A stretch of DNA of 55,970 nucleotides from an uncultured Clostridia bacterium. GTDB lineage: Bacteria; Bacillota; Clostridia; Oscillospirales; Oscillospiraceae. How positions within the stretch are numbered: the stretch's first letter is position 1; every line of letters starts with the position of its first letter. The position numbers and the translations under genes are program-made. The stretch is from contig CAMHMK010000002.1 of the NCBI GenBank assembly GCA_946186225.1, positions 1 to 55,970 of the forward strand. Reading direction: 5' to 3'. Shown here piece by piece: positions 1 to 55,970 of this stretch. The notes under the pieces were generated by a model, which made no database searches, was not told where the DNA came from, and saw only the letters and a program-made list of their open reading frames with translations.

Positions 1-124
1 CAATCTTCTCCCAGGGCATGATCCGGGAAAGCTTCACCCAACGGTTCTTCGGGTCCAGCGAGCCGCCAAACGGCAGAAAGAACTCCTCCAGCGGAAGCTG
101 GTCATAATCCGTGCTGCAGTACAT
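1..124 (-). CDS. Transposase N-terminus (IS5/DUF772-like), cut by window edge
   Basis: Reading leftwards from an ATG at 124, 41 residues are visible before the window ends. They contain FFLPFGGSLDPKNRWVKL followed by a PWEKI stretch. This is the pattern I know from the N-terminus of IS5-group transposases (DUF772 domain, typically 'FYLPFGGKL...NRWVKLA..IPWEE'). A G-rich stretch precedes the ATG. The DDE catalytic core lies outside the window, so completeness and IS boundaries cannot be judged. The identification rests on motif memory only. Confidence 0.6.
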   Translation of the reverse strand, partial: MYCSTDYDQLPLEEFFLPFGGSLDPKNRWVKLSRIMPWEKI

Positions 125-411
125 CCAAACACCCCAAATCCGGGACTTTTTACGCAAATCCCCTTATTTTGCCTGGCTGAATATCTGTGGGAGTTGGTCA
201 GCGCACTGAATAAACAGAATGCATCATTACCGGAACAGGATACCTCGGCAAATGGTCTTTGACACATCTATTATGGCAACACCACGCAGAAAACGGTGGT
301 GTTGCCATAATTACGCAGGAACCCTTCAGATGGCTGGGGGAACCGTTCCGCCCGGCCGGAGTTCGGCGCCGGCCTCTCTACAGAAGCGGGTGTGATAAAC
401 CGGAGCTTCAA
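125..411. other. Intergenic stretch without a convincing gene
   Basis: Between the transposase start and the sugar transferase stop I see no reading frame with a good ribosome site. The short frames here look random. The only structured element is the inverted repeat at 271-310, listed separately. The stretch may contain the IS terminal repeat and the 3' flank of the sugar transferase unit. Confidence 0.5.
271..310. repeat. Perfect 15-bp inverted repeat
   Basis: Arms TTATGGCAACACCAC (271-285) and GTGGTGTTGCCATAA (296-310) are perfectly complementary around a 10-base loop. There is no T-tract on either side, so it is a poor fit to an intrinsic terminator. It could still end transcription of the sugar transferase, act as a protein-binding site, or belong to a small mobile repeat. 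Confidence 0.6.
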
Positions 412-1029
412 TCAGGTGGACTCGTCTTTTTTCAGGGTTTCACCGGTGTTAAGGTTGTCCGCGCTGGAGAAGACCTTTGCGAAGGTCAGGAAGAAGATTT
501 TGCAGTCCAGGGTAAAGGAGATGTGGTCCACGTACCAGACGTTCATTTCAATGCGGCGGTGCCACTCAACGTCCTTGCGGCCGTGGGTCTGGGCCCAGCC
601 GGTGATGCCGGGTCGGGCGTCAAACACTCGGCGCTGCTCCGGGGTGTATTCGTCGATGGGCCAGGGATGGTAGGTCAGAGGCGGGCGCGGGCCGATCAGA
701 GCCATGTCGCCGCGCAGGATGTTGATCAGCTGGGGAAGCTCATCCAGGCTGGTTTTGCGGAGGAATCTGCCGACCTTCGTGGTCCTGGGATCGTTTTTCC
801 CGGAGTAGACTCCGGAGCCGGTGTGCTCGGAGTTGACCTTCATCGTCCGCAGCTTGAGCATCGTAAACTCCCTGCCATGGTAGCCCAGTCGCCGCTGCCG
901 GAAGATCGCAGGTCCCGGAGAGGAGAGCCGGACCGCTAGCATGCAGATCAGAATGAGCGGCCAAAGGATCAGCAGGGCAAGCAGACTGAGGAAAAAATCG
1001 ATACCTCGTTTGAATAATCTATGATACAT
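412..1029 (-). CDS. Polyprenyl-phosphate sugar-1-phosphate transferase
   Basis: This is a 205-residue bacterial sugar transferase (PF02397 type) that would move a hexose-1-phosphate from a UDP-sugar onto undecaprenyl phosphate, starting exopolysaccharide or capsule repeat synthesis. One N-terminal membrane segment ([20 protein letters not shown]) is followed by the family motifs [44 protein letters not shown] and the C-terminal [10 protein letters not shown]. It is the short form, without the large N-terminal domain of WcaJ/CpsE. I chose the ATG at 1029. An in-frame ATG at 1065 lies only about 3 bases from the predicted transcription start. No other polysaccharide genes are adjacent on this side; they may lie beyond the left edge or be disrupted by the IS. 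Confidence 0.88.
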
Positions 1030-1074
1030 ACCGCCTGACGCCACCCTTTCTGTTTGATGATTCATATTAGATAA

Positions 1075-1103
1075 ATTATACCATGCCGTTCCGTAAGATG
1101 CAA
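1075..1103 (-). promoter_or_regulatory. Sigma-A-type promoter of the sugar transferase
   Basis: On the minus strand TTGCAT (1098-1103) and TATAAT (1075-1080) are 17 bases apart. The predicted transcription start is near 1068. Confidence 0.7.
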
Positions 1104-1192
1104 GCCTTTATCGCAAAAAGAACCGGTATCAGACAGAGATCTGCCCCATTGGATATTCTCAAAAAAAATCACGTTAGCACTTACGTTGGCTC

Positions 1193-1221
1193 TGTACATC
1201 GGCAAAAAGTTGTGGTATGAT
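1193..1221 (+). promoter_or_regulatory. Promoter of the xdh operon
   Basis: TGTACA (1193-1198) and TATGAT (1216-1221) are spaced by 17 bases, about 45 bases before the xdhA ATG. A strong GAAGGAGGGG ribosome site lies at 1251-1260. I see no riboswitch-like structure in the short leader. Confidence 0.6.
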
Positions 1222-1265
1222 AATGGTGGATAATTATAAGCATCTTTCCGGAAGGAGGGGATTTC

Positions 1266-3590
1266 ATGAGCGAAGTCGGAAAACGTCAAGCGCGTGTGGA
1301 CGGTTATGACAAGGCCACGGGGCGGACAAAGTATTACGAAGACCGCATCCCTGCCGGGACGCTCTACGCCCGCATTCGGCACGCGGAGAAAGCCCACGCA
1401 ATTGTGACCGCGGTTCACACCGGGAAGGCCTCCGCTATCCCCGGCGTAGTCCGTGTGCTGACCTGTTTCGACGTACCGGACATTCCGTTTCCCACGGCGG
1501 GTCACCCCTGGTCGATGGATCCCGGCCATCAGGACGTAGCCGACCGCAAGCTGCTCAACACCCATGTGCGCTACTGGGGCGACGACGTGGCCGTCGTGAT
1601 CGCAGAGAACGAGGTGGCGGCGATACAGGGCGTCCGGGCCCTGGAGATCGAGTATGAGGAGCTTCCCTTTGTCCTCGACCAGCAGGAGGCAATGCAGGAT
1701 GGCGCTCCCCTGCTCCACGAGGCCTTCCCCAACAACATTCTGAAGCACACATCCTCCCGCTCCGGTGACTATGCCGCCGCGATCCGGGAACCGGGTCTGA
1801 TCAAGGTTGAGGGCTGGTACGAGACCCCCACGGTCCAGCACGCCCACATCGAAAACCACGGCTGCTTTGCCTGGATGGAAAACGGGCGGATTATCGTGGT
1901 CTCGTCCACGCAGATTCCGCACATCATCCGCCGTGTGGTGGCCCAGGCCCTGGGCCGTCCCTGGGCGGACGTAGAGATCATCAAGCCCTACATCGGCGGC
2001 GGCTTCGGCAACAAGCAGGACGCCCTCTATGAACCGCTTTGCGCCTGGTGTTCCACCCAGGTGGGCGGGCGGCCGGTGCGGATCGACTGCTCCCGAGAGG
2101 AGACCTTCGTCTCCAACCGCGTGCGCCACGCGATCCGCTTCCACATCACGACCTGGCTTCGGCCAAACGCAACGATCACGGCCCGAAAGATTGAGCTCTG
2201 GTCCAATCAGGGCGCCTACGCCTCCCACGGGCATTCCATTGCGGCCAAAGCCATGGGCTCCTTTGGCCAGCACTACCCCTGCCCGAACATGGAATGTGAT
2301 TCCTGGACTGTCTTTACGAACCGACCCGCGGCCGGGGCCATGCGCGGCTACGGAATGCCTCAGGCCAGCTTCGCCGACGAGAGCAACATCGACGACTGCG
2401 CCCGGACCATTGGCATGGACCCGATGGAATTCCGGCGGTTAAACATCATGCCGCAGGGCTTCCACGACAACTTCTCCGGCAACACGAACTATTATGACAC
2501 CTTCCGCGAATGCATGGCGAAGGGTGCTGCGCTGATCGACTATGAGGGCAAGCGGAAGGCATATGCCGACCAGACCGGCAATCTCCGCCGGGGCATCGGC
2601 GTGGCGACCTTCTGGTACAACACCGGCGTCTACCCGATCTCGCTGGAGACCTCCTCCAACCGGATGCTGCTCAACTTAGACGGAACTGTGACCATGCAGT
2701 GCGGCGAAACCGAGATCGGCCAGGGCGCAGACACCGCCTACGCCCAGATGACGGCAGACGCGGTCGGGCTCAGGAGCTACCGGGACGTGCGCGTGGTCTC
2801 GTGCCAGGACACCGATATCACGCCGACCGGCCTTGGCGCCTACGCTTCCCGGCAGACCTATATGGCTGGATTCTCGATCCGTCAGACCGCGGAGCTGCTG
2901 AAGGAAAAGATTCTGAACTACGCCGCCGAGCTTACCAGGCTGGCGCCGGACAGCATGGAGATCCGGGATGGCGCAATCGTCCGCCGGGAAGACGGCGAGG
3001 TGATGATGGATCTCAAGGAGCTGGCCATGACGGCCCAGTACAACCCGGTCCACGCCGAGCACATCACCGCCGAATCCACCTACACGATCCGCAGCAACGC
3101 CTACTCCTTCGGCTGCACCTTCGCGGAGGTCGAGGTGGACATTGCCATGTGCAAGGCCCAGGTCATACGGATCATCAACGTCCATGACTGCGGCAAGGTC
3201 ATCAACCCGGCCCTGGCCGAGGCGCAGGTCCACGGCGGGATGTCGATGGCGATCGGCTACGGCCTTTCGGAGCAGCTGCTCTTTGACCAGAAGACCGGCA
3301 GGCCGCTGAACAACAATCTGCTGGACTACAAGCTGTCTACTTTCATGGATCATCCGCGCCTGGAGGGTTGCTTCATCGAGAATCCGGAGCCCACCTCCCC
3401 CTTCGGCACCAAGGCTCTGGGTGAGCCGCCCGCCTGCTCCGGCGCGCCGGCGATCCGAAACGCAATTCTGAACGCCACCGGCGTTGCGATCGATCGACTC
3501 CCGCTCAACCCGCACGTACTCTACGCCGAATTCTGCAAGGCCGGACTCATTCACGACGTCTGGCAGGAGGAGGGGAAGCAAGATGTATGA
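1266..3590 (+). CDS. xdhA: Xanthine dehydrogenase-type hydroxylase, molybdenum subunit
   Basis: This 774-residue protein has the full length of stand-alone molybdopterin subunits of the xanthine oxidase family. An N-terminal 'hammerhead' domain (about 1-140) precedes the Mo-cofactor domains. Family motifs include HIENHGCFAW, GGGFGNKQD, RGYGMPQ, GETEIGQGADTAYAQM and, near the C-terminus, GTKALGEPP. The Glu of that last motif corresponds to the catalytic base. The enzyme would hydroxylate xanthine or hypoxanthine, or another N-heterocycle, passing electrons to the 2Fe-2S and FAD subunits encoded next. The gene overlaps xdhB by 8 bases. No in-frame TGA suggests selenocysteine. The substrate cannot be fixed from sequence: purine hydroxylase and nicotinate-type hydroxylases share this layout. 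Confidence 0.88.
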   Translation: MSEVGKRQARVDGYDKATGRTKYYEDRIPAGTLYARIRHAEKAHAIVTAVHTGKASAIPGVVRVLTCFDVPDIPFPTAGHPWSMDPGHQDVADRKLLNTHVRYWGDDVAVVIAENEVAAIQGVRALEIEYEELPFVLDQQEAMQDGAPLLHEAFPNNILKHTSSRSGDYAAAIREPGLIKVEGWYETPTVQHAHIENHGCFAWMENGRIIVVSSTQIPHIIRRVVAQALGRPWADVEIIKPYIGGGFGNKQDALYEPLCAWCSTQVGGRPVRIDCSREETFVSNRVRHAIRFHITTWLRPNATITARKIELWSNQGAYASHGHSIAAKAMGSFGQHYPCPNMECDSWTVFTNRPAAGAMRGYGMPQASFADESNIDDCARTIGMDPMEFRRLNIMPQGFHDNFSGNTNYYDTFRECMAKGAALIDYEGKRKAYADQTGNLRRGIGVATFWYNTGVYPISLETSSNRMLLNLDGTVTMQCGETEIGQGADTAYAQMTADAVGLRSYRDVRVVSCQDTDITPTGLGAYASRQTYMAGFSIRQTAELLKEKILNYAAELTRLAPDSMEIRDGAIVRREDGEVMMDLKELAMTAQYNPVHAEHITAESTYTIRSNAYSFGCTFAEVEVDIAMCKAQVIRIINVHDCGKVINPALAEAQVHGGMSMAIGYGLSEQLLFDQKTGRPLNNNLLDYKLSTFMDHPRLEGCFIENPEPTSPFGTKALGEPPACSGAPAIRNAILNATGVAIDRLPLNPHVLYAEFCKAGLIHDVWQEEGKQDV

Positions 3591-4473
3591 TATGAAAGCG
3601 CTCTATGAGGCCGAAAACGTCCAAGACGCGATCCGCCTTCGACTGGAGCATCCCGAGGCCCAGATCATTGCCGGCGGGTCCGACGTGCTGGTCCAGATGC
3701 GGGAGGGCAAGCGGGCCGGAAAGGAACTGATTTCCATCTATAGGATCGACGAAATGCGGGGCGTCACCCTGGACGAGGACGAGAACGTCCGCATCGGCTC
3801 TCTGACCAGCTTTTCCCACATCACCAGGGACCCCATCATCCAGAAATACGTGAACGTGCTGGGGGAGGCGGTGGATCAGGTGGGTTCGCCCCAGATCCGG
3901 AACATCGGCACCATCGGCGGCAACACCTGCAACGGCGTCACCTCCGCCGACTCCGCCTCCACCCTCCACGCCTTAGAGGCCATCGTGGAGCTGACCGGCA
4001 AAAACGGTGTCCGGCGGATCCCCATCCGCGACTTCTACATCAAGGCCGGCCAGGTGGATATCCGGGCGGAGGAGGGCGAGATCCAGACCGCAATTTTGAT
4101 CCCGAAGGAGAGCTACGAAAACTGCTTCGGCAAGTATATCAAGTACGGTATGCGCAATGCCATGGAGATCGCCTCCTTGGGCTGTTCCGTGAACGTGCGG
4201 CTGAGTCCGGATAAAAAATACATCCGCCGCTGCCGCATCGCCTATGGCGTGGCGGGACCGGTGCCCATGCGGGTGCCCAGCGCGGAGGCGGTAGCCAACG
4301 GCAGCCGTCCCACCCAGGCCATGATCGATGAATTCGCGCTGGCGGTCCTGCTGGACATCCGTCCCAGAGACTCTTGGCGGGCGAGCAAGGCCTTCCGCCA
4401 GCACATCGCCGTAGAAATGGCGCGGCGGGCCTTGACAGAAGCCATTCTTCGGGCGGGAGGTGTGATCGAATGA
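3583..4473 (+). CDS. xdhB: Xanthine dehydrogenase-type hydroxylase, FAD subunit
   Basis: A 296-residue FAD-binding subunit of the CO dehydrogenase/xanthine oxidase flavoprotein family. The FAD pyrophosphate loop is visible as AGGSDVLVQMREGK (about residues 28-41). The second FAD motif GSPQIRNIGTIGGNTCNG lies near residue 105. The C-terminal CO_deh_flav_C-like domain starts around residue 180. I chose the ATG at 3583, which sits behind a GGAGGAGG ribosome site inside the end of xdhA; an upstream in-frame ATG lies deep within xdhA. The stop overlaps the start of xdhC (ATGA), which suggests translational coupling and fixed stoichiometry of the three subunits. Confidence 0.88.
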   Translation: MYDMKALYEAENVQDAIRLRLEHPEAQIIAGGSDVLVQMREGKRAGKELISIYRIDEMRGVTLDEDENVRIGSLTSFSHITRDPIIQKYVNVLGEAVDQVGSPQIRNIGTIGGNTCNGVTSADSASTLHALEAIVELTGKNGVRRIPIRDFYIKAGQVDIRAEEGEIQTAILIPKESYENCFGKYIKYGMRNAMEIASLGCSVNVRLSPDKKYIRRCRIAYGVAGPVPMRVPSAEAVANGSRPTQAMIDEFALAVLLDIRPRDSWRASKAFRQHIAVEMARRALTEAILRAGGVIE

Positions 4474-4964
4474 GCCAGTATAAGGTCGTCCACTGCAACA
4501 TCAACGGACAGGACGTGGAGAAAATCGTAGATGTCCGCGCCTCCCTGACGGATATGCTGCGCAACGAATACCATCTGACCTCTGTCAAAAAGGGCTGTGA
4601 GGTCGGCGAGTGCGGGGCCTGCACCGTTCTGATCGACGGCGAGGCCTACAACTCCTGCATCTATCTGGCCGTGTGGGCAGAGGGCAAGCACATCCGCACG
4701 CTGGAAGGCCTGACCGGGCCGAACGGGGAGCTGAGCGATATTCAGCAGGCCTTCATCGACGAGACCGCGATCCAATGCGGCTTCTGCACCCCGGGCTTCA
4801 TCCTTTCCGCATCCGAGCTTCTGGATTCCGGCAAGTTTTACACCGACGACGAGCTGCGCAAGCTGCTCTCCGGCCATCTCTGCCGCTGCACCGGCTACGA
4901 AAACATCCTGCGCGCCGTCAAGAAGACCATGTATCGCCGGTTGGGAAAGGAAATTGACTCGTGA
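4470..4964 (+). CDS. xdhC: Xanthine dehydrogenase-type hydroxylase, 2Fe-2S subunit
   Basis: A 164-residue small iron-sulfur subunit. The plant-type 2Fe-2S cluster is ligated by C43, C48, C51 and C63 (motif GCEVGECGACTV). The second, all-helical 2Fe-2S domain uses C103, C106, C138 and C140 (motifs IQCGFCTPG and GHLCRCTGY). All eight ligands are present. The protein wires the Mo site to FAD. ATG at 4470 overlaps the xdhB stop. A stem-loop terminator follows after 23 bases, so the hydroxylase operon ends here. Confidence 0.9.
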   Translation: MSQYKVVHCNINGQDVEKIVDVRASLTDMLRNEYHLTSVKKGCEVGECGACTVLIDGEAYNSCIYLAVWAEGKHIRTLEGLTGPNGELSDIQQAFIDETAIQCGFCTPGFILSASELLDSGKFYTDDELRKLLSGHLCRCTGYENILRAVKKTMYRRLGKEIDS

Positions 4965-4987
4965 AGGCAACCAATTCCTGGCCTTCT

Positions 4988-5019
4988 CCAAAAGCTCCCG
5001 CTTGGGAGCTTTTGGCATT
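4988..5019 (+). terminator. Stem-loop terminator after xdhC
   Basis: A perfect 12-bp stem CCAAAAGCTCCC (4988-4999) / GGGAGCTTTTGG (5004-5015) closes a GCTT loop. It is followed by CATTTA. The T-tract is weak, but the stem carries its own A/T symmetry. Confidence 0.65.
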
Positions 5020-5055
5020 TAGGGGCAAACAACGCTGCTTCTCTTGCAAAAGCAG

Positions 5056-5084
5056 TTGAATTATGACAAAATAAATGCTATAAT
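5056..5084 (+). promoter_or_regulatory. Promoter of the oxidoreductase-hyp unit
   Basis: TTGAAT (5056-5061) and TATAAT (5079-5084) are 17 bases apart. The predicted start is about 35 bases before the GGAGAGAGG ribosome site of the first gene. The unit can therefore be expressed independently of xdhABC. Confidence 0.7.
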
Positions 5085-5128
5085 CGTAAAATACAACAGC
5101 GCTTGACGCAGAAACGGAGAGAGGTACG

Positions 5129-7942
5129 ATGCCGAAGGACGTTAACCCGAGAATCCACGTCAATGAGCGGGATTTCCCGCTTGAGGACTATCATTGCAGC
5201 GATCCCGAGAAAGAAAAGCTGGTCAAAAAGCTGGCGGTTCTGATCACCGACAACATTCCTCGCAAGGCCCCCGGCGGGATGAAAACCAACCACATGGATT
5301 TCTGGATCCTGGACCGGATGCTGACCAAGGACGAGGTCAAATTCATGCTCAGCTTCAAGAAGCGCCGCTTCCCGCTGACCACGAAAGAGCTGGCCCAGCG
5401 CAACGGAATGACCGAGGAAGCGACCCAGAAGGTCATCGACCATCTGCTTTGGATCGGCATTCTGGAGCAGAACCGCGACAACGCGGATCACCACATCCAG
5501 TATTTGATCCCGAAGTGGGTCGTGGGCTCCGGCGAGTACATGGTGGAGCATCCCACCCTGCCCGACGAGCATCCCGAGGTTGCCACAATGTTCAACCTGG
5601 CCCCACAGGAGCCCCTGGAGCTGGCCGCGAAGCTGATCCCGCCCGGCGGCGCAGGCATCGGTATGCACGTGATCCCCGTGGAGAAGGCGATCGACGCCTG
5701 CTCCACCTCCGTCAGCGTGGAGCATCTGTCCCACTGGCTGCAAAAATATGACACCTTCTGCACCATGGTCTGCGCCTGCCGCAAGGCCCAGCGCATCCGC
5801 GGTGAGGGCGTGGGCGACATCGAGGGCCAGATGTGCATCGGCGTGGGCGACATTGCCGAGTTCCTGGTCACCTCCGGGAAGGACGCCCACTACATCACCC
5901 GCGAGCAGGCCATGGAGATCATTGAGCGGGCCGAGCGCAAGGGCTACGTCCACCAGATCACGAATCTGGACGGGCCGAACCGCATCGTCGGCATCTGCAA
6001 CTGCTCCCCCGGCTCCTGCTACGGTCTGCGTACCTCTCAGCTTTTCAACACGCCGAATATGTCCCGTTCGGCCTACCGCGCCCATGTGGACAAGGACAAG
6101 TGCGTGGCCTGCGGCAAGTGCGTGGAGGTCTGCCCCGCCGGTGCCGCCAAGCTCGGCCAGAAACTCTGCAAGGCCGACGGCACGAAAATGAAGTACAAGC
6201 TCCACGACCTCCCGGACGATTTGCCCTGGGGCGAGGACCGCTGGGACCCCGACTACCGGGATCACAACAAGATCAACTGCTGGGAGTCCGGAACCTCTCC
6301 CTGCAAGACCGCCTGCCCGGCCCACCTGGCCGTGCAGGGCTATATCCAGATGGCCGCCGAGGGCCGCTATGCCGAGGCTCTGGACCTGATCCGTCAGGAC
6401 AACCCCTTCCCTGCCGTCTGCGGCGCGGTCTGCAACCGCCGCTGCGAGGACCGCTGTACCCGCGGCACCATCGACAAGCCCGTCGCCATCGACGAGATCA
6501 AGAAGTTCCTCGCCCAGCAGGAGCTCAAGGTCGATCCGAAGCTGCCCATCTGCGAGAACGGAGAGGGAAAGCAGTGGGACGAATTCCCGATCGCCGTCAT
6601 CGGCGCGGGTCCCGCCGGTCTGTCCGCGGCCTACTACCTCCGGTCTGAGGGCTATCCTGTGACCGTCTTCGAGCGCGAGTCCCGTCCCGGCGGCATGCTG
6701 ATGAACGGCATCCCCTCCTTCCGGCTCGAAAAGGATGTGCTCACCCGTGAGATCGAGCTGATCGAGAAGATGGGCGCGGAGATCCGCTGCGGCGTTGAGG
6801 TTGGCAAGGACGTGACGCTGGATGAGCTGCGCAAGCAGGGCTTTAAGGCCTTCTACGTCGCCATCGGTCTGCAGGGCGGACGTCTGGCCGGCGTGCCCGG
6901 CGAGGACGCCAAGGGCGTCGAGTCCGGCGTCAGCTTCCTGCGCCGTGTCAACCAGGACGAGTCCATCCGCCTGCAGGGCGACGTGGTCGTGGTCGGCGGC
7001 GGCAACGTGGCCGCTGACGTGGCCCGCACTGCCGTCCGCACGACGGACGGGACCGTCACGATGCTCTGCCTGGAGCAGCGGGACGAGATGCCCGCGGCAA
7101 AGGACGAGGTCGCCGAGGTCGAGGAAGAGGGAATCGTCATCCGCAACGGCTGGGGCCCGAAGGAGATTCTGACTGAGAACGGCGCTGTGACCGGGATCGT
7201 GTTCAAGAAGTGCACCCGCGTCTATGACGCCGAGCACCGCTTCTCCCCCGTCTACGACGAGAACGAGACGATCACCGTCCCCTGCTCCAACGTGCTGATG
7301 GCCATCGGCCAGAGCGCCGAATGGGGCAAGCTGCTGGACGGCTCCAAGGTTGAGCTCAACCGCAACGGCACCGCCAAGGCCGACCCCGTGACCCGCCAGA
7401 CCGCAGAGCCCGATATCTTTGTGGGCGGCGACGTGCGCCACGGCGCGAGATTCGCCATCGACGCGATTGCCGACGGACGCGAGGGCATGGTCTCCATCAA
7501 CCGCTTTGTCCATCCCGGCCAGAGTCTGACGATCGGTCGTGACCTGCGCGAGTTCATCGAGCTCGACCGCGACGATATCCGCGTGGAGGGCTACGACAAC
7601 GCCGAACGCCAGACCCCCGGCTTCAAATCCGGCAAGAGAACCGCGACCTTCGACGATCTGCGCCTGCCGCTGACCGAGGAACAGGTCCGGGCCGAGGCCA
7701 GCCGCTGCCTCCACTGCGGTGCCACCACCGTGGACGTCAACCAGTGCGTCGGCTGCGGTCTTTGCACCACCCGCTGCGAGTTTGACGCGATTCATCTGAC
7801 CCGCGACATTCCGCAGGCGAGCGAGATGCACACCGCCGAGGAAATGATGAAGATCGTCGGCCCCTATGCGGCCAAGCGTGCGGCCAAGATCATCAAGCGC
7901 AAGGCCACCGGTAAGGCCAGCTACCCCACCGAAACCGAATAA
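5129..7942 (+). CDS. Multidomain Fe-S / FAD-NAD(P)H oxidoreductase, paralog 1
   Basis: A 937-residue cytoplasmic redox protein. Residues about 60-120 resemble a winged-helix. At 200-300 is a cysteine domain with C215/C217 (CACR), C236 and C290/C292/C297 (ICNCSPGSC). A 4Fe-4S ferredoxin motif follows (C325, C328, C331, C335). From about 388 it matches the GltD/NfnB family: the N-terminal iron-sulfur domain (C392, C396, C431, C435, C439, C443), an FAD GAGPAG loop at 492-497 and an NAD(P)-binding GGGNVA at 623-628. The C-terminus adds C860/C863 and another 4Fe-4S motif (C873, C876, C879, C883). It is a likely NAD(P)H-ferredoxin type electron hub. Its redox partner is unknown. It shares its whole layout with the protein at 9315-12236 and lies next to xdhABC, which could supply or take electrons; that link is inference. 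Confidence 0.75.
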   Translation: MPKDVNPRIHVNERDFPLEDYHCSDPEKEKLVKKLAVLITDNIPRKAPGGMKTNHMDFWILDRMLTKDEVKFMLSFKKRRFPLTTKELAQRNGMTEEATQKVIDHLLWIGILEQNRDNADHHIQYLIPKWVVGSGEYMVEHPTLPDEHPEVATMFNLAPQEPLELAAKLIPPGGAGIGMHVIPVEKAIDACSTSVSVEHLSHWLQKYDTFCTMVCACRKAQRIRGEGVGDIEGQMCIGVGDIAEFLVTSGKDAHYITREQAMEIIERAERKGYVHQITNLDGPNRIVGICNCSPGSCYGLRTSQLFNTPNMSRSAYRAHVDKDKCVACGKCVEVCPAGAAKLGQKLCKADGTKMKYKLHDLPDDLPWGEDRWDPDYRDHNKINCWESGTSPCKTACPAHLAVQGYIQMAAEGRYAEALDLIRQDNPFPAVCGAVCNRRCEDRCTRGTIDKPVAIDEIKKFLAQQELKVDPKLPICENGEGKQWDEFPIAVIGAGPAGLSAAYYLRSEGYPVTVFERESRPGGMLMNGIPSFRLEKDVLTREIELIEKMGAEIRCGVEVGKDVTLDELRKQGFKAFYVAIGLQGGRLAGVPGEDAKGVESGVSFLRRVNQDESIRLQGDVVVVGGGNVAADVARTAVRTTDGTVTMLCLEQRDEMPAAKDEVAEVEEEGIVIRNGWGPKEILTENGAVTGIVFKKCTRVYDAEHRFSPVYDENETITVPCSNVLMAIGQSAEWGKLLDGSKVELNRNGTAKADPVTRQTAEPDIFVGGDVRHGARFAIDAIADGREGMVSINRFVHPGQSLTIGRDLREFIELDRDDIRVEGYDNAERQTPGFKSGKRTATFDDLRLPLTEEQVRAEASRCLHCGATTVDVNQCVGCGLCTTRCEFDAIHLTRDIPQASEMHTAEEMMKIVGPYAAKRAAKIIKRKATGKASYPTETE

Positions 7943-7954
7943 CCGTCAATTCAG

Positions 7955-7988
7955 CTGCCCCCGCCCGCGACGCGCGGGGGCAGTTTTT
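7955..7988 (+). terminator. Terminator or attenuator between oxidoreductase 1 and hypB1
   Basis: The stem CTGCCCCCGC (7955-7964) / GCGGGGGCAG (7974-7983) is followed directly by TTTTT (7984-7988), a good intrinsic terminator. The hypB1 ribosome site AGGAGA starts two bases later and no promoter is visible in between. Downstream genes are therefore probably reached by partial read-through. Confidence 0.75.
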
Positions 7989-8000
7989 CAGGAGAACGAT

Positions 8001-8666
8001 ATGAACTTTGAAGTGATCGAGACCAAGGAACGGGTCCTGGCCGACAACGACGCCGCGGCGGCGGAAAACCGCGCGGCGCTCCGGCGGAGCGGGGCTTTCT
8101 TGGTCAATCTGATGGCCTCTCCCGGGGCGGGCAAGACCACGACCCTGCTTCGGACCATCGAGGCCCTGCGAAATCAGCACCGGATCGCTGTGATAGAGGC
8201 TGACGCCGATGGAGACGTGGACGCGAAGGCCATCGCTGCGTCAGGCATCCCGGTTCTGCAGGTCCACACCGGCGGGAGCTGCCACATGGACGCCGATATG
8301 ACGCGGCGAGCCCTTGAGCGCCTCGGAACCGACTACGACCTGATTTTTTTGGAAAACGTAGGGAATCTGGTCTGCCCCGCGGAATTTGACGTCGGCGCGG
8401 ACCTGCGCGTGATGATTCTCTCCACACCGGAGGGGCACGACAAGCCGCTCAAGTACCCACTGATGTTCCAGGTCAGCGACGTGCTGCTGGTGAACAAGAC
8501 GGACGTCGCGTCGGTCTTCGGCTTCGAGCTCGATTCCCTGCGGCAGAACGTGGCGCTGCGCCATCCGGAAATGGAGATCCTGCCCATTTCCGCCAAGACC
8601 GGAGAAGGCTTCAAAGCCTGGACGGACTACCTGACCGCGCAGATCGAAGGGAGGTCGAACGGATGA
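8001..8666 (+). CDS. hypB: HypB-type nickel-insertion GTPase, paralog 1
   Basis: A 221-residue SIMIBI-class GTPase. It shows the P-loop SPGAGKTT (40-47), VHTGGSCHMDADM with the metal ligands C94/H95, ENVGNLVCPAEFD with C125, EGHDKPLKYPLMF and the guanine motif NKTD (165-168). These match HypB, which loads nickel with HypA into NiFe hydrogenase and sometimes urease. The G-domain metal residues are intact. The N-terminus lacks the His-rich or CxxCGC nickel-storage segment of some HypBs. Start ATG at 8001 has AGGAGA at 7990-7995. The stop overlaps the next hypB (ATGA). No hydrogenase subunits or HypC-F are present in the window. Confidence 0.88.
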   Translation: MNFEVIETKERVLADNDAAAAENRAALRRSGAFLVNLMASPGAGKTTTLLRTIEALRNQHRIAVIEADADGDVDAKAIAASGIPVLQVHTGGSCHMDADMTRRALERLGTDYDLIFLENVGNLVCPAEFDVGADLRVMILSTPEGHDKPLKYPLMFQVSDVLLVNKTDVASVFGFELDSLRQNVALRHPEMEILPISAKTGEGFKAWTDYLTAQIEGRSNG

Positions 8667-9322
8667 AGGTCATCCAACTGAAAGAGACCGTGACGGCCTC
8701 CAATGACCGCGACGCAGAGACCCTGCGTGAAGAGCTGACCATGCGCGGCGTCCTGCTGGTCAATCTGATGAGCGCACCGGGCTCGGGCAAGACGAGCCTG
8801 CTGACCAAAACCGTACAGGACATGCCGGATCTGCGCATCGCCGTTTTGGAGGCCGACCTGGACGCCCAGGTGGACGCCGAGGCCATGGAGGCCGCCGGTG
8901 CGCGCTCCATTCAGGCCCACACCGACGGAATGTGTCACATGGACGCCGGAATGACCCGGGCCGGCCTGGAAGCCCTGGGCACCGAGCACACTGACCTGGT
9001 CTTTCTGGAAAACGTGGGCAATCTGATCTGCCCGGCTGAGTACGACACCGGAGCCCAGCTCCGGGTGATGATCCTGTCGGTCCCCGAGGGCGACGACAAG
9101 CCCTTGAAATACCCCTTGATGTTCCGAAACAGCGACGCTTTGATCATCTCAAAAACCGACGCCCTCCCCTGGTTTGACTTTGACCTCGCACGCTGCGCCG
9201 AACGGGCGTACAAGCTGAATCCGACCATTGCCGTCTTCCCGCTCTCCGCCAAGACCGGAGAGGGTATGGAAGCCTGGGAAGCATGGCTCCGCCAACAGAG
9301 AAAGGAGATCCTACATGCCTGA
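8663..9322 (+). CDS. hypB: HypB-type nickel-insertion GTPase, paralog 2
   Basis: A 219-residue second HypB, clearly homologous to its neighbour along its length. P-loop APGSGKTS (38-45), AHTDGMCHMDAGM with C91/H92, ENVGNLICPAEYD with C123, and a guanine-specificity motif SKTD instead of NKxD (a substitution seen in some HypBs). It overlaps hypB1 by 4 bases and the next gene by 8, so the three are translationally coupled. HypB normally works as a homodimer. Two different adjacent copies suggest either a heterodimer or two dedicated GTPases, perhaps one for each oxidoreductase paralog; this is inference. Confidence 0.87.
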   Translation: MKVIQLKETVTASNDRDAETLREELTMRGVLLVNLMSAPGSGKTSLLTKTVQDMPDLRIAVLEADLDAQVDAEAMEAAGARSIQAHTDGMCHMDAGMTRAGLEALGTEHTDLVFLENVGNLICPAEYDTGAQLRVMILSVPEGDDKPLKYPLMFRNSDALIISKTDALPWFDFDLARCAERAYKLNPTIAVFPLSAKTGEGMEAWEAWLRQQRKEILHA

Positions 9323-12236
9323 AATCTATGACAAGAACCCGGCGACCAAATCGCAGTACGACGGCGAAGCGGAAAAGAAGAAAAAGTATGCCAAGCTCGG
9401 CGCAAAGATCACCGACAACGTGCCGCACAAGCTCTTCGGTCTGAAGACCACCGATGAGGAATATTGGGGTCTGCGCGAGATCCTCAGCGAAAACGAGGTG
9501 GACGTCGCCCTGTCCATGAAACAGCGCAAGTGGTACACCCACGACGAGCTGCTCGCCAAGAATCAGAAGCTGGGCAAGGAGGCCTTTGAAAAGGCACTGA
9601 ACGACCTCTGCATCCACGGCTTCGTGGAGTACGACTACGGCGACCACTACGACGACAACGGCCCGATCCCCGGCGCGCCGAAGGAGATCCGCTACCGTAC
9701 CTCCTACTTTGTGCCCGGCAGTGCGGAGCTGTTCAACTCCTCAGAGGATCGGATCGCGAAGAATCCCCCGGTCACCCGGATGTTCGAGCGGATGACCTTC
9801 CTGCCCCTGGAGCACATCACCTCTATGGTCCGTCCCGGCGGCAACGGCATTGGTATGCACGTCATCCCGGTGGAAAAAGAAGTACAGATGAGCCGTGAGT
9901 CGGTAAAGCTGGAAAAGATCTCCTACTGGCTGCAAAAATATGAGGGCCATCTTTCGGCGGGCATCTGCTCCTGCCGCGCCTCCCGCGCTGTTCTCGGCGA
10001 GGGCTGCACCGACGATTGCAAGGACTGGTGCATCCAGGTGGGCGATATGGCCGACTACACCGTGGAGACTGGCCGCGCCCACTACATCACAAAGGAAGAA
10101 GCTCTGGACATTCTGAAGAAGTCCGAAGAAAACGGCTACGTTCACCAGATCACGAACATCGACGGTGAAGACCACATCTTCGATATCTGCAACTGCAACG
10201 TTCAGATCTGCAACGCCCTGCGGACCTCCCTGCTGTTCAACACGCCCAACATGTCCAAGAGCGCCTACACCGCAAAGGTCACCAATGAAAACTGCGTCGC
10301 CTGCGGACGCTGCGTGGAGATCTGCCCCGCCGGCGCGCTCAAGCTGGGCCAGAAGCTCTGCCAGAAGGACGGCAGCGAGGTCGAGTACCCGATCTCCATC
10401 CTGCCCGACAAGGTCCGCTGGGGCAAGTACGCCTGGGACGAGAATTACCGCGACTCCGCCCGCGTCAACACCCACAAGACCGGCACCTCCCCCTGCAAAT
10501 CCGCCTGCCCGGCCCATGTGCCCGTGCAGGGCTATCTGAAAATGGCGAAGGAGGGCCGCTACGCCGAGGCCCTGGCCCTGATCAAGCGGGAGAACCCCTT
10601 CCCTGCCATCTGCGGCCGCGTCTGCAACAAACGCTGTGAGGACGCCTGCACCCGCGGGACCATCGACAAGCCCGTCGCCATCGACGACGTCAAGAAGTTC
10701 CTGGCCGAGCGCGATCTGCACGCCGAGACCCGCTACGTGCCCAAGAAGCGGATCAACCGTGTGCGCGGCGAATGGGATCAGAAGATTGCCATCATTGGCG
10801 CAGGTCCGGCTGGCCTGAGCTGTGCCTACTATCTGGCCGAGCGTGGCTATCATCCCACGGTCTTTGAAAAGCACGAGAAGCCAGGCGGCATGATGACCTA
10901 CGGCATCCCGTCGTTCAAGCTGGAAAAGGACGTGATCGACGCGGAGATCGAGGTCATCCGACAGCTCGGCGTGGACATCCGCTGCGGTGTTGAAGTCGGC
11001 AAGGACGTCACGATCGAACAGCTCCGCAAGGAGGGCTACCAGGCCTTCTATATCGCCATCGGCTGCCAGGGCGGCAAACGCCCCGGCGTAGAGAATGACG
11101 ACGCCCCCGGCACTGAGATCGCCGTCTCCTTCCTGGAGAAGGCCCTCGGCGGCAAGGCTCCGGCCATGCCCGCGAAGGTCGTGGTGGTCGGCGGCGGCAA
11201 CGTGGCCATCGACTGCGCCCGCACAGCCAAGCGCCTCGGCGCGGCGGAGGTCTCGATGTACTGCTTGGAGTCCCGCGAGACCATGCCTGCCTCCCCGGAG
11301 GAGATCCTGGAAGCCGAAGAGGACGGCGTGACGATCCTCCCGTCCTGGGGCCCGAAGCAGGTGCTGACCGCCGAAAACGGCCACGTATCCGGCCTGACCT
11401 TCAAGCGCTGTCTTTCCACCATCGACCCGCAGACCAAGAAATTCTCCCCGAAGTATGATGAGAACGAGACCATGACCGTGGACGCAGACTACGTGATCTT
11501 CGCCATCGGCCAGGCCATCGAATGGGGCAAGCTCCTGGACGGCACCAAGGTCGAGTTCTGGCACGGCAACTACCCCGTGGCTGACAAGTTCACCTATCAG
11601 ACCGCCGATCCCTCCATCTTCGTGGGCGGCGACGTCTACACCGGCCCGAAGTTCGTGATCGATGCCATCGGTCAGGGCCACGAGGCAGCAGAATCCCTGG
11701 CCCGGTTTGTCTCGGAAAACAACGTGCCCCAGACTCTGGCCCGCGATCGCCGTTACTTTAAGGCGCTCGACCGCGACAATGTGGCAATCGACTCCTATGA
11801 CCACGCCCAGCGCCAGGTCCCGCCCGAGAAGGCTGGCGCTGACCACGAGGCAAAATTCTCAGACCCGCGCGGCATTCTCACCGAGGAACAGGTCCACACG
11901 GAGGCCTCCCGCTGCCTGAGCTGCGGCCGGAGCGTGGTGGATCCCAACAAGTGCATCGGCTGTGGACTCTGCACCACCCGCTGCGAGTTTGACGCCATCC
12001 ACCTGGTGCGCGACCATCCGCAGAATTCGACGATGCGCCGCGCCGAGGACAAAGTCGGCGGTTTGCTCGGATATGCGGTCCCCAGAGCCTTCAAGATCCT
12101 GATCAACAGCGGCTCGAAGGAGGCCAAGATCATGCGCGAGAAGCGCCGCGAGTTCAAGAAGCAGGTCGCTGCGCGGCCCGAGAAGCTCCCGCACACCGGC
12201 AACGCCGTGGATGTGGATGAGCTGATGCAGGATTAA
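9315..12236 (+). CDS. Multidomain Fe-S / FAD-NAD(P)H oxidoreductase, paralog 2
   Basis: A 973-residue paralog of the protein at 5129-7942 with the same order of parts. An N-terminal winged-helix-like segment (about 50-105) precedes a cysteine domain: C218/C220 (CSCR), C231, C235, C239, then C292/C294/C299. A 4Fe-4S ferredoxin motif (C327, C330, C333, C337), a GltD-type Fe-S domain from C394, an FAD GAGPAG loop at 495-500, an NAD(P) GGGNVA and a C-terminal CxxC plus CIGCGLCTTRC follow. It carries two more cysteines in the first cluster region than paralog 1, suggesting a slightly different cluster. ATG at 9315 follows AAAGGAGA and lies inside the end of hypB2. Both paralogs could form a heteromer. 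Confidence 0.75.
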   Translation: MPEIYDKNPATKSQYDGEAEKKKKYAKLGAKITDNVPHKLFGLKTTDEEYWGLREILSENEVDVALSMKQRKWYTHDELLAKNQKLGKEAFEKALNDLCIHGFVEYDYGDHYDDNGPIPGAPKEIRYRTSYFVPGSAELFNSSEDRIAKNPPVTRMFERMTFLPLEHITSMVRPGGNGIGMHVIPVEKEVQMSRESVKLEKISYWLQKYEGHLSAGICSCRASRAVLGEGCTDDCKDWCIQVGDMADYTVETGRAHYITKEEALDILKKSEENGYVHQITNIDGEDHIFDICNCNVQICNALRTSLLFNTPNMSKSAYTAKVTNENCVACGRCVEICPAGALKLGQKLCQKDGSEVEYPISILPDKVRWGKYAWDENYRDSARVNTHKTGTSPCKSACPAHVPVQGYLKMAKEGRYAEALALIKRENPFPAICGRVCNKRCEDACTRGTIDKPVAIDDVKKFLAERDLHAETRYVPKKRINRVRGEWDQKIAIIGAGPAGLSCAYYLAERGYHPTVFEKHEKPGGMMTYGIPSFKLEKDVIDAEIEVIRQLGVDIRCGVEVGKDVTIEQLRKEGYQAFYIAIGCQGGKRPGVENDDAPGTEIAVSFLEKALGGKAPAMPAKVVVVGGGNVAIDCARTAKRLGAAEVSMYCLESRETMPASPEEILEAEEDGVTILPSWGPKQVLTAENGHVSGLTFKRCLSTIDPQTKKFSPKYDENETMTVDADYVIFAIGQAIEWGKLLDGTKVEFWHGNYPVADKFTYQTADPSIFVGGDVYTGPKFVIDAIGQGHEAAESLARFVSENNVPQTLARDRRYFKALDRDNVAIDSYDHAQRQVPPEKAGADHEAKFSDPRGILTEEQVHTEASRCLSCGRSVVDPNKCIGCGLCTTRCEFDAIHLVRDHPQNSTMRRAEDKVGGLLGYAVPRAFKILINSGSKEAKIMREKRREFKKQVAARPEKLPHTGNAVDVDELMQD

Positions 12237-12249
12237 CGGAGGATCAGCC

Positions 12250-12648
12250 GTGCATGAAATGGGAATCGTGCTCCATCTGGCAAAGACGCTGGACGAAACG
12301 GCTGCCGAGGAGCATCTCGCAAAAATCGGCTCTGTGACCCTACAGGTCGGAGAGGTCTCCGGCATTCTGACCGACTACTTCCAGGAGTGCTGGGACTACT
12401 TCAAGGTGCGGCACCCGCTTTTGAAGGAATCCAAGCTGATTTTGGAGACCATCCCCGCAGTGACCTGGTGCGACAGCTGCAAGCGGACCTACGAGACCGT
12501 GAAGTATGGTCGCGAATGCCCCTACTGCCATAGCGGGGAGACCTGGCTTCTCCGGGGCAACGAGTGCATCATCAAGCAGATCGAGGCCGAGGAAGCGTCG
12601 GAGGACGAGCTAAAAACTGACGAGGAAGCAACGGGGGAGCAGCCATAG
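12250..12648 (+). CDS. hypA: HypA nickel metallochaperone
   Basis: A 132-residue HypA. The family's N-terminal nickel site M-H-E is present only if translation starts at the GTG at 12250, which follows CGGAGGATCA. The zinc site is complete: C74-x2-C77 and C90-x2-C93 (CDSC, CPYC). An acidic C-terminal tail of about 20 residues is longer than usual. HypA passes nickel to HypB-assisted client enzymes, and it closes the unit of two oxidoreductases and two HypBs. No client enzyme with a recognisable nickel centre is encoded here. Confidence 0.9.
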   Translation: MHEMGIVLHLAKTLDETAAEEHLAKIGSVTLQVGEVSGILTDYFQECWDYFKVRHPLLKESKLILETIPAVTWCDSCKRTYETVKYGRECPYCHSGETWLLRGNECIIKQIEAEEASEDELKTDEEATGEQP

Positions 12649-12664
12649 CGCTGCTCCCCTTCTC
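12634..12664 (+). terminator. Terminator overlapping the hypA stop
   Basis: The stem GGGGAGCAGC (12634-12643) / GCTGCTCCCC (12650-12659) is followed by TTCTCC. It includes the hypA TAG stop in its loop region. It is a plausible but T-poor terminator. Confidence 0.55.
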
Positions 12665-12721
12665 CTCCGAAAGCTTTCCCACGATCTTGCCCTGCTCCAT
12701 TCTGTATTTGGAAAAACATGG

Positions 12722-12749
12722 TTGACAGTCGGCGGATTTCTGCTATAAT
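12722..12749 (+). promoter_or_regulatory. Consensus promoter of pgsA
   Basis: TTGACA (12722-12727) and TATAAT (12744-12749) are 16 bases apart. Transcription should begin near 12756. This rules out the in-frame ATG at 12761 as a likely start. Confidence 0.8.
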
Positions 12750-12787
12750 AATGATTTAGAATGTATAAATTTATCTCGGAGGTTCTC

Positions 12788-13366
12788 ATGCGAGTAAGCG
12801 AGCTCTTTCGCAAGGGACAGGTCTGGACGATCCCAAATCTGTTGACCATGCTGCGGATCGTGCTGCTGCCCTTCATTATTTGGTCCTACACGAGTCTGCA
12901 TAATACGAAGCTGGCCATCCTGCTTCTGGCAATCTCGGCTCTGTCTGACGTTTTGGACGGCGCAATTGCACGTAAATTCAATATGGTCTCCGATCTCGGC
13001 AAGGCCTTGGATCCTGTGGCCGATAAGCTGACACAGGTATGTCTGGTCCTCTGCCTGGCGTTTACGCATCCGCTGATGTGGTATCTGCTTGCGATGTGCG
13101 TCGTCCGCGAGACCGTGATGCTGATTCTGGGACTGATCACGATGAAGCGTATCAATGGCGTTTTCAGTGCGAAATGGTATGGCAAGCTCAGCACGGTGAT
13201 GCTCTATGCCACCGGTTTGGCGCTTCTGATCTTCAAAGATATGCCGTCCTGGCTTTCAACGTGCCTGATCGTGCTGTGCATGTTCTGCGTTACGCTGGCG
13301 CTTGTGCTCTACATTCAGTTCCATCTGGATCTTTGGCGCAGAGCAGCAAACAAAAAAGAAGAATAA
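12788..13366 (+). CDS. pgsA: CDP-diacylglycerol-glycerol-3-phosphate phosphatidyltransferase
   Basis: A 192-residue integral membrane CDP-alcohol phosphatidyltransferase. The signature D-G-x2-A-R-x8-G-x3-D-x3-D is intact in LDGAIARKFNMVSDLGKALD and the following PVADK. About five to six membrane segments are visible. PgsA makes phosphatidylglycerophosphate, the committed step to phosphatidylglycerol, which is also the donor for lipoteichoic-acid-type polymers. The ATG at 12788 is preceded by CGGAGG with good spacing. The gene is monocistronic, with its own promoter and terminator. Related CDP-alcohol transferases cannot be fully excluded, but length and N-terminal TIPNLLTMLRIVLLP favour PgsA. 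Confidence 0.88.
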   Translation: MRVSELFRKGQVWTIPNLLTMLRIVLLPFIIWSYTSLHNTKLAILLLAISALSDVLDGAIARKFNMVSDLGKALDPVADKLTQVCLVLCLAFTHPLMWYLLAMCVVRETVMLILGLITMKRINGVFSAKWYGKLSTVMLYATGLALLIFKDMPSWLSTCLIVLCMFCVTLALVLYIQFHLDLWRRAANKKEE

Positions 13367-13391
13367 TTCGCAGTCCGTTTCTGCGACGGCC

Positions 13392-13430
13392 AAAGCCGCT
13401 TCATCTGCAGATGAGGCGGCTTTGATTCTT
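13392..13430 (+). terminator. Terminator after pgsA
   Basis: A 15-bp stem, AAAGCCGCTTCATCT (13392-13406) pairing with AGATGAGGCGGCTTT (13409-13423) with one G-T wobble, is followed by TGATTCTTT. Confidence 0.75.
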
Positions 13431-13458
13431 TCCCGGGCTGCAGTTCCCGGGATTTGGA

Positions 13459-13487
13459 TTGACAGACCGTCCGGAATTGGGTATAAT
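13459..13487 (+). promoter_or_regulatory. Consensus promoter of the deaminase gene
   Basis: TTGACA (13459-13464) and TATAAT (13482-13487) are spaced by 17 bases. The start point is about 30 bases before the TTG start codon. Confidence 0.82.
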
Positions 13488-13522
13488 AGGGATAAACCAA
13501 ACTGTACAGGGAGGCGATTCTT

Positions 13523-14818
13523 TTGAAACTCTTGCTCAAGCACGCCGATATTCTGACGCTGGAAGGCGAAGTCTGGCGCACCCTGCGCGACGCTTATCTG
13601 GGCATTGACGGAGACACGATCTGTTGGCTCTCGACCGAGCGGCCCCTGGATGCCTATGATGCGGAAAAGGACCTGCGCGGCAAGCTGCTGCTCCCCGGAT
13701 TGATCAATTGCCACTGCCACAGTCCTATGGTCTTTTTGCGCGGGATCGGGTCCGATCTGAATTTGCAGGACTGGCTCTACCACTATATCTTCCCCACCGA
13801 GGCCCGATGGACCGACCGCGGCGTCCGTGTCGCCAGCGAGCTTGCGATCCTGGAGATGATTGCCAGCGGCATCACCTCCTTTTCGGACATGTATTACCGC
13901 TGCGACCAGACCATCGAGGCCCTCTGCGAGGCCGGGATGAAGGCCAACATCTGCCGCTCCACGCAGGGGCGTCCGGATCTGCCCTTTGAGAAAAACGAGG
14001 ATTGTCGGGAAGGACTCGCTCTGTTCGACCGCTATCAGAACTATAACGAAGGCAAAATCCGCATTGATCTCTGCATTCACGCCGAGTATACCAGTACCCC
14101 GGAGACCATTGAGGCCTACAGCGCCGTGGCATTTGAAAAGGGTGCGGGCATGCACATCCATCTTTCGGAGACGAAATCTGAGCACGAGGCCTGTATCCGA
14201 AAATTCGGCATGACGCCCACGGCCCTGTTTGAAAAACTCGGGACCTTCCGCAACCGGACCACCGCGGCCCACTGTGTCTGGGTCACCGAAGCCGACATGG
14301 AGATCCTGAAGGCCAATGGCGTCAACCCGGTCCACTGCCCGAGCAGCAACATGAAGCTTGGCAGCGGCTTCGCGCCGGTCCAGCAGATGCTCGACAAGGG
14401 CATCAACGTCTGCATCGGCACCGACGGCGCAGCATCGAACAACAATCTCAACATGCTCGAGGAGCTCCATCTGGCCTCTGTGATCCACAACGGGTTCACC
14501 GGAGATCCAACCGTTGTCACCCCCGCCTCCCTTCTGAAAATGGCGACGCGCAATGGCGCCAGACTTCAAGGGCGGCCGGATACCGGCGAGCTGGCCGTAG
14601 GCAAGAAGGCGGATGTCATCGCCGTGGACTTTGACCGTCCGCACCTGATCCCGGCCTTTGACTATCCTGCAATGCTGACCTATTCCGCACAGGCAAGCGA
14701 CGTCTGCTTGACGATGGTAGATGGAAAGGTCCTCTATGAAAATGGTGAATTCAAGACCATCGACGCCGACCGGGTCCGCGCTGAGGCGCGGCGGCTCGTG
14801 CGCGAGCTCTACGACTGA
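13523..14818 (+). CDS. mtaD: Amidohydrolase: MTA/SAH-type deaminase
   Basis: A 431-residue metal-dependent amidohydrolase of the 5-methylthioadenosine/S-adenosylhomocysteine deaminase type. Metal ligands appear in order: H64-C-H66 (INCHCHSPM), the His of HIHLSETKSE, the His of TAAHCVWV and the Asp of CIGTDGAASNNN. The stretch HCPSSNMKLGSG is typical of the MTA/SAH and SsnA branch. It would deaminate SAH, MTA or adenosine to the inosyl products, feeding purine salvage. Translation starts at TTG behind GGGAGG (13509-13514). Because an xdh operon lies upstream, a role in purine breakdown (guanine deaminase or SsnA-like) is an alternative; the motif set favours MtaD. Confidence 0.82.
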   Translation: MKLLLKHADILTLEGEVWRTLRDAYLGIDGDTICWLSTERPLDAYDAEKDLRGKLLLPGLINCHCHSPMVFLRGIGSDLNLQDWLYHYIFPTEARWTDRGVRVASELAILEMIASGITSFSDMYYRCDQTIEALCEAGMKANICRSTQGRPDLPFEKNEDCREGLALFDRYQNYNEGKIRIDLCIHAEYTSTPETIEAYSAVAFEKGAGMHIHLSETKSEHEACIRKFGMTPTALFEKLGTFRNRTTAAHCVWVTEADMEILKANGVNPVHCPSSNMKLGSGFAPVQQMLDKGINVCIGTDGAASNNNLNMLEELHLASVIHNGFTGDPTVVTPASLLKMATRNGARLQGRPDTGELAVGKKADVIAVDFDRPHLIPAFDYPAMLTYSAQASDVCLTMVDGKVLYENGEFKTIDADRVRAEARRLVRELYD

Positions 14819-14871
14819 GGGCAGCGGAACGGAAAACGAAAGGTGCAAATCAAAAAAATTTCGATTTCCTA

Positions 14872-14899
14872 TTTACAAATACAAAAAATGTGGTATAAT
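14872..14899 (+). promoter_or_regulatory. Promoter of the surface-protein gene
   Basis: TTTACA (14872-14877) and TATAAT (14894-14899) are 16 bases apart in an A/T-rich stretch. A leader of about 55 bases precedes AGGAGG and the ATG. Confidence 0.72.
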
Positions 14900-14962
14900 A
14901 CACATGATATAATGCAGACAAAAAAGGATGACCCAACCAGGCATTCAATAAGGAGGATTCAT

Positions 14963-15442
14963 ATGAAAAGACTTTTCGCGATTCTGCTGGCTGTTCTGAT
15001 GTTAACGGCCATTGCCATGCCTGTTTTTGCGGGCGAGAACACTGAGGAGACAGAAGAAGTCGTCAGCCCCACGGAAAAGAAAGAGTACAAGATTGACGTC
15101 TACTACGATCTGGACCAGGTGGTCTATGACGGCCAGGTTCTGGTCACCGTCGGAGAGGATTTCATCTTCACCCCGAAGGATCAAGGCGCTCAGTACATCT
15201 TCGATCACCTTGAGATCGAGGGCGACTACACGGTCACACAGAACGGCAACACCTTTGTGATCCACCCGAACGGCGATCTGGTCATCCATGTGAAGTATAA
15301 GGGCCAGAACCCTCCGACTCCCCAGACAGATGACACCCCGATCTCCCCGAACACCGGTCTGCCCACTGAATGGCTGGTTCTGATCGCGGTGATCGCTGTC
15401 GCCGGCGTTGTTCTCTCCGTCCGCAAGCTGCGCAAGAACTAA
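14963..15442 (+). CDS. Small secreted protein with SPNTG sortase sorting signal
   Basis: A 159-residue exported protein of unknown function. Residues 1-23 form a signal peptide (KR, hydrophobic core, cleavage near VFA-GE). The mature part is acidic at first, then a beta-rich domain of about 90 residues. A proline linker leads to SPNTG, a hydrophobic segment (WLVLIAVIAVAGVVL) and the basic tail SVRKLRKN. This is the architecture of a cell-wall sorting signal. SPNTG matches the (S/P)PxTG class recognised by clostridial class B sortase, as in Clostridioides difficile, rather than LPxTG. No sortase gene is in the window. ATG at 14963 follows a perfect AGGAGG. The gene has its own promoter and terminator. 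Confidence 0.8.
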   Translation: MKRLFAILLAVLMLTAIAMPVFAGENTEETEEVVSPTEKKEYKIDVYYDLDQVVYDGQVLVTVGEDFIFTPKDQGAQYIFDHLEIEGDYTVTQNGNTFVIHPNGDLVIHVKYKGQNPPTPQTDDTPISPNTGLPTEWLVLIAVIAVAGVVLSVRKLRKN

Positions 15443-15453
15443 ATGAATATGGC

Positions 15454-15490
15454 ACTTCCCCGGAAGCATCTGCTTCCGGGGAAGTTTTTT
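15454..15490. terminator. Strong terminator between convergent genes
   Basis: A perfect 15-bp stem ACTTCCCCGGAAGCA (15454-15468) / TGCTTCCGGGGAAGT (15471-15485) is followed by TTTTTT on the plus strand. It probably also serves the end of the convergent minus-strand operon at 15511. Confidence 0.88.
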
Positions 15491-15510
15491 ATGTCAGCAG
15501 CACTCGGCGC

Positions 15511-15801
15511 TTACAGATATTCCTGAATCGCCTTTTGGAAATCCTCGAGCTTCTGGGTATCGCCATCGGCCAGCGCGTGGACGATGCAGTGAGACATATG
15601 CTCCTGAATGATTTCCTTACCAAGCCCGTTCAAGGCTGAACGGGCCGCAGAAATTTGACGCAAAACGTCAGCGCAGTCTTCGTCGCTTTCGATCTGCTTT
15701 TTTACAAATTGAAGATGGCCGATGATGCGCGAGAGCCGGTTGAGCTGGCGCTTTTTTTCATCCGGATCATGATAATGCGCATGGAGTCTGGTTTCATCCA
15801 C
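15511..15801 (-). CDS. csoR: CsoR-family copper-sensing repressor (orphan copy)
   Basis: A 96-residue all-helical repressor of the CsoR/RcnR/FrmR family. The Cu(I) ligand pattern of CsoR is exact: C43, H68 and C72, with the 25 and 4 residue spacings of Mycobacterium CsoR. The N-terminus is rich in histidine (HAHYHD), which might add metal contacts. Start is a GTG at 15801 behind AAAGGAG. Unlike the copy at 39403, it lies last in a long housekeeping directon and next to no copper gene. Its target, and whether it senses copper or another thiophilic metal or persulfide, is unknown. Confidence 0.85.
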   Translation of the reverse strand: MDETRLHAHYHDPDEKKRQLNRLSRIIGHLQFVKKQIESDEDCADVLRQISAARSALNGLGKEIIQEHMSHCIVHALADGDTQKLEDFQKAIQEYL

Positions 15802-15833
15802 AGTGGTAACGCTCCTTTCACGGGCAGCGGATT

Positions 15834-16339
15834 TTATTTCCCAAAGCGAAGACGCCAGTACTTTTGGAGTCTGGCAAGTACAAGGTCATAGAGAAAAAAA
15901 GCGAGGTTGCCAAGCAGCAGCAGGACGATCAGCCAGACTGGCCCGGATTCCTTCAGCTCCCGAACCAGGGCATCCAGCTGAAGCAGGAAAATCAGCACGG
16001 TGTAGGCTGCCGCCACGGCAACGTGGAAGATGGCGAGCTTCGCCAGAAATCGGGGCAGGGGCCGCAGACGGTCGAGGCGCTGCTTGCCGATCGGGTACCA
16101 GCCCAGGAAGGCGAAGGTCATTGCACTTTCCCGATCCGGGCAAAGCAACAGCCCCAGGACTGCGACCACCGCATACCAACCGATGCAGCCGCTGGCCGGA
16201 AGCCGTTCCAGCAAAGGAATCAGCAGCAGAGAGGCCAGCATCGGCCCTGCAAAGGTGCCGATCCCTATCATCCCGCCCAGGAGCAGGCATACAACGGCAA
16301 GGGCGGCGAGTACGCCGCCCAATGCTACGTCACGGCTCT

Positions 16340-16343
<4 letters not shown>
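15834..16343 (-). CDS. Small polytopic membrane protein, unknown function
   Basis: A 169-residue protein with about five hydrophobic segments (around 8-45, 55-68, 75-85, 105-122 and 135-155). The N-terminal SRDVALGGVLAALAVVCLLL resembles the start of ECF transporter S-components and related small membrane proteins, but I cannot place it in a family. The start codon is GTG, overlapping the stop of the Clp ATPase gene by 4 bases (GTGA). An ECF core module (EcfA1A2T) lies three genes upstream in the same directon, so a substrate-binding S-like role is possible but unproven. Confidence 0.6.
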
Positions 16344-18649
<2,306 letters not shown>

Positions 18650-18677
18650 TCAGTTTCCTTTCCCCCTGCCCGAAAGG

Positions 18678-19871
18678 CTACGGGATATAGAGATGTGCAG
18701 AGCTGTTGCTGAGCAGGAACGCGGTTCCGTCGTCCCGTACCAGTACATTGGTCGCGTCGTGCAGCTCTTCTGTTCGGTAAAAGGTTTTGAGCTTACGGTT
18801 GAGAATCAGAAGCTCACGGTCGGTCAGCAGGGCAACATACCGGTCCTTGACCGATACGTCCCGGATGGCGCCATCGGGAATCGTCTCCGCCAGGAGCTCT
18901 CCGGTATGATCCAGAATCTGCAGGCGCGTGCCGCTGCCTGCGATGTTCTGCTCCAGAACCAGGGCCATGAAGCCGTCTGCGCTGAATTCGTAATCCAGAA
19001 TCGTCTGCCCGGACAGAGCGACGGAGTTGGAGATCTCTCCATCAACGTCAAAGAAGGTCACATTGTCCTGGCCGATGGCACAAAGATGGCTGCGATCTAT
19101 AAACTCCAGATCCAGGATAATCTGATTACCCAGGTCAACCCGGACTGCAGAGCTTCCATCCTCGTCCAGGTCGCTGAGCGCCTCATCGGTTCGAAGAACC
19201 GTGACGCTGGAGCGGTAGACGCTGTCCTCCTCGCCCAGTGTGGCAAGGGCCAGATAGGTCCCACCCTCACTGACCGCACAGGCGTTCAGGTAGCGGGTTC
19301 TGGAGGAAAAACGGAACGTGGGGTCCAGCTTCGGGTTCCGAACCGTGGCGACGGATTTATAACCAGTCTCACTCAGAATATAGGCTGTATAGCCGTCATT
19401 TGAAACGTCGGCGTCAATCACCTCGCCGCTCAAAGCCTCATCCAAGCAAATCCCACCGCTCTCGTCCACAGCGGCCACATAGCTGCTGCCCGGGCTGAAG
19501 CAGAAGCTCACTGCTTCTCCGAAGGTGAGCACCGGCGTCGGGAAGGAGGCCTGCACAAAGGCCTTCTGCTCCCCTTCCAGATCGTAGACGATCATGCCAC
19601 CCTCGCCGGAGACCAACAGACCGCCGCCAAAGGCAGCATAGCCGTTGGCGGAGCCGGCATCGAAGCTGATCACGCCATAGTTTTTCCGGTCCTTTAGGCC
19701 CATATAACGGAAGAAGCGGACGACACTGTCCGTATTGAAGAGCTTCGGAAAGATCAGCGACGCTGCAACCCCGATGGCAATCAAAACAATTGCGACGATC
19801 ACGATAATCTTAAAGGTCCGCAGCGCGCCGCTGCCGCCCGGCGTTCGTTCCGGGGCGTGGTTATCATTCAA
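18678..19871 (-). CDS. Membrane-anchored beta-propeller protein (DUF5711-like)
   Basis: A protein of about 397 residues with one N-terminal membrane segment (FKIIVIVAIVLIAIGVAASL) and a long extracytoplasmic part. This part contains repeated short beta-strand units with patterns such as YDLEGE, FSPGSSYVAAVD, DEDGSSAV and ILDHTGELL. It resembles the DUF5711 / WD40-like proteins of Clostridia, whose function is unknown. I favour a TTG start at 19871, which overlaps the truA stop and follows AAAGGCGG. An ATG at 19898 in the same frame is the alternative. It lies between truA and the Clp gene in one directon. Confidence 0.68.
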   Translation of the reverse strand: MNDNHAPERTPGGSGALRTFKIIVIVAIVLIAIGVAASLIFPKLFNTDSVVRFFRYMGLKDRKNYGVISFDAGSANGYAAFGGGLLVSGEGGMIVYDLEGEQKAFVQASFPTPVLTFGEAVSFCFSPGSSYVAAVDESGGICLDEALSGEVIDADVSNDGYTAYILSETGYKSVATVRNPKLDPTFRFSSRTRYLNACAVSEGGTYLALATLGEEDSVYRSSVTVLRTDEALSDLDEDGSSAVRVDLGNQIILDLEFIDRSHLCAIGQDNVTFFDVDGEISNSVALSGQTILDYEFSADGFMALVLEQNIAGSGTRLQILDHTGELLAETIPDGAIRDVSVKDRYVALLTDRELLILNRKLKTFYRTEELHDATNVLVRDDGTAFLLSNSSAHLYIP

Positions 19872-20628
19872 CGTGAAACACCGCCTTTCCATCGTCATAC
19901 CACAGCCTTGTCATGTACAACCCGCCCGCAGGTGCGGTCGGACCGGCAGCGGTGCGGTTTCTGCCGGCAAGGATGTCTGTCACAGCCTCCGGCGGGAATT
20001 TACCCTCCGCAGCGTATACCGCGGTTCCGACCATTGCGCGGGCCATATTGTAGAGGAAGCCATTTGCGCAGATGCGGCAGGAGATCAGATCTCCATCCCG
20101 CTCTACCTGATAGTGGTAGACTGTGCGCACCGTGGATTTGACATCTGTACCCACAGACCGGACCGCGGCAAAGTCGTGGGTTCCGACAAAACAGTCAGCC
20201 GCCCGCTGCATCACGGCTTCATCCAAATGCTTTGGATAGAACCATGCGCGGTTAACATAAAACGGGTCGCGGATGTGGGAATTATAGATGAGATAGGTAT
20301 ATTCCTTCCGCACGCAGGAGCCGATGGCGTTGAAGTCCGGATGGGTATCGAAAGCCTCACTGACCACGATGTCCTCCGGCAGATGAGTATTGAGGGCATA
20401 GGGCAGCCGGTCCACCGGGATCCGGGATTCCGTGCGGAAATTGGCCACGTAGCGTCTGGCATGGACGCCGGCGTCGGTTCTGCCGCAGCCGGTGATATGG
20501 ACCGGATGTCCAACGACCATCGACGTGGCCTTTTCCAGGGTCGCAGCCACGCTGACGGCGTTTTTCTGTACCTGCCAGCCGTGGTAAGCGGAGCCCTCGT
20601 ATTTCAGAATCAGTACGATATTTCTCAT
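19864..20628 (-). CDS. truA: tRNA pseudouridine synthase A
   Basis: A 254-residue TruA. The catalytic Asp (D52) lies in GCGRTDAGVHA. Other family signatures are YEGSAYHGWQ at the N-terminus and NGFLYNMARAMVGT near residue 195. It converts uridines 38-40 in the anticodon arm of many tRNAs. It follows EcfT with only a few bases between, the usual Firmicutes order ecfA1-ecfA2-ecfT-truA. Confidence 0.94.
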   Translation of the reverse strand: MRNIVLILKYEGSAYHGWQVQKNAVSVAATLEKATSMVVGHPVHITGCGRTDAGVHARRYVANFRTESRIPVDRLPYALNTHLPEDIVVSEAFDTHPDFNAIGSCVRKEYTYLIYNSHIRDPFYVNRAWFYPKHLDEAVMQRAADCFVGTHDFAAVRSVGTDVKSTVRTVYHYQVERDGDLISCRICANGFLYNMARAMVGTAVYAAEGKFPPEAVTDILAGRNRTAAGPTAPAGGLYMTRLWYDDGKAVFHVE

Positions 20629-20632
20629 AGGG

Positions 20633-21439
20633 TTACAGTCCGAAGCGGCGCAGCACGATCACCGCGGCGACCAGCAGGACGCCGATGGCCAGGGCGACAT
20701 AGTCCATCGATGCAAAGCGCAGAACCTTGAGGCGGGTGCGTCCCTCACCGCCGTGATAGCAGCGGCATTCCATGGCCGTTGCAAGCTCATCGGCCCGTCG
20801 GAAGGCGCTGACAAAGAGCGGCACAAGGATCGGGATCAGGGCCTTTGCACGGCGGACCAGACTGCCGGTCTCGAAGTCTGCGCCTCTGGCCTTCTGGGCG
20901 GACATGATCTTATCCGTCTCCTCGATCAGGGTGGGGATGAAGCGCAGGGCAATGCTCATCATCATGGCGAGCTCATGGACCGGGACCTTGAGCTTTTTGA
21001 GAGGGCTGAGCAGGCTCTCCAGGCCGTCAGTCAAGGCGATGGGAGAAGTGGTGTAGGTCAGCAGGAAGGTGCCGCAGATCAACATCATGATTCGCAGGAC
21101 CATGAAAAAGGCCGTCTCAACGCCCTTGGTGTAGATGTGGATGAATTTCCACTCGAAGAGGAGTCTGCCCTCCCGGGTGTAGAAGAGGTTCAGAACCGCA
21201 GTCAGGATGATGAAAATCAGCATGGGCTTGAGACCGCGGGTCATGGAGCGCAGGGGAATCCTGCCGACGGCGGTGGCCGTGATCAGAAAAACCAGGACCA
21301 GTGCATAAGAGACGAACCATTTTGCGCAAAAGAGCGCAACCATGTAAATCACAAGCAGCAGGAGCTTCGTCCGGGGATCGAGGCGATGGATCGGCGTTTT
21401 TCCGGGGAAATACTGACCCAGGGTGATATCCTTCAGCAT
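20633..21439 (-). CDS. ecfT: ECF transporter transmembrane subunit EcfT
   Basis: A 268-residue membrane protein with about six hydrophobic segments. The two EcfT coupling helices that contact the ATPases are visible through AQKARGADF and AMECRCYHGG (the A-R-G and A-x-R-C-type motifs). The N-terminus YFPGKTPIHRLDPRTKLLL is typical of the family. It links vitamin-specific S-components to EcfA1/A2. It overlaps ecfA2 by 7 bases. Confidence 0.92.
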   Translation of the reverse strand: MLKDITLGQYFPGKTPIHRLDPRTKLLLLVIYMVALFCAKWFVSYALVLVFLITATAVGRIPLRSMTRGLKPMLIFIILTAVLNLFYTREGRLLFEWKFIHIYTKGVETAFFMVLRIMMLICGTFLLTYTTSPIALTDGLESLLSPLKKLKVPVHELAMMMSIALRFIPTLIEETDKIMSAQKARGADFETGSLVRRAKALIPILVPLFVSAFRRADELATAMECRCYHGGEGRTRLKVLRFASMDYVALAIGVLLVAAVIVLRRFGL

Positions 21440-22299
21440 GCGTCGGTCCCTCCCTTCCGCGCGGTCAGGGCAGCGACGGCCTGACGGACCGTATAGACGT
21501 CGTCCGGGAGCCGGATTCCGGCCGCCCGCAGGCGGGTGAAGACCTCGGTCACCTGAGGAACGCTCAGGCCGATGGCCTTGAGCTCAGCGGCCCGGGGGAA
21601 GATTTCCGCCGGTGTTCCGTCCATGGCAATGTGGCCCTGATGCATAACCACCAGGCGGTCACAGGTGCGGGCGACCTCCTCCATCGAGTGGGAAACCATG
21701 AGCACGGTGGCATTCTGGGCGTCCCGGTAGTCGCGGATGTTCTTTAAGATCGCCTCTCGTCCGGCAGCGTCCAGTCCGGCGGTGGGCTCGTCCAGGATCA
21801 GAACCTCCGGCTCCATGGCAATCACACCGGCGATGGCAACGCGGCGCTTCTGCCCACCGGAGAGATCGAAGGGTGATTTCTCCAACAGCTCCCGATCCAG
21901 ACCGACAAAGCCTGCGGCACGGTATACCCGGCGCTCAAGCTCAGCGCCGCTCACGCCCTGATTCTTCGGGCCGAAGGCGATGTCCTTGAAACAGGTCTCT
22001 TCAAAAAGCTGATACTCCGGGTATTGAAACACCAGACCGACCTTGCCTCGGATGGAATGGGTGAATTTCTTGTCTTTCCAGACGTCTTCGCCGCGGAAGG
22101 TCACGGTTCCGGAGGTTGGCTTGAGCAGGGCGTTGAGGTGCTGGATCAGGGTGGACTTGCCTGAGCCGGTGTGGCCGATGACGCCGATCAGCTCGCCTGC
22201 CTCAGCGGAAAAGCTGACATGATCGACTGCGACATGCTCGAACGGGGTTCCGGCGCTGTAAATATGCGTCAGATCGTTGACGGAAATAATCGGGGACAA
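21433..22299 (-). CDS. ecfA2: ECF transporter ATPase EcfA2
   Basis: A 288-residue ABC ATPase. Walker A GHTGSGKST, signature LSGGQKRRVAIAG and Walker B VLILDEPTAGLD are intact. I chose a TTG start at 22299, because GGAGG stands 8 bases upstream and the longer frame would run 43 bases into ecfA1. It pairs with EcfA1 to energise uptake of vitamins or metal ions by several S-components encoded elsewhere. Confidence 0.9.
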   Translation of the reverse strand: MSPIISVNDLTHIYSAGTPFEHVAVDHVSFSAEAGELIGVIGHTGSGKSTLIQHLNALLKPTSGTVTFRGEDVWKDKKFTHSIRGKVGLVFQYPEYQLFEETCFKDIAFGPKNQGVSGAELERRVYRAAGFVGLDRELLEKSPFDLSGGQKRRVAIAGVIAMEPEVLILDEPTAGLDAAGREAILKNIRDYRDAQNATVLMVSHSMEEVARTCDRLVVMHQGHIAMDGTPAEIFPRAAELKAIGLSVPQVTEVFTRLRAAGIRLPDDVYTVRQAVAALTARKGGTDAC

Positions 22300-22337
22300 T
22301 GCAGTATCCTCCAATGGAAAGAATCGCAGAAGGGAGA

Positions 22338-23195
22338 TTAGTCGGGACTCCGCAGGACCCGAAGCAGGGCCTCGGCGCATTCGGCTTCCGAAAGCGCGTC
22401 AAGGGGGACGTTCCAGCCCTGTCGGCTCAGCTCATAGAGCAGCTCCGTCGTCTGCGGAACATCCAGCCCTGCGTTCCGCAGGGTTTCGACCTGGGTAAAG
22501 ACCGTGCGGGGCGTGCCGTCCAGCAGGATCCCGCCATCTTGCATCACGATGACGCGGTCGGCGTTCACGGCCTCGGACATATGATGGGTGATCAGGACGA
22601 CTGTGATGCCGCGCTCCCGATTGAGACGGGAAATGGTCTCGACGACCTCCTCCCTGCCCCGCGGGTCCAGCATGGCCGTTGGCTCGTCCAGGACGATGCA
22701 GGTCGGCTGCATGGCAAGCACACCGGCAATGGCAATGCGCTGCTTCTGACCGCCGGAGAGCAGGTGCGGGGCGTGCTCCCGGAACTCATACATTCCCACG
22801 GTCTTCAGGGCGTCGTTCACACGGCTGCGGATCTCTGCAGTTGGTACGCCAAGATTTTCCGGCGCAAAGGCCACGTCCTCCTCCACGACGTTGGAGACGA
22901 TCTGGTTGTCGGGGTTCTGGAAGACCATACCGACGGTGCGGCGAATCTCCAGCAGCAGCTCCTCATCGGTCGTTTCCATGCCCGCGACCAGGACCCTGCC
23001 GCCGGAGGGAAGCAGGACGCCGTTGAAATGCTTGGCCAGGGTGGATTTGCCGCAGCCATTCGGACCGATGACAGCGGTGAAGCTTCCGCGGTCGATGGTA
23101 ACGTTCAGATGTTCAAACACCGGGAAGGCCAGCTTCTCGCCGTTGGGCGGATAGGTGAAGCTGAGGTCCTCGGTGACAATGATCGGTTCAGGCAT
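22338..23195 (-). CDS. ecfA1: ECF transporter ATPase EcfA1
   Basis: A 285-residue ABC ATPase with Walker A GPNGCGKST, signature LSGGQKQRIAIAG, Walker B IVLDEPTAMLD and the switch His (LITHHMSE). The N-terminal TEDLSFTYPPNGEKLAF suits EcfA1. AAGGAG precedes the ATG. The core module has no S-component here, consistent with a shared group II ECF system. Confidence 0.91.
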   Translation of the reverse strand: MPEPIIVTEDLSFTYPPNGEKLAFPVFEHLNVTIDRGSFTAVIGPNGCGKSTLAKHFNGVLLPSGGRVLVAGMETTDEELLLEIRRTVGMVFQNPDNQIVSNVVEEDVAFAPENLGVPTAEIRSRVNDALKTVGMYEFREHAPHLLSGGQKQRIAIAGVLAMQPTCIVLDEPTAMLDPRGREEVVETISRLNRERGITVVLITHHMSEAVNADRVIVMQDGGILLDGTPRTVFTQVETLRNAGLDVPQTTELLYELSRQGWNVPLDALSEAECAEALLRVLRSPD

Positions 23196-23205
23196 AGGGG
23201 CTCCT

Positions 23206-24093
23206 TTATCGGTTGAAAAGTCGTTCGGCTTCCGGCGAGAGCCAGCGGCCTGTGGCTCCGCAGGGCAGATTCAGCCCCGATGCCTTCACCGGCAGACCGA
23301 GCTCGCGGCTCTCGGTATGGCCGCCGAAGCGCCGGGATAGGACGCTGTCAAGCAGATAGCCGACGACCGACGGGGCAAGCCCCGTGGTGTAGGAATTGAC
23401 CAGGACAAAAAGCGGATGATCCGAAAGGACCTTGCTGACCAGCTCCACAAAGGGATAGAGACTGGTTTCCAGCTTCCAGACCTCGCCGGATGGGCCGCGC
23501 CCGTAAGAGGGCGGGTCCATGATGATCACGTCGTAGCGGCGGCCGCGGCGGATCTCCCGCTCCACGAACTTGCCGCAGTCGTCCACGATCCAGCGGATCG
23601 GTGCATTTTCGAGGCCGGAGGCGCGGGCATTGTCCTTTGCCATCTGGACCATGCCCTTTGCGGCGTCAACATGGCAGACACTTGCCCCGCCGGCGGCGCA
23701 GGCCAGGGTCGCACCACCGGTGTAGGCAAAGAGATTCAGCGCCTGGATGGGCCGGCCGGCTGCGCGGATCATCGAGGTGATAAAATCCCAGTTGACCGCC
23801 TGCTCCGGGAATATGCCCGTATGCTTGAAGTTCATGGGCTTGACCAGGAAGGTCAGGTCCCGGTAGTGCATGGCCCAGTGGTCGGGAAGATGATGGTCGG
23901 ACCAGTGCCCGCCGCCGGTGCTGGAGCGGGCATAGCGAGCGTCGCAGCTGCGCCAGTGCGGGTCGGCTTTCGGCGTGTTCCAGATCACCTGGGGGTCCGG
24001 GCGCACCAGGTAATAGGCGCCCCAGCGCTCCAGCTTTTCACCGTCAGAGGCGTCCAACACCTCATAGTCCTTCCATTGGTCGGAAATCCACAT
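23206..24093 (-). CDS. SAM-dependent (rRNA) methyltransferase, RlmI-like
   Basis: A 295-residue class I methyltransferase. The SAM-binding region is LNLFAYTGGATLACAAGG (about 117-134), an acidic residue follows in HVDAAKG, and the catalytic-type motif is DPPSYGRG. This combination occurs in the PF10672 / RlmI (YccW) group that makes m5C in 23S rRNA. It lacks the N-terminal PUA domain of full RlmI, so the exact target is unsure. It lies between the PBP gene (36-base gap) and ecfA1 (10-base gap). Confidence 0.78.
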   Translation of the reverse strand: MWISDQWKDYEVLDASDGEKLERWGAYYLVRPDPQVIWNTPKADPHWRSCDARYARSSTGGGHWSDHHLPDHWAMHYRDLTFLVKPMNFKHTGIFPEQAVNWDFITSMIRAAGRPIQALNLFAYTGGATLACAAGGASVCHVDAAKGMVQMAKDNARASGLENAPIRWIVDDCGKFVEREIRRGRRYDVIIMDPPSYGRGPSGEVWKLETSLYPFVELVSKVLSDHPLFVLVNSYTTGLAPSVVGYLLDSVLSRRFGGHTESRELGLPVKASGLNLPCGATGRWLSPEAERLFNR

Positions 24094-24129
24094 AGTTCTC
24101 TCCGTTTCTTATGTTTCTGGTTCTATACG

Positions 24130-26769
24130 TCAAGTCTCGGACGGCTCTGGCTCCAGTTCCGAAGGCTCCGGAGGCGTGACGTCCCGCTCGGCAGATCTTG
24201 CCTCCTCCAGCGCGGCGCCGAGGGCCTGCAGCTGTTCAAGCGTGTGAACCGGGCAGTAGGTCAGGTGGTTTTCTGCAAGTGCAGCTTCCAGGGATGCGCC
24301 GTTGTCAGCCTCGCCGTCCTTGTAGACGACGATCTTCTTGCTCTCCATTTCGTTGACCGCGTAGCTGAGCAGGGAAGGATATTTCGCCGCAAGTGCCTGG
24401 AACTCCGCGCTGGTCACGAGGTTGTGGTAGGCGGCGCAGTAGGTGCCGCAGCAGTAGGCGGTCCCGCTCTTGCCGTCCGGATAGCAGAGCTGGACGTCAA
24501 AGCCCGCGTGGTTGGTACAGGTGACCTTCGGCACGTCGGATTCAAAGAGCTGAATCGATTTGCCCTGGCAGAGCGGGCCTGCCAGCAGGCCGGTTTGGTT
24601 ACAGACCGTGCAGTAGACCATCTTCTCATCCGTCGGCATTTCAAAATCGCCGATTTCTTCCTTGGGAACCGCCTCATACAGGGAGGTCATGACGGCCTTC
24701 CACATCAGGGACGAGGGGTTGAGATTGACGACCGGGCGGACCTCCTCGGGGTTGTCGAATCCGCACCAGACCGAGGCCGTATACTTGGGCGTGAAACCGC
24801 AGAACCAGCGGTCACGGTTGCTGGAGGTGGTACCCGTCTTGCCCGCGCAGGGAACGCCGGGCACCTGGGCCGGCGTACCGGTGCCGTACTGGCAGGCGTA
24901 ATGCAGCATGCTAACCATATACCAGGCGGCGTGGGGGTCCATGGCGGAGTTGGTCTTCTGGGTGTTGTCGAGGACCACGCGGCCTTCGCTGTCCACGACC
25001 TTGGTATAGGTTCTGCCCTGGCGGTAGACGCCGCCGTTGGGGAAGGTGGCGTAGGCAGAGGCCATTTCGCGGACGGTCAGGCCGTGGGTCAACTGGCCCA
25101 TGCCGAGCGGGGCCAGGGAAACGTCGGTGAAGGTAGTGCCGTTGATCTCCTCGGTCTCCACCAGGCTATTGAGCATGAAGTGCTCCTTGGCAAAGGCGAA
25201 GCTCTTTTCCGGGGTCACGTCCGCAAGAACCTTGACCGCGATGGTGTTCAGAGACTGGGCGACGCCGTAGTTGACGATCATCCAGCCGGAGTAGCGGCGG
25301 GTCTCGTTCTGGGGCCAGTCCCTGCCGTCGATCTTCGTATAGGGGGAATCCTCATAGGCCGAGCCCGGGGTGATGATCCCCATGGCAAGGGCCGGACCGT
25401 AGACCGTGAGCGGCTTGATGGAGGAGCCCGGAGACAGACGGCTCTGCGTGGCGCGGTTCAGGGTCAGGTTGCCCTTCTTCTCCCCCACACCGCCGGCCAT
25501 GGCGACGATGTCGCCGGTCTCGTTATCGATCACGATAATGGCGGACTGCATCTGCTGAGAGGAATACGTGGCCGGGACATTTGCCGGATCGGAGTAGATT
25601 GCGTCCACCTTGGCCTGGGCCTCCAGGTCGATGGTGGAATAGATGATGAAGCCGCCGGTCGTGACCATCTGGCTGGCAGCCTCGGTGCTGAGCTCCAGCT
25701 TGGCTGCAAGGTCCCGCGTCACGTCGCGGATGACCTGATCCTCGAAGTAGGTGTAGTAGTCGGGTTCCTCGACGTTGAACTGGTTCCGGTGCTCGCAGAC
25801 CGGACAGACGTAGTAGTCTCCGTCCTCGGTGTACTCATCGATCTCATCCTCGAAGCCGCATTCTTCGCAGGTGAAGGTCTGATTGGGCAGGACCAGACTC
25901 TTGAACTCGAGCTCCTGGTCGCAGACAGCGTCATAGTCCTCGTCCTCAATATAGCCCTGCTCATGCATCTGCTGAAGGATGGTCAGCGTACGCTTTTCGT
26001 TGTTCTTCGGATAGATATAAGGATCGTAGAGCGAGGGGTTGTTGGTGATGCCGATGATGCAGGCGCATTCCTTGGGTGTGAGCTCATCGAGCTCCTTGCC
26101 GAAGTAGATGTTCGCGGCGCTCTTGACGCCGTAGGCGCCTTCGCCCAGGAAGATCGTGTTAAGATACCATTCCAGGATTTCCTCCTTGGTATAGTGCTTC
26201 TCAAAATCCAGGGCACGGTAAATCTCCATGAGCTTTCGGCGGACCGTAACCTCCTTGTCCTGGCTCAGATTCTTGATGAGCTGCTGGGTGATCGTGGAGC
26301 CTCCGTAGGTGGAGCCGCCGATGAACATATTGGCGGATGCCGCCAGCGTTCGCATCCAGTCCACGCCGTCATGCTCCCAGAAGCGCTTGTCCTCGATGGC
26401 GACCGCAGCGTTGACCAGATCGACAGGGATCTGATCATAGCTGACCCAGATTCGGTTCTCGACCGCAAGCAGCTGGCGCAGCTCCTCATATTCGCCGGTC
26501 TTGGGGTTTTTGGCATAAATAAAGGAAGTTTGGTTCAGCCGCTGCCCCTCCAGGGTGTAGTGGGCCTGCGGCTCAATGAAATCCGTGAGGTAGTTCATCG
26601 TCCGGTTGAGCAGCTTATAACCCGCAACGCCGCCGCTGATGCCGACGGTGGCGGAAATCAGCATGGCTGTTGCGACGAATAGCCACAGGACATGGATGAT
26701 CCGTCCGGTGATGGTCCGCTGGTGCGGATCCCGGACTTTCTTCCGTTTCAGATTGTTGCGCTCGTGCAT
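24130..26769 (-). CDS. Class A penicillin-binding protein with zinc-ribbon-like insert
   Basis: A bifunctional peptidoglycan synthase of about 879 residues. One N-terminal membrane anchor (residues 25-50) is followed by the GT51 glycosyltransferase domain, with EDKRFWEHDG carrying the catalytic Glu and STITQQLIKN. The transpeptidase has SSIK (S449, K452), SLN and KTGTT. Unusually, a CxxC-x17-CxxC module (C301, C304, C322, C325) lies between the two domains. The C-terminal tail has further cysteines, including CTVCNQTG and a YCCGTYC cluster. ATG at 26769 follows GGGAGG; an upstream in-frame start is less likely. It heads a ten-gene minus-strand directon. Confidence 0.88.
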   Translation of the reverse strand: MHERNNLKRKKVRDPHQRTITGRIIHVLWLFVATAMLISATVGISGGVAGYKLLNRTMNYLTDFIEPQAHYTLEGQRLNQTSFIYAKNPKTGEYEELRQLLAVENRIWVSYDQIPVDLVNAAVAIEDKRFWEHDGVDWMRTLAASANMFIGGSTYGGSTITQQLIKNLSQDKEVTVRRKLMEIYRALDFEKHYTKEEILEWYLNTIFLGEGAYGVKSAANIYFGKELDELTPKECACIIGITNNPSLYDPYIYPKNNEKRTLTILQQMHEQGYIEDEDYDAVCDQELEFKSLVLPNQTFTCEECGFEDEIDEYTEDGDYYVCPVCEHRNQFNVEEPDYYTYFEDQVIRDVTRDLAAKLELSTEAASQMVTTGGFIIYSTIDLEAQAKVDAIYSDPANVPATYSSQQMQSAIIVIDNETGDIVAMAGGVGEKKGNLTLNRATQSRLSPGSSIKPLTVYGPALAMGIITPGSAYEDSPYTKIDGRDWPQNETRRYSGWMIVNYGVAQSLNTIAVKVLADVTPEKSFAFAKEHFMLNSLVETEEINGTTFTDVSLAPLGMGQLTHGLTVREMASAYATFPNGGVYRQGRTYTKVVDSEGRVVLDNTQKTNSAMDPHAAWYMVSMLHYACQYGTGTPAQVPGVPCAGKTGTTSSNRDRWFCGFTPKYTASVWCGFDNPEEVRPVVNLNPSSLMWKAVMTSLYEAVPKEEIGDFEMPTDEKMVYCTVCNQTGLLAGPLCQGKSIQLFESDVPKVTCTNHAGFDVQLCYPDGKSGTAYCCGTYCAAYHNLVTSAEFQALAAKYPSLLSYAVNEMESKKIVVYKDGEADNGASLEAALAENHLTYCPVHTLEQLQALGAALEEARSAERDVTPPEPSELEPEPSET

Positions 26770-26835
26770 ATCGTTTCCTCCCAAGGTGGCAGAGGCGGTT
26801 GGTCCTAAGCTTTCGTGCCTAGTTTATCAAATTAT

Positions 26836-26865
26836 ACTATACACTATTATACCACCGCTTGTCAA
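26836..26865 (-). promoter_or_regulatory. Promoter of the PBP directon
   Basis: On the minus strand TTGACA (26860-26865) and TATAGT (26836-26841) are 18 bases apart. Two TATAAT-like boxes overlap the same stretch, so a second start point is possible. Confidence 0.6.
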
Positions 26866-26927
26866 ATGCAATGATGGAATCCGGAAAAATGTTTACAATT
26901 ATCCGGGAGATTTAGACGAAAAGACGC

Positions 26928-26962
26928 AAAGACGGTTCCATGCACTGCATGGAACCGTCTTT
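26928..26962 (-). terminator. Terminator after rplS
   Basis: A near-perfect 17-bp stem, AAAGACGGTTCCATGCA (26928-26944) with TGCATGGAACCGTCTTT (26946-26962), is followed on the minus strand by GCGTCTTTTCG. It separates rplS from the PBP promoter. Confidence 0.8.
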
Positions 26963-26977
26963 GCAACGGGTATTGAA

Positions 26978-27319
26978 TTACACCTTTTCCTTGACCTTAG
27001 CAGCCTTGCCCAGACGGTCGCGGAGGTAGTAGAGCTTGGCTCTGCGGACCTTGCCCTTGCGGACGGTCTCGACCTTGACAATGTTGGGCGCGTGCAGGGG
27101 GAACACCTTTTCGCAGCCGACGCCGTAGCTCAGACGACGAACGGTGAAGGATTCCTCGATGCCGCCGTGCTTTCTGGCGATGACGGTGCCTTCAAAAACC
27201 TGGACTCTCTCGCGGGAGCCTTCCTTGATCTTGACATGAACGCGGACGGTGTCACCAATATTGAACTGGGGCAACTCCTCCTTCATGTACTGGCTGGTAA
27301 GAGCCTTCATGAGATCCAT
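26978..27319 (-). CDS. rplS: Ribosomal protein L19
   Basis: A 113-residue bL19 of normal length. The core is recognisable from [50 protein letters not shown] and the C-terminal [17 protein letters not shown]. It sits at the interface of the 30S and 50S subunits. Here it stands alone with its own promoter and terminator, not in the usual rpsP-rimM-trmD-rplS operon. AGGAGGACAAGT precedes the ATG. Confidence 0.97.
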
Positions 27320-27344
27320 AATACTTGTCCTCCTTCATATTTGG

Positions 27345-27453
27345 GTGTTCATGAACACAGGGAATGTCGCTGCGCTCGCGCGCCGACGTGTGTCAGAGGA
27401 CCACTCCATTTCACAGACCAGTGTATTTTAGCACAAGAAATTCAAAAATGCAA
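27345..27453 (-). promoter_or_regulatory. rplS promoter and leader
   Basis: The -35 TTGCAT (27448-27453) and -10 TAAAAT (27425-27430) are 17 bases apart. The leader of about 100 bases holds a perfect palindrome GTGTTCATGAACAC (27345-27358) close to the ribosome site and a G/C-rich stem region upstream. L19 leaders with autoregulatory structure are known in Firmicutes; whether this is one needs covariance-model testing. Confidence 0.55.
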
Positions 27454-27462
27454 GAAGTATTT

Positions 27463-28584
27463 TCAGTTTTTTTCAAGAATCTTCAAGGCGGGCAGGGCCT
27501 TGCCCTCGTAGTCGAACAGGGCCTGATTGGCCCACTCGTTGCCGCCCGGGCCGGCCTCCCGGACATAGGCCAGACCCGCTGGCGTCGTCCATCCGGATCC
27601 GGGAACCGGGAGCCAGGCGGGCTCCCACCAGATCAGGCCGCGGCCCAGGTCGTGGGGCGTTTGACGGATCGTTTGCCAGAGGTCCCGCAGAAAGGCCGCC
27701 TGACCTCCTGGCGTGATCGGGTACTCTGTGCGGTCGGCCAGACTTGGGCCGACGGCGAGGCCTCGCTTTTGATCGGGACGCAGGCCCTCATAGGCGCTGC
27801 AGTCCTCCAGCGTGAAGGCTGTGGAGGTCTCTGCCACGATCAGGGGCTTGCCCCAGCGCTCGGCCAGCGCATGCAGATTCCCGCGCAGGTCGGCAAGGGT
27901 GCCATGCCAGAACGGGTAGTAGCTCAGGCCAATGCAGTCGAAGTCCGCCCCGCCGTGGGCGGAATACTGCTCGAACCATTCGCGGTAGAGGCTCTGATTG
28001 CCGCCGTTGTCCAGGTGAAGCATCACGGACGCGGTCGGGGCCGTGTCACGGACTGCGCGGACCCCCGCGGATACAAAACGTGTCAGATTCTCCCAGGCCG
28101 GAACCCTGCCCAGCGGCCAGAGCAGGCCGTTGGAGAGCTCGTTCCCCGGTGCGACCAGGTCCGGCAGCAAATCCGCGTCCCGAAGCGCAGTCATGGTACG
28201 GGCAGTGTAGTCGTAGACCGCCTGTTCCAGGCCTTCGACATCAAGGTCCGCCCAGGCCTTCGGCGGGTATTGCTTGCCGGGGTCGGCCCAGAAATCGGAA
28301 TAGTGGAAGTCCAGCATCCACGGCAAGCCCAGGGCCTTTGCCCGGGCTGCCAGGCAGATGGTGGCGGCCAGGTCATTTGTGCCCGCGCCGTAGGCTCTGC
28401 CCAGCTCGTCATAAGGATCGTTCCACAGGCGGAGGCGGATCAGGTTCCAGCCGTGGCGGGAGAGGATCACCGGCGCAGCCTCCGCAGAGTCGCTGCCGAA
28501 ATCGAAGAAGGCTCCGCCGCAGGCCTCGACCTCTTCCAGCGAGGAGAGATCGACGCCGCAGATCAGGGTGTGCTGCAGGTCCAT
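27463..28584 (-). CDS. Cytoplasmic GH53 endo-beta-1,4-galactanase
   Basis: A 373-residue GH53 enzyme without a signal peptide. The barrel start (GVDLSSLEEVEACGG), RLRLWNDPYDELGRAYGAG, DFHYSDFWADPGKQ, the acid/base Glu in VAPGNELSNG and the nucleophile Glu in LIVAETSTAF are all present. It would cut imported beta-1,4-galactooligosaccharides. I chose ATG at 28584 behind AGGTGG; a GTG three codons earlier is an alternative. It is the last gene of the galactanase operon. Having one secreted and one internal GH53 divides polymer and oligomer cleavage between compartments. Confidence 0.87.
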   Translation of the reverse strand: MDLQHTLICGVDLSSLEEVEACGGAFFDFGSDSAEAAPVILSRHGWNLIRLRLWNDPYDELGRAYGAGTNDLAATICLAARAKALGLPWMLDFHYSDFWADPGKQYPPKAWADLDVEGLEQAVYDYTARTMTALRDADLLPDLVAPGNELSNGLLWPLGRVPAWENLTRFVSAGVRAVRDTAPTASVMLHLDNGGNQSLYREWFEQYSAHGGADFDCIGLSYYPFWHGTLADLRGNLHALAERWGKPLIVAETSTAFTLEDCSAYEGLRPDQKRGLAVGPSLADRTEYPITPGGQAAFLRDLWQTIRQTPHDLGRGLIWWEPAWLPVPGSGWTTPAGLAYVREAGPGGNEWANQALFDYEGKALPALKILEKN

Positions 28585-28593
28585 CCCGGCCAC

Positions 28594-28812
28594 CTATTGC
28601 TCGTCCTCGAAGGTGAAGCGCCTGAACATCGCACCGTAGCGGAATCGGGCCATCTCGTTCTTCTCCAGGACCTCGGCTTCGTTGCCGCGGAACTGGCAGC
28701 GGAGACAGTAGAATTCATCCTTTTCCCTGTCATAGAACAGATCCATATCGATGTCCCGCATAAAGCAGGACGGGCAGCGGTAGTTTAGTCTGCCCTTTCC
28801 AGCCTGAGCCAT
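28594..28812 (-). CDS. Small zinc-ribbon protein, unknown
   Basis: A 72-residue protein with two CxxC pairs (CPSC and CLRC, about 23 residues apart), probably one zinc ribbon, followed by a charged helix (NEAEVLEKNEMARFRYG). A strong AAAGGAGGT ribosome site lies 10 bases before ATG 28812. The gene overlaps the end of the preceding enzyme gene by 28 bases and precedes the GH53 gene by 9 bases. It is therefore a real, co-translated member of the galactan operon, with unknown role. Confidence 0.7.
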   Translation of the reverse strand: MAQAGKGRLNYRCPSCFMRDIDMDLFYDREKDEFYCLRCQFRGNEAEVLEKNEMARFRYGAMFRRFTFEDEQ

Positions 28813-30623
28813 GTGGTAAAGACCTCCTTTTCTGCGCATTCGCGCTCATAACCGAGGGTAAACATCGGGCTGAATGCATAGCCCTCGCGAACAAAGCCGA
28901 CGCGTTCGCCATCCGCCCGCAGGGTAATGCGGGTGCGGATCGGCGGCAGGGTGCAGGAGACAGACTCGGCATTTGCAGCGCTCGCCTCCCGGCATTCATA
29001 GTGATAGGGAATGACGGTGCTCTCCTCCCCTGCTTCCACACGCAAGGTCAGGGACGTCATATCCTCGGGGTATTCGGTGGTGCCATAGGACGCGGTGATG
29101 TATTCGCGGATCGTCACGGTTTCGTTCGGGTCGGACATAGAGAGGATCCGTCGCTCATAGCGGATCTCGCCGCTGCCCTCGGGGAAGGTGACAACGGTCT
29201 GGAGCCGGACGGTCAGGCCGCCCTCGAAGGCGATCTCCACCGGGTCCAGGGTCAAACGGCGTTCCCCGCCCTCGTGGGTGAAATGGGCCTTTGTGCGGCA
29301 GAGACAGAGGTCCACCTCTTCCCCATTCCAGCACACCTTGGCCGAGCGGACCGTGCCCTCGCCCGCATAGTGAGTAAAGTAGCCTGCGCGGTACTTCTCC
29401 TGAATCAGATAGGGATAGGAGGCATTCTGAACGTGGGGGGTGCCGATACCGACCGGCCATTCCAACTTGGCGGCATAGGGACGCAGGTCCACAATGGCGC
29501 CGCCCTGGTCCATGTTGACGCAGGCACGGAGCCAGGGGTCGCAATACCAGAAGAGCTGCTTGTCAGAGCCGTAGAGGATGTCCCGCCAGAGCGCACACTC
29601 CGGGGTGGAGTAGGACTTCTCAGCGCGGTATCGGTCCGCCAGCTCGGACATCGTCAGGTCCTCCAGTCTGCCCTCCCGCTTGAGCTTGCCATAGTAGGCG
29701 CAGCCGTCCTCGTAGGACTTGAGCAGAAGCGCATAGGGCTGCTCCCAGCGGCCCATCTTATTCATCCAGCCGGGGCCGACAAACATCATGTTGTAGGCCC
29801 AGCCGTCGTTGTATCGTGCCAGACTGCGGTATTGGTCGATCAGGTTGTAAAGGTAAGGATATTCCCAGGTCTTTGTGTCGTAGATCATCCCGCGCAGGAC
29901 ATTCTGGGGGTGTGTGCCGAAGTTGGACCCGTTGCCGTCATAGCAGGCCAGCAGATCCCGGCTCAGGTGCGGGATGGCGACAATGCCGCTGTCCTCGGCT
30001 TCGTTGGCGGCCGGCGCGTGGGTGTTGGCCTTGGAGGGAATCCAAGGCGCCCAGGGACCGCCATCGAGGAAGGTATACCAGGAGTTGTTGCAGGTGTGGT
30101 AGGCCTTGGGTCCCTCCTCCCAGCAGGTAGCGACGGCACACTTCACGGTGGGGTACTCGGCCTTGATGTAGTTGATCAGATCAGCGTCCATATAATAGGA
30201 GCCGGTGGATTCGGGATAGAAGCCGAAGCAGTCGTGGAACTTTTCAAATACATCCCGGACGATGCGGCGCTTGTCCTCCATCGAAAACATCCAGATGCAG
30301 AAGTCCTTGGTCTTGTATTTCTCGCGAAATTGCTCGCAGGGCAGGCCAAGGAGGGTCAGGCCGATCTCGTCGCCGAATTCGGCGTGATGTGCCTTGGCAA
30401 GCACCACGGCCTCGGCATTGAAGAGGCTGGCATAGGTCATCTGGATTGTGGCTTTCAGGCCGTTTTTGTGGGCGACAGCCTGTTGGGTCTTGAAAATATC
30501 CAGGCTTTCGTTGAGCAGAGCCTCACGGCCGAGGTTTTCCTCCTTGCCGTGGCCTGTGACCTTTTCCGCGTATTCCGGCACCATCTCGGGCCGGTGAATC
30601 AGGTTCAATAACAGCTTATTCAT
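28785..30623 (-). CDS. Unassigned putative carbohydrate-active enzyme in galactan operon
   Basis: A 612-residue soluble protein without a signal peptide. The N-terminal 350 residues alternate beta/alpha elements like a deacetylase or GH38/57-type barrel. They contain conserved-looking acidic and aromatic patches (STGSYYMDADLINYI, CWEEGPKAYHTCNNSWY, AIPHLSRDLLA). The C-terminal 230 residues are beta-rich, suggesting a beta-sandwich. I do not recognise the family. It sits between the two GH53 genes, and no beta-galactosidase (GH2, GH35, GH42) occurs in the locus. It could therefore be the enzyme that releases galactose from short galactosides; this is inference. ATG at 30623 follows ACGGAGAAT. 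Confidence 0.6.
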   Translation of the reverse strand: MNKLLLNLIHRPEMVPEYAEKVTGHGKEENLGREALLNESLDIFKTQQAVAHKNGLKATIQMTYASLFNAEAVVLAKAHHAEFGDEIGLTLLGLPCEQFREKYKTKDFCIWMFSMEDKRRIVRDVFEKFHDCFGFYPESTGSYYMDADLINYIKAEYPTVKCAVATCWEEGPKAYHTCNNSWYTFLDGGPWAPWIPSKANTHAPAANEAEDSGIVAIPHLSRDLLACYDGNGSNFGTHPQNVLRGMIYDTKTWEYPYLYNLIDQYRSLARYNDGWAYNMMFVGPGWMNKMGRWEQPYALLLKSYEDGCAYYGKLKREGRLEDLTMSELADRYRAEKSYSTPECALWRDILYGSDKQLFWYCDPWLRACVNMDQGGAIVDLRPYAAKLEWPVGIGTPHVQNASYPYLIQEKYRAGYFTHYAGEGTVRSAKVCWNGEEVDLCLCRTKAHFTHEGGERRLTLDPVEIAFEGGLTVRLQTVVTFPEGSGEIRYERRILSMSDPNETVTIREYITASYGTTEYPEDMTSLTLRVEAGEESTVIPYHYECREASAANAESVSCTLPPIRTRITLRADGERVGFVREGYAFSPMFTLGYERECAEKEVFTTWLRLERAD

Positions 30624-30654
30624 TGTATTCTCCGTTTTCTCGTGAGGATGGACC

Positions 30655-32610
30655 TCAGCGAAGGCTGAGGCTGGCGTCATCGATCTTGCCCCACGCACCG
30701 GCGTTGGGGGCCTTGACATAGATGCCGACGGTCATGGTCTGGCCGGCCTCATAGGCGACGCCGCTGACCGTGCCGGGGTGCCATTCGTTCCAGGCTGTGA
30801 TCTCCATTGGGGCAGTGTCGACAATCGTCCCATCGATTTTCACATAGGCATAGACCTCGGCTGCGCCGCAATCGCCGCCCATGATGTAGATCGTGAAATC
30901 GTAGGTTCCGGTCTCCAGTCCCTCCGGCGTCTGCTCGAGGGTGAACTCGACCTTGTCGGCGGTTTCGCTCCAGAAATGCCAGTGCCATTCACCGGTGCGG
31001 GAGTCGCCGGCCTTCTGCTCCGGGAACAGGTCCGGACAGCCGCCCAGGTTTTCAACCACCCAGGGAGTGCCCACACCGTCCTCGAAGGAGGGGTTGGAGA
31101 GCAGGTTCACGTTCTCAACCGTCAGATGCAGTCTGGCGGTCTGGCCCTCGGCCGTGCCGCTGATCTCATAATCCCCGGGCAACTGCAGCTCACTGAGGTC
31201 CGCATCCCAGGTGACGGGGACGGTCTTTCGGCTGCCATCGGTCAAAACAGCCTCCGCAGTCTCGGGGAGGACGACAGGCTCGCCCACCGTCAGGCGCAGG
31301 GAGGCGTCCGCAATGCGCTCGACGCGTAGCTCGGTCTCGTTGCCCCAGCGGATCAGGTTGAATGCCTTGAGGCCCTCCATAACGTGGCCCTTGGAGTCGA
31401 AGAAGGACTGATTATCCACAGCGCAGCCTCCGTACCACTTACCGGCGTCGTCCGGGTCATATTCCGCCGCGTAGGAGGAGGCCCAGCCGGAGCCGTATTT
31501 CTCCCAAAGGGCCTGATTCTCCTCTCTGGACGCGCCGCCAACGGAGATCCAGGTTCCCTCCCAATAGCAGACGCCGATGCCGCCAGCATCCGCCACGGCC
31601 TGGGTCACGGCCCGCAGGCTGTTGACCTGTCCCTGCTGCGTATAGGGATAGGGCTGGTCGACACTGCTCTCATCGGAGATCGTATTGCCGGAGAAATCGG
31701 AATCCTCGCCCGTCCAGGCGTAGGAGGTCTCCAGAACCATCACCTGCTTGCCGAAATTCAGGCGGATCTTCTTGAGACTGTCGGTCAGGTTTTCCAGACT
31801 TCCGTGCCAGTAGGGATAGTAGGAGGAGCCGAAGACGTCATAGTCCAGGCCGTTGTCCCGCAGCGCGCGGGCATAGTCCGGATAGACGCCGTTTTCCGGG
31901 TTGGCAAAGTGGACCGCCACCTTGGCCTCCGGGAAGACCTCCCGGACGGCCTTGGAGCCGGCGGACATCAGACGAACGACATTCGGCCAGGTGGTTTCGC
32001 CGCACATTGCGCCGTTGGTCTCGTTGCCCACCTGGACCATGCCCACGTTCACACCCGCCTGCTTCAGCTTCTGCAGACTCTCCCGGGTGAACTGCTCCAA
32101 GGCGGAAGCCTTGGCATCCAGATCCATATCCTTCCAGGCCTTCGGGACCATCTGCTTGCCGGGGTCCGCCCAGAAGTCGGAATAGTGGAAGTCCACCAGC
32201 AGCTTCATGCCGTATTTGGTTGCGCGGCGTCCGATCTCCAGCGCGGTGTCAATGTTGCAGTTGCCGCCGCCATAGCCGTGGCCATCCGCATCAAAGGGGT
32301 CGTTCCAGACGCGTACGCGGATATAGTTGACGCCGCTTTGAGCCAGTATTCTAAAGACGTCAGTCTCAGCACCGTCGAAATCGTAATACTTGACGCCGCT
32401 GGCCTCTAAGGACGGAACCTGGGAGGCATCCATGCCGAAGATAAAATCCTCGGGAAGTCCTTCGACGGCTTTGATATAGAGGCTGCAGCCCTCCAGCTTC
32501 GCCTTCGGGGCGACGTCCTCCACCTGTATGGTGGTGTTATCGCTGCCGCAGGCGCTCAGAAGGCTCAACGCCAGGAAAAGCACTAGAATACGCGCAAGCT
32601 TGGTTCGCAT
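30655..32610 (-). CDS. Secreted lipoprotein GH53 galactanase with Ig-like and CBM61-like domains
   Basis: A 651-residue exported enzyme. A signal peptide with lipobox LSAC (C21) anchors it outside the membrane. The GH53 domain (about 55-430) carries the acid/base Glu E197 in VQVGNETNG and the nucleophile E294 in VLETSYAW. Next comes a BIG4-type Ig-like domain (about 440-505; PVTWDADLSELQLPGDYEISG). The C-terminal 140 residues look like CBM61, a beta-1,4-galactan binder found behind GH53 in other bacteria. The enzyme would cut pectic galactan at the cell surface. It heads the four-gene operon opposite the AraC regulator. Confidence 0.88.
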   Translation of the reverse strand: MRTKLARILVLFLALSLLSACGSDNTTIQVEDVAPKAKLEGCSLYIKAVEGLPEDFIFGMDASQVPSLEASGVKYYDFDGAETDVFRILAQSGVNYIRVRVWNDPFDADGHGYGGGNCNIDTALEIGRRATKYGMKLLVDFHYSDFWADPGKQMVPKAWKDMDLDAKASALEQFTRESLQKLKQAGVNVGMVQVGNETNGAMCGETTWPNVVRLMSAGSKAVREVFPEAKVAVHFANPENGVYPDYARALRDNGLDYDVFGSSYYPYWHGSLENLTDSLKKIRLNFGKQVMVLETSYAWTGEDSDFSGNTISDESSVDQPYPYTQQGQVNSLRAVTQAVADAGGIGVCYWEGTWISVGGASREENQALWEKYGSGWASSYAAEYDPDDAGKWYGGCAVDNQSFFDSKGHVMEGLKAFNLIRWGNETELRVERIADASLRLTVGEPVVLPETAEAVLTDGSRKTVPVTWDADLSELQLPGDYEISGTAEGQTARLHLTVENVNLLSNPSFEDGVGTPWVVENLGGCPDLFPEQKAGDSRTGEWHWHFWSETADKVEFTLEQTPEGLETGTYDFTIYIMGGDCGAAEVYAYVKIDGTIVDTAPMEITAWNEWHPGTVSGVAYEAGQTMTVGIYVKAPNAGAWGKIDDASLSLR

Positions 32611-32673
32611 GATCCGATCCCTCTCTTTTGGATGATTTCAGCTCCATTGTAGCGAGGATCGCAGAGAAAAACA

Positions 32674-32702
32674 ATAACATATTTCGACTTGGCTGGCAGC
32701 AA
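32674..32702 (-). promoter_or_regulatory. Probable promoter of the galactanase operon
   Basis: TTGCTG (32697-32702) and TGTTAT (32674-32679) on the minus strand are 17 bases apart. The match is moderate, as expected for an activator-dependent promoter next to a divergent AraC gene. Confidence 0.45.
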
Positions 32703-32781
32703 TTCTTATCATATTTAATTCTTTATCGGAATCTTCTTTTCTTTTACAAAGAAATATGCTATATTACGGTGTGGAAGGGAG

Positions 32782-33858
32782 ATGATTGCGACGGGACACC
32801 GATTTTACACAGACACAGCAAAATATCCGGCTCTGGAGCAGCTGCTGCGGACCAGGGAGCTGAAGGGCTCCGACAACTACTATCACGAGGTGCTGACTCC
32901 CTTTCAGATCACGCTGATGTCCATCTGCGCGGCCGACCCAAGCAGAAATCGGCTCTCCATCTACGCACCTGGCGCCTGGGTCAGCCTTCCCCCGATGCCG
33001 CCGGAGCTCACGGACGGACTGCCGGGGATGCACCACCACAACTGCTATGAGTTTACCTACATCCTCGAGGGAAGTCTGTACCAGCTCGTCAACGGCAAGC
33101 GCTTTTACTATCCGGCCGGAAGCTGCTGTCTGATGAATCGCCACACGCTTCACGCGGAGGAGGATGCAACTGACTACTGCTGCCTCTTCCTCTCGCTTGG
33201 GCCGGAATTCGTGGAGCGGCTGAAGGGCGCCGGCCACGGTTTTCTCTTTCCGGAGGAGCAGCAGGGGCAGGAAAACGAGATCCTGCGCTTTTTGGGAAGC
33301 GGACGCGGCGAGGCCATACAGCGGGACTTTCTGGACATCGTCCCCCGCATCTCCCAGGCCGAGCAGGAGCAGTCGATCCATCGGCTCTTTGCGCAGATGC
33401 TGGAAACCCTGATCGATCCGCCGCATGGCGCAACCTATCAGCTTCTTGCGCTGACCAGCCGTCTGATCGCCGTACTGGGAGACGAGAGCAGGTATCATCT
33501 TTCCCACGTGACAGCGGAAACGGCGGTTGAGGACCTGCTGATGTCCCGCATCGACCGTATTCTGAGTCTGCGCCGGGGCCGCATTACCAACCACGAGCTG
33601 GCAGAGCTGCTGCACTACAACGGCTCCTATCTCGGACGGATCGTAAAAAAGCACAGCGGCAAAAGTCTTTTCGCCTACAGCATGGAGTTCTCGATGGACT
33701 ATGCCGGCGAGCTGCTGCGAAAAACGGAGCTGCCCGCAACGGCGATCGCCGCTGAGCTGTGCTTCACGAACGTATCGCACTTCTATCGCCTGTTCCGGTC
33801 GCATTGGGGCATGACGCCCCACGAGTATCGACTGGCCTGTAAAAGCTCTCATGCATAG
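32782..33858 (+). CDS. AraC-family regulator of galactan use
   Basis: A 358-residue regulator. The N-terminal half includes a cupin-like sensor (HHHNCYEFTYILEGSLYQLVNGKRFYYPAGSCCLMNRHTLH). The C-terminal 100 residues contain both AraC helix-turn-helices (HELAELLHYNGSYLGRIVKKHSGKS and ATAIAAELCFTNVSHFYRLFRSHWGMTPHEYR). It is divergent from the GH53 operon and convergent with the ABC importer genes, so it probably activates both in response to a galacto-oligosaccharide. The ribosome site GGAAGGGAG lies unusually close to the ATG, which suggests weak translation or a later start. Confidence 0.82.
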   Translation: MIATGHRFYTDTAKYPALEQLLRTRELKGSDNYYHEVLTPFQITLMSICAADPSRNRLSIYAPGAWVSLPPMPPELTDGLPGMHHHNCYEFTYILEGSLYQLVNGKRFYYPAGSCCLMNRHTLHAEEDATDYCCLFLSLGPEFVERLKGAGHGFLFPEEQQGQENEILRFLGSGRGEAIQRDFLDIVPRISQAEQEQSIHRLFAQMLETLIDPPHGATYQLLALTSRLIAVLGDESRYHLSHVTAETAVEDLLMSRIDRILSLRRGRITNHELAELLHYNGSYLGRIVKKHSGKSLFAYSMEFSMDYAGELLRKTELPATAIAAELCFTNVSHFYRLFRSHWGMTPHEYRLACKSSHA

Positions 33859-33862
33859 GTGT

Positions 33863-33907
33863 GTAAAAAAGGATGCGCTGCAGCGAATGCAGCGCATCCT
33901 TTTTTAC
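33863..33907. terminator. Bidirectional terminator between araC and the ABC ATPase
   Basis: A perfect 20-bp stem GTAAAAAAGGATGCGCTGCA (33863-33882) and its complement (33888-33907) close a GCGAA loop. The arms end in A- and T-runs, so it works in both directions. Confidence 0.92.
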
Positions 33908-33915
33908 AACAGAGC

Positions 33916-35031
33916 TCAGTCGCAGAGCAGGTTCTTTTCGGTCTTGGGATCGAAGAAGTGCATGACCTTGCCCTCGAAGGAGAGGTGGAGCTTCGCGCCG
34001 TAGGCCAGGTTCTCACGGTCGGCACGACTGAGGTTGACGGTGGGGGTACGAACGATCAGGCGGGTCTCATCCTCGGTGTAGACGTGCAGATGGAGCTCGG
34101 AGCCCATCATTTCATTGACCTCGAGGGTGACAGGGATGCCCTGATCGGACAGGCTGACATGCTCGGGACGGAAGCCCAGGAGGATCTCGCCGGCAGGGAC
34201 GTTCTTTGCGCGGAGAGTATCGCCCTTCTCGCCGTCCACCTCGATCTTCACGCCGAAGGGGGTGACGAAGTAGCGGTTGCCCTCACGGATCAGATTCGTC
34301 TTGACGATGTTCATCTTCGGCGCGCCGATGAATTCGGCCACAAAGAGGTTGGCGGGCATATCGAAGCACTCGGCGGGGGTGCCGACCTGCATGATAAAGC
34401 CGTCCTTCATGATGACGATCCGATCGGCCAGCGTCATAGCCTCTGTCTGGTCATGGGTGACGTAGATGAAGGTAGTGTCCAGCTTCTTGCGGAGAAGGAT
34501 GATCTCCGCGCGCATCTGGTTGCGGAGCTTGGCGTCCAGGTTGGACAGCGGCTCGTCCATCAGGAAAACCTTGGAATTCCGGACCATGGCGCGGCCGATG
34601 GCAACACGCTGGCGCTGGCCGCCGGACAGGGCGCGGGGCTTCCGCATCAGATACTCGGTAATGCCCAGAATCTCCGCCGCCTTGGTGACCTTGTCATAGA
34701 TCTCGTCCTCGGGGATCTTCTGCAGACGCAGGGAGAAGGCGATGTTGTCATACACCGTCATGTGGGGATAGAGGGCGTAGTTCTGAAAGACCATCGCGAT
34801 ATTGCGGTCCTTCGGCTGGAGGTCATTGACCACCTGGCCGTCGATCTCGATGGTACCGTCGCTGATCTCCTCCAGACCGGCGATCATACGGAGGGTGGTG
34901 GACTTACCGCAGCCGGAGGGGCCGACAAAGACCACAAATTCCTTGTCCTTGATATCCAGGTCGAAGTCGTGAACGGCAACAACCTTGTTATCGTATATCT
35001 TCTTGACTTTCATCATTTTTACACTTGCCAT
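33916..35031 (-). CDS. Sugar ABC transporter ATPase, UgpC/MsmX family
   Basis: A 371-residue ATPase of the MalK/UgpC/MsmX group. Walker A GPSGCGKST, Q-loop QNYALYPHMT, signature LSGGQRQRVAIGRA, Walker B VFLMDEPLSNLD and the switch His in VTHDQTEAM are intact. A C-terminal OB-like regulatory domain (about 240-371) includes GFRPEHVSL. It would power the adjacent permeases, and proteins of this family often serve several sugar importers. It is last in the importer operon, 20 bases after the second permease. Confidence 0.9.
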   Translation of the reverse strand: MASVKMMKVKKIYDNKVVAVHDFDLDIKDKEFVVFVGPSGCGKSTTLRMIAGLEEISDGTIEIDGQVVNDLQPKDRNIAMVFQNYALYPHMTVYDNIAFSLRLQKIPEDEIYDKVTKAAEILGITEYLMRKPRALSGGQRQRVAIGRAMVRNSKVFLMDEPLSNLDAKLRNQMRAEIILLRKKLDTTFIYVTHDQTEAMTLADRIVIMKDGFIMQVGTPAECFDMPANLFVAEFIGAPKMNIVKTNLIREGNRYFVTPFGVKIEVDGEKGDTLRAKNVPAGEILLGFRPEHVSLSDQGIPVTLEVNEMMGSELHLHVYTEDETRLIVRTPTVNLSRADRENLAYGAKLHLSFEGKVMHFFDPKTEKNLLCD

Positions 35032-35051
35032 AATTACAACTCCTTTTCGAT

Positions 35052-35945
35052 TTAGCCCTTGACTGCGCCGCCGGTGACACCCTCGACATAATACCTCTGC
35101 AGGCAGATAAACAGGATGGTCACCGGAATCGCGACCACAACGCCGCCAGCGCAGAAGTAGGTGTAATTATTGAAGATCATCGTGTCGGTTGCCAGCCAGG
35201 ACTGCAGGCCGACGGCTACGTTGAGGGAATCCTGATACATCTGAGAGACATAGCGGGCAAAGACGAAGTCGGCCCAGGGTCCCATAAACGCGGTCAGTGT
35301 GGTGTAGATGACGATCGGCTTCGACAGCGGAAGAATGATCTTGGTCAGAACCTGCGCACGGTTCGCGCCGTCCACACGCGCAGCCTCGTCCAGTGATTTC
35401 GGGATCGTATCAAAGAAGCCCTTGGACACATAATAGCCCATGCCGGAGGAGGCGACGTAGACCAGAAGAAGGCCGGGGACCACGTTTCCGTACTGTCCTG
35501 TCAGGTGGAGGTCATCCAGAACACGGTAAAGGATGATCATGGCAAGCATTCCGGGGAACATGCCAAGAATCAGCATGAAGCGCATCAGGCCCGCGCGCAT
35601 CTTGAAGCGGAAACGGGAGAGGGTGTAGCTCATGCAGAGCACAATAATGGTCTGGAGCACTGCGACGCCCAGCGCCAGAATGAAGGTGTTCAGATACCAC
35701 CTGGGGAAGTTGGTGTGCCAGAGATGAATGTAGTTGTCAATGCCCCACTGTTTCGGCAGCAGATAGGACTCCTGGTGGGTGGATTCGATGCGGAAGGACT
35801 GCAGCACGATAAAGACAAAGGGGATCAGCCAGACGATGCTGATGACGATCAGCAGGACGTAAACAAAGGTGTTGGTGATCCGGGTGCTGGCCTTGAGGCC
35901 CATGTGCTGCTTCATCGCGGCTTGCGGATCAGTATTCTTTCTCAT
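35052..35945 (-). CDS. Sugar ABC transporter permease, MalG type
   Basis: A 297-residue inner permease with six membrane segments. The ATPase-coupling EAA loop reads LDEAARVDGANRAQVLTKIILPLSKP. The C-terminus QRYYVEGVTGGAVKG is typical of MalG/GanQ proteins. It overlaps the larger permease gene by 4 bases. The assignment to galactooligosaccharides comes from context. Confidence 0.9.
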   Translation of the reverse strand: MRKNTDPQAAMKQHMGLKASTRITNTFVYVLLIVISIVWLIPFVFIVLQSFRIESTHQESYLLPKQWGIDNYIHLWHTNFPRWYLNTFILALGVAVLQTIIVLCMSYTLSRFRFKMRAGLMRFMLILGMFPGMLAMIILYRVLDDLHLTGQYGNVVPGLLLVYVASSGMGYYVSKGFFDTIPKSLDEAARVDGANRAQVLTKIILPLSKPIVIYTTLTAFMGPWADFVFARYVSQMYQDSLNVAVGLQSWLATDTMIFNNYTYFCAGGVVVAIPVTILFICLQRYYVEGVTGGAVKG

Positions 35946-37471
35946 TGGAAATCCTCCTCATTCTTGACGGAGGGCAGCAGGCCATAGACAATCAGCGAGA
36001 TCACCGCAACGACCACGAAAACCATGATGCCGACGACGGACGCCAGATAATACTTGGTGTCGCTGCCGGTGGTAATCTTGAAGAGCCAGGTGATCAGCAG
36101 GTCGGTGTGGCCAACGCTACCAGCAGCACCCGAGAGCGAAGGATTCGTCGGTCCGCCGCCGGTCAGAAGGTAGATCACGTTAAAGTTGTTCATGTTGCCC
36201 GTGAAGCTGGTCAGCAGATACGGGCCGGTGATAAACAGCATGTACGGAAGCGTGATCTTCGTAAACTGCTTCCAGCCGCTTGCGCCGTCAATCTTCGCGG
36301 ATTCATAGAGGTCCGCCGGGATATTCATCAGGATGCCGGTGGCGATCAGCATCAGGTACGGAATGCCGATCCAGATGTTGATCACGATGACCATGATGCG
36401 GGCAAGGGTCGGGGTGCCCCAGAAGTCAATGGCTTTGTGGATGATGCCGAGGTCCATCAGGAAGCCGTTGACCAAGCCGTTCAGGGAGAACATCTTGGAT
36501 ACGTACAGCAGGGAGATGAACTGCGGGATCGCAATGGTCATGATGAGGACGGTCCGCCAGAGCTTCTTGAGGTGGATGCCCTTCTTGTTGATCATCATGG
36601 CGACAAAGATGCCGAGGAAATAGTTGGTAAAGGTGGCAAAGAATGCCCAGATCAGGGTCCAGGTCAGGATCTCGCCGAAGGCTGCGGAGTAGTTGACGCC
36701 GCCGGCGGTCCAGGTGAACATCGTCTTGAAGTTGTCCAGGCCAACCCAGGTAAAGAGCTGGTTGGTATAGCCGTTGTGGGCTGCATCGTAGTTCGTGAAC
36801 GCGACCAGGATCATGAAGACGATGGGCATGACCGTGAAGACCAGGATGCCCGTCAGCGGAAGGGCCAGTAGAGTGCGGTGGAAATTGTCGTCCACCATGG
36901 AGCGAAGATCATCCTTGCCGCTCTTCAGCTTTTTGCCGGAACGGAGGATCTGCTCTGCGACCTTGTTCTGGCGAATGTTGACGCGCCAGGTGTAGAGAAA
37001 GGCAATAATAAAGAAGATCGTAAGGACGCCGTAGAGCAGAATCCGGAAGGAGTTGTCATGATACTGCGTCTGGTAGGAGTCGAAAACGGCGTTGTATTCG
37101 CGCGCCGGTCCCTGAACGCCGAGGCTCGCCAGCAGGCCGATCTGCTCGGCGCCGAAGACGATCATGTAGAAAATAAAGACGATCTCAAACAGCAAAAACA
37201 GAACGCCGCGAAGGATCTGCCCGCGGGCCAGGCAGCCAAAGCCCATCACAAGATAGGATAGCTTGGTCTTCCAGTCGCCGTTGACAAAGGTCGTAACGAT
37301 GTCCTTGGCTTCGGCCGCGATCCCGACACCGATCTTCTTGAAGAAAAGGCCGATGCTGCAAATCCCGTTCCAGATTCTCGTAGGAACGGAGGTAAAGAAG
37401 CTCAGCAGCTTATACAGGAATTTCTGCCATTTTGAGAGCTTCAAGTATTCTAATTCATCGTATTTTTTCAT
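35942..37471 (-). CDS. Sugar ABC transporter permease, MalF type, with N-terminal extension
   Basis: A 509-residue permease. The C-terminal 300 residues match MalF/GanP, with the EAA loop LYESAKIDGASGWKQFTKITLPYM. The N-terminal 200 residues form an amphipathic start (WQKFLYKLLSFF) and two to three extra membrane segments, as in other Firmicutes maltose/galactan-type MalF proteins. It pairs with the MalG-type protein encoded next. A hairpin separates it from the binding-protein gene upstream. Confidence 0.88.
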   Translation of the reverse strand: MKKYDELEYLKLSKWQKFLYKLLSFFTSVPTRIWNGICSIGLFFKKIGVGIAAEAKDIVTTFVNGDWKTKLSYLVMGFGCLARGQILRGVLFLLFEIVFIFYMIVFGAEQIGLLASLGVQGPAREYNAVFDSYQTQYHDNSFRILLYGVLTIFFIIAFLYTWRVNIRQNKVAEQILRSGKKLKSGKDDLRSMVDDNFHRTLLALPLTGILVFTVMPIVFMILVAFTNYDAAHNGYTNQLFTWVGLDNFKTMFTWTAGGVNYSAAFGEILTWTLIWAFFATFTNYFLGIFVAMMINKKGIHLKKLWRTVLIMTIAIPQFISLLYVSKMFSLNGLVNGFLMDLGIIHKAIDFWGTPTLARIMVIVINIWIGIPYLMLIATGILMNIPADLYESAKIDGASGWKQFTKITLPYMLFITGPYLLTSFTGNMNNFNVIYLLTGGGPTNPSLSGAAGSVGHTDLLITWLFKITTGSDTKYYLASVVGIMVFVVVAVISLIVYGLLPSVKNEEDFQ

Positions 37472-37491
37472 AGAAGTCCCTCATTAACAGA

Positions 37492-37525
37492 TTTGGCTGG
37501 AGTCATATGGATGACTCCAGCCAAA
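37492..37525 (-). promoter_or_regulatory. Hairpin between binding-protein and permease genes
   Basis: A perfect 15-bp stem TTTGGCTGGAGTCAT (37492-37506) / ATGACTCCAGCCAAA (37511-37525) has a 4-base loop and no T-tract on the minus strand. Such hairpins behind binding-protein genes often protect the upstream mRNA and reduce read-through, giving an excess of binding protein. Confidence 0.7.
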
Positions 37526-37588
37526 GGTTGTTTAACGTCTTTGCCAAAGTCCTATGAACTTTGGGGTAAAACGGTTCTGCGCGATTGA

Positions 37589-39166
37589 TCAGTTCTTGAC
37601 GATGGTGATCGCGGTGCCGTCCCAGGTAACGGTGTAGTTACCGGGCTCAGCAAACACGATGTTATTGTCGCTGTTCTCTTCGCCGAGATCCTTGATCAGC
37701 TCAGCACCGGTGGTGACCTGCGCGAAGCCCTTGTCGGTATCCCACTTGCCCGGGGAGACGATACGGCCGCCCATATAGTCGCTTTCGGGAACGTCCAGCG
37801 TCAGGGTGAAGGTATTGCCGTCCTGGGTAAAGTAGTAGGTCTCAGCCTCGTCGGCGTTGTTCCATTCGTTCCAGGCGCCGACAAAGAGCAGCTTGGAGGT
37901 GTCGAGGTTGAACAGGGCGTCGATCTTGCCGTAGTAGTTGTCCAGAGCAGCCTGCAGGCCGGCGTCATCCTTCGCAGCCTTCACGTCGTCGGCAATGACC
38001 TTGGCAATATCCCACCAAGAGCCGTGGATCTGGCCCTGCGGACGGGAGTAGGCGTTCTGCTTGAGCAAGGCAGCCAGACCGGGGTTGGCCTGAACGGCCT
38101 CGTTGGCCTGGGCATTCTTGTTGGCGGGGCCCCAGGAGAGGGCTTCGAAACGCTCCAGCTGACGGGTTTCGTCAGTCAGGTACTGGGCCAGCTTGTGCAG
38201 GGCAGCGGCACGGACCGCGTCGCTCTGGGGCTTGACGCCCATCAGCTTGCAGCCGTTGAAGGAGCCGAGGTGGTATTCCTTGCCGTCAACCTCGAAGGAG
38301 GGAAGATCGGTGGCGCCCAGATTGTCGCCCAGGATGGACTTGATGTCTTCGTAAGCCCAGGTGCCGGTCACAACGACAGCGGCGCCCTTGGCAAATTCGT
38401 CAGCAGCAGAGGAGCTGATGTACATGGGGGAGTCGACGAGCTTCTTCATGCCCTTGACAGCAATCAGGCCCTCGGGGCTGTTGAAGGTGTCGTTGACGGA
38501 CTTGAATTCGCCGTTGTCATCGGTGGTCCATTCGGAGACACAGCCGGTGCCAAAGAAGAAGGAAGCAATGTACCACGCGGAGGTGTTGGTCTCCATGCAG
38601 AAGTACTTGTTGGCGCTCTCGCAGTCCGCGATCAGCTTTTCCATGGAGTCGACGTCGGCTTCGGGAATGACGCTCTTGTCGTAGTACATGAAGTAGCCGT
38701 TGTCAGAGGTCATGGGGTAGGCATACAGAGCGGAGCCAGCGGTGCCGGCGGCAACGACGATGGGATCGTCAGCCTCGGTGACCGTTTTGGCAGCGCCTTC
38801 GCCCAGCTGATCCAGCGCACCGGCCTTGACCAGACGAGCGAACTGGTCCTGCGCGAAGCAGTAGATATCTGCGCCGGCGTTGACGTCAACCAGCATCTGG
38901 TCGGCGGCAGTCGCTTCAGACACAGGGTTCACGGTCGCGTTGAAGGTGATGCCCAGATCGTTGTTCTTGTTGTAGTCTTCGATCTGCTTCTTGGTCAGGT
39001 CGACCGCGTTCTCACCGGTCCAAACAACGATGTCATAGGTGCCGGCGAGCTCCTTGCCGGATTCGCCGCCCTGGTTGTCGGTATTGCCCTGCTTGCCGGA
39101 GCAGGCAACCATTGCGAACACCATCACAACCGCAAGAAGAAGCGCAAGGATTTTCTTGATGTTCAT
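37589..39166 (-). CDS. Galacto-oligosaccharide ABC binding lipoprotein with C-terminal beta-domain
   Basis: A 525-residue solute-binding lipoprotein. Signal peptide with lipobox VACSG; the MalE-like fold (about 45-420) includes YDIVVWTGENAVDLTKKQ and WGPANKNAQANEA. The last 90 residues (starting FVGAWNEWNNADEAETYYF and ending NYTVTWDGTAITIVKN) form an additional beta-sandwich-like module. It resembles SusE/SusF-type glycan-binding domains and is not part of standard MalE proteins. ATG at 39166 follows a perfect AGGAGG; a start 11 codons earlier lacks a ribosome site. First gene of the importer operon, so the substrate is probably galactan oligomers. Confidence 0.83.
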   Translation of the reverse strand: MNIKKILALLLAVVMVFAMVACSGKQGNTDNQGGESGKELAGTYDIVVWTGENAVDLTKKQIEDYNKNNDLGITFNATVNPVSEATAADQMLVDVNAGADIYCFAQDQFARLVKAGALDQLGEGAAKTVTEADDPIVVAAGTAGSALYAYPMTSDNGYFMYYDKSVIPEADVDSMEKLIADCESANKYFCMETNTSAWYIASFFFGTGCVSEWTTDDNGEFKSVNDTFNSPEGLIAVKGMKKLVDSPMYISSSAADEFAKGAAVVVTGTWAYEDIKSILGDNLGATDLPSFEVDGKEYHLGSFNGCKLMGVKPQSDAVRAAALHKLAQYLTDETRQLERFEALSWGPANKNAQANEAVQANPGLAALLKQNAYSRPQGQIHGSWWDIAKVIADDVKAAKDDAGLQAALDNYYGKIDALFNLDTSKLLFVGAWNEWNNADEAETYYFTQDGNTFTLTLDVPESDYMGGRIVSPGKWDTDKGFAQVTTGAELIKDLGEENSDNNIVFAEPGNYTVTWDGTAITIVKN

Positions 39167-39190
39167 GTAAATTCCTCCTATTTTCTGATA

Positions 39191-39207
39191 CCGATCCATT
39201 GGATCGG
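39191..39207. repeat. Leader inverted repeat before the binding-protein gene
   Basis: CCGATCCA (39191-39198) and TGGATCGG (39200-39207) are perfect inverted arms around one base, just upstream of the AGGAGG site (about 39172-39180). It may be an operator or a small mRNA hairpin. Confidence 0.55.
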
Positions 39208-39215
39208 CTTTTTGA

Positions 39216-39238
39216 ACTATAGCTTGACTACTATAGCT
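39216..39238 (-). promoter_or_regulatory. Direct repeat ACTATAGCT x2, possible AraC-type site
   Basis: The 9-mer ACTATAGCT occurs at 39216-39224 and 39230-39238, a period of 14 bases. It lies just downstream of the predicted start point of the importer operon. Direct repeats on one helix face are typical of AraC-family sites, but activators usually bind upstream of -35. A repressor site is therefore also possible. Confidence 0.5.
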
Positions 39239-39247
39239 ATTGGCTCT

Positions 39248-39276
39248 ATTATACTACCCTTTGTAGAAATTGTCCA
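39248..39276 (-). promoter_or_regulatory. Promoter of the galactooligosaccharide importer operon
   Basis: On the minus strand TGGACA (39271-39276) and a perfect TATAAT (39248-39253) are 17 bases apart. The predicted start is near 39241, with a leader of about 75 bases. Confidence 0.72.
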
Positions 39277-39339
39277 CAATTATTTACAACTTTTTAAAAA
39301 AATTATGAGAAAATACGGTCTGATTCTGTGGTGCCGTGC

Positions 39340-39369
39340 TTGACAAAATACCCTACGGGGGTATATAAT
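39340..39369 (+). promoter_or_regulatory. csoR-copA promoter with CsoR operator
   Basis: TTGACA (39340-39345) and TATAAT (39364-39369) have an 18-base spacer. TACCCTACGGGGGTA (39349-39363) fills nearly all of it. This matches the CsoR operator known from Bacillus subtilis copZA, so apo-CsoR would block RNA polymerase until Cu(I) binds. Confidence 0.9.
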
Positions 39370-39402
39370 GGGCACAAAAAAAGCGTATGGAGGACGGTTC
39401 AT

Positions 39403-39732
39403 ATGGAAAACAAACAAGCAGAGCTTCCCGCCGCCGGGAGCTGCTGCGGCTGCAGTCGGGTCAAGCACCGCGAGCCGGAGGAGCTCAAATCCCTGCTTAA
39501 CCGGCTCAGTCGGATTGAGGGCCAGATCCGCGGCATCCGCGGCATGCTGGAATCCAGCGCCTACTGCACCGACGTTCTGGTCCAGTGCACCGCGGTCAAC
39601 GCGGCCCTGCAGGCCTTTGAACGCGAGCTGCTCTCAAACCACCTGCACACCTGCGTCGTGGACCGAATCCGCGAGGGCGACGACGCCGTGGTGGACGAGC
39701 TGGCGGACACCCTGCGGAAGCTGATGAAATGA
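39403..39732 (+). CDS. csoR: CsoR copper-sensing repressor
   Basis: A 109-residue CsoR. Cu(I) ligands C55, H80 and C84 show exact CsoR spacing (25 and 4 residues). An N-terminal cysteine cluster (CCGC, 14-17) is an extra that could bind copper or accept it from a chaperone. ATG at 39403 follows GGAGG; an upstream in-frame start runs back through the operator and is unlikely. The gene lies directly behind its own operator and 10 bases before copA, an autoregulated copper efflux operon. Confidence 0.93.
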
Positions 39733-39742
39733 GGAATGCGAT

Positions 39743-42283
39743 ATGGAACAGTATAACGTCACAGGCATGAGCTGCGCGGCCTGCTCGGCCCGCGTGGAAA
39801 ACGCCGTGAAGAAGGTGCCGGGCGTCACGTCCTGCGCGGTCAGTCTGCTGACCAACTCGATGGGCGTGGAAGGCAGCGCAAGTCCGGAAGCCATCGTGGC
39901 CGCCGTCACTGAGGCGGGCTACGGGGCCTCCCTGAAAGGGGGAAAAGCCGAAGCCTCCGGTCCTTCGGAGGATTCCCTGCTTGATCGCGAGAGTCCGAAG
40001 CTCCTGCGCCGTCTGCTGTGGTCTCTGGGCTTTTTGCTGGTTTTGATGTATGTCTCGATGGGGCATCATATGTGGGGCTGGCCGGTTCCCGCTTTTCTGC
40101 ATGGAAACCCGGTCGCTATCGGCCTGACCCAGATGATTCTGGCTGCCATCGTAATGATGATCAACCAAAGGTTTTTCATCTCCGGCACGAAATCGCTCCT
40201 GCACCGGGCCCCGAACATGGACACTCTGGTCTCTCTGGGCTCGGCGGCCTCCTTTGTCTGGTCGGTCTACGTCCTGTTCTGCATGACGCGTGCCCAGACG
40301 GACGGCAACGCGGCGGCTTTGAAGACCTATGCAGGGCAGTTCTATTTTGAATCTGCAGCCATGATTTTGACGCTGATCACCGTGGGCAAGCTGCTGGAGG
40401 CCCGCTCGAAGGGCCGGACCACGGACGCGCTCAAGAGTCTGATGAAGCTCAAGGCAGAGACCGCCGTCCTGATTCGGAACGGGCAGGAGGTCACGGTCCC
40501 CATCGACCAGGTTCAGGCAGGCGAGGTCTTCGTGGTCCGTCCGGGTGAAAGCATCCCGGTGGACGGTGTGGTCCTGGAGGGCAGCTCGGCGGTCAACGAG
40601 GCCAGCCTGACCGGGGAATCCATCCCGGTAGACAAGACCGTGGGCGACGCAATCTCCGCCGCGACTGTGAACCAGTCCGGCTATCTCCGCGCCAGAGCAA
40701 CCCGCGTGGGCCAGGACACGACGCTGAGCCGGATCATCCAGATGGTCTCCGACGCTGCGGCCACCAAGGCGCCCATCGCCAAGCTGGCAGACAAGGTCTC
40801 CGGCATTTTCGTGCCGGTGGTCATCTCCATCGCAGTGGTCACCACGGCGGTCTGGCTCCTGCTGGGACGGGAATTTGCCTACGCACTGGAGCGCGGGATC
40901 TCGGTGCTGGTCATCTCCTGCCCCTGCGCCCTGGGTCTGGCGACCCCGGTGGCCATCATGGTCGGCAACGGCGTCGGCGCAAAGAACGGCATTCTGTTCA
41001 AAACCGCCGTCAGTCTGGAGCAGACCGGCAAGACCCAGATCGTCGCCCTGGACAAGACCGGGACGATCACGAGCGGCGAGCCGCGAGTCACGGACGTCCT
41101 CCCTGCCCCCGGCGTGACAGAGCAGGCGCTTCTGAGCGCTGCCGCCGCCCTGGAGATCAAGAGCGAGCATCCGCTGGCGAAGGCCGTCGTGGAGCGGGCC
41201 GGCGATCTGGCCGCTCATGCGCCGGAGGTCGCAGACTTCCGCGCCGTGCCCGGCAACGGGCTGGAAGCGAAGCTGGACGGCAAGATGCTCTACGGCGGAA
41301 GCGTCAAATACCTCTCCGGTCGGACCGCTGTTTCCGACGAAATGCTGGCAAAGGCGGACGCCCTGGCTGCGGACGGCAAGACGCCGATTCTCTTTGCAAA
41401 CGAGGACGGTCTGCTCGGCATGATCGCCGCGGCGGACGCCATCAAACCCGACAGCCCGCAGGCCGTCCGGGAGCTCCAGGCTATGGGCCTGAAGGTCGTG
41501 ATGCTGACCGGCGACAATGAGCGCACCGCTGCTGCCATTGGCAGGGAATCCGGCGTGGATCAGGTGATTGCCGGCGTCCTGCCGGACGGAAAGCAGAACG
41601 TGATACGTACTCTGCAAAGCCGCGGCAAGGTCCTGATGGTGGGCGACGGCATCAACGACGCCCCTGCTCTGACCCAAGCGGACATGGGTATGGCCATCGG
41701 GGCCGGGACTGACGTGGCGATCGATGCGGCTGACGTGGTGCTTATGAAAAGCCGGCTGACCGACGTCTCGGCGGCGGTCCGGCTGAGCCGCGCCACTCTG
41801 CGGAACGTGAAGCAGAATCTGTTTTGGGCCTTCTTCTACAATCTGATCGGGATTCCGCTGGCTGCCGGCGTCTACACCAAGCTCTTCGGCTGGAGTTTGA
41901 GCCCGATGTTCGGTGCGGCAGCTATGAGCCTTTCCAGCTTCTGCGTGGTGACGAACGCCCTGCGGCTGAATCTGGTCAAGGTCCACGACGCAAGACACGA
42001 CCAGGCGATGAAGCACCCGGCCGATTTGAACGGATTGGAAATCTCCGGCAAAGCCGCTGCTACAGCAGCTCCGGATTTCCGGCTCAAGGTCAAGGGAATG
42101 ATGTGCCACCACTGTGAGGCTCATGTGCAGAAGGCTCTGCTGGCCCTGCCCGGGATCACAGACGCGGCGGCAAACTTCGAGACCGGGATGGTCGACGTCA
42201 AAGGTCAGGCAGAGGACGCCGCGATGAAGGCAGCAATCAAGGAGGCCGGCTACAAACTGGAAAAGGTCCTGCGCAGAGAATGA
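39743..42283 (+). CDS. copA: Cu(I)-exporting P1B-type ATPase with N- and C-terminal metal-binding domains
   Basis: An 846-residue CopA. An N-terminal heavy-metal domain has [11 protein letters not shown] (C11, C14). The ion-path motif is CPC (about residue 393), the phosphorylation motif DKTGT (about 437), and [10 protein letters not shown] completes the P-domain. A second heavy-metal domain with [11 protein letters not shown] is fused at the C-terminus (about 775-846), which looks like an attached CopZ chaperone. No separate copZ is present. The pump removes Cu(I) from the cytoplasm and is controlled by CsoR. Confidence 0.95.
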
Positions 42284-42289
42284 AAAAAT

Positions 42290-42338
42290 ACAATTCCCTG
42301 AATTTGTTCTGTACAAGCTCCGGGAATTGTGGTAGAAT
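42290..42338 (+). promoter_or_regulatory. Promoter of deoC-tpiA overlapping an inverted repeat
   Basis: TGTACA (42310-42315) and TAGAAT (42333-42338) are 17 bases apart. An inverted repeat ACAATTCCC (42290-42298) / GGGAATTGT (42322-42330) spans the -35 region. It could be the copA terminator or an operator for a DeoR-like regulator. Confidence 0.5.
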
Positions 42339-42378
42339 AAGACAAGAACCCCGACACTGACGAAAGGAAGCGTACAAC

Positions 42379-43137
42379 ATGAATAAGCAAGAAATCGAAG
42401 CCTTGATCCGCGAGGTCGAGGATGAGACCGCCGAGCTTGGCGTCTATCCCGCACCGGTCCCCGCGCTGAACCCCGATACAATGGCGAAGTATATCGACCA
42501 CACCTATCTCAAGCCCGAAGCCACCGTGGATGACATCCGCCGCATCTGCGCTGAGGCCCGTGAGATGGGCACAGCCTCTGTCTGCGTCAACCCGAGCTAC
42601 ATCCGACTGGTGGCGGAGGAGCTGCGCGGCACCGACGTCACGCCCTGCTGCGTGATCGGCTTCCCCCTCGGCGCAACCACCCCTGACGTCAAGGCCTTTG
42701 AGGCCGAGGGCGCCGTCATGGATGGCGCGCGCGAGGTGGACATGGTCATCAACGTCGGCGCGGCCAAGTCCGGCGACTGGAAGCTGGTGCGCCGCGACAT
42801 CGAGGCCGTTGTGGACGCCGTGGCCGGAGAAGCCCAGGTCAAGGTCATCATTGAGACCTGCCTGCTCACCGACGAGGAGAAGGTCAAGGCCTGCGCAGCC
42901 GCCAAGCTGGCTGGCGCCGCCTTTGTGAAGACCTCCACCGGTTTCTCTACCGGCGGCGCAAAGGTCGAGGACGTTCGCTTGATGCGGCAGACCGTCGGCC
43001 CCGAGATGGGCGTGAAGGCCTCCGGCGGCGTGCGGACCTACGAGGATGCTGTGGCCATGATCGAAGCCGGCGCGTCCAGGCTGGGTGCCTCTGCAGGCAA
43101 GAAGATCATCGAAGGCGCAAGAGCCGCCGCAAAGTAA
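42379..43137 (+). CDS. deoC: Deoxyribose-phosphate aldolase
   Basis: A 252-residue class I aldolase. The Schiff-base lysine lies in [14 protein letters not shown]. Other family motifs are [38 protein letters not shown] and [12 protein letters not shown]. It splits 2-deoxyribose-5-phosphate from nucleosides into glyceraldehyde-3-phosphate and acetaldehyde. It is followed by tpiA in the same unit, which channels the triose phosphate to glycolysis. Confidence 0.95.
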
Positions 43138-43174
43138 CTCAACAAATCAATCCATATTAAAGGAGAATAACGTG

Positions 43175-43915
43175 ATGAGAAAGCCCATGATCGCAGGCAA
43201 CTGGAAGATGAACAAAACCCCCGCAGAAACCAAGGCTCTGATCGAGGATCTGAAGAAACTTGAAAACCGCAGCGGCGCAGAAGTCGTCGTCTGCCCGATG
43301 ACGGTCAGCCTGGCCGCCGCGGCCGAGGCCCTCAAGGGCAGCGAGATCCATCTCGGTGCGCAGAACGTCCACTTTGCCGAAAACGGCGCTTACACCGGCG
43401 AATGCAACGCCGCCTCCTTGAAGGAGCTGGGTGTGGAGTACGTCATCATCGGCCACTCCGAGCGCCGCCAGTACTTCGCCGAGACCGACGAGACCGTGAA
43501 CCAGCGGACGCTGAAGGCCCTGGAAGCCGGCTTGAAGCCCATCGTCTGCGTCGGCGAGAGCCTGACCCAAAAGCAGCAGGGCGTCACCAACGAGGTCGTC
43601 TGCATGCAGACCAAGATCGCCCTCCTGAATGTCGGCGAGAAGATTGACAATGTGGTCATTGCCTATGAGCCCGTCTGGGCCATCGGCACCGGTCTGACCG
43701 CCACCCCGGAGGAGGCCAACGCCACGATCGGCGCGATCCGCGCTGCCATCCGCGAGGTCTTCGGCGACGCCGCTGACCGCGTCCGTATCCTCTACGGCGG
43801 CTCCATGAACGCCAAGAACGCCCACGATCTGATGGCCCAGCCCGAGATCGACGGCGGTCTGATCGGCGGTGCCTCCCTGGCAGCCGAGAAGTTCGACGGC
43901 GTGATCAATTTCTGA
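43175..43915 (+). CDS. tpiA: Triosephosphate isomerase
   Basis: A 246-residue TIM barrel. N-terminal GNWKMNKT holds the substrate-binding Asn and Lys, GHSERR has the catalytic His, YEPVWAIGTG the catalytic Glu, and RILYGGSMNAKN the phosphate loop. I chose ATG at 43175 (AAGGAG nine bases upstream). A GTG one codon earlier is equally close. It is unusual to see tpiA with deoC rather than with the gap-pgk cluster, which suggests a dedicated or second copy. Confidence 0.95.
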   Translation: MRKPMIAGNWKMNKTPAETKALIEDLKKLENRSGAEVVVCPMTVSLAAAAEALKGSEIHLGAQNVHFAENGAYTGECNAASLKELGVEYVIIGHSERRQYFAETDETVNQRTLKALEAGLKPIVCVGESLTQKQQGVTNEVVCMQTKIALLNVGEKIDNVVIAYEPVWAIGTGLTATPEEANATIGAIRAAIREVFGDAADRVRILYGGSMNAKNAHDLMAQPEIDGGLIGGASLAAEKFDGVINF

Positions 43916-43941
43916 GCTTCCCCTCCCCCACTGACGACAAG

Positions 43942-43975
43942 CCCCGGGCTGCGATTGCAGCCCGGGGTCTTCCTT
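43942..43975. terminator. Terminator between tpiA and the convergent operon
   Basis: A perfect 11-bp stem CCCCGGGCTGC (43942-43952) / GCAGCCCGGGG (43957-43967) with loop GATT is followed by TCTTCCTTT. Confidence 0.85.
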
Positions 43976-43979
43976 TGCC

Positions 43980-45746
43980 TCAGTCCAACAGGTATTTCAC
44001 ATAGCGCTCGGCCATGGCGTGCCAGAGATCGCGGGCCTCAGGCATCGGAGTGCCGCACGCCTCACGGTAGAGGGCCCAGACGAACCAATAGTAGGCAATG
44101 ATGGCAGTATAGGCCAGGAAGTGGAAGCGTTTTTGTTGGTCTGTCTCCTCGCCGAGATAGGCGTCAATGAAGCGGAGGGCCGTCTCCGGCTCATAGGCAG
44201 CATCCACGATGTAGTAGCCGACGTCGATGCCCGGGTCGGAAAAGCCCGCGTACTCCCAATCGATCAGGATCGTACCGCCGTCGGGGAGCAGCATCCAGTT
44301 GTGGCAATAGGTATCCCCGTGGCAGAAGCAGGGGGCCACGCCATCGCCGGCTGTTTTTTCGCAGAGGGTCCGTATTCCGGCCTTCAGGGAGAGATAGGGA
44401 GCAAAGCAGCCTGGCGTCTTCTGCTCCAGGGCAGTTTCGATCTGTTCCGCGTCCTCCCAAGGCTTCAGACCGTAGTCCGTTTGAACGGGAATGCGGTGCA
44501 GCTCCCGCAGCACCTGCAGAATCCGAAGAGAATCCGCCTCGCTGCGGTAATCCGGCTCCCGGAAGGCAGGCACGAAGCGGGAAATCTTCCAGCCTTCGCG
44601 CTCGTCCATGTAGACGAAGGTGGGGTCGAAGCCCCATTTCCGGGCAAGCTCCAGGGACTGCTTCTCGTGCACCCGGCTGACCAGCAGCTCTGTGCCCGCG
44701 CCGGGATGGCGGTAGATATAGTCCTCGTCCCGGTAGCGGAAGATAAAGGAGGTGTTGGTCAGGCCTTCGCTGATCTTGCGGAAGGAGTGGATTTCGGCCT
44801 CGTCGCAGTGAAAGACGGAGATGATGTTGCCGACGATGCGGCTGTGGGTATGCTTGACGTAGGCACTGTCAAAGCGGCGCAGGTCATCAAAGTAGTCGAA
44901 CTCCACAATGGCCCGGGCCGCGAATCGCTTGTAATACATCGGAGGCAGGCGGTCCAGATTTGCCTGCACCACCCATTCCCAATAGGCGTCCTCCCGTTCC
45001 AGGTCCGGATTCTCGTCAATCAGGCGGAGGAAGGTCTCTGCAAAATCCCGGGACCAGAAGCTATGGCCCAGGACCACCTGACCGCCGGAGCGGCCCTTTT
45101 CCATGCATATGATGCGCCCGTCACTGTCGGTATCCACATACATTTCGGGACTCGGCCCGTCCACGCGGACGCCCGCGTAGAAGGATCGGTACTCGAAGCT
45201 GTGGAAGGGATTTTCAGCAAAATAGTCGTCGCAGGCGCAGACATAGGCGTCCGCCAGCCGTTCCCGCGCGCAGCGGAGGCTGCGGATATTGTTGCAGGTC
45301 ATAAAATCCGGATTGGAGATCAGCTGAACGCCGGGCACCTCCGAGAGATAGGCAAACATCTCCTGCTTATAACCGACCACCACGGTAATATCCTCGATCC
45401 CAGCCTCCCGAAGCTGGGCGATTTGCCGGTCGATCAGGCACTCGCCCTTGACGCGGAACAGACCTTTGGGCAGTTCCAGCGAGAGCGGGATACAGCGGGT
45501 GGAAGGGCCGGCGGCAAGAATCACGGCCCGCTGCACGCGATATGGCGCGAGCGCGGCCATGCCGGCGGGCGTGATGCGCCGGAACTGAGACTCCACAAGC
45601 CCCGCATCAATCAGTGCATTCAGCACCTCCGGCCGCTCGCTCACGCGGTTCAGCTCTACGTCCGAGAAGGATGGCGCTCTGCCCCGCGATTCGTCATAGA
45701 AGGCGTTGAGCAGGGCGAAGGTTTCCGGGGTCAGCACGGTCTTCAT
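43980..45746 (-). CDS. Fusion: winged helix - nucleotidyltransferase - choline/ethanolamine kinase
   Basis: A three-part protein of 588 residues. Residues 1-70 resemble a winged helix-turn-helix. Residues 72-300 are a LicC-type nucleotidyltransferase (AVILAAGPSTR..., LPKGLFRVKG, LIDRQIAQLREAGI). Residues about 310-588 are a LicA-type choline kinase with the Brenner motif CHGDTYCHNW and the metal-binding LIDWEYAG. Kinase plus cytidylyltransferase would turn choline or ethanolamine into the CDP form. The usual GxGxR loop of the first domain is altered to GPSTR, so activity there is uncertain. I chose ATG at 45746, with GAGGGT overlapping the upstream stop. It is the last gene of the glycopolymer operon. 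Confidence 0.82.
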   Translation of the reverse strand: MKTVLTPETFALLNAFYDESRGRAPSFSDVELNRVSERPEVLNALIDAGLVESQFRRITPAGMAALAPYRVQRAVILAAGPSTRCIPLSLELPKGLFRVKGECLIDRQIAQLREAGIEDITVVVGYKQEMFAYLSEVPGVQLISNPDFMTCNNIRSLRCARERLADAYVCACDDYFAENPFHSFEYRSFYAGVRVDGPSPEMYVDTDSDGRIICMEKGRSGGQVVLGHSFWSRDFAETFLRLIDENPDLEREDAYWEWVVQANLDRLPPMYYKRFAARAIVEFDYFDDLRRFDSAYVKHTHSRIVGNIISVFHCDEAEIHSFRKISEGLTNTSFIFRYRDEDYIYRHPGAGTELLVSRVHEKQSLELARKWGFDPTFVYMDEREGWKISRFVPAFREPDYRSEADSLRILQVLRELHRIPVQTDYGLKPWEDAEQIETALEQKTPGCFAPYLSLKAGIRTLCEKTAGDGVAPCFCHGDTYCHNWMLLPDGGTILIDWEYAGFSDPGIDVGYYIVDAAYEPETALRFIDAYLGEETDQQKRFHFLAYTAIIAYYWFVWALYREACGTPMPEARDLWHAMAERYVKYLLD

Positions 45747-45756
45747 CGGCACACCC

Positions 45757-47322
45757 TCACGCCTTGGCCCGCGAAAACAGGCCGCGCAGCATGCTCCCCG
45801 CCACGCCGCCGCGGCAGCTTTGATAAGGCTGGCCGCCCAGAAGGAGCTGCTCTACGCGGAGCTCGCGCAGACGGTGCAGTTCCATCTTGCAGGGGTTTTC
45901 GGAGAGAATAACCATGTCCGCGATCTTTCCGACCTCCAGGCTTCCCCGCTCGGCATCGTCAAAGGTCGCGCGGCAGCCGTTGATCGTACACATGCGCAGG
46001 GCCTCCTGTACGGTCAAGGCCTGGGCGGGATTGGCGTGGTTGACGGCCTTGTCGATCCAGTCGATCGGATTGGGGGCAGTACAGGGGGCGTCGGAGCCCG
46101 CGGCGATGGAGATGCCCAGATCCCAGAAGGTACGCAGCGGATTGAGGGCCGATGCGCGGTCCTTGCCGAGGATCTGCTCCAGATATTCGTCCGGTTCCTG
46201 CTTCCAGTTGATGAAGGCGCTCTGCACAGGGAGCTGGATGCCGTAGTCCCGGCAGATCTCCAGGCCGGCCACGGTGGGCAGACAGGCATGGATGATGCCG
46301 TGACGGTGGTCCTTACGCGGGAAGTCATCCAGGGCGGCGCGCAACGCGCGGGTCGCCTGGTCAAAGGCACGGTCGCCGATGGCGTGCATCTCGATCTGCA
46401 GGCCGGCGCGGTTGGCCTTCTTGCAGAACTCAATCACCTTTTCATCGGAATAATAGAGTACGCCGTCTGTGCCGTCGTCAACATAGGGGGCGTTCATAGC
46501 CGCGTCATGGGAGCCAAAGCAGCCGTCCAGGGCGCAGGCAAAGCAGCCGCCGATGCGGGGCAGCTTCCGGCGCGTGGCAGCGCGAACGTCCAGAGACTGG
46601 GGGAAAACGCGGATCTGGAAGCCGTTTTTCAAGGAGCGGGCAAAGAGCTGCTCCAGGGTGATATCCAGGTTTGCCACGAAGCCGATGCCGCTGACCGTAT
46701 GGACCATACCGATGCCCCGGGATGCCTCGAAGTCCACGGCGTTCTGCAGATTTTTCACCAGGTCCACCAGAGAAAGTGAGCCCGTGATGTAGTCAGAGAC
46801 CTTGAAGAAAGCCTCCTGGTTCATCTCGCCCGTATCGGGGTGATAGCCGCGCAGAGGAGATAGCTTCTTTTCCAGCTTCTTGAGCAGAGGCGTATTGACA
46901 ATGCAGGCGTGGCCGTCATACTTGACCATCATCATCTCGCGGTCGGGGCAGACGGCGTCCAGCTCGGCGCGAGAGAGCAGCTTGCCCTCCCGGACCGAAT
47001 AAGGGGATGCGCCAAAGGCGATCAGGGTCTTGGCCGTGGAGCGGCGGACAAAGTCGCGGATCATATCCGAGATCTCGCGGTTGGAGGCCGCGTCCATGAC
47101 ATTCAGACCGGCATGGAAGGCGGAGAAGGATGCCAGGTGCTGGTGGGTGTCCACAAAGCTTGGGCAGAGGGCCTTTGCACCGAGCTCTACCTTCGGGGCA
47201 GCTTGGAATCGCTCCGGCAGCTCATTGCCGACGAAGATGATCTTGCCCTCATCTTCGACCAGCCAGCGGAACGTCTCATCCGAGGCGTTGACGGAAAGGA
47301 TATCGCCGTGATAGCATTTCAT
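45757..47322 (-). CDS. Amidohydrolase family 3 (YtcJ-like) protein
   Basis: A 521-residue metal-dependent hydrolase of the PF07969 type. The metal site THQH (H60, H62), the family motif MHAIGDRA and the active-site Asp region AAGSDAPCTAPNP are present, and the C-terminal KIADMVILSENP is typical. Members hydrolyse N-acyl or cyclic amide groups, and the substrate here is unknown. It lies within the glycopolymer operon (2 bases after the nucleotidyltransferase, 10 bases before the kinase fusion), so it may deacylate an amino-alcohol precursor. ATG at 47322 has GGAGG with 7-base spacing. Confidence 0.8.
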   Translation of the reverse strand: MKCYHGDILSVNASDETFRWLVEDEGKIIFVGNELPERFQAAPKVELGAKALCPSFVDTHQHLASFSAFHAGLNVMDAASNREISDMIRDFVRRSTAKTLIAFGASPYSVREGKLLSRAELDAVCPDREMMMVKYDGHACIVNTPLLKKLEKKLSPLRGYHPDTGEMNQEAFFKVSDYITGSLSLVDLVKNLQNAVDFEASRGIGMVHTVSGIGFVANLDITLEQLFARSLKNGFQIRVFPQSLDVRAATRRKLPRIGGCFACALDGCFGSHDAAMNAPYVDDGTDGVLYYSDEKVIEFCKKANRAGLQIEMHAIGDRAFDQATRALRAALDDFPRKDHRHGIIHACLPTVAGLEICRDYGIQLPVQSAFINWKQEPDEYLEQILGKDRASALNPLRTFWDLGISIAAGSDAPCTAPNPIDWIDKAVNHANPAQALTVQEALRMCTINGCRATFDDAERGSLEVGKIADMVILSENPCKMELHRLRELRVEQLLLGGQPYQSCRGGVAGSMLRGLFSRAKA

Positions 47323-47324
47323 AC

Positions 47325-48257
47325 TCATACCTCCGATTTTGAAGAACGGTAGTTTTCGTAAGAGGGATCCAGCTCCACGAGCTCGAAGAAATTGTCGATC
47401 TCCATGATATCGGACTTGGCGCATGGGCGGATCTCCACGCGGTATCGGTCCCGATAGAGGACCAGGGGAATGAATTCCCAGAAGAGGTCCTTCCCTTCCG
47501 GCTCGGTCTCATAGGCGCGGCGGAAATCTGCGCGCAGCTTCGCACTGTCGGCCCGGTCCCAATAGGCAATTTCATACTGATTGAAGCAGTAGACGCCGCC
47601 CTTCTGATAGTGACCGGTGAAGCCGTTTTCGAAGGTGAAGCACCAGTCGTCGGTCTCCTCGGCATAGGAGGCCAGGTAGTTGGTCCGATAGTGGTACTTG
47701 TGGATGACCTTGGGATTCGTTACCAGCAGATCCCCGGCGCAGATATAGCAGTTGTCAATCTTCTCCCCTGCCGCCAGGGCCGAAGAAATGTTGTTTTCAG
47801 TCTCGTAGGCGTCGTTATCCCGGAACTGCAGGAAGGGATATTTTTCCAGCAGGACGTCAAAGTCCGCCTTGCGATAGCCGCGCACGATCGTGATATCCCG
47901 GATGTCTCTGGCGATCAGGGCGTCAAGAAGACGGTCGATGATGCGCACGCCGTTCACCCGAACCAAGGGCTTTGGCGTATCAAGCGTGACCGGGGCCATC
48001 CGCGATCCGAAGCCTGCGGCAAAGATGACGGCCCGCTCCACCCGATAGGGCTCCAGGGCCGCCAGCCCTGCGGCTGTGATGCGCAGCTCATCGCCGGATG
48101 CCTCCAGAAGTCCGCGCTCGGTCAACGAGGTGCGGACCCGGATGATCTGCGTGCCGGACAGAGCCAGGGCGTCGGTCAGACTTCGCCAAGGATACACGCC
48201 GGGGCCGTTTTCGGCCACATGCGCCAGCAGATCAAATTCATATCGAGAAAGCTCCAT
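47325..48257 (-). CDS. Winged helix - LicC-type nucleotidyltransferase
   Basis: A 310-residue protein. Residues 1-70 form a winged helix-like domain related to the one in the kinase fusion (SLTERGLLEASGDELRITAAGLAAL). Residues 72-300 are a nucleotidyltransferase with an intact nucleotide loop AAGFGSRMAPVT, the lysine motif TPKPLVRVNG and the metal site region CAGDLLVTNP. It probably transfers CMP from CTP to a phospho-alcohol such as phosphocholine or phosphoethanolamine. GAGGGG precedes the ATG. The paralogous kinase fusion two genes downstream has a degraded loop, so this copy may supply the activity. Confidence 0.83.
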   Translation of the reverse strand: MELSRYEFDLLAHVAENGPGVYPWRSLTDALALSGTQIIRVRTSLTERGLLEASGDELRITAAGLAALEPYRVERAVIFAAGFGSRMAPVTLDTPKPLVRVNGVRIIDRLLDALIARDIRDITIVRGYRKADFDVLLEKYPFLQFRDNDAYETENNISSALAAGEKIDNCYICAGDLLVTNPKVIHKYHYRTNYLASYAEETDDWCFTFENGFTGHYQKGGVYCFNQYEIAYWDRADSAKLRADFRRAYETEPEGKDLFWEFIPLVLYRDRYRVEIRPCAKSDIMEIDNFFELVELDPSYENYRSSKSEV

Positions 48258-48284
48258 CCTGATCCCCTCTAAATCCTTGCGGTT

Positions 48285-49532
48285 TTAGTTGTTCTCTTGC
48301 GGCTGCTCCTGCTCCAATTCGCGCAGCTTCTCCATAAGATAGTCCGCAGCGCGGACGGCGCCTTCTCCGGGGTGCATCCAGACCTCCTCGCGGGCACGGT
48401 CGCGTGCCTTCTGATAGGCAGGATTGTCCCGCAGATCGTCGATGGACTCCTTGATCCGGTCCAACATCCCCTCATCCAGGCACTTGCCGATGCGGGGCAG
48501 GGTCTCCAGCGTCCAGAGCTCGTCCTTGAGCCAGTAGGAGTCGTAAGGGCCCTTGTCAAATTTGGCGTTGTGATAGATGACAGGCTTGTCAAAGACCAGC
48601 GCGTAATCGAAGATTACGCCTGAGAAGTCGGAGATCATCACGTCGGAGCTGCGCAGCACGTCGAAGTTGTCCGTGTCGCGGTTCCATGAGAAACGGTCGG
48701 TATCAGGAAATTGCTTCATCAGGCGGTCGATCATCTCCGTCTCTGACTGGAAGGACTGGGGATGCGGACGAACGACGACGCGGTAACCGGTGTCGATCAG
48801 CGCCTGGAGAATGCGCTCGCCGTAAAGGCTCAGGAGGGCACTCTTGCCCCAGGAGGGAGCGAGCAGGACCGTGAACTCGTGCTGCGGCAGGGCCGGAGCC
48901 TCGGCCAGCCGCTTGCGCATGACGTCCAGATAGGGAATGCCGACGTAGCAAACCTCCTTGGCCGGAAGATTTCGCTGGCCCTCCAGGTCCCGGAGCTGAT
49001 CCTCCTGGAATTTGCCGGACAGGAGCAGGGCGTCGTAGTAGTCGACGCCGAACATCCGGTATCCGGCCAGGTTTCCGGCAGCATGGAGGATGTGGACGTA
49101 CCAGCGCACGTCCTTGGAGCGCTTCCACTGATAGACGTCCAGGCCGGGCGTCGTGGAAAGCAGGATGTCGGTGTGCAGGACGTTGAGCACGGCAAAGGCC
49201 TTGTCCCCCTTGCCGATGAACTCGGCATGGACGTGCGGAAGGTCTGCCTTCAGGGCGGGGTCGTCCTCCGAGGCCGTCAGATAGGAGACGTCCTGGCCGC
49301 GGGCATTCAGCTCCCGGCAGATCGGGGAAAAGACGTTCCAGTAGCGCTTGTCATCCGAGAAGATCGTGAGCGCAGCCTTCTGCTCGGCCTTGGCCTTGCC
49401 GCCTGCAGCACGGAAGCGCAGCTTCATCCACAGGGCACGCGCAGCGTAGATGCCTGCGCCGAATACGCCCATCAGGACCGTAAACAGCATGCTGCCCGTG
49501 CCGGGATCGATATATAAAAACGTTGGATACAT
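48285..49532 (-). CDS. CDP-glycerol glycerophosphotransferase-like (TagF/TagB family)
   Basis: A 415-residue membrane-associated transferase. One N-terminal membrane segment lies in YIDPGTGSMLFTVLMGVFGA. The GT-B Glyphos_transf domain shows VRPHPQS, SDVMISDFSGVIFDYAL and DKPVIYH, as in TagF/TarF. It would add glycerol-phosphate or a similar CDP-activated polyol to a lipid-linked chain. AAAGGAG precedes ATG 49532. It is the second gene of the operon headed by the YidC fusion, with a 26-base gap, and is the clearest sign that the locus builds a teichoic-acid-like polymer. Confidence 0.85.
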   Translation of the reverse strand: MYPTFLYIDPGTGSMLFTVLMGVFGAGIYAARALWMKLRFRAAGGKAKAEQKAALTIFSDDKRYWNVFSPICRELNARGQDVSYLTASEDDPALKADLPHVHAEFIGKGDKAFAVLNVLHTDILLSTTPGLDVYQWKRSKDVRWYVHILHAAGNLAGYRMFGVDYYDALLLSGKFQEDQLRDLEGQRNLPAKEVCYVGIPYLDVMRKRLAEAPALPQHEFTVLLAPSWGKSALLSLYGERILQALIDTGYRVVVRPHPQSFQSETEMIDRLMKQFPDTDRFSWNRDTDNFDVLRSSDVMISDFSGVIFDYALVFDKPVIYHNAKFDKGPYDSYWLKDELWTLETLPRIGKCLDEGMLDRIKESIDDLRDNPAYQKARDRAREEVWMHPGEGAVRAADYLMEKLRELEQEQPQENN

Positions 49533-49558
49533 TTGTTTTTCTCCTTTGACGATCCGGC

Positions 49559-52333
49559 TTAGCGATAGCCGATGTATTCCCAGTTTTCTCCCACGCGGAC
49601 GTCGTCGTGGACGGAGAACCACTTGCAGGGCAGGAAGGCAACGCCGTTGTTCTTTGCAACATTCCAGTTGTAGGAATAGGTCGCGTGCTGCTCCGGCGCG
49701 TACTTCATCTCATCGGTGATCGGCTTTCCGGTGAATGGGTTCACCGGGTTCTCGATCAGGCCGGAGAAGGCGATTGTCGGCGTGTCGGCGTTCGTCATGA
49801 AGCGCTCATCCACGGTAAAGCCCTTGCTGTTGAAGTCCTTTACCATCAGCATGCACTGGAGCATCATCATGTCCTCGACGTCCTTGTCGTCATCCACGTC
49901 ATGCAGCAGGTCCCGGAAGAATTGCAGATACCAGCCGTGGTCGGAAACGATGATGATGCGCGTATTGTCGTAGAGATCGTTCTCGCGCAGATAGTCGAAC
50001 CATTCTCCCAGCGCAAGGAAGGCCGCCATATTCGCATGATAGTGCGTTACCTGCATCTCGTTGCTCAGATAGAGGGTGCTGCCGTCGGCCGCGGTGCGGG
50101 GATTGTGCGCGGCTTCATAGTCGGTATCGTCCACATAGGCGGCGGGAACATAGTCCGGCTCCTGCAGGAGGACCGGGCGGTGCGGAAGCTCGTTGTCCAT
50201 GGCGAAGAAGGTGTTGCCCGAGGATTCGATCCGCGTGATTGAAGGAAGGTTCTTGAGCACCATGTAATTGTTCATGAAGCCCTTGTCAAATCCGGAGGCC
50301 GTGTAATCGGAGAGCATCGTCTGAACGGAGGTATCCGCCTCCTCCTGGACGGCCGCGGCGTCGGCCCTGTTGTAGTTGCCGTTGTCATAGAGCGTCTTCT
50401 GCAGGATCAGAGGTGCCGACTTGAAGAGGCTGTAGCAGAAGAAGTTTCGGTTCAGGAGGAAGTCTGTATCCTCCTGGGATCTGGTGCCGCGGTTGAATCT
50501 GCCGTCCTTGGCAAAGTAGGTGTGCATCCCGGGGTAATCGTCAAAGATGCTGTAGTCGGAGGGCTTTTTGTAGCCGCAATAGGGCAGGTCGCAGATCGTG
50601 ACCTCGTAGCCCGCATGGTAGAACAGGTCCGGCATCAGCTTCATCGACTCGTCGTGCTTTTCCTGGAGGAGCTGATCGGTTCTGGCGTTCATCTCTTCCG
50701 GCGTGTACTCATAGCCGCCGAAGACGCCGGTCACGCCGAAATTCGTGCATACGCCGTAGCTCATCGAGTTCGGGTAGTAGGTAAAGCCGTCAAAGGCTTC
50801 CTTGAGCTCCGGCTTTTCGTTCATCATGTAGGGGACCATGGAGGCAACTGCGCGATCCATCATCAGGACGACCACATTTTTGCCGGTCTTGCTCAGGCGG
50901 ATCTGAAGCTGCTCATCCGTCCGTTCCATCTGCGTCCGGATGGCGGAATACTCTTTTTGGATCCCGAACACATTGGTAACCGACATTCCAAAGGCAGCAA
51001 AGCAGAGTGCGCCGACCAAAAGGCGTAGCATCGCCTGCTTTTTCTTCCAGATCACATAGAGCAGGGCGGTCAAGGCCAGAAGGACACCTGCATTGAGGAA
51101 CATCTGACCGACGGTGTTCTTGGGATGGACGTCAAAGCGAAGCATCTCGGAGAGGTTGCCGTAGCCGGTGCCGAAGAAGAGATAGTCCACGGCAGCGCCA
51201 ACAGCCAGGGCAGAGATTGCAAGGCCTAAGATGCGCTTGCCCCTGCCGTCTGCCAGGTGATAAAAAATCTCGAACCAGACCAGGAAGGTACCCGCCGCCA
51301 ACAGCGCAGAATTCAGCAAATAATTCAGCGGAGAACGGGGCGCCAGATTGTCAACGAATTCCGAGGTGGAATCCCGGATGACGCCGGACGGGATCAGCAG
51401 GCCGGTCAGGATCATCAGGAGAAGGCAGCCCAGGAAGAAGCCAAAGCGTTCCGGCTTTTCGACCCGAACGGCGGGACGGGCAGCGCGGGTTTTGGCGCGG
51501 AGGGCCAGGAGCAGCGGCAGCTGCAGAGCCAGCAGGATCAGCGTCAGGAAGAACTTCATCCTCGCTGTCTCCACAGTGTGGAAGAAGAGGAAATAAACTG
51601 CCCCAAAAACGCTGACGGCAGAGAAGATAATTCCCAGCACCAGTCCGGGCCGCTTCATCTTGTAGAAGACGTTTTTCAGCAGGGAGAACAGGTTGTTGAG
51701 GGTCCAGTAGAAAACGAGACCTGCCGGGGAATTATAGAGCAGGACAAGGAACACCACGGCCAGGCCGTAGGTCTGGAGCTTGCTCTTGAGGGGGAAGCCC
51801 CGCATGTAGATGGACGCGGAGATATAGTTGATGGCCGTCATCAGAATGGGCAGAAGATTCAGCGTAAGGCCGAAGATCTTCAGCATTCCGTCCGGCGCGC
51901 CCATGTCGGCGATCGGTCCGAAGCTCATGCCGCGCAGCAGCTGGAGGCCGGAAAGGAACCGATAAGCCGCAGTGAAGAAGGGTACCTGTAAAAGCAGAGA
52001 GATCGAGCCCTTGAAGACATCCGTCTGCTTGTAGTCGTTCTGACGGTAGTAGGTCTGGAGCATCATGAAGCGCTCGTTGCCCTTGAAGGTCTTCTTGATA
52101 TGGGCGACGCCATCCTGCATTTGCGCAGCCTTGTCGCGCTGTTCCCGCTGCAGGGCGTCTGCGCGGCGATAGAGCGGCAAAACCAGGAAATTGATGGCCA
52201 GGCTCAGAAAAATAATGGCAATTCCGTGGTTGCCGACCAGGCGGTCTGCAATTGCGAAGATTACCTCAAACATCAGCTCCAGCGGCCCAATCAGCAGCTT
52301 GTAGAGCGCGGTTCCGAGAGACAAGTGAATCAT
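49559..52333 (-). CDS. Fusion: YidC/Oxa1-like membrane domain - sulfatase/phosphotransferase domain
   Basis: A protein of about 924 residues. The N-terminal 240 residues follow the YidC/Oxa1 pattern with five membrane segments (GIAIIFLSLAINFLVLPLY, then LLLQVPFFTAAYRFL). The conserved groove arginine aligns with Asn 48. Further membrane segments span about 240-460. The outer C-terminal 440 residues are an alkaline-phosphatase-superfamily domain: VVVLMMDRAV (first metal Asp), FGGYEYTPEEMN, LYDNTRIIIVSDHGW (DH metal site, about residue 796) and a later EQHATYSY histidine. LtaS, EptA and similar enzymes use this fold to transfer phospho-groups. ATG 52333 has an AAAGG directly before it; TTG 52324 is a better-spaced alternative. 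It heads the operon. Confidence 0.82.
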   Translation of the reverse strand: MIHLSLGTALYKLLIGPLELMFEVIFAIADRLVGNHGIAIIFLSLAINFLVLPLYRRADALQREQRDKAAQMQDGVAHIKKTFKGNERFMMLQTYYRQNDYKQTDVFKGSISLLLQVPFFTAAYRFLSGLQLLRGMSFGPIADMGAPDGMLKIFGLTLNLLPILMTAINYISASIYMRGFPLKSKLQTYGLAVVFLVLLYNSPAGLVFYWTLNNLFSLLKNVFYKMKRPGLVLGIIFSAVSVFGAVYFLFFHTVETARMKFFLTLILLALQLPLLLALRAKTRAARPAVRVEKPERFGFFLGCLLLMILTGLLIPSGVIRDSTSEFVDNLAPRSPLNYLLNSALLAAGTFLVWFEIFYHLADGRGKRILGLAISALAVGAAVDYLFFGTGYGNLSEMLRFDVHPKNTVGQMFLNAGVLLALTALLYVIWKKKQAMLRLLVGALCFAAFGMSVTNVFGIQKEYSAIRTQMERTDEQLQIRLSKTGKNVVVLMMDRAVASMVPYMMNEKPELKEAFDGFTYYPNSMSYGVCTNFGVTGVFGGYEYTPEEMNARTDQLLQEKHDESMKLMPDLFYHAGYEVTICDLPYCGYKKPSDYSIFDDYPGMHTYFAKDGRFNRGTRSQEDTDFLLNRNFFCYSLFKSAPLILQKTLYDNGNYNRADAAAVQEEADTSVQTMLSDYTASGFDKGFMNNYMVLKNLPSITRIESSGNTFFAMDNELPHRPVLLQEPDYVPAAYVDDTDYEAAHNPRTAADGSTLYLSNEMQVTHYHANMAAFLALGEWFDYLRENDLYDNTRIIIVSDHGWYLQFFRDLLHDVDDDKDVEDMMMLQCMLMVKDFNSKGFTVDERFMTNADTPTIAFSGLIENPVNPFTGKPITDEMKYAPEQHATYSYNWNVAKNNGVAFLPCKWFSVHDDVRVGENWEYIGYR

Positions 52334-52381
52334 CCTTTGCTTTTCCCATAACGGGTGTTTTTTAGAATTAACCAATAATGT

Positions 52382-52410
52382 ATCTTATAAAAAAATACCC
52401 CGCTTGTCAA
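52382..52410 (-). promoter_or_regulatory. Promoter of the YidC-fusion operon
   Basis: A perfect TTGACA (52405-52410) and TAAGAT (52382-52387) on the minus strand are 17 bases apart. The predicted start near 52375 excludes the longest reading frame, whose TTG lies at that point. Confidence 0.72.
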
Positions 52411-52472
52411 GTCTGAAAACATGTTTGCGTGCCATTTCGCGTCAATGCTCTCTTGTTTTTTCATTTTTCCGG

Positions 52473-52501
52473 TTGAATCTCGTCGGCTGCCGTGATATAA
52501 T
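52473..52501 (+). promoter_or_regulatory. Divergent promoter of the nucleotidyltransferase-PLP gene
   Basis: TTGAAT (52473-52478) and TATAAT (52496-52501) are 17 bases apart. The two divergent -35 boxes are about 60 bases apart, so a shared regulator could control both arms. Confidence 0.72.
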
Positions 52502-52556
52502 CCAATCAATCTCTCTGCAGACGATTTCAATCATTATTCAGATACAGGTGAACGAT

Positions 52557-54362
52557 ATGCAAGCAGTTATCCTCGCCGCCGGTATGGGCAAACGCCTGAA
52601 GCATTTGACGGCAAACAATACCAAGTGTATGGTTAAGGTCAACGGGGTTCCGATGATCGATCGGATGCTCTCCCAGCTCGACAGCCACCATCTGTCCCGG
52701 ATCATCCTGGTTGTCGGATATGAGGGAGAGAAGCTCAAGGACCACGTCCGCAGCCTCTCCATCGAGACTCCGATCATTTTTATCGACAATCCGGTCTATG
52801 ACAGGACCAACAACATCTACTCCCTGGCGCTGGCCCGGGAGAACCTCTGCGCGGAGGACACCCTCCTGCTCGAATCCGATCTGATTTTTGAGGATTCGGT
52901 CCTGGATCTCCTTCTGGAGGATCCGCGTCCGAATCTGGCGCTGGTCGATAAGTATGAGAGCTGGATGGACGGAACCTGCGTCCTGCTGGACGAGGACGAC
53001 GGAATCGACTCCTTTGTTCCCAAGCAGAGCTTCCGATACGACGAGATCGCCAGCTATTATAAGACCGTCAACATCTATAAGTTCAGTCGGGAGTTCTCTC
53101 AGAAGCAGTATGTGCCGTTCCTTGAGGCATACGTCAAGGCGCTGGGCGAAAACGAATACTATGAGCAGGTGCTGCGCGTGATCACCATGCTCAACCACAC
53201 CTCCATCCGGGCCAGGCGCCTGTCCGGACAGCGCTGGTACGAGATCGATGACGTTCAGGACCTGGATATTGCTGAGTCCATCTTCACTGACAATATCTCT
53301 GCGCGCGCAGCCCGGCTCCAGGCTAGGTTCGGGGGCTACTGGCGTTACCCGGGGATGCTGGATTTCTGCTATCTGGTCAACCCATATTTCCCGCCCAAAC
53401 GGATGAGCGACGAGATCAAAGCCAGCTTCGAAACCCTGCTGACCCAGTATCCCTCCGGCATGCACATCAATTCCCTTCTGGCAGCCAAGGATTTTGGCCT
53501 GGCGGAGCGGAGCATTCTGGTGGGAAACGGCGCGGCAGAGCTGATCAAGTCCTTTATGGAGCGGCTCACCGGCAAGGTCGGAATCATTCGTCCGAGCTTT
53601 GAGGAGTATGGTCATCGCTATGAGAATCAGGTCGAATACCGACCGGAGAATCCCGACTTCTCCTACACTGCCGACGATGTCATTCAGTTCTTTTCCGTGC
53701 ATCCGGTCCAGAATCTGGTCCTGATCAATCCGGACAATCCAAGCGGAAACTATATCCCGAAGGAAGGAATACTCCGAATCGTCTCCTGGGCAAAGACGCA
53801 GACGATGACGCTTCTGGTGGACGAGAGCTTCGTGGACTTTGCCGACGAGGAGGACAGCAGTCTGCTCCATCAGACTCTGCTCGACCGGAATCCCCATCTG
53901 TTCGTAATGAAAAGTATCTCCAAGTCCTACGGCGTTCCCGGGCTGCGGCTCGGCATTTTGGCCTCCGGGGATGAAACTGCGATCGCGGAGATGAAAAAAG
54001 ACGTCTCGATCTGGAACATCAATTCCTTCGCTGAATTCTATCTGCAGATCGAGGAAAAATATCAGTCTGATTACCGGGCCGGCCTGATTCGCTTCCGTGC
54101 AGAGCGCGCCAGATTCGCCGCGAAGCTGGCTGAAATTCCCGGTCTGCGGGTGATTCCCTCCCAGGCAAACTATCTGATGGTGGAACTGACCAAGCCGGAG
54201 CAGAAGGCCAAGGACCTCCTGGCCTCCCTCCTGGCAAACTACAACCTGCTGGTCAAGGAGCTGACCGCAAAAACGGGCGGCCAATATCTCCGTTTCGCCG
54301 TTCGGGATACCAACGATAACGACCGCCTGCTGGCGGCATTGCGGAAGGAGCTTGCAATATGA
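52557..54362 (+). CDS. Fusion: LicC-type nucleotidyltransferase - PLP-dependent aminotransferase/decarboxylase
   Basis: A 601-residue bifunctional protein. Residues 1-235 are a nucleotidyltransferase (MQAVILAAGMGKRLKHLT, NTKCMVKVNGVPMIDRML, and a metal-site region LLLESDLIFED). Residues about 255-601 are a fold-type I PLP enzyme of the HisC/CobD branch: VGNGAAELIKSF, INPDNPSGNYIP, LLVDESFVDF and the Schiff-base lysine in SISKSYGVPGLRLG (about residue 456). Threonine- or serine-phosphate decarboxylase-type chemistry would yield a phospho-amino-alcohol that the first domain could activate with CTP. An amino transfer is the alternative. ATG 52557 overlaps no gene and starts exactly at the domain. 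The stop overlaps the dehydrogenase start. Confidence 0.83.
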   Translation: MQAVILAAGMGKRLKHLTANNTKCMVKVNGVPMIDRMLSQLDSHHLSRIILVVGYEGEKLKDHVRSLSIETPIIFIDNPVYDRTNNIYSLALARENLCAEDTLLLESDLIFEDSVLDLLLEDPRPNLALVDKYESWMDGTCVLLDEDDGIDSFVPKQSFRYDEIASYYKTVNIYKFSREFSQKQYVPFLEAYVKALGENEYYEQVLRVITMLNHTSIRARRLSGQRWYEIDDVQDLDIAESIFTDNISARAARLQARFGGYWRYPGMLDFCYLVNPYFPPKRMSDEIKASFETLLTQYPSGMHINSLLAAKDFGLAERSILVGNGAAELIKSFMERLTGKVGIIRPSFEEYGHRYENQVEYRPENPDFSYTADDVIQFFSVHPVQNLVLINPDNPSGNYIPKEGILRIVSWAKTQTMTLLVDESFVDFADEEDSSLLHQTLLDRNPHLFVMKSISKSYGVPGLRLGILASGDETAIAEMKKDVSIWNINSFAEFYLQIEEKYQSDYRAGLIRFRAERARFAAKLAEIPGLRVIPSQANYLMVELTKPEQKAKDLLASLLANYNLLVKELTAKTGGQYLRFAVRDTNDNDRLLAALRKELAI

Positions 54363-55429
54363 AAATCTGTGTGATCGGCGGCGGCAATATCGGTACGCTC
54401 TGCGCCTCAGAGCTGGCCGCCGGCGGCTGTGAGGTCGCCATGTACACCTCCCGCCCGGAAACCTGGTCGAGGATTCTTCGTGTTTACGATGCAGATGAAA
54501 ACCTGCTCCTGGAGACCGACCGCGTAAGGGCGACGGACGATTTGGCCGAGGCCGTCTCCGGCGCGACCCAGATCTGGATCACGCATCCCGCGTTTCTGTT
54601 TGAAGCCCTGGCAAAGCAGCTGCTGCCTCATGTCAGGGCAGGCCAGATGCTGCTGGTCATCCCCGGCAGCGGCGGCGCGGAGTTCTCCTTTCAGCCTCTG
54701 CTGGAAAAAGGCTTGATCCTCTGCGGTCTGCAGCGTGTCCACTGCATCGCCCGGTTGAAGAAAAAAGGCGAGAGCGTCTACGCTCTCGGACGAAAGCCGT
54801 CTCTGGCCCTCGGTGCGATCCCGGCCGGAGCAGCTCCCCTCTGGGCCGCGGAGATCGCGCGTCTGCTCAGTATTCCCTGCGAGGCCCTGCCCAATTACCT
54901 GTCTGTCACGCTGACGCCCTCCAACCCCATCCTGCACACTTCCCGCCTGTATTCCATGTTCCGCGATTACGTCCCAGGAATGGTCTGGGATCACAACATC
55001 CGTTTCTATGAGGAATGGACGGACGAGGCCAGCCGGATCATGCTGGCCTGTGACGCAGAGCTCCAAGCACTCTGCGAGCTTCTGCCGCTCGACCTGCAGG
55101 ACGTCAAGTCCCTGCGCGTACACTATGAGTCCGATACTGCTGAGAAGATGACCGCCAAGATCCGGGGGATCCGCGCCTTCCGCGGCATCACCAGTCCGAT
55201 GAAGCAAACCGAGGCGGGATGGATCCCTGATTTTGAATCCCGGTACTTCACGGCCGACTTCCCCTTTGGGCTGAAGATTATCCGTGACATCGGCTCGCTG
55301 GCCGGTGTTCCGATGCCGAACATCAACTGCCTCTGGGAGTGGTATGAGAAGACCGCACGTCTGCCGGGCGGCGCCAGTTTTCAGCTGCGGGAAGCATCCG
55401 TGGAGGCCCTGGTCAGGCTGTACGCATGA
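54359..55429 (+). CDS. Opine/octopine-type NAD(P) dehydrogenase
   Basis: A 356-residue dehydrogenase of the octopine/nopaline family. The N-terminal Rossmann motif is GGGNIGTLCASELAAGG. The C-terminal PF02317-like domain carries the catalytic His in TPSNPILHTSRLY, with a nearby VWDHNIRFYEEW. Such enzymes reductively couple an amino group to a keto acid. Translational overlap (ATGA) with the nucleotidyltransferase-PLP fusion indicates a shared pathway, possibly formation of an opine-like or amino-alcohol substituent for the polymer; this is inference. It may instead act as a simple ketopantoate-reductase-like dehydrogenase. Confidence 0.8.
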   Translation: MKICVIGGGNIGTLCASELAAGGCEVAMYTSRPETWSRILRVYDADENLLLETDRVRATDDLAEAVSGATQIWITHPAFLFEALAKQLLPHVRAGQMLLVIPGSGGAEFSFQPLLEKGLILCGLQRVHCIARLKKKGESVYALGRKPSLALGAIPAGAAPLWAAEIARLLSIPCEALPNYLSVTLTPSNPILHTSRLYSMFRDYVPGMVWDHNIRFYEEWTDEASRIMLACDAELQALCELLPLDLQDVKSLRVHYESDTAEKMTAKIRGIRAFRGITSPMKQTEAGWIPDFESRYFTADFPFGLKIIRDIGSLAGVPMPNINCLWEWYEKTARLPGGASFQLREASVEALVRLYA

Positions 55430-55576
55430 CCATCCGCTCCCGGTGACGTCAGTTCGCAGCCAAGACCACACATCACGACGACAAATAGACCCGCGGGTCC
55501 GGGAGGCGCATGGCGGTCTCCCCTTCCCGCGGGAAACAATTTCGGAAACGAATTTTGCGATCTCCGAAAAAAAGTC

Positions 55577-55605
55577 TTGATTTTTACAGATGGATGCTGT
55601 ATAAT
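55577..55605 (+). promoter_or_regulatory. Promoter of the tRNA pair
   Basis: TTGATT (55577-55582) and TATAAT (55600-55605) are 17 bases apart, about 35 bases before the first tRNA. The preceding stretch 55430-55570 has no gene. It holds two CCCGCGGG-type palindromes near 55490 and 55530. Confidence 0.75.
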
Positions 55606-55640
55606 ACGCGCGTGTGGTCGGCAAACCCGATCCTTCATTC

Positions 55641-55717
55641 GGGCCTTTAGCTCAGTTGGTTAGAGCTCCCGGCTCATAACCGGTTGGTCCTGGGTTCGAG
55701 TCCCCGAAGGCCCACCA
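55641..55717 (+). tRNA. tRNA-Met (CAT anticodon)
   Basis: A 77-base cloverleaf with encoded CCA. Acceptor arms GGGCCTT/AAGGCCC pair perfectly, the D-arm is GCTC/GAGC, the anticodon loop CTCATAA holds CAT at 55675-55677, and the T-loop is TTCGAGT. The anticodon stem (C27-T43) and T-stem (T50-C64) each have one mismatch. The type is elongator Met or lysidine-modified Ile; sequence alone does not decide it. Confidence 0.85.
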
Positions 55718-55720
55718 TAT

Positions 55721-55796
<76 letters not shown>

Positions 55797-55801
55797 TCAG
55801 G

Positions 55802-55836
55802 AAAACCTTGAAATCTCCGGATTTCAAGGTTTTTCT
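55802..55836 (+). terminator. Terminator of the tRNA operon
   Basis: A perfect 14-bp stem AAAACCTTGAAATC (55802-55815) / GATTTCAAGGTTTT (55820-55833) with loop TCCG leads into TTTTCTC. Confidence 0.85.
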
Positions 55837-55970
55837 CTGCTTTTCGCCGTTTTTCAGCGAAATAGCCATCGGTTTTGGCGACCGCCGCGATTGTTTTCCC
55901 TTATGGTTTCCCTTACACAATCAGACTAACTATTAAAAGTCAAGCCCTAAAAGCAGAAAAGTTTTGAATT
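55837..55970. other. Region downstream of the tRNAs, no gene seen
   Basis: No convincing reading frame is visible to the window end. The short near-repeat TTTCCCTTATGG-TTTCCCTTA (around 55889-55912) and the A/T-rich end stand out. The place behind tRNA genes is a common integration point, but no attachment-site duplication or integrase can be seen. Confidence 0.4.

Follow-up and report, generated by a model that had tools for sequence, protein, structure and literature searches.

A class A penicillin-binding protein (PBP) from an uncultured, rumen-type member of the Oscillospiraceae carries a four-cysteine, zinc-ribbon-like module between its glycosyltransferase (GT) and transpeptidase (TP) domains. 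Its gene lies in a 55,970-nucleotide stretch of DNA (the window; assembly GCA_946186225.1, contig CAMHMK010000002.1, positions 1 to 55,970). The module, first pointed out in a preliminary description of this DNA, is real: Pfam places it between the Transgly (PF00912) and Transpeptidase (PF00905) domains, and its cysteines are encoded at 25795–25869. Judging from motif, profile and modelling evidence, the insert is very probably a structural Zn(Cys)4 ribbon.

Gene and domain architecture

The PBP gene (24130..26769, minus strand) encodes 879 residues from an ATG at 26769 and was assigned by Pfam, Foldseek and TIGR02074. Its open reading frame (24130–26784, minus strand) opens at a TTG that overlaps the Shine-Dalgarno sequence (minus strand, TTGGGAGGAAACGATATG); the ATG, five codons after TTG 26784, is the better start, and the residue numbers given earlier for the four cysteines (C301, C304, C322 and C325) are exact when counted from it. 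Upstream lies rplS, separated from the PBP gene by a terminator-like hairpin predicted from the sequence at ~26930–26966, and downstream lies an rRNA-methyltransferase-like gene. A few genes upstream, an 81-aa ORF (28594–28839, minus strand) with the pattern CPSC...CLRC encodes a small zinc-ribbon-like protein that gave no Pfam match. Two genes of GH53, the endo-beta-1,4-galactanase family (27463–28593 and 30655–32610, minus strand), stand on either side of a 644-aa ORF (28785–30719) that likewise has no Pfam match, and the three together look like a galactan-use cluster.

From its basic N-terminus, the encoded protein runs through a single transmembrane helix, the GT51 domain, the linker and the transpeptidase to a C-terminal region rich in cysteine and a final Pro/Glu tail. 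The transmembrane helix (approximately residues 25–52; 26614..26697, minus strand) was placed by sequence and coincides with a modelled helix at residues 20–68; it follows a basic cytosolic tail (KRKKVRDPHQR, then IIHVLWLFVATAMLISATVGISGG), and the portion of the protein after it is extracytoplasmic. The GT51 domain (residues 97–269; 25963..26481, minus strand; PF00912, E-value 1.3e-58, 197.8 bits against a cut-off of 27) and the transpeptidase domain (residues 410–668 with motifs S449xxK, S506xN and K644TG; 24766..25542, minus strand; PF00905, 3.4e-31, 109 bits against 22.1) occur in one chain, the arrangement that defines a class A PBP. Catalytic residues E126/D127, S449xxK452, S506xN508 and K644TG are intact and invariant in 41 PBPs. 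The protein narrowly misses the curated cut-off of TIGR02074 (PBP_1a_fam; 494.2 versus 508.75 bits), and the best Foldseek matches of its full-length model are Staphylococcus aureus PBP2, Escherichia coli PBP1b and Listeria monocytogenes PBP4. Exactly one GT51 protein, the ribbon PBP, was found in 21 of 23 genomes of the genus, the two genomes without a match being the least complete of the 23; as the sole GT51 protein, it probably serves as the principal synthase with both activities.

The cysteine-rich C-terminal region (24244..24603, minus strand) contains two C...C...CxxH repeats, C723/C734/C751/H754 and C762/C778/C839/H842, which are possibly two further metal sites or disulfides. It matches no Pfam family and is modelled with mostly good confidence, and C723, C734 and C751 are invariant in the 41 PBPs, ribbonless ones included. 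The preliminary description had mentioned these tail cysteines together with the insert. They are real and conserved (C723, C734, C751, C762, C778 and C839) but not part of the ribbon feature, because they also occur in PBPs that have no ribbon.

Position and conservation of the insert

Comparison with ribbonless PBPs and the confidence profile of the model place the module at approximately residues 292–337 (25759..25896, minus strand), with the Cys4 ribbon core at residues 298–331. It takes the place of about 10 residues of ordinary linker, the ribbonless proteins reading ..ELVF-(about 10 aa)-YYSYFVD... The first knuckle is CEEC (25858..25869, minus strand), formed by C301 (codon 25867–25869) and C304 (25858–25860), and the second is CPVC (25795..25806, minus strand), formed by C322 (25804–25806) and C325 (25795–25797).

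All four cysteines are kept in 21/21 PBPs of the genus, a set that includes the window's own protein and whose other members are 57–92% identical to it. Both TGC and TGT are in use at each of the four cysteine positions among these 21 proteins, and only 1 of the 29 non-cysteine columns of the ribbon core is invariant, the other 28 varying. The pN/pS of the ribbon is 0.43, a constrained value that is higher than the 0.34 of the transpeptidase domain and lower than the 0.52 of the tail. The C-P-x-C of the second knuckle is invariant in A1 and A3, nearly all carriers have CPxC, and an NQFxVE segment just after C325 is conserved within the genus. Absence of the insert from close homologs, or cysteines that are not conserved, was looked for as evidence against the feature; instead, every one of the 21 same-genus PBPs and those of several further genera keep the module. 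A chance pattern or artefact is ruled out by its intact presence in 21 same-genus assemblies and in these further genera.

Distribution across genera

By HMM search, at least five Oscillospiraceae genera have PBPs with the module, namely that of the window (g1), g43, g50, g242 and g252; one g43 member matches Candidatus Faecousia faecigallinarum. Among 401 genomes sampled from the family, carriers amount to about 30 genomes and 5/106 genera, both of them lower bounds. The homologous modules of the other carrier genera occupy the same GT–TP junction, all four cysteines are present in every such carrier read, and the first knuckle ranges from CxxC to Cx4C. In g252 (L121, L122), a long acidic loop rich in Glu splits the two knuckles, yet both are intact; ligands that come together at a single metal would predict this. 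This loop amounts to a natural test that the four cysteines act together. In another protein, L135 (genome G765), repeats of segments of the ITQEEYD / VTQEEYD type appear to have lengthened the linker ahead of the ribbon.

About 30 other sampled genera of the family or order have only ~2–20 residues at this site, as judged by gaps between BLAST pieces, and the linkers inspected in other genera (L022–L029) are without the cysteine pairs; two of these, L022 and L023, from two genera, are longer and contain no cysteine. A general Oscillospirales trait is ruled out by these short sites and by linkers lacking the pairs. The preliminary description had proposed a check of conservation in Oscillospirales PBPs; the module does recur in several genera, but the breadth implied there is too wide for a feature found in 5/106 sampled genera of one family, even as a lower bound. 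Class- and phylum-wide samples yielded no PBP carriers, the matches there being NrdD-like or others without any sign of a PBP. One match in G1059 and two in g210, in frames of 900–950 aa, had no PBP linker when read. In a maximum-likelihood tree of 50 PBPs, where the ribbonless rows are few and long-branched, one change explains the ribbon and the separating branch is weakly supported (60/5); a single gain is compatible with this tree, not proven.

Predicted fold and metal binding

Cys4 zinc ribbons have two CxxC or Cx4C knuckles ~10–25 residues apart, the second typically CPxCG. The window's PBP shows this pattern as CxxC-x17-CPxC, and the two knuckles are present in all carriers, with a much longer loop in g252. 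Profile searches of the PDB with the insert returned zinc fingers, zinc ribbons, archaeal small zinc proteins and rubredoxins with modest E-values, and Pfam scans made member by member matched many zinc-ribbon families; the window's own insert exceeded the cut-off of no Pfam zinc-ribbon family, the best being zf-Sec23_Sec24 at 23.3 versus 25 bits. With hhalign, the insert matched the Cys4 site of class III ribonucleotide reductase (NrdD), a site that binds Zn, at 96% probability.

A full-length AlphaFold2 model built from 41 sequences has a mean pLDDT of 85. The ribbon within it scores 81–88 and forms four short strands at residues 298–321, and pLDDT falls below 50 at residues 291–296 and 334–338, the very borders of the insertion relative to ribbonless PBPs. 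In this picture the ribbon would be a bead that folds by itself, with a hinge at each end. For the isolated insert, prediction from a single sequence was of low quality (pLDDT 53). Metal binding, one of the functions initially suggested for the insert, is a prediction for which motif, profiles and full-length model all provide good support.

Discussion

The ribbon PBP would combine a known fold, the zinc ribbon, with a known enzyme class, in a place where another insert already matters. Small accessory domains outside the catalytic domains are familiar from class A PBPs: the UB2H domain of E. coli PBP1b is one, but it precedes the GT domain, has a different fold and contains no zinc. In Clostridioides difficile PBP1, a small globular domain of 66 aa named GI, whose location has been likened to that of UB2H, follows the GT domain near the GT–TP linker; its deletion (residues 267–328) abolishes PBP1 function with protein level and localisation kept, and it is reported in Peptostreptococcaceae and relatives (PMC12539705). 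The ribbon resembles GI as a small, lineage-restricted insertion after the GT domain of a class A PBP in anaerobic Bacillota, and we liken the two by position (~292–337, after a GT domain at 97–269). The ribbon differs in being ~45 aa long and in occurring in Oscillospiraceae, and the main text of the GI paper is without the word 'zinc' (PMC12539705).

Zinc itself is known from class B PBPs, with Zn2+-binding described for C. difficile PBP2, PBP3 and SpoVD (PMC9334274) and for Acinetobacter baumannii PBP2 (PMC9974482). These proteins and, if our prediction holds, the ribbon PBP share extracytoplasmic protein-bound zinc. The class B sites, however, bind the metal through one His together with Cys/Asp ligands, within the TP domain and beside the active site, whereas the Cys4 set described here sits in a ribbon of its own between the two catalytic domains of a class A enzyme and lies outside the transpeptidase domain, where the X of SxN is not a cysteine because the motif reads S506-L507-N508. 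The CxxC...CPxCG pattern is shared with the C-terminal Cys4 site of NrdD and with Pfam Zn_ribbon families, but those are cytosolic, and the ribbon of the window's PBP is part of an exported protein and scores below every curated family cut-off. Our search of the searchable literature, outside which most subscription papers lie, turned up no description of a PBP that contains a zinc ribbon, interdomain ribbons of class A enzymes included.

How might such a module work? The most economical role is that of a metal-stabilised spacer or hinge, and, reasoning from sequence and model, we lean modestly towards a Zn(Cys)4 ribbon that serves as a spacer between the GT and TP domains. A zinc ribbon would have been spliced into the short GT–TP linker of the genome's only detected GT51 enzyme; after export, its two knuckles would bind one Zn2+ in the reducing surroundings of an anaerobe, and the metal would give cohesion, without disulfides, to a mini-domain of ~35 residues flanked by two short hinges. 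The module could then be a rigid spacer determining how far, and at what angle, the transpeptidase head extends from the membrane-bound glycosyltransferase, and it may secondarily serve for docking. Outside the cysteines the surface of the ribbon is poorly conserved, which is easier to reconcile with a structural spacer than with a conserved site for a partner.

Since GI is required for PBP1 function, such inserts can be essential, which makes docking or regulation the main rival to a spacer. The ribbon would then be chiefly a docking or allosteric platform through which a divisome or elongasome partner activates the GT or TP domain, in the manner of GI or UB2H. We regard this as possible, though clearly the less likely role: the GI domain, likewise placed after the GT domain near the linker, is indispensable for PBP1 function in C. 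difficile (PMC12539705), the sole class A PBP found in these genomes could need such control, and the NQFxVE conserved within the genus after the second knuckle could mean a docking surface, but the ribbon outside its four cysteines diverges fast, its length varies among genera, and no candidate partner gene was identified. More doubtful still is the proposal that zinc occupancy, or a dedicated partner, at this lineage-specific ribbon couples glycan polymerisation to cross-linking in the single class A PBP; if true, this would be a new way of regulating bifunctional PBPs in this rumen and gut group of Oscillospiraceae.

Disulfides that sense redox state had been raised in the preliminary description. 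That the four cysteines form disulfides, stabilising the linker or sensing redox state or oxygen, is disfavoured to the point of being improbable. The cysteines are extracytoplasmic and paired as CxxC, and an equivalent-sounding motif of Bacillus subtilis SpoVD was earlier predicted to form a disulfide, but SpoVD has been shown to bind Zn2+ (PMC9334274). Neither DsbA (PF01323) nor DsbD/CcdA (PF02683) was matched in the window's genome, an absence that is not absolute because the genome is ~90% complete, and DsbA was found in only 1/23 genomes of the genus. The CPxCG knuckle and a first-knuckle spacing of 2 or 4 are features of zinc knuckles rather than of disulfides. With no DsbA or DsbD match and a CPxCG knuckle, zinc is more likely than disulfides. 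Least probable of all is a rubredoxin-like iron site, or a loosely held zinc through which the cell-wall machinery would be informed of metal supply: the hosts are anaerobes and several rubredoxins appear among the PDB profile matches, but only as weak ones, the 17-residue spacing in this PBP-embedded module is shorter than the ~29 residues of typical rubredoxins, and a partner domain for electron transfer was not seen.

Antibiotics target class A PBPs, and it is in accessory domains such as UB2H and GI that these enzymes are regulated. A zinc ribbon between the catalytic domains of the sole class A PBP detected in a cell would add a further type of accessory module and would place a fold that depends on metal outside an anaerobic cell, in a part of the enzyme that is compact and directly testable. 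The ribbon may also be relevant to the effect of gut zinc sequestration on the cell walls of these commensals.

Follow-up and report, generated by a model that had tools for sequence, protein, structure and literature searches.

Seven adjacent genes, G1 to G7, in the 55,970-nt stretch of DNA analysed here (the window, which is the entire contig C2) form a real, conserved and LicD-free version of CDP-based surface tailoring, built around the bifunctional protein G6. The cluster is probably of Lic/Pnt type, activating several phospho-amino-alcohols as CDP derivatives and attaching them, without LicD, to a glycopolymer of the cell surface; candidate acceptors are a teichoic acid, a capsule or a glycolipid. 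What we observed directly is the gene content, the conservation of modules and active sites and the pattern of LicD replacement. The features of the locus are as follows.

G1, 43980-45752, minus strand: LicC-type cytidylyltransferase plus LicA-type choline kinase (LicCA arrangement)
G2, 45757-47322, minus strand: amidohydrolase (Amidohydro_3)
G3, 47325-48257, minus strand: stand-alone LicC-type cytidylyltransferase with a weak N-terminal winged-helix match
G4, 48285-49532, minus strand: TagF-like GT-B phospho-alcohol transferase (Glyphos_transf)
G5, 49559-52333, minus strand: YidC-like domain (60KD_IMP), further TM helices and an extracytoplasmic alkaline-phosphatase-superfamily domain
Divergent intergenic region, 52334-52556, 223 nt: promoter-like sites on both strands (consensus match only)
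Promoter-like site, 52410-52382, minus strand: TTGACA-17-TAAGAT (consensus match only)
Promoter-like site, 52473-52501, plus strand: TTGAAT-17-TATAAT (consensus match only)
G6, 52557-54362, plus strand: LicC/PntC-type cytidylyltransferase fused to a CobD/SMUL_1544-type PLP domain
G7, 54359-55429, plus strand: octopine-dehydrogenase-family reductase (Octopine_DH; octopine dehydrogenase 3c7a, E 9.9e-23)

A profile search of the window recovered all predicted domains in the seven genes, which are arranged as two divergent transcription units, G5-G4-G3-G2-G1 on the minus strand and G6-G7 on the plus strand, and domain and PDB matches confirmed the gene inventory given in the initial annotation. 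The starts of G6 (ATG 52557), G5 (ATG 52333), G4 (ATG 49532) and G2 (ATG 47322) were reset from homologue alignments. With these starts, the gaps inside the minus-strand unit were about 25-26, 27, 2 and 4 nt, and G6 and G7 overlapped by 4 nt. A check of neighbourhood conservation had been proposed for the locus; G4-G5, G6-G7 and G3-G2-G1 were indeed conserved as neighbours elsewhere, and their recurrence in unrelated genomes indicates more than chance. As claimed earlier in setting the cluster apart from the pneumococcal lic pathway, LicD (PF04991) was absent from the window and from the assembled genome (1.8 Mb, 148 contigs, ~90% complete), and neither TarIJ nor TacF occurred within the cluster, the range searched for them. 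At the other end of the window, the genes at positions 1266-12236 look like a cluster for selenium-dependent purine catabolism, with molybdenum hydroxylases (xanthine-dehydrogenase-like) and two large Fe-S/flavin oxidoreductases (Fer4_20 + Pyr_redox_2).

The initial annotation had derived a phospho-amino-alcohol from a PLP enzyme; this found support in the neighbourhoods described below and is refined here, the PLP enzyme and a nucleotidyltransferase being one polypeptide, G6 (residues numbered from the Met at 52557). Its PLP half is an Aminotran_1_2 domain for which CobD was the best family (TIGR01140, 177 bits, below the cut-off of that model), and its best PDB match was 6oux (E 2.1e-41), which we take to be SMUL_1544, presumably a serine-phosphate decarboxylase, followed by CobD (1lc5, E 3.2e-35). 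Seven residues, N275, Y298, N394, D422, K456, R464 and R579, are common to G6, SMUL_1544 and CobD, so that the PLP lysine (K456) and aspartate (D422) are retained. The N-terminal half matched LicC (54.6 bits) and Tde-PntC (52.8 bits) equally. In PntC, two Glu residues (Tde Glu104 and Glu196) contact the primary amine (Rice et al., PMC6697681). The equivalent pair in G6, E106 and E203, was found in 88 of 88 alignment rows, the position of E203 resting on that alignment, and also in six distant relatives from Fusobacterium, Priestia, Rahnella, Erwinia, Gloeothece and Pseudonocardia.

Judged by these comparisons, the best candidate function for G6 is that of a phosphoserine decarboxylase/ethanolamine-phosphate cytidylyltransferase, which would take phosphoserine through phosphoethanolamine to CDP-ethanolamine. 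Making such a group for a capsule by serine-phosphate decarboxylation has precedent, because C. jejuni Cj1436, from a capsule locus, is reported to convert serine phosphate to ethanolamine phosphate (PMC12409886); Cj1436 is compared with G6 here by role. The SMUL_1544/CobD family also includes transaminases and threonine-phosphate decarboxylases, which counts against a firm substrate for G6, and an aminopropanol or serinol analogue is conceivable as its product. Under the same Lic-type logic, G6 would then yield CDP-1-amino-2-propanol from phosphothreonine, the substrate decarboxylated by CobD, or CDP-serinol by transamination of dihydroxyacetone phosphate, in keeping with C. jejuni Cj1437, which makes serinol phosphate (PMC12409886). 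Position 567, Lys in all fusions and Arg in both CobD and SMUL_1544, speaks for such variants, whereas the closest structure is that of SMUL_1544, which acts in norcobamide synthesis, and the PntC-like amine pocket suits a small 2-aminoethyl group; we therefore consider them rather unlikely.

We regard as very improbable the proposal that G6 is a phosphonate enzyme, that is, an AEP transaminase with PntC as in Treponema denticola Tde1415, serving aminoethylphosphonate tailoring. It would account for the N-terminal half matching Tde-PntC as well as LicC, for the PepM, Ppd and AEP transaminase genes in the window's genome, and for a triple fusion of LicC-type, cytidylyltransferase and PepM domains at some G5 loci. 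However, the PLP domain of G6 is of the class I/II CobD type, not class V, and a separate class V transaminase stands in the phosphonate operon of both this genome and locus L105. Linkage to PEP mutase, expected of PntC, was not found either: PepM occurred near G6, as fusions, in only 6 of 86 loci, and the PepM gene of the window's own genome lies on another contig.

The distribution of G6 was examined by scanning the genomes of 84,980 species, which gave at least 527 relatives; the neighbourhood set comprised the best 80 of these at least 527 loci plus 6 from whole genomes (86 loci). These were mostly from rumen and gut Clostridia, the remainder including Coriobacteria, Treponemataceae/Sphaerochaetaceae and Varibaculum. 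Pfam was used to identify LicD, the ornithine-cyclodeaminase (OCD) family, the PepM triple fusion, flippases and glycosyltransferases. Among the 86 loci, which are phylogenetically non-independent, LicD was near G6 in 33, mostly as the adjacent gene; an opine dehydrogenase in 28 (directly adjacent, on either side, in 26); an OCD-family protein in 9, mostly at +1; G4 in 20 and G5 in 13, every G5 accompanied by G4; and an intact G3-G2-G1 block in 4. One locus, L085, which joins G4, G5 and G6, belongs to Lachnospiraceae XBD2001, a culturable commensal. In a sample of 295 genomes of the order, all 7 other genomes with a full-length G6 carried LicD against a background of 73/295, and the window's genome had full-length G6 without LicD in its assembled part (~90% complete).

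On plasmids of Erwinia rhapontici and Rahnella, the gene right after the G6 relative encodes a CDP-alcohol phosphatidyltransferase (PF01066). The next two genes after the Gloeothece relative encode a methyltransferase and LicD, and LicD is near the Fusobacterium relative. A CDP-alcohol product of G6 is thus independently supported, because a CDP-alcohol phosphatidyltransferase or LicD stands beside plasmid relatives, and neighbourhood evidence likewise upheld the earlier claim that several small phospho-alcohols are CDP-activated. A sugar-nucleotide or amino-sugar reading of G6, considered separately, was rejected on account of the CobD-type PLP half and the LicD and CDP-alcohol transferase neighbours. 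The Erwinia rhapontici and Rahnella loci (L162 and L159, ~7716-18700) also hold HAD phosphatases, an ATP-grasp protein and an MFS transporter beside the G6 relative and phosphatidyltransferase, and this gene set is a conserved plasmid cluster. On plasmid pBM700 of Priestia megaterium (L158, 4534-12638), the cluster around a G6 relative looks like one for a small molecule: it encodes two ATP-grasp proteins and an acetyltransferase of the AAC(3) type, and it includes a DXP reductoisomerase gene, here carried on a plasmid, that might confer self-resistance to a phospho-natural product. No LicC-decarboxylase fusion was found in the literature within reach of our search, which lay mostly outside subscription journals; G6 is a widespread bifunctional enzyme, apparently undescribed in the literature searched.

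G7, given no role in the initial annotation, is part of the G6 module. In other loci, its slot is taken by a protein of the OCD/mu-crystallin family, with imine reductases and SbnB among the nearest named families. No locus had both G7 and the OCD protein within 6 genes of G6 (27 loci with G7, 9 with OCD; P 0.03). Since both families act on C=N bonds, forming or reducing them, N-alkylation is the natural reading, and G7 or the OCD protein probably N-alkylates the amine of the G6 product. N-(1-Carboxyethyl)ethanolamine phosphate is present in some Proteus O-antigens; our own literature search, mostly outside subscription journals, returned no opine-type ethanolamine phosphate in polysaccharides. 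Imine reductases beside G5 were rare (1 of 13 loci), so that the pairing of G5 and G7 in the window is unusual, which counts against the explanation favoured here.

G4 is the sole Glyphos_transf protein of the window's genome (PF04464, 49 bits against a cut-off of 22), and its RPHP and DxS motifs are invariant. Its AlphaFold model (pLDDT 81) has a GT-B fold and matched TagF (3l7m) with Z 20.4 over 344 residues; it also matched UDP-GlcNAc 2-epimerases with Z up to 22, another point against the favoured explanation. G5 has 11 hydrophobic segments, and its C-terminal half gave a weak Sulfatase match and an alkaline-phosphatase-superfamily fold in the predicted structure (pLDDT 80), with Z of about 20 to PbgA/YejM and sulfatases. 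LtaS and EptA were not among the 50 structure matches listed for this model, which is no evidence against either. Residues D507, T544, H732, D812 and H813 (numbered from TTG 52375) were invariant in 35 of 35 sequences, and T544 is the putative nucleophile with an Asp/His metal site. In the YidC-like part, the position that aligns with the groove Arg (E. coli R366/B. halodurans R72) is Asn, Ser or Gln in all 35 G5 homologues, and an insertase role is unlikely because of this replacement. G5 was also rejected as the housekeeping YidC, given the loss of that Arg and the presence of another YidC on contig C26 of the same genome. The literature searched, with subscription journals mostly out of reach, held no YidC-sulfatase fusion, and no plasmid-borne relatives of G5 were found.

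In the 295-genome sample, G5 was present in 9 genomes, always with G4. The 8 other G4-G5 loci of this sample had separate LicC and LicA genes in 4 (3 of them with an EamA transporter of the LicB type as well), a LicCA gene in 1, a G3-like gene in 2 and no such partner in 1; LicD was at none of the 8. At G6 loci, LicD coincided with G5 in 0 of 13, compared with LicD in 33 of 86 overall (P 0.001-0.005), and by gene order 6 of the 13 look like one clade, for an effective count of ~8. This exclusion is at the level of the locus, as a LicD match occurred in 3 of 9 G5-containing genomes and no genome-wide exclusion was found. The fixed G4-G5 pair probably replaces LicD, because it never stands with LicD beside G6 and because it occurs in LicD-free licC-licA(-EamA) operons; the transfer route by TagF-like and YidC-fusion proteins, proposed initially, is supported by these neighbourhoods.

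The pair might instead be a teichoic-acid polymerase of LtaS/TagF-like type that builds a polyol-phosphate chain, the CDP-substituents being added by other enzymes elsewhere. The Glyphos_transf motifs of G4 and the inclusion of LtaS in the superfamily of G5, with its invariant Thr and metal residues, agree with this, but no gene for CDP-glycerol or CDP-ribitol synthesis adjoins G4-G5, the genes found with the pair encode choline-type kinases and LicC/PntC-type cytidylyltransferases, and several loci carry 3-4 tandem copies of G5; we judge a polymerase unlikely. In L044, L055, L060, L065 and L072, the 3-4 tandem G5 paralogues lie in one block together with G6, one or two copies of G4, and the triple fusion, which there consists of LicC-type, cytidylyltransferase and PEP mutase (PepM) domains. 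Loci in which a single G4 accompanies three or four tandem G5 copies would fit one maker of a donor lipid serving several transferases.

G1 unites both enzymes of Lic-1 type, a LicC-type cytidylyltransferase (1jyk, E 4.5e-33) and a LicA-type kinase (choline kinase 4r77, E 1.9e-25) with the motifs CHGD..N and IDWEYA, and would probably make CDP-choline (or a CDP-alkanolamine) from the free alcohol. Its N-terminal extension resembles that of G3, which matched LicC (1jyk) with E 1e-19; both are clearly nearer LicC than Tde-PntC, unlike G6. The winged-helix match of G3 (HTH_27) was below the Pfam cut-off, and a G3-like protein in L138 matched HTH_IclR. As a guess, G3 activates a third substituent. 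G2, likewise given no role in the initial annotation, has no hydrophobic segment and is fixed in position between G3 and G1, and this order is kept in L057, L074, L081 and L093 with 66-70% identity in G2, the basis for its reset start. Outside the block, relatives of G2 stand in unrelated contexts, and the neighbourhood therefore gives no inference on its function. Past G3-G2-G1 in L057 (17155-21129), two proteins of 686 and 633 aa, the first with weak similarity to G5 and the second with distant similarity to G4, are possibly a divergent version of the G4-G5 pair.

In L123 (contig C3:36700-50576 of the window's genome), positions 8285-13170 of the locus hold genes for a class V AEP transaminase, a fusion of cytidylyltransferase and PepM that contains the EDKxxxxxNS motif, and phosphonopyruvate decarboxylase (Ppd), together with an iron alcohol dehydrogenase on the opposite strand; no LicC-type PntC lies beside this operon. 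Because of these phosphonate genes, the substituents may also include AEP or hydroxyethylphosphonate, and G3 possibly activates a phosphonate that the genome can make.

We infer every substrate in the following scheme, as well as the order of G4 before G5. The PLP domain of G6 would decarboxylate O-phospho-L-serine to phosphoethanolamine, and its N-terminal domain would convert this with CTP to CDP-ethanolamine. G7 would condense the free amine reductively; the likely co-substrate is pyruvate or a different 2-oxo acid, and the product would be an N-carboxyalkyl-ethanolamine phosphate. G1 would phosphorylate choline (or a similar alcohol) and form CDP-choline, and G3 would activate a third phospho-compound, possibly a phosphonate. 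At the cytosolic face, G4 would use the CDP donor to load a lipid or glycolipid with the phospho-group; G5, in the membrane, would then transfer that group, by way of its putative Thr nucleophile, to the acceptor glycan on the extracytoplasmic side. Taken as a whole, the specific combination, namely a widespread and hitherto undescribed G6 class of bifunctional, phosphoserine-fed CDP-ethanolamine synthases, a LicD-independent two-step G4-G5 transfer in which a repurposed YidC-like domain handles the lipid, and G7 or OCD making an N-carboxyalkyl-ethanolamine phosphate, is tentative, being possible rather than probable.

The cluster resembles Lic-1 (licABCD of Streptococcus pneumoniae and Haemophilus) in its choline kinase and LicC-type cytidylyltransferase, and in the EamA transporter of related loci; unlike Lic-1, it has G4/G5 in the transfer position in place of LicD, two further cytidylyltransferase domains and a domain for de novo amino-alcohol synthesis. 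With Pnt phosphonyl tailoring (Tde1415 PntC-AEPT fusion; PMC6697681) it shares a cytidylyltransferase fused to a substrate-making PLP enzyme and the Glu pair at the amine, whereas Pnt uses a class V AEP transaminase and G6 usually has LicD and imine reductases rather than PepM as neighbours. G6 is like CobD and SMUL_1544 in PLP-domain sequence and active-site residues, and differs from them and from Cj1436 in its fusion to a cytidylyltransferase, in Lys for one Arg and in lying outside a cobamide operon. G5 appears to share with LtaS, EptA, PptA and PbgA the arrangement of TM helices followed by an extracytoplasmic domain of the alkaline-phosphatase superfamily with a putative Thr nucleophile and putative metal ligands; unlike them, it has an additional YidC-like domain at the N terminus, where the groove Arg is lost, and a constant TagF-like partner.

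Choline and ethanolamine decorations shape the contact of gut bacterial surface polymers with host lectins, antibodies and phages. If the proposed scheme is true, a single protein would produce CDP-ethanolamine from phosphoserine in many Clostridia of gut and rumen and in scattered bacteria of other phyla; these organisms would need no external ethanolamine, and some of them would attach such groups without LicD. The scheme would also account for large numbers of genes whose present annotation is just 'aminotransferase class I/II' or 'YidC', and it would make the G4-G5 pair a directly testable replacement for LicD.
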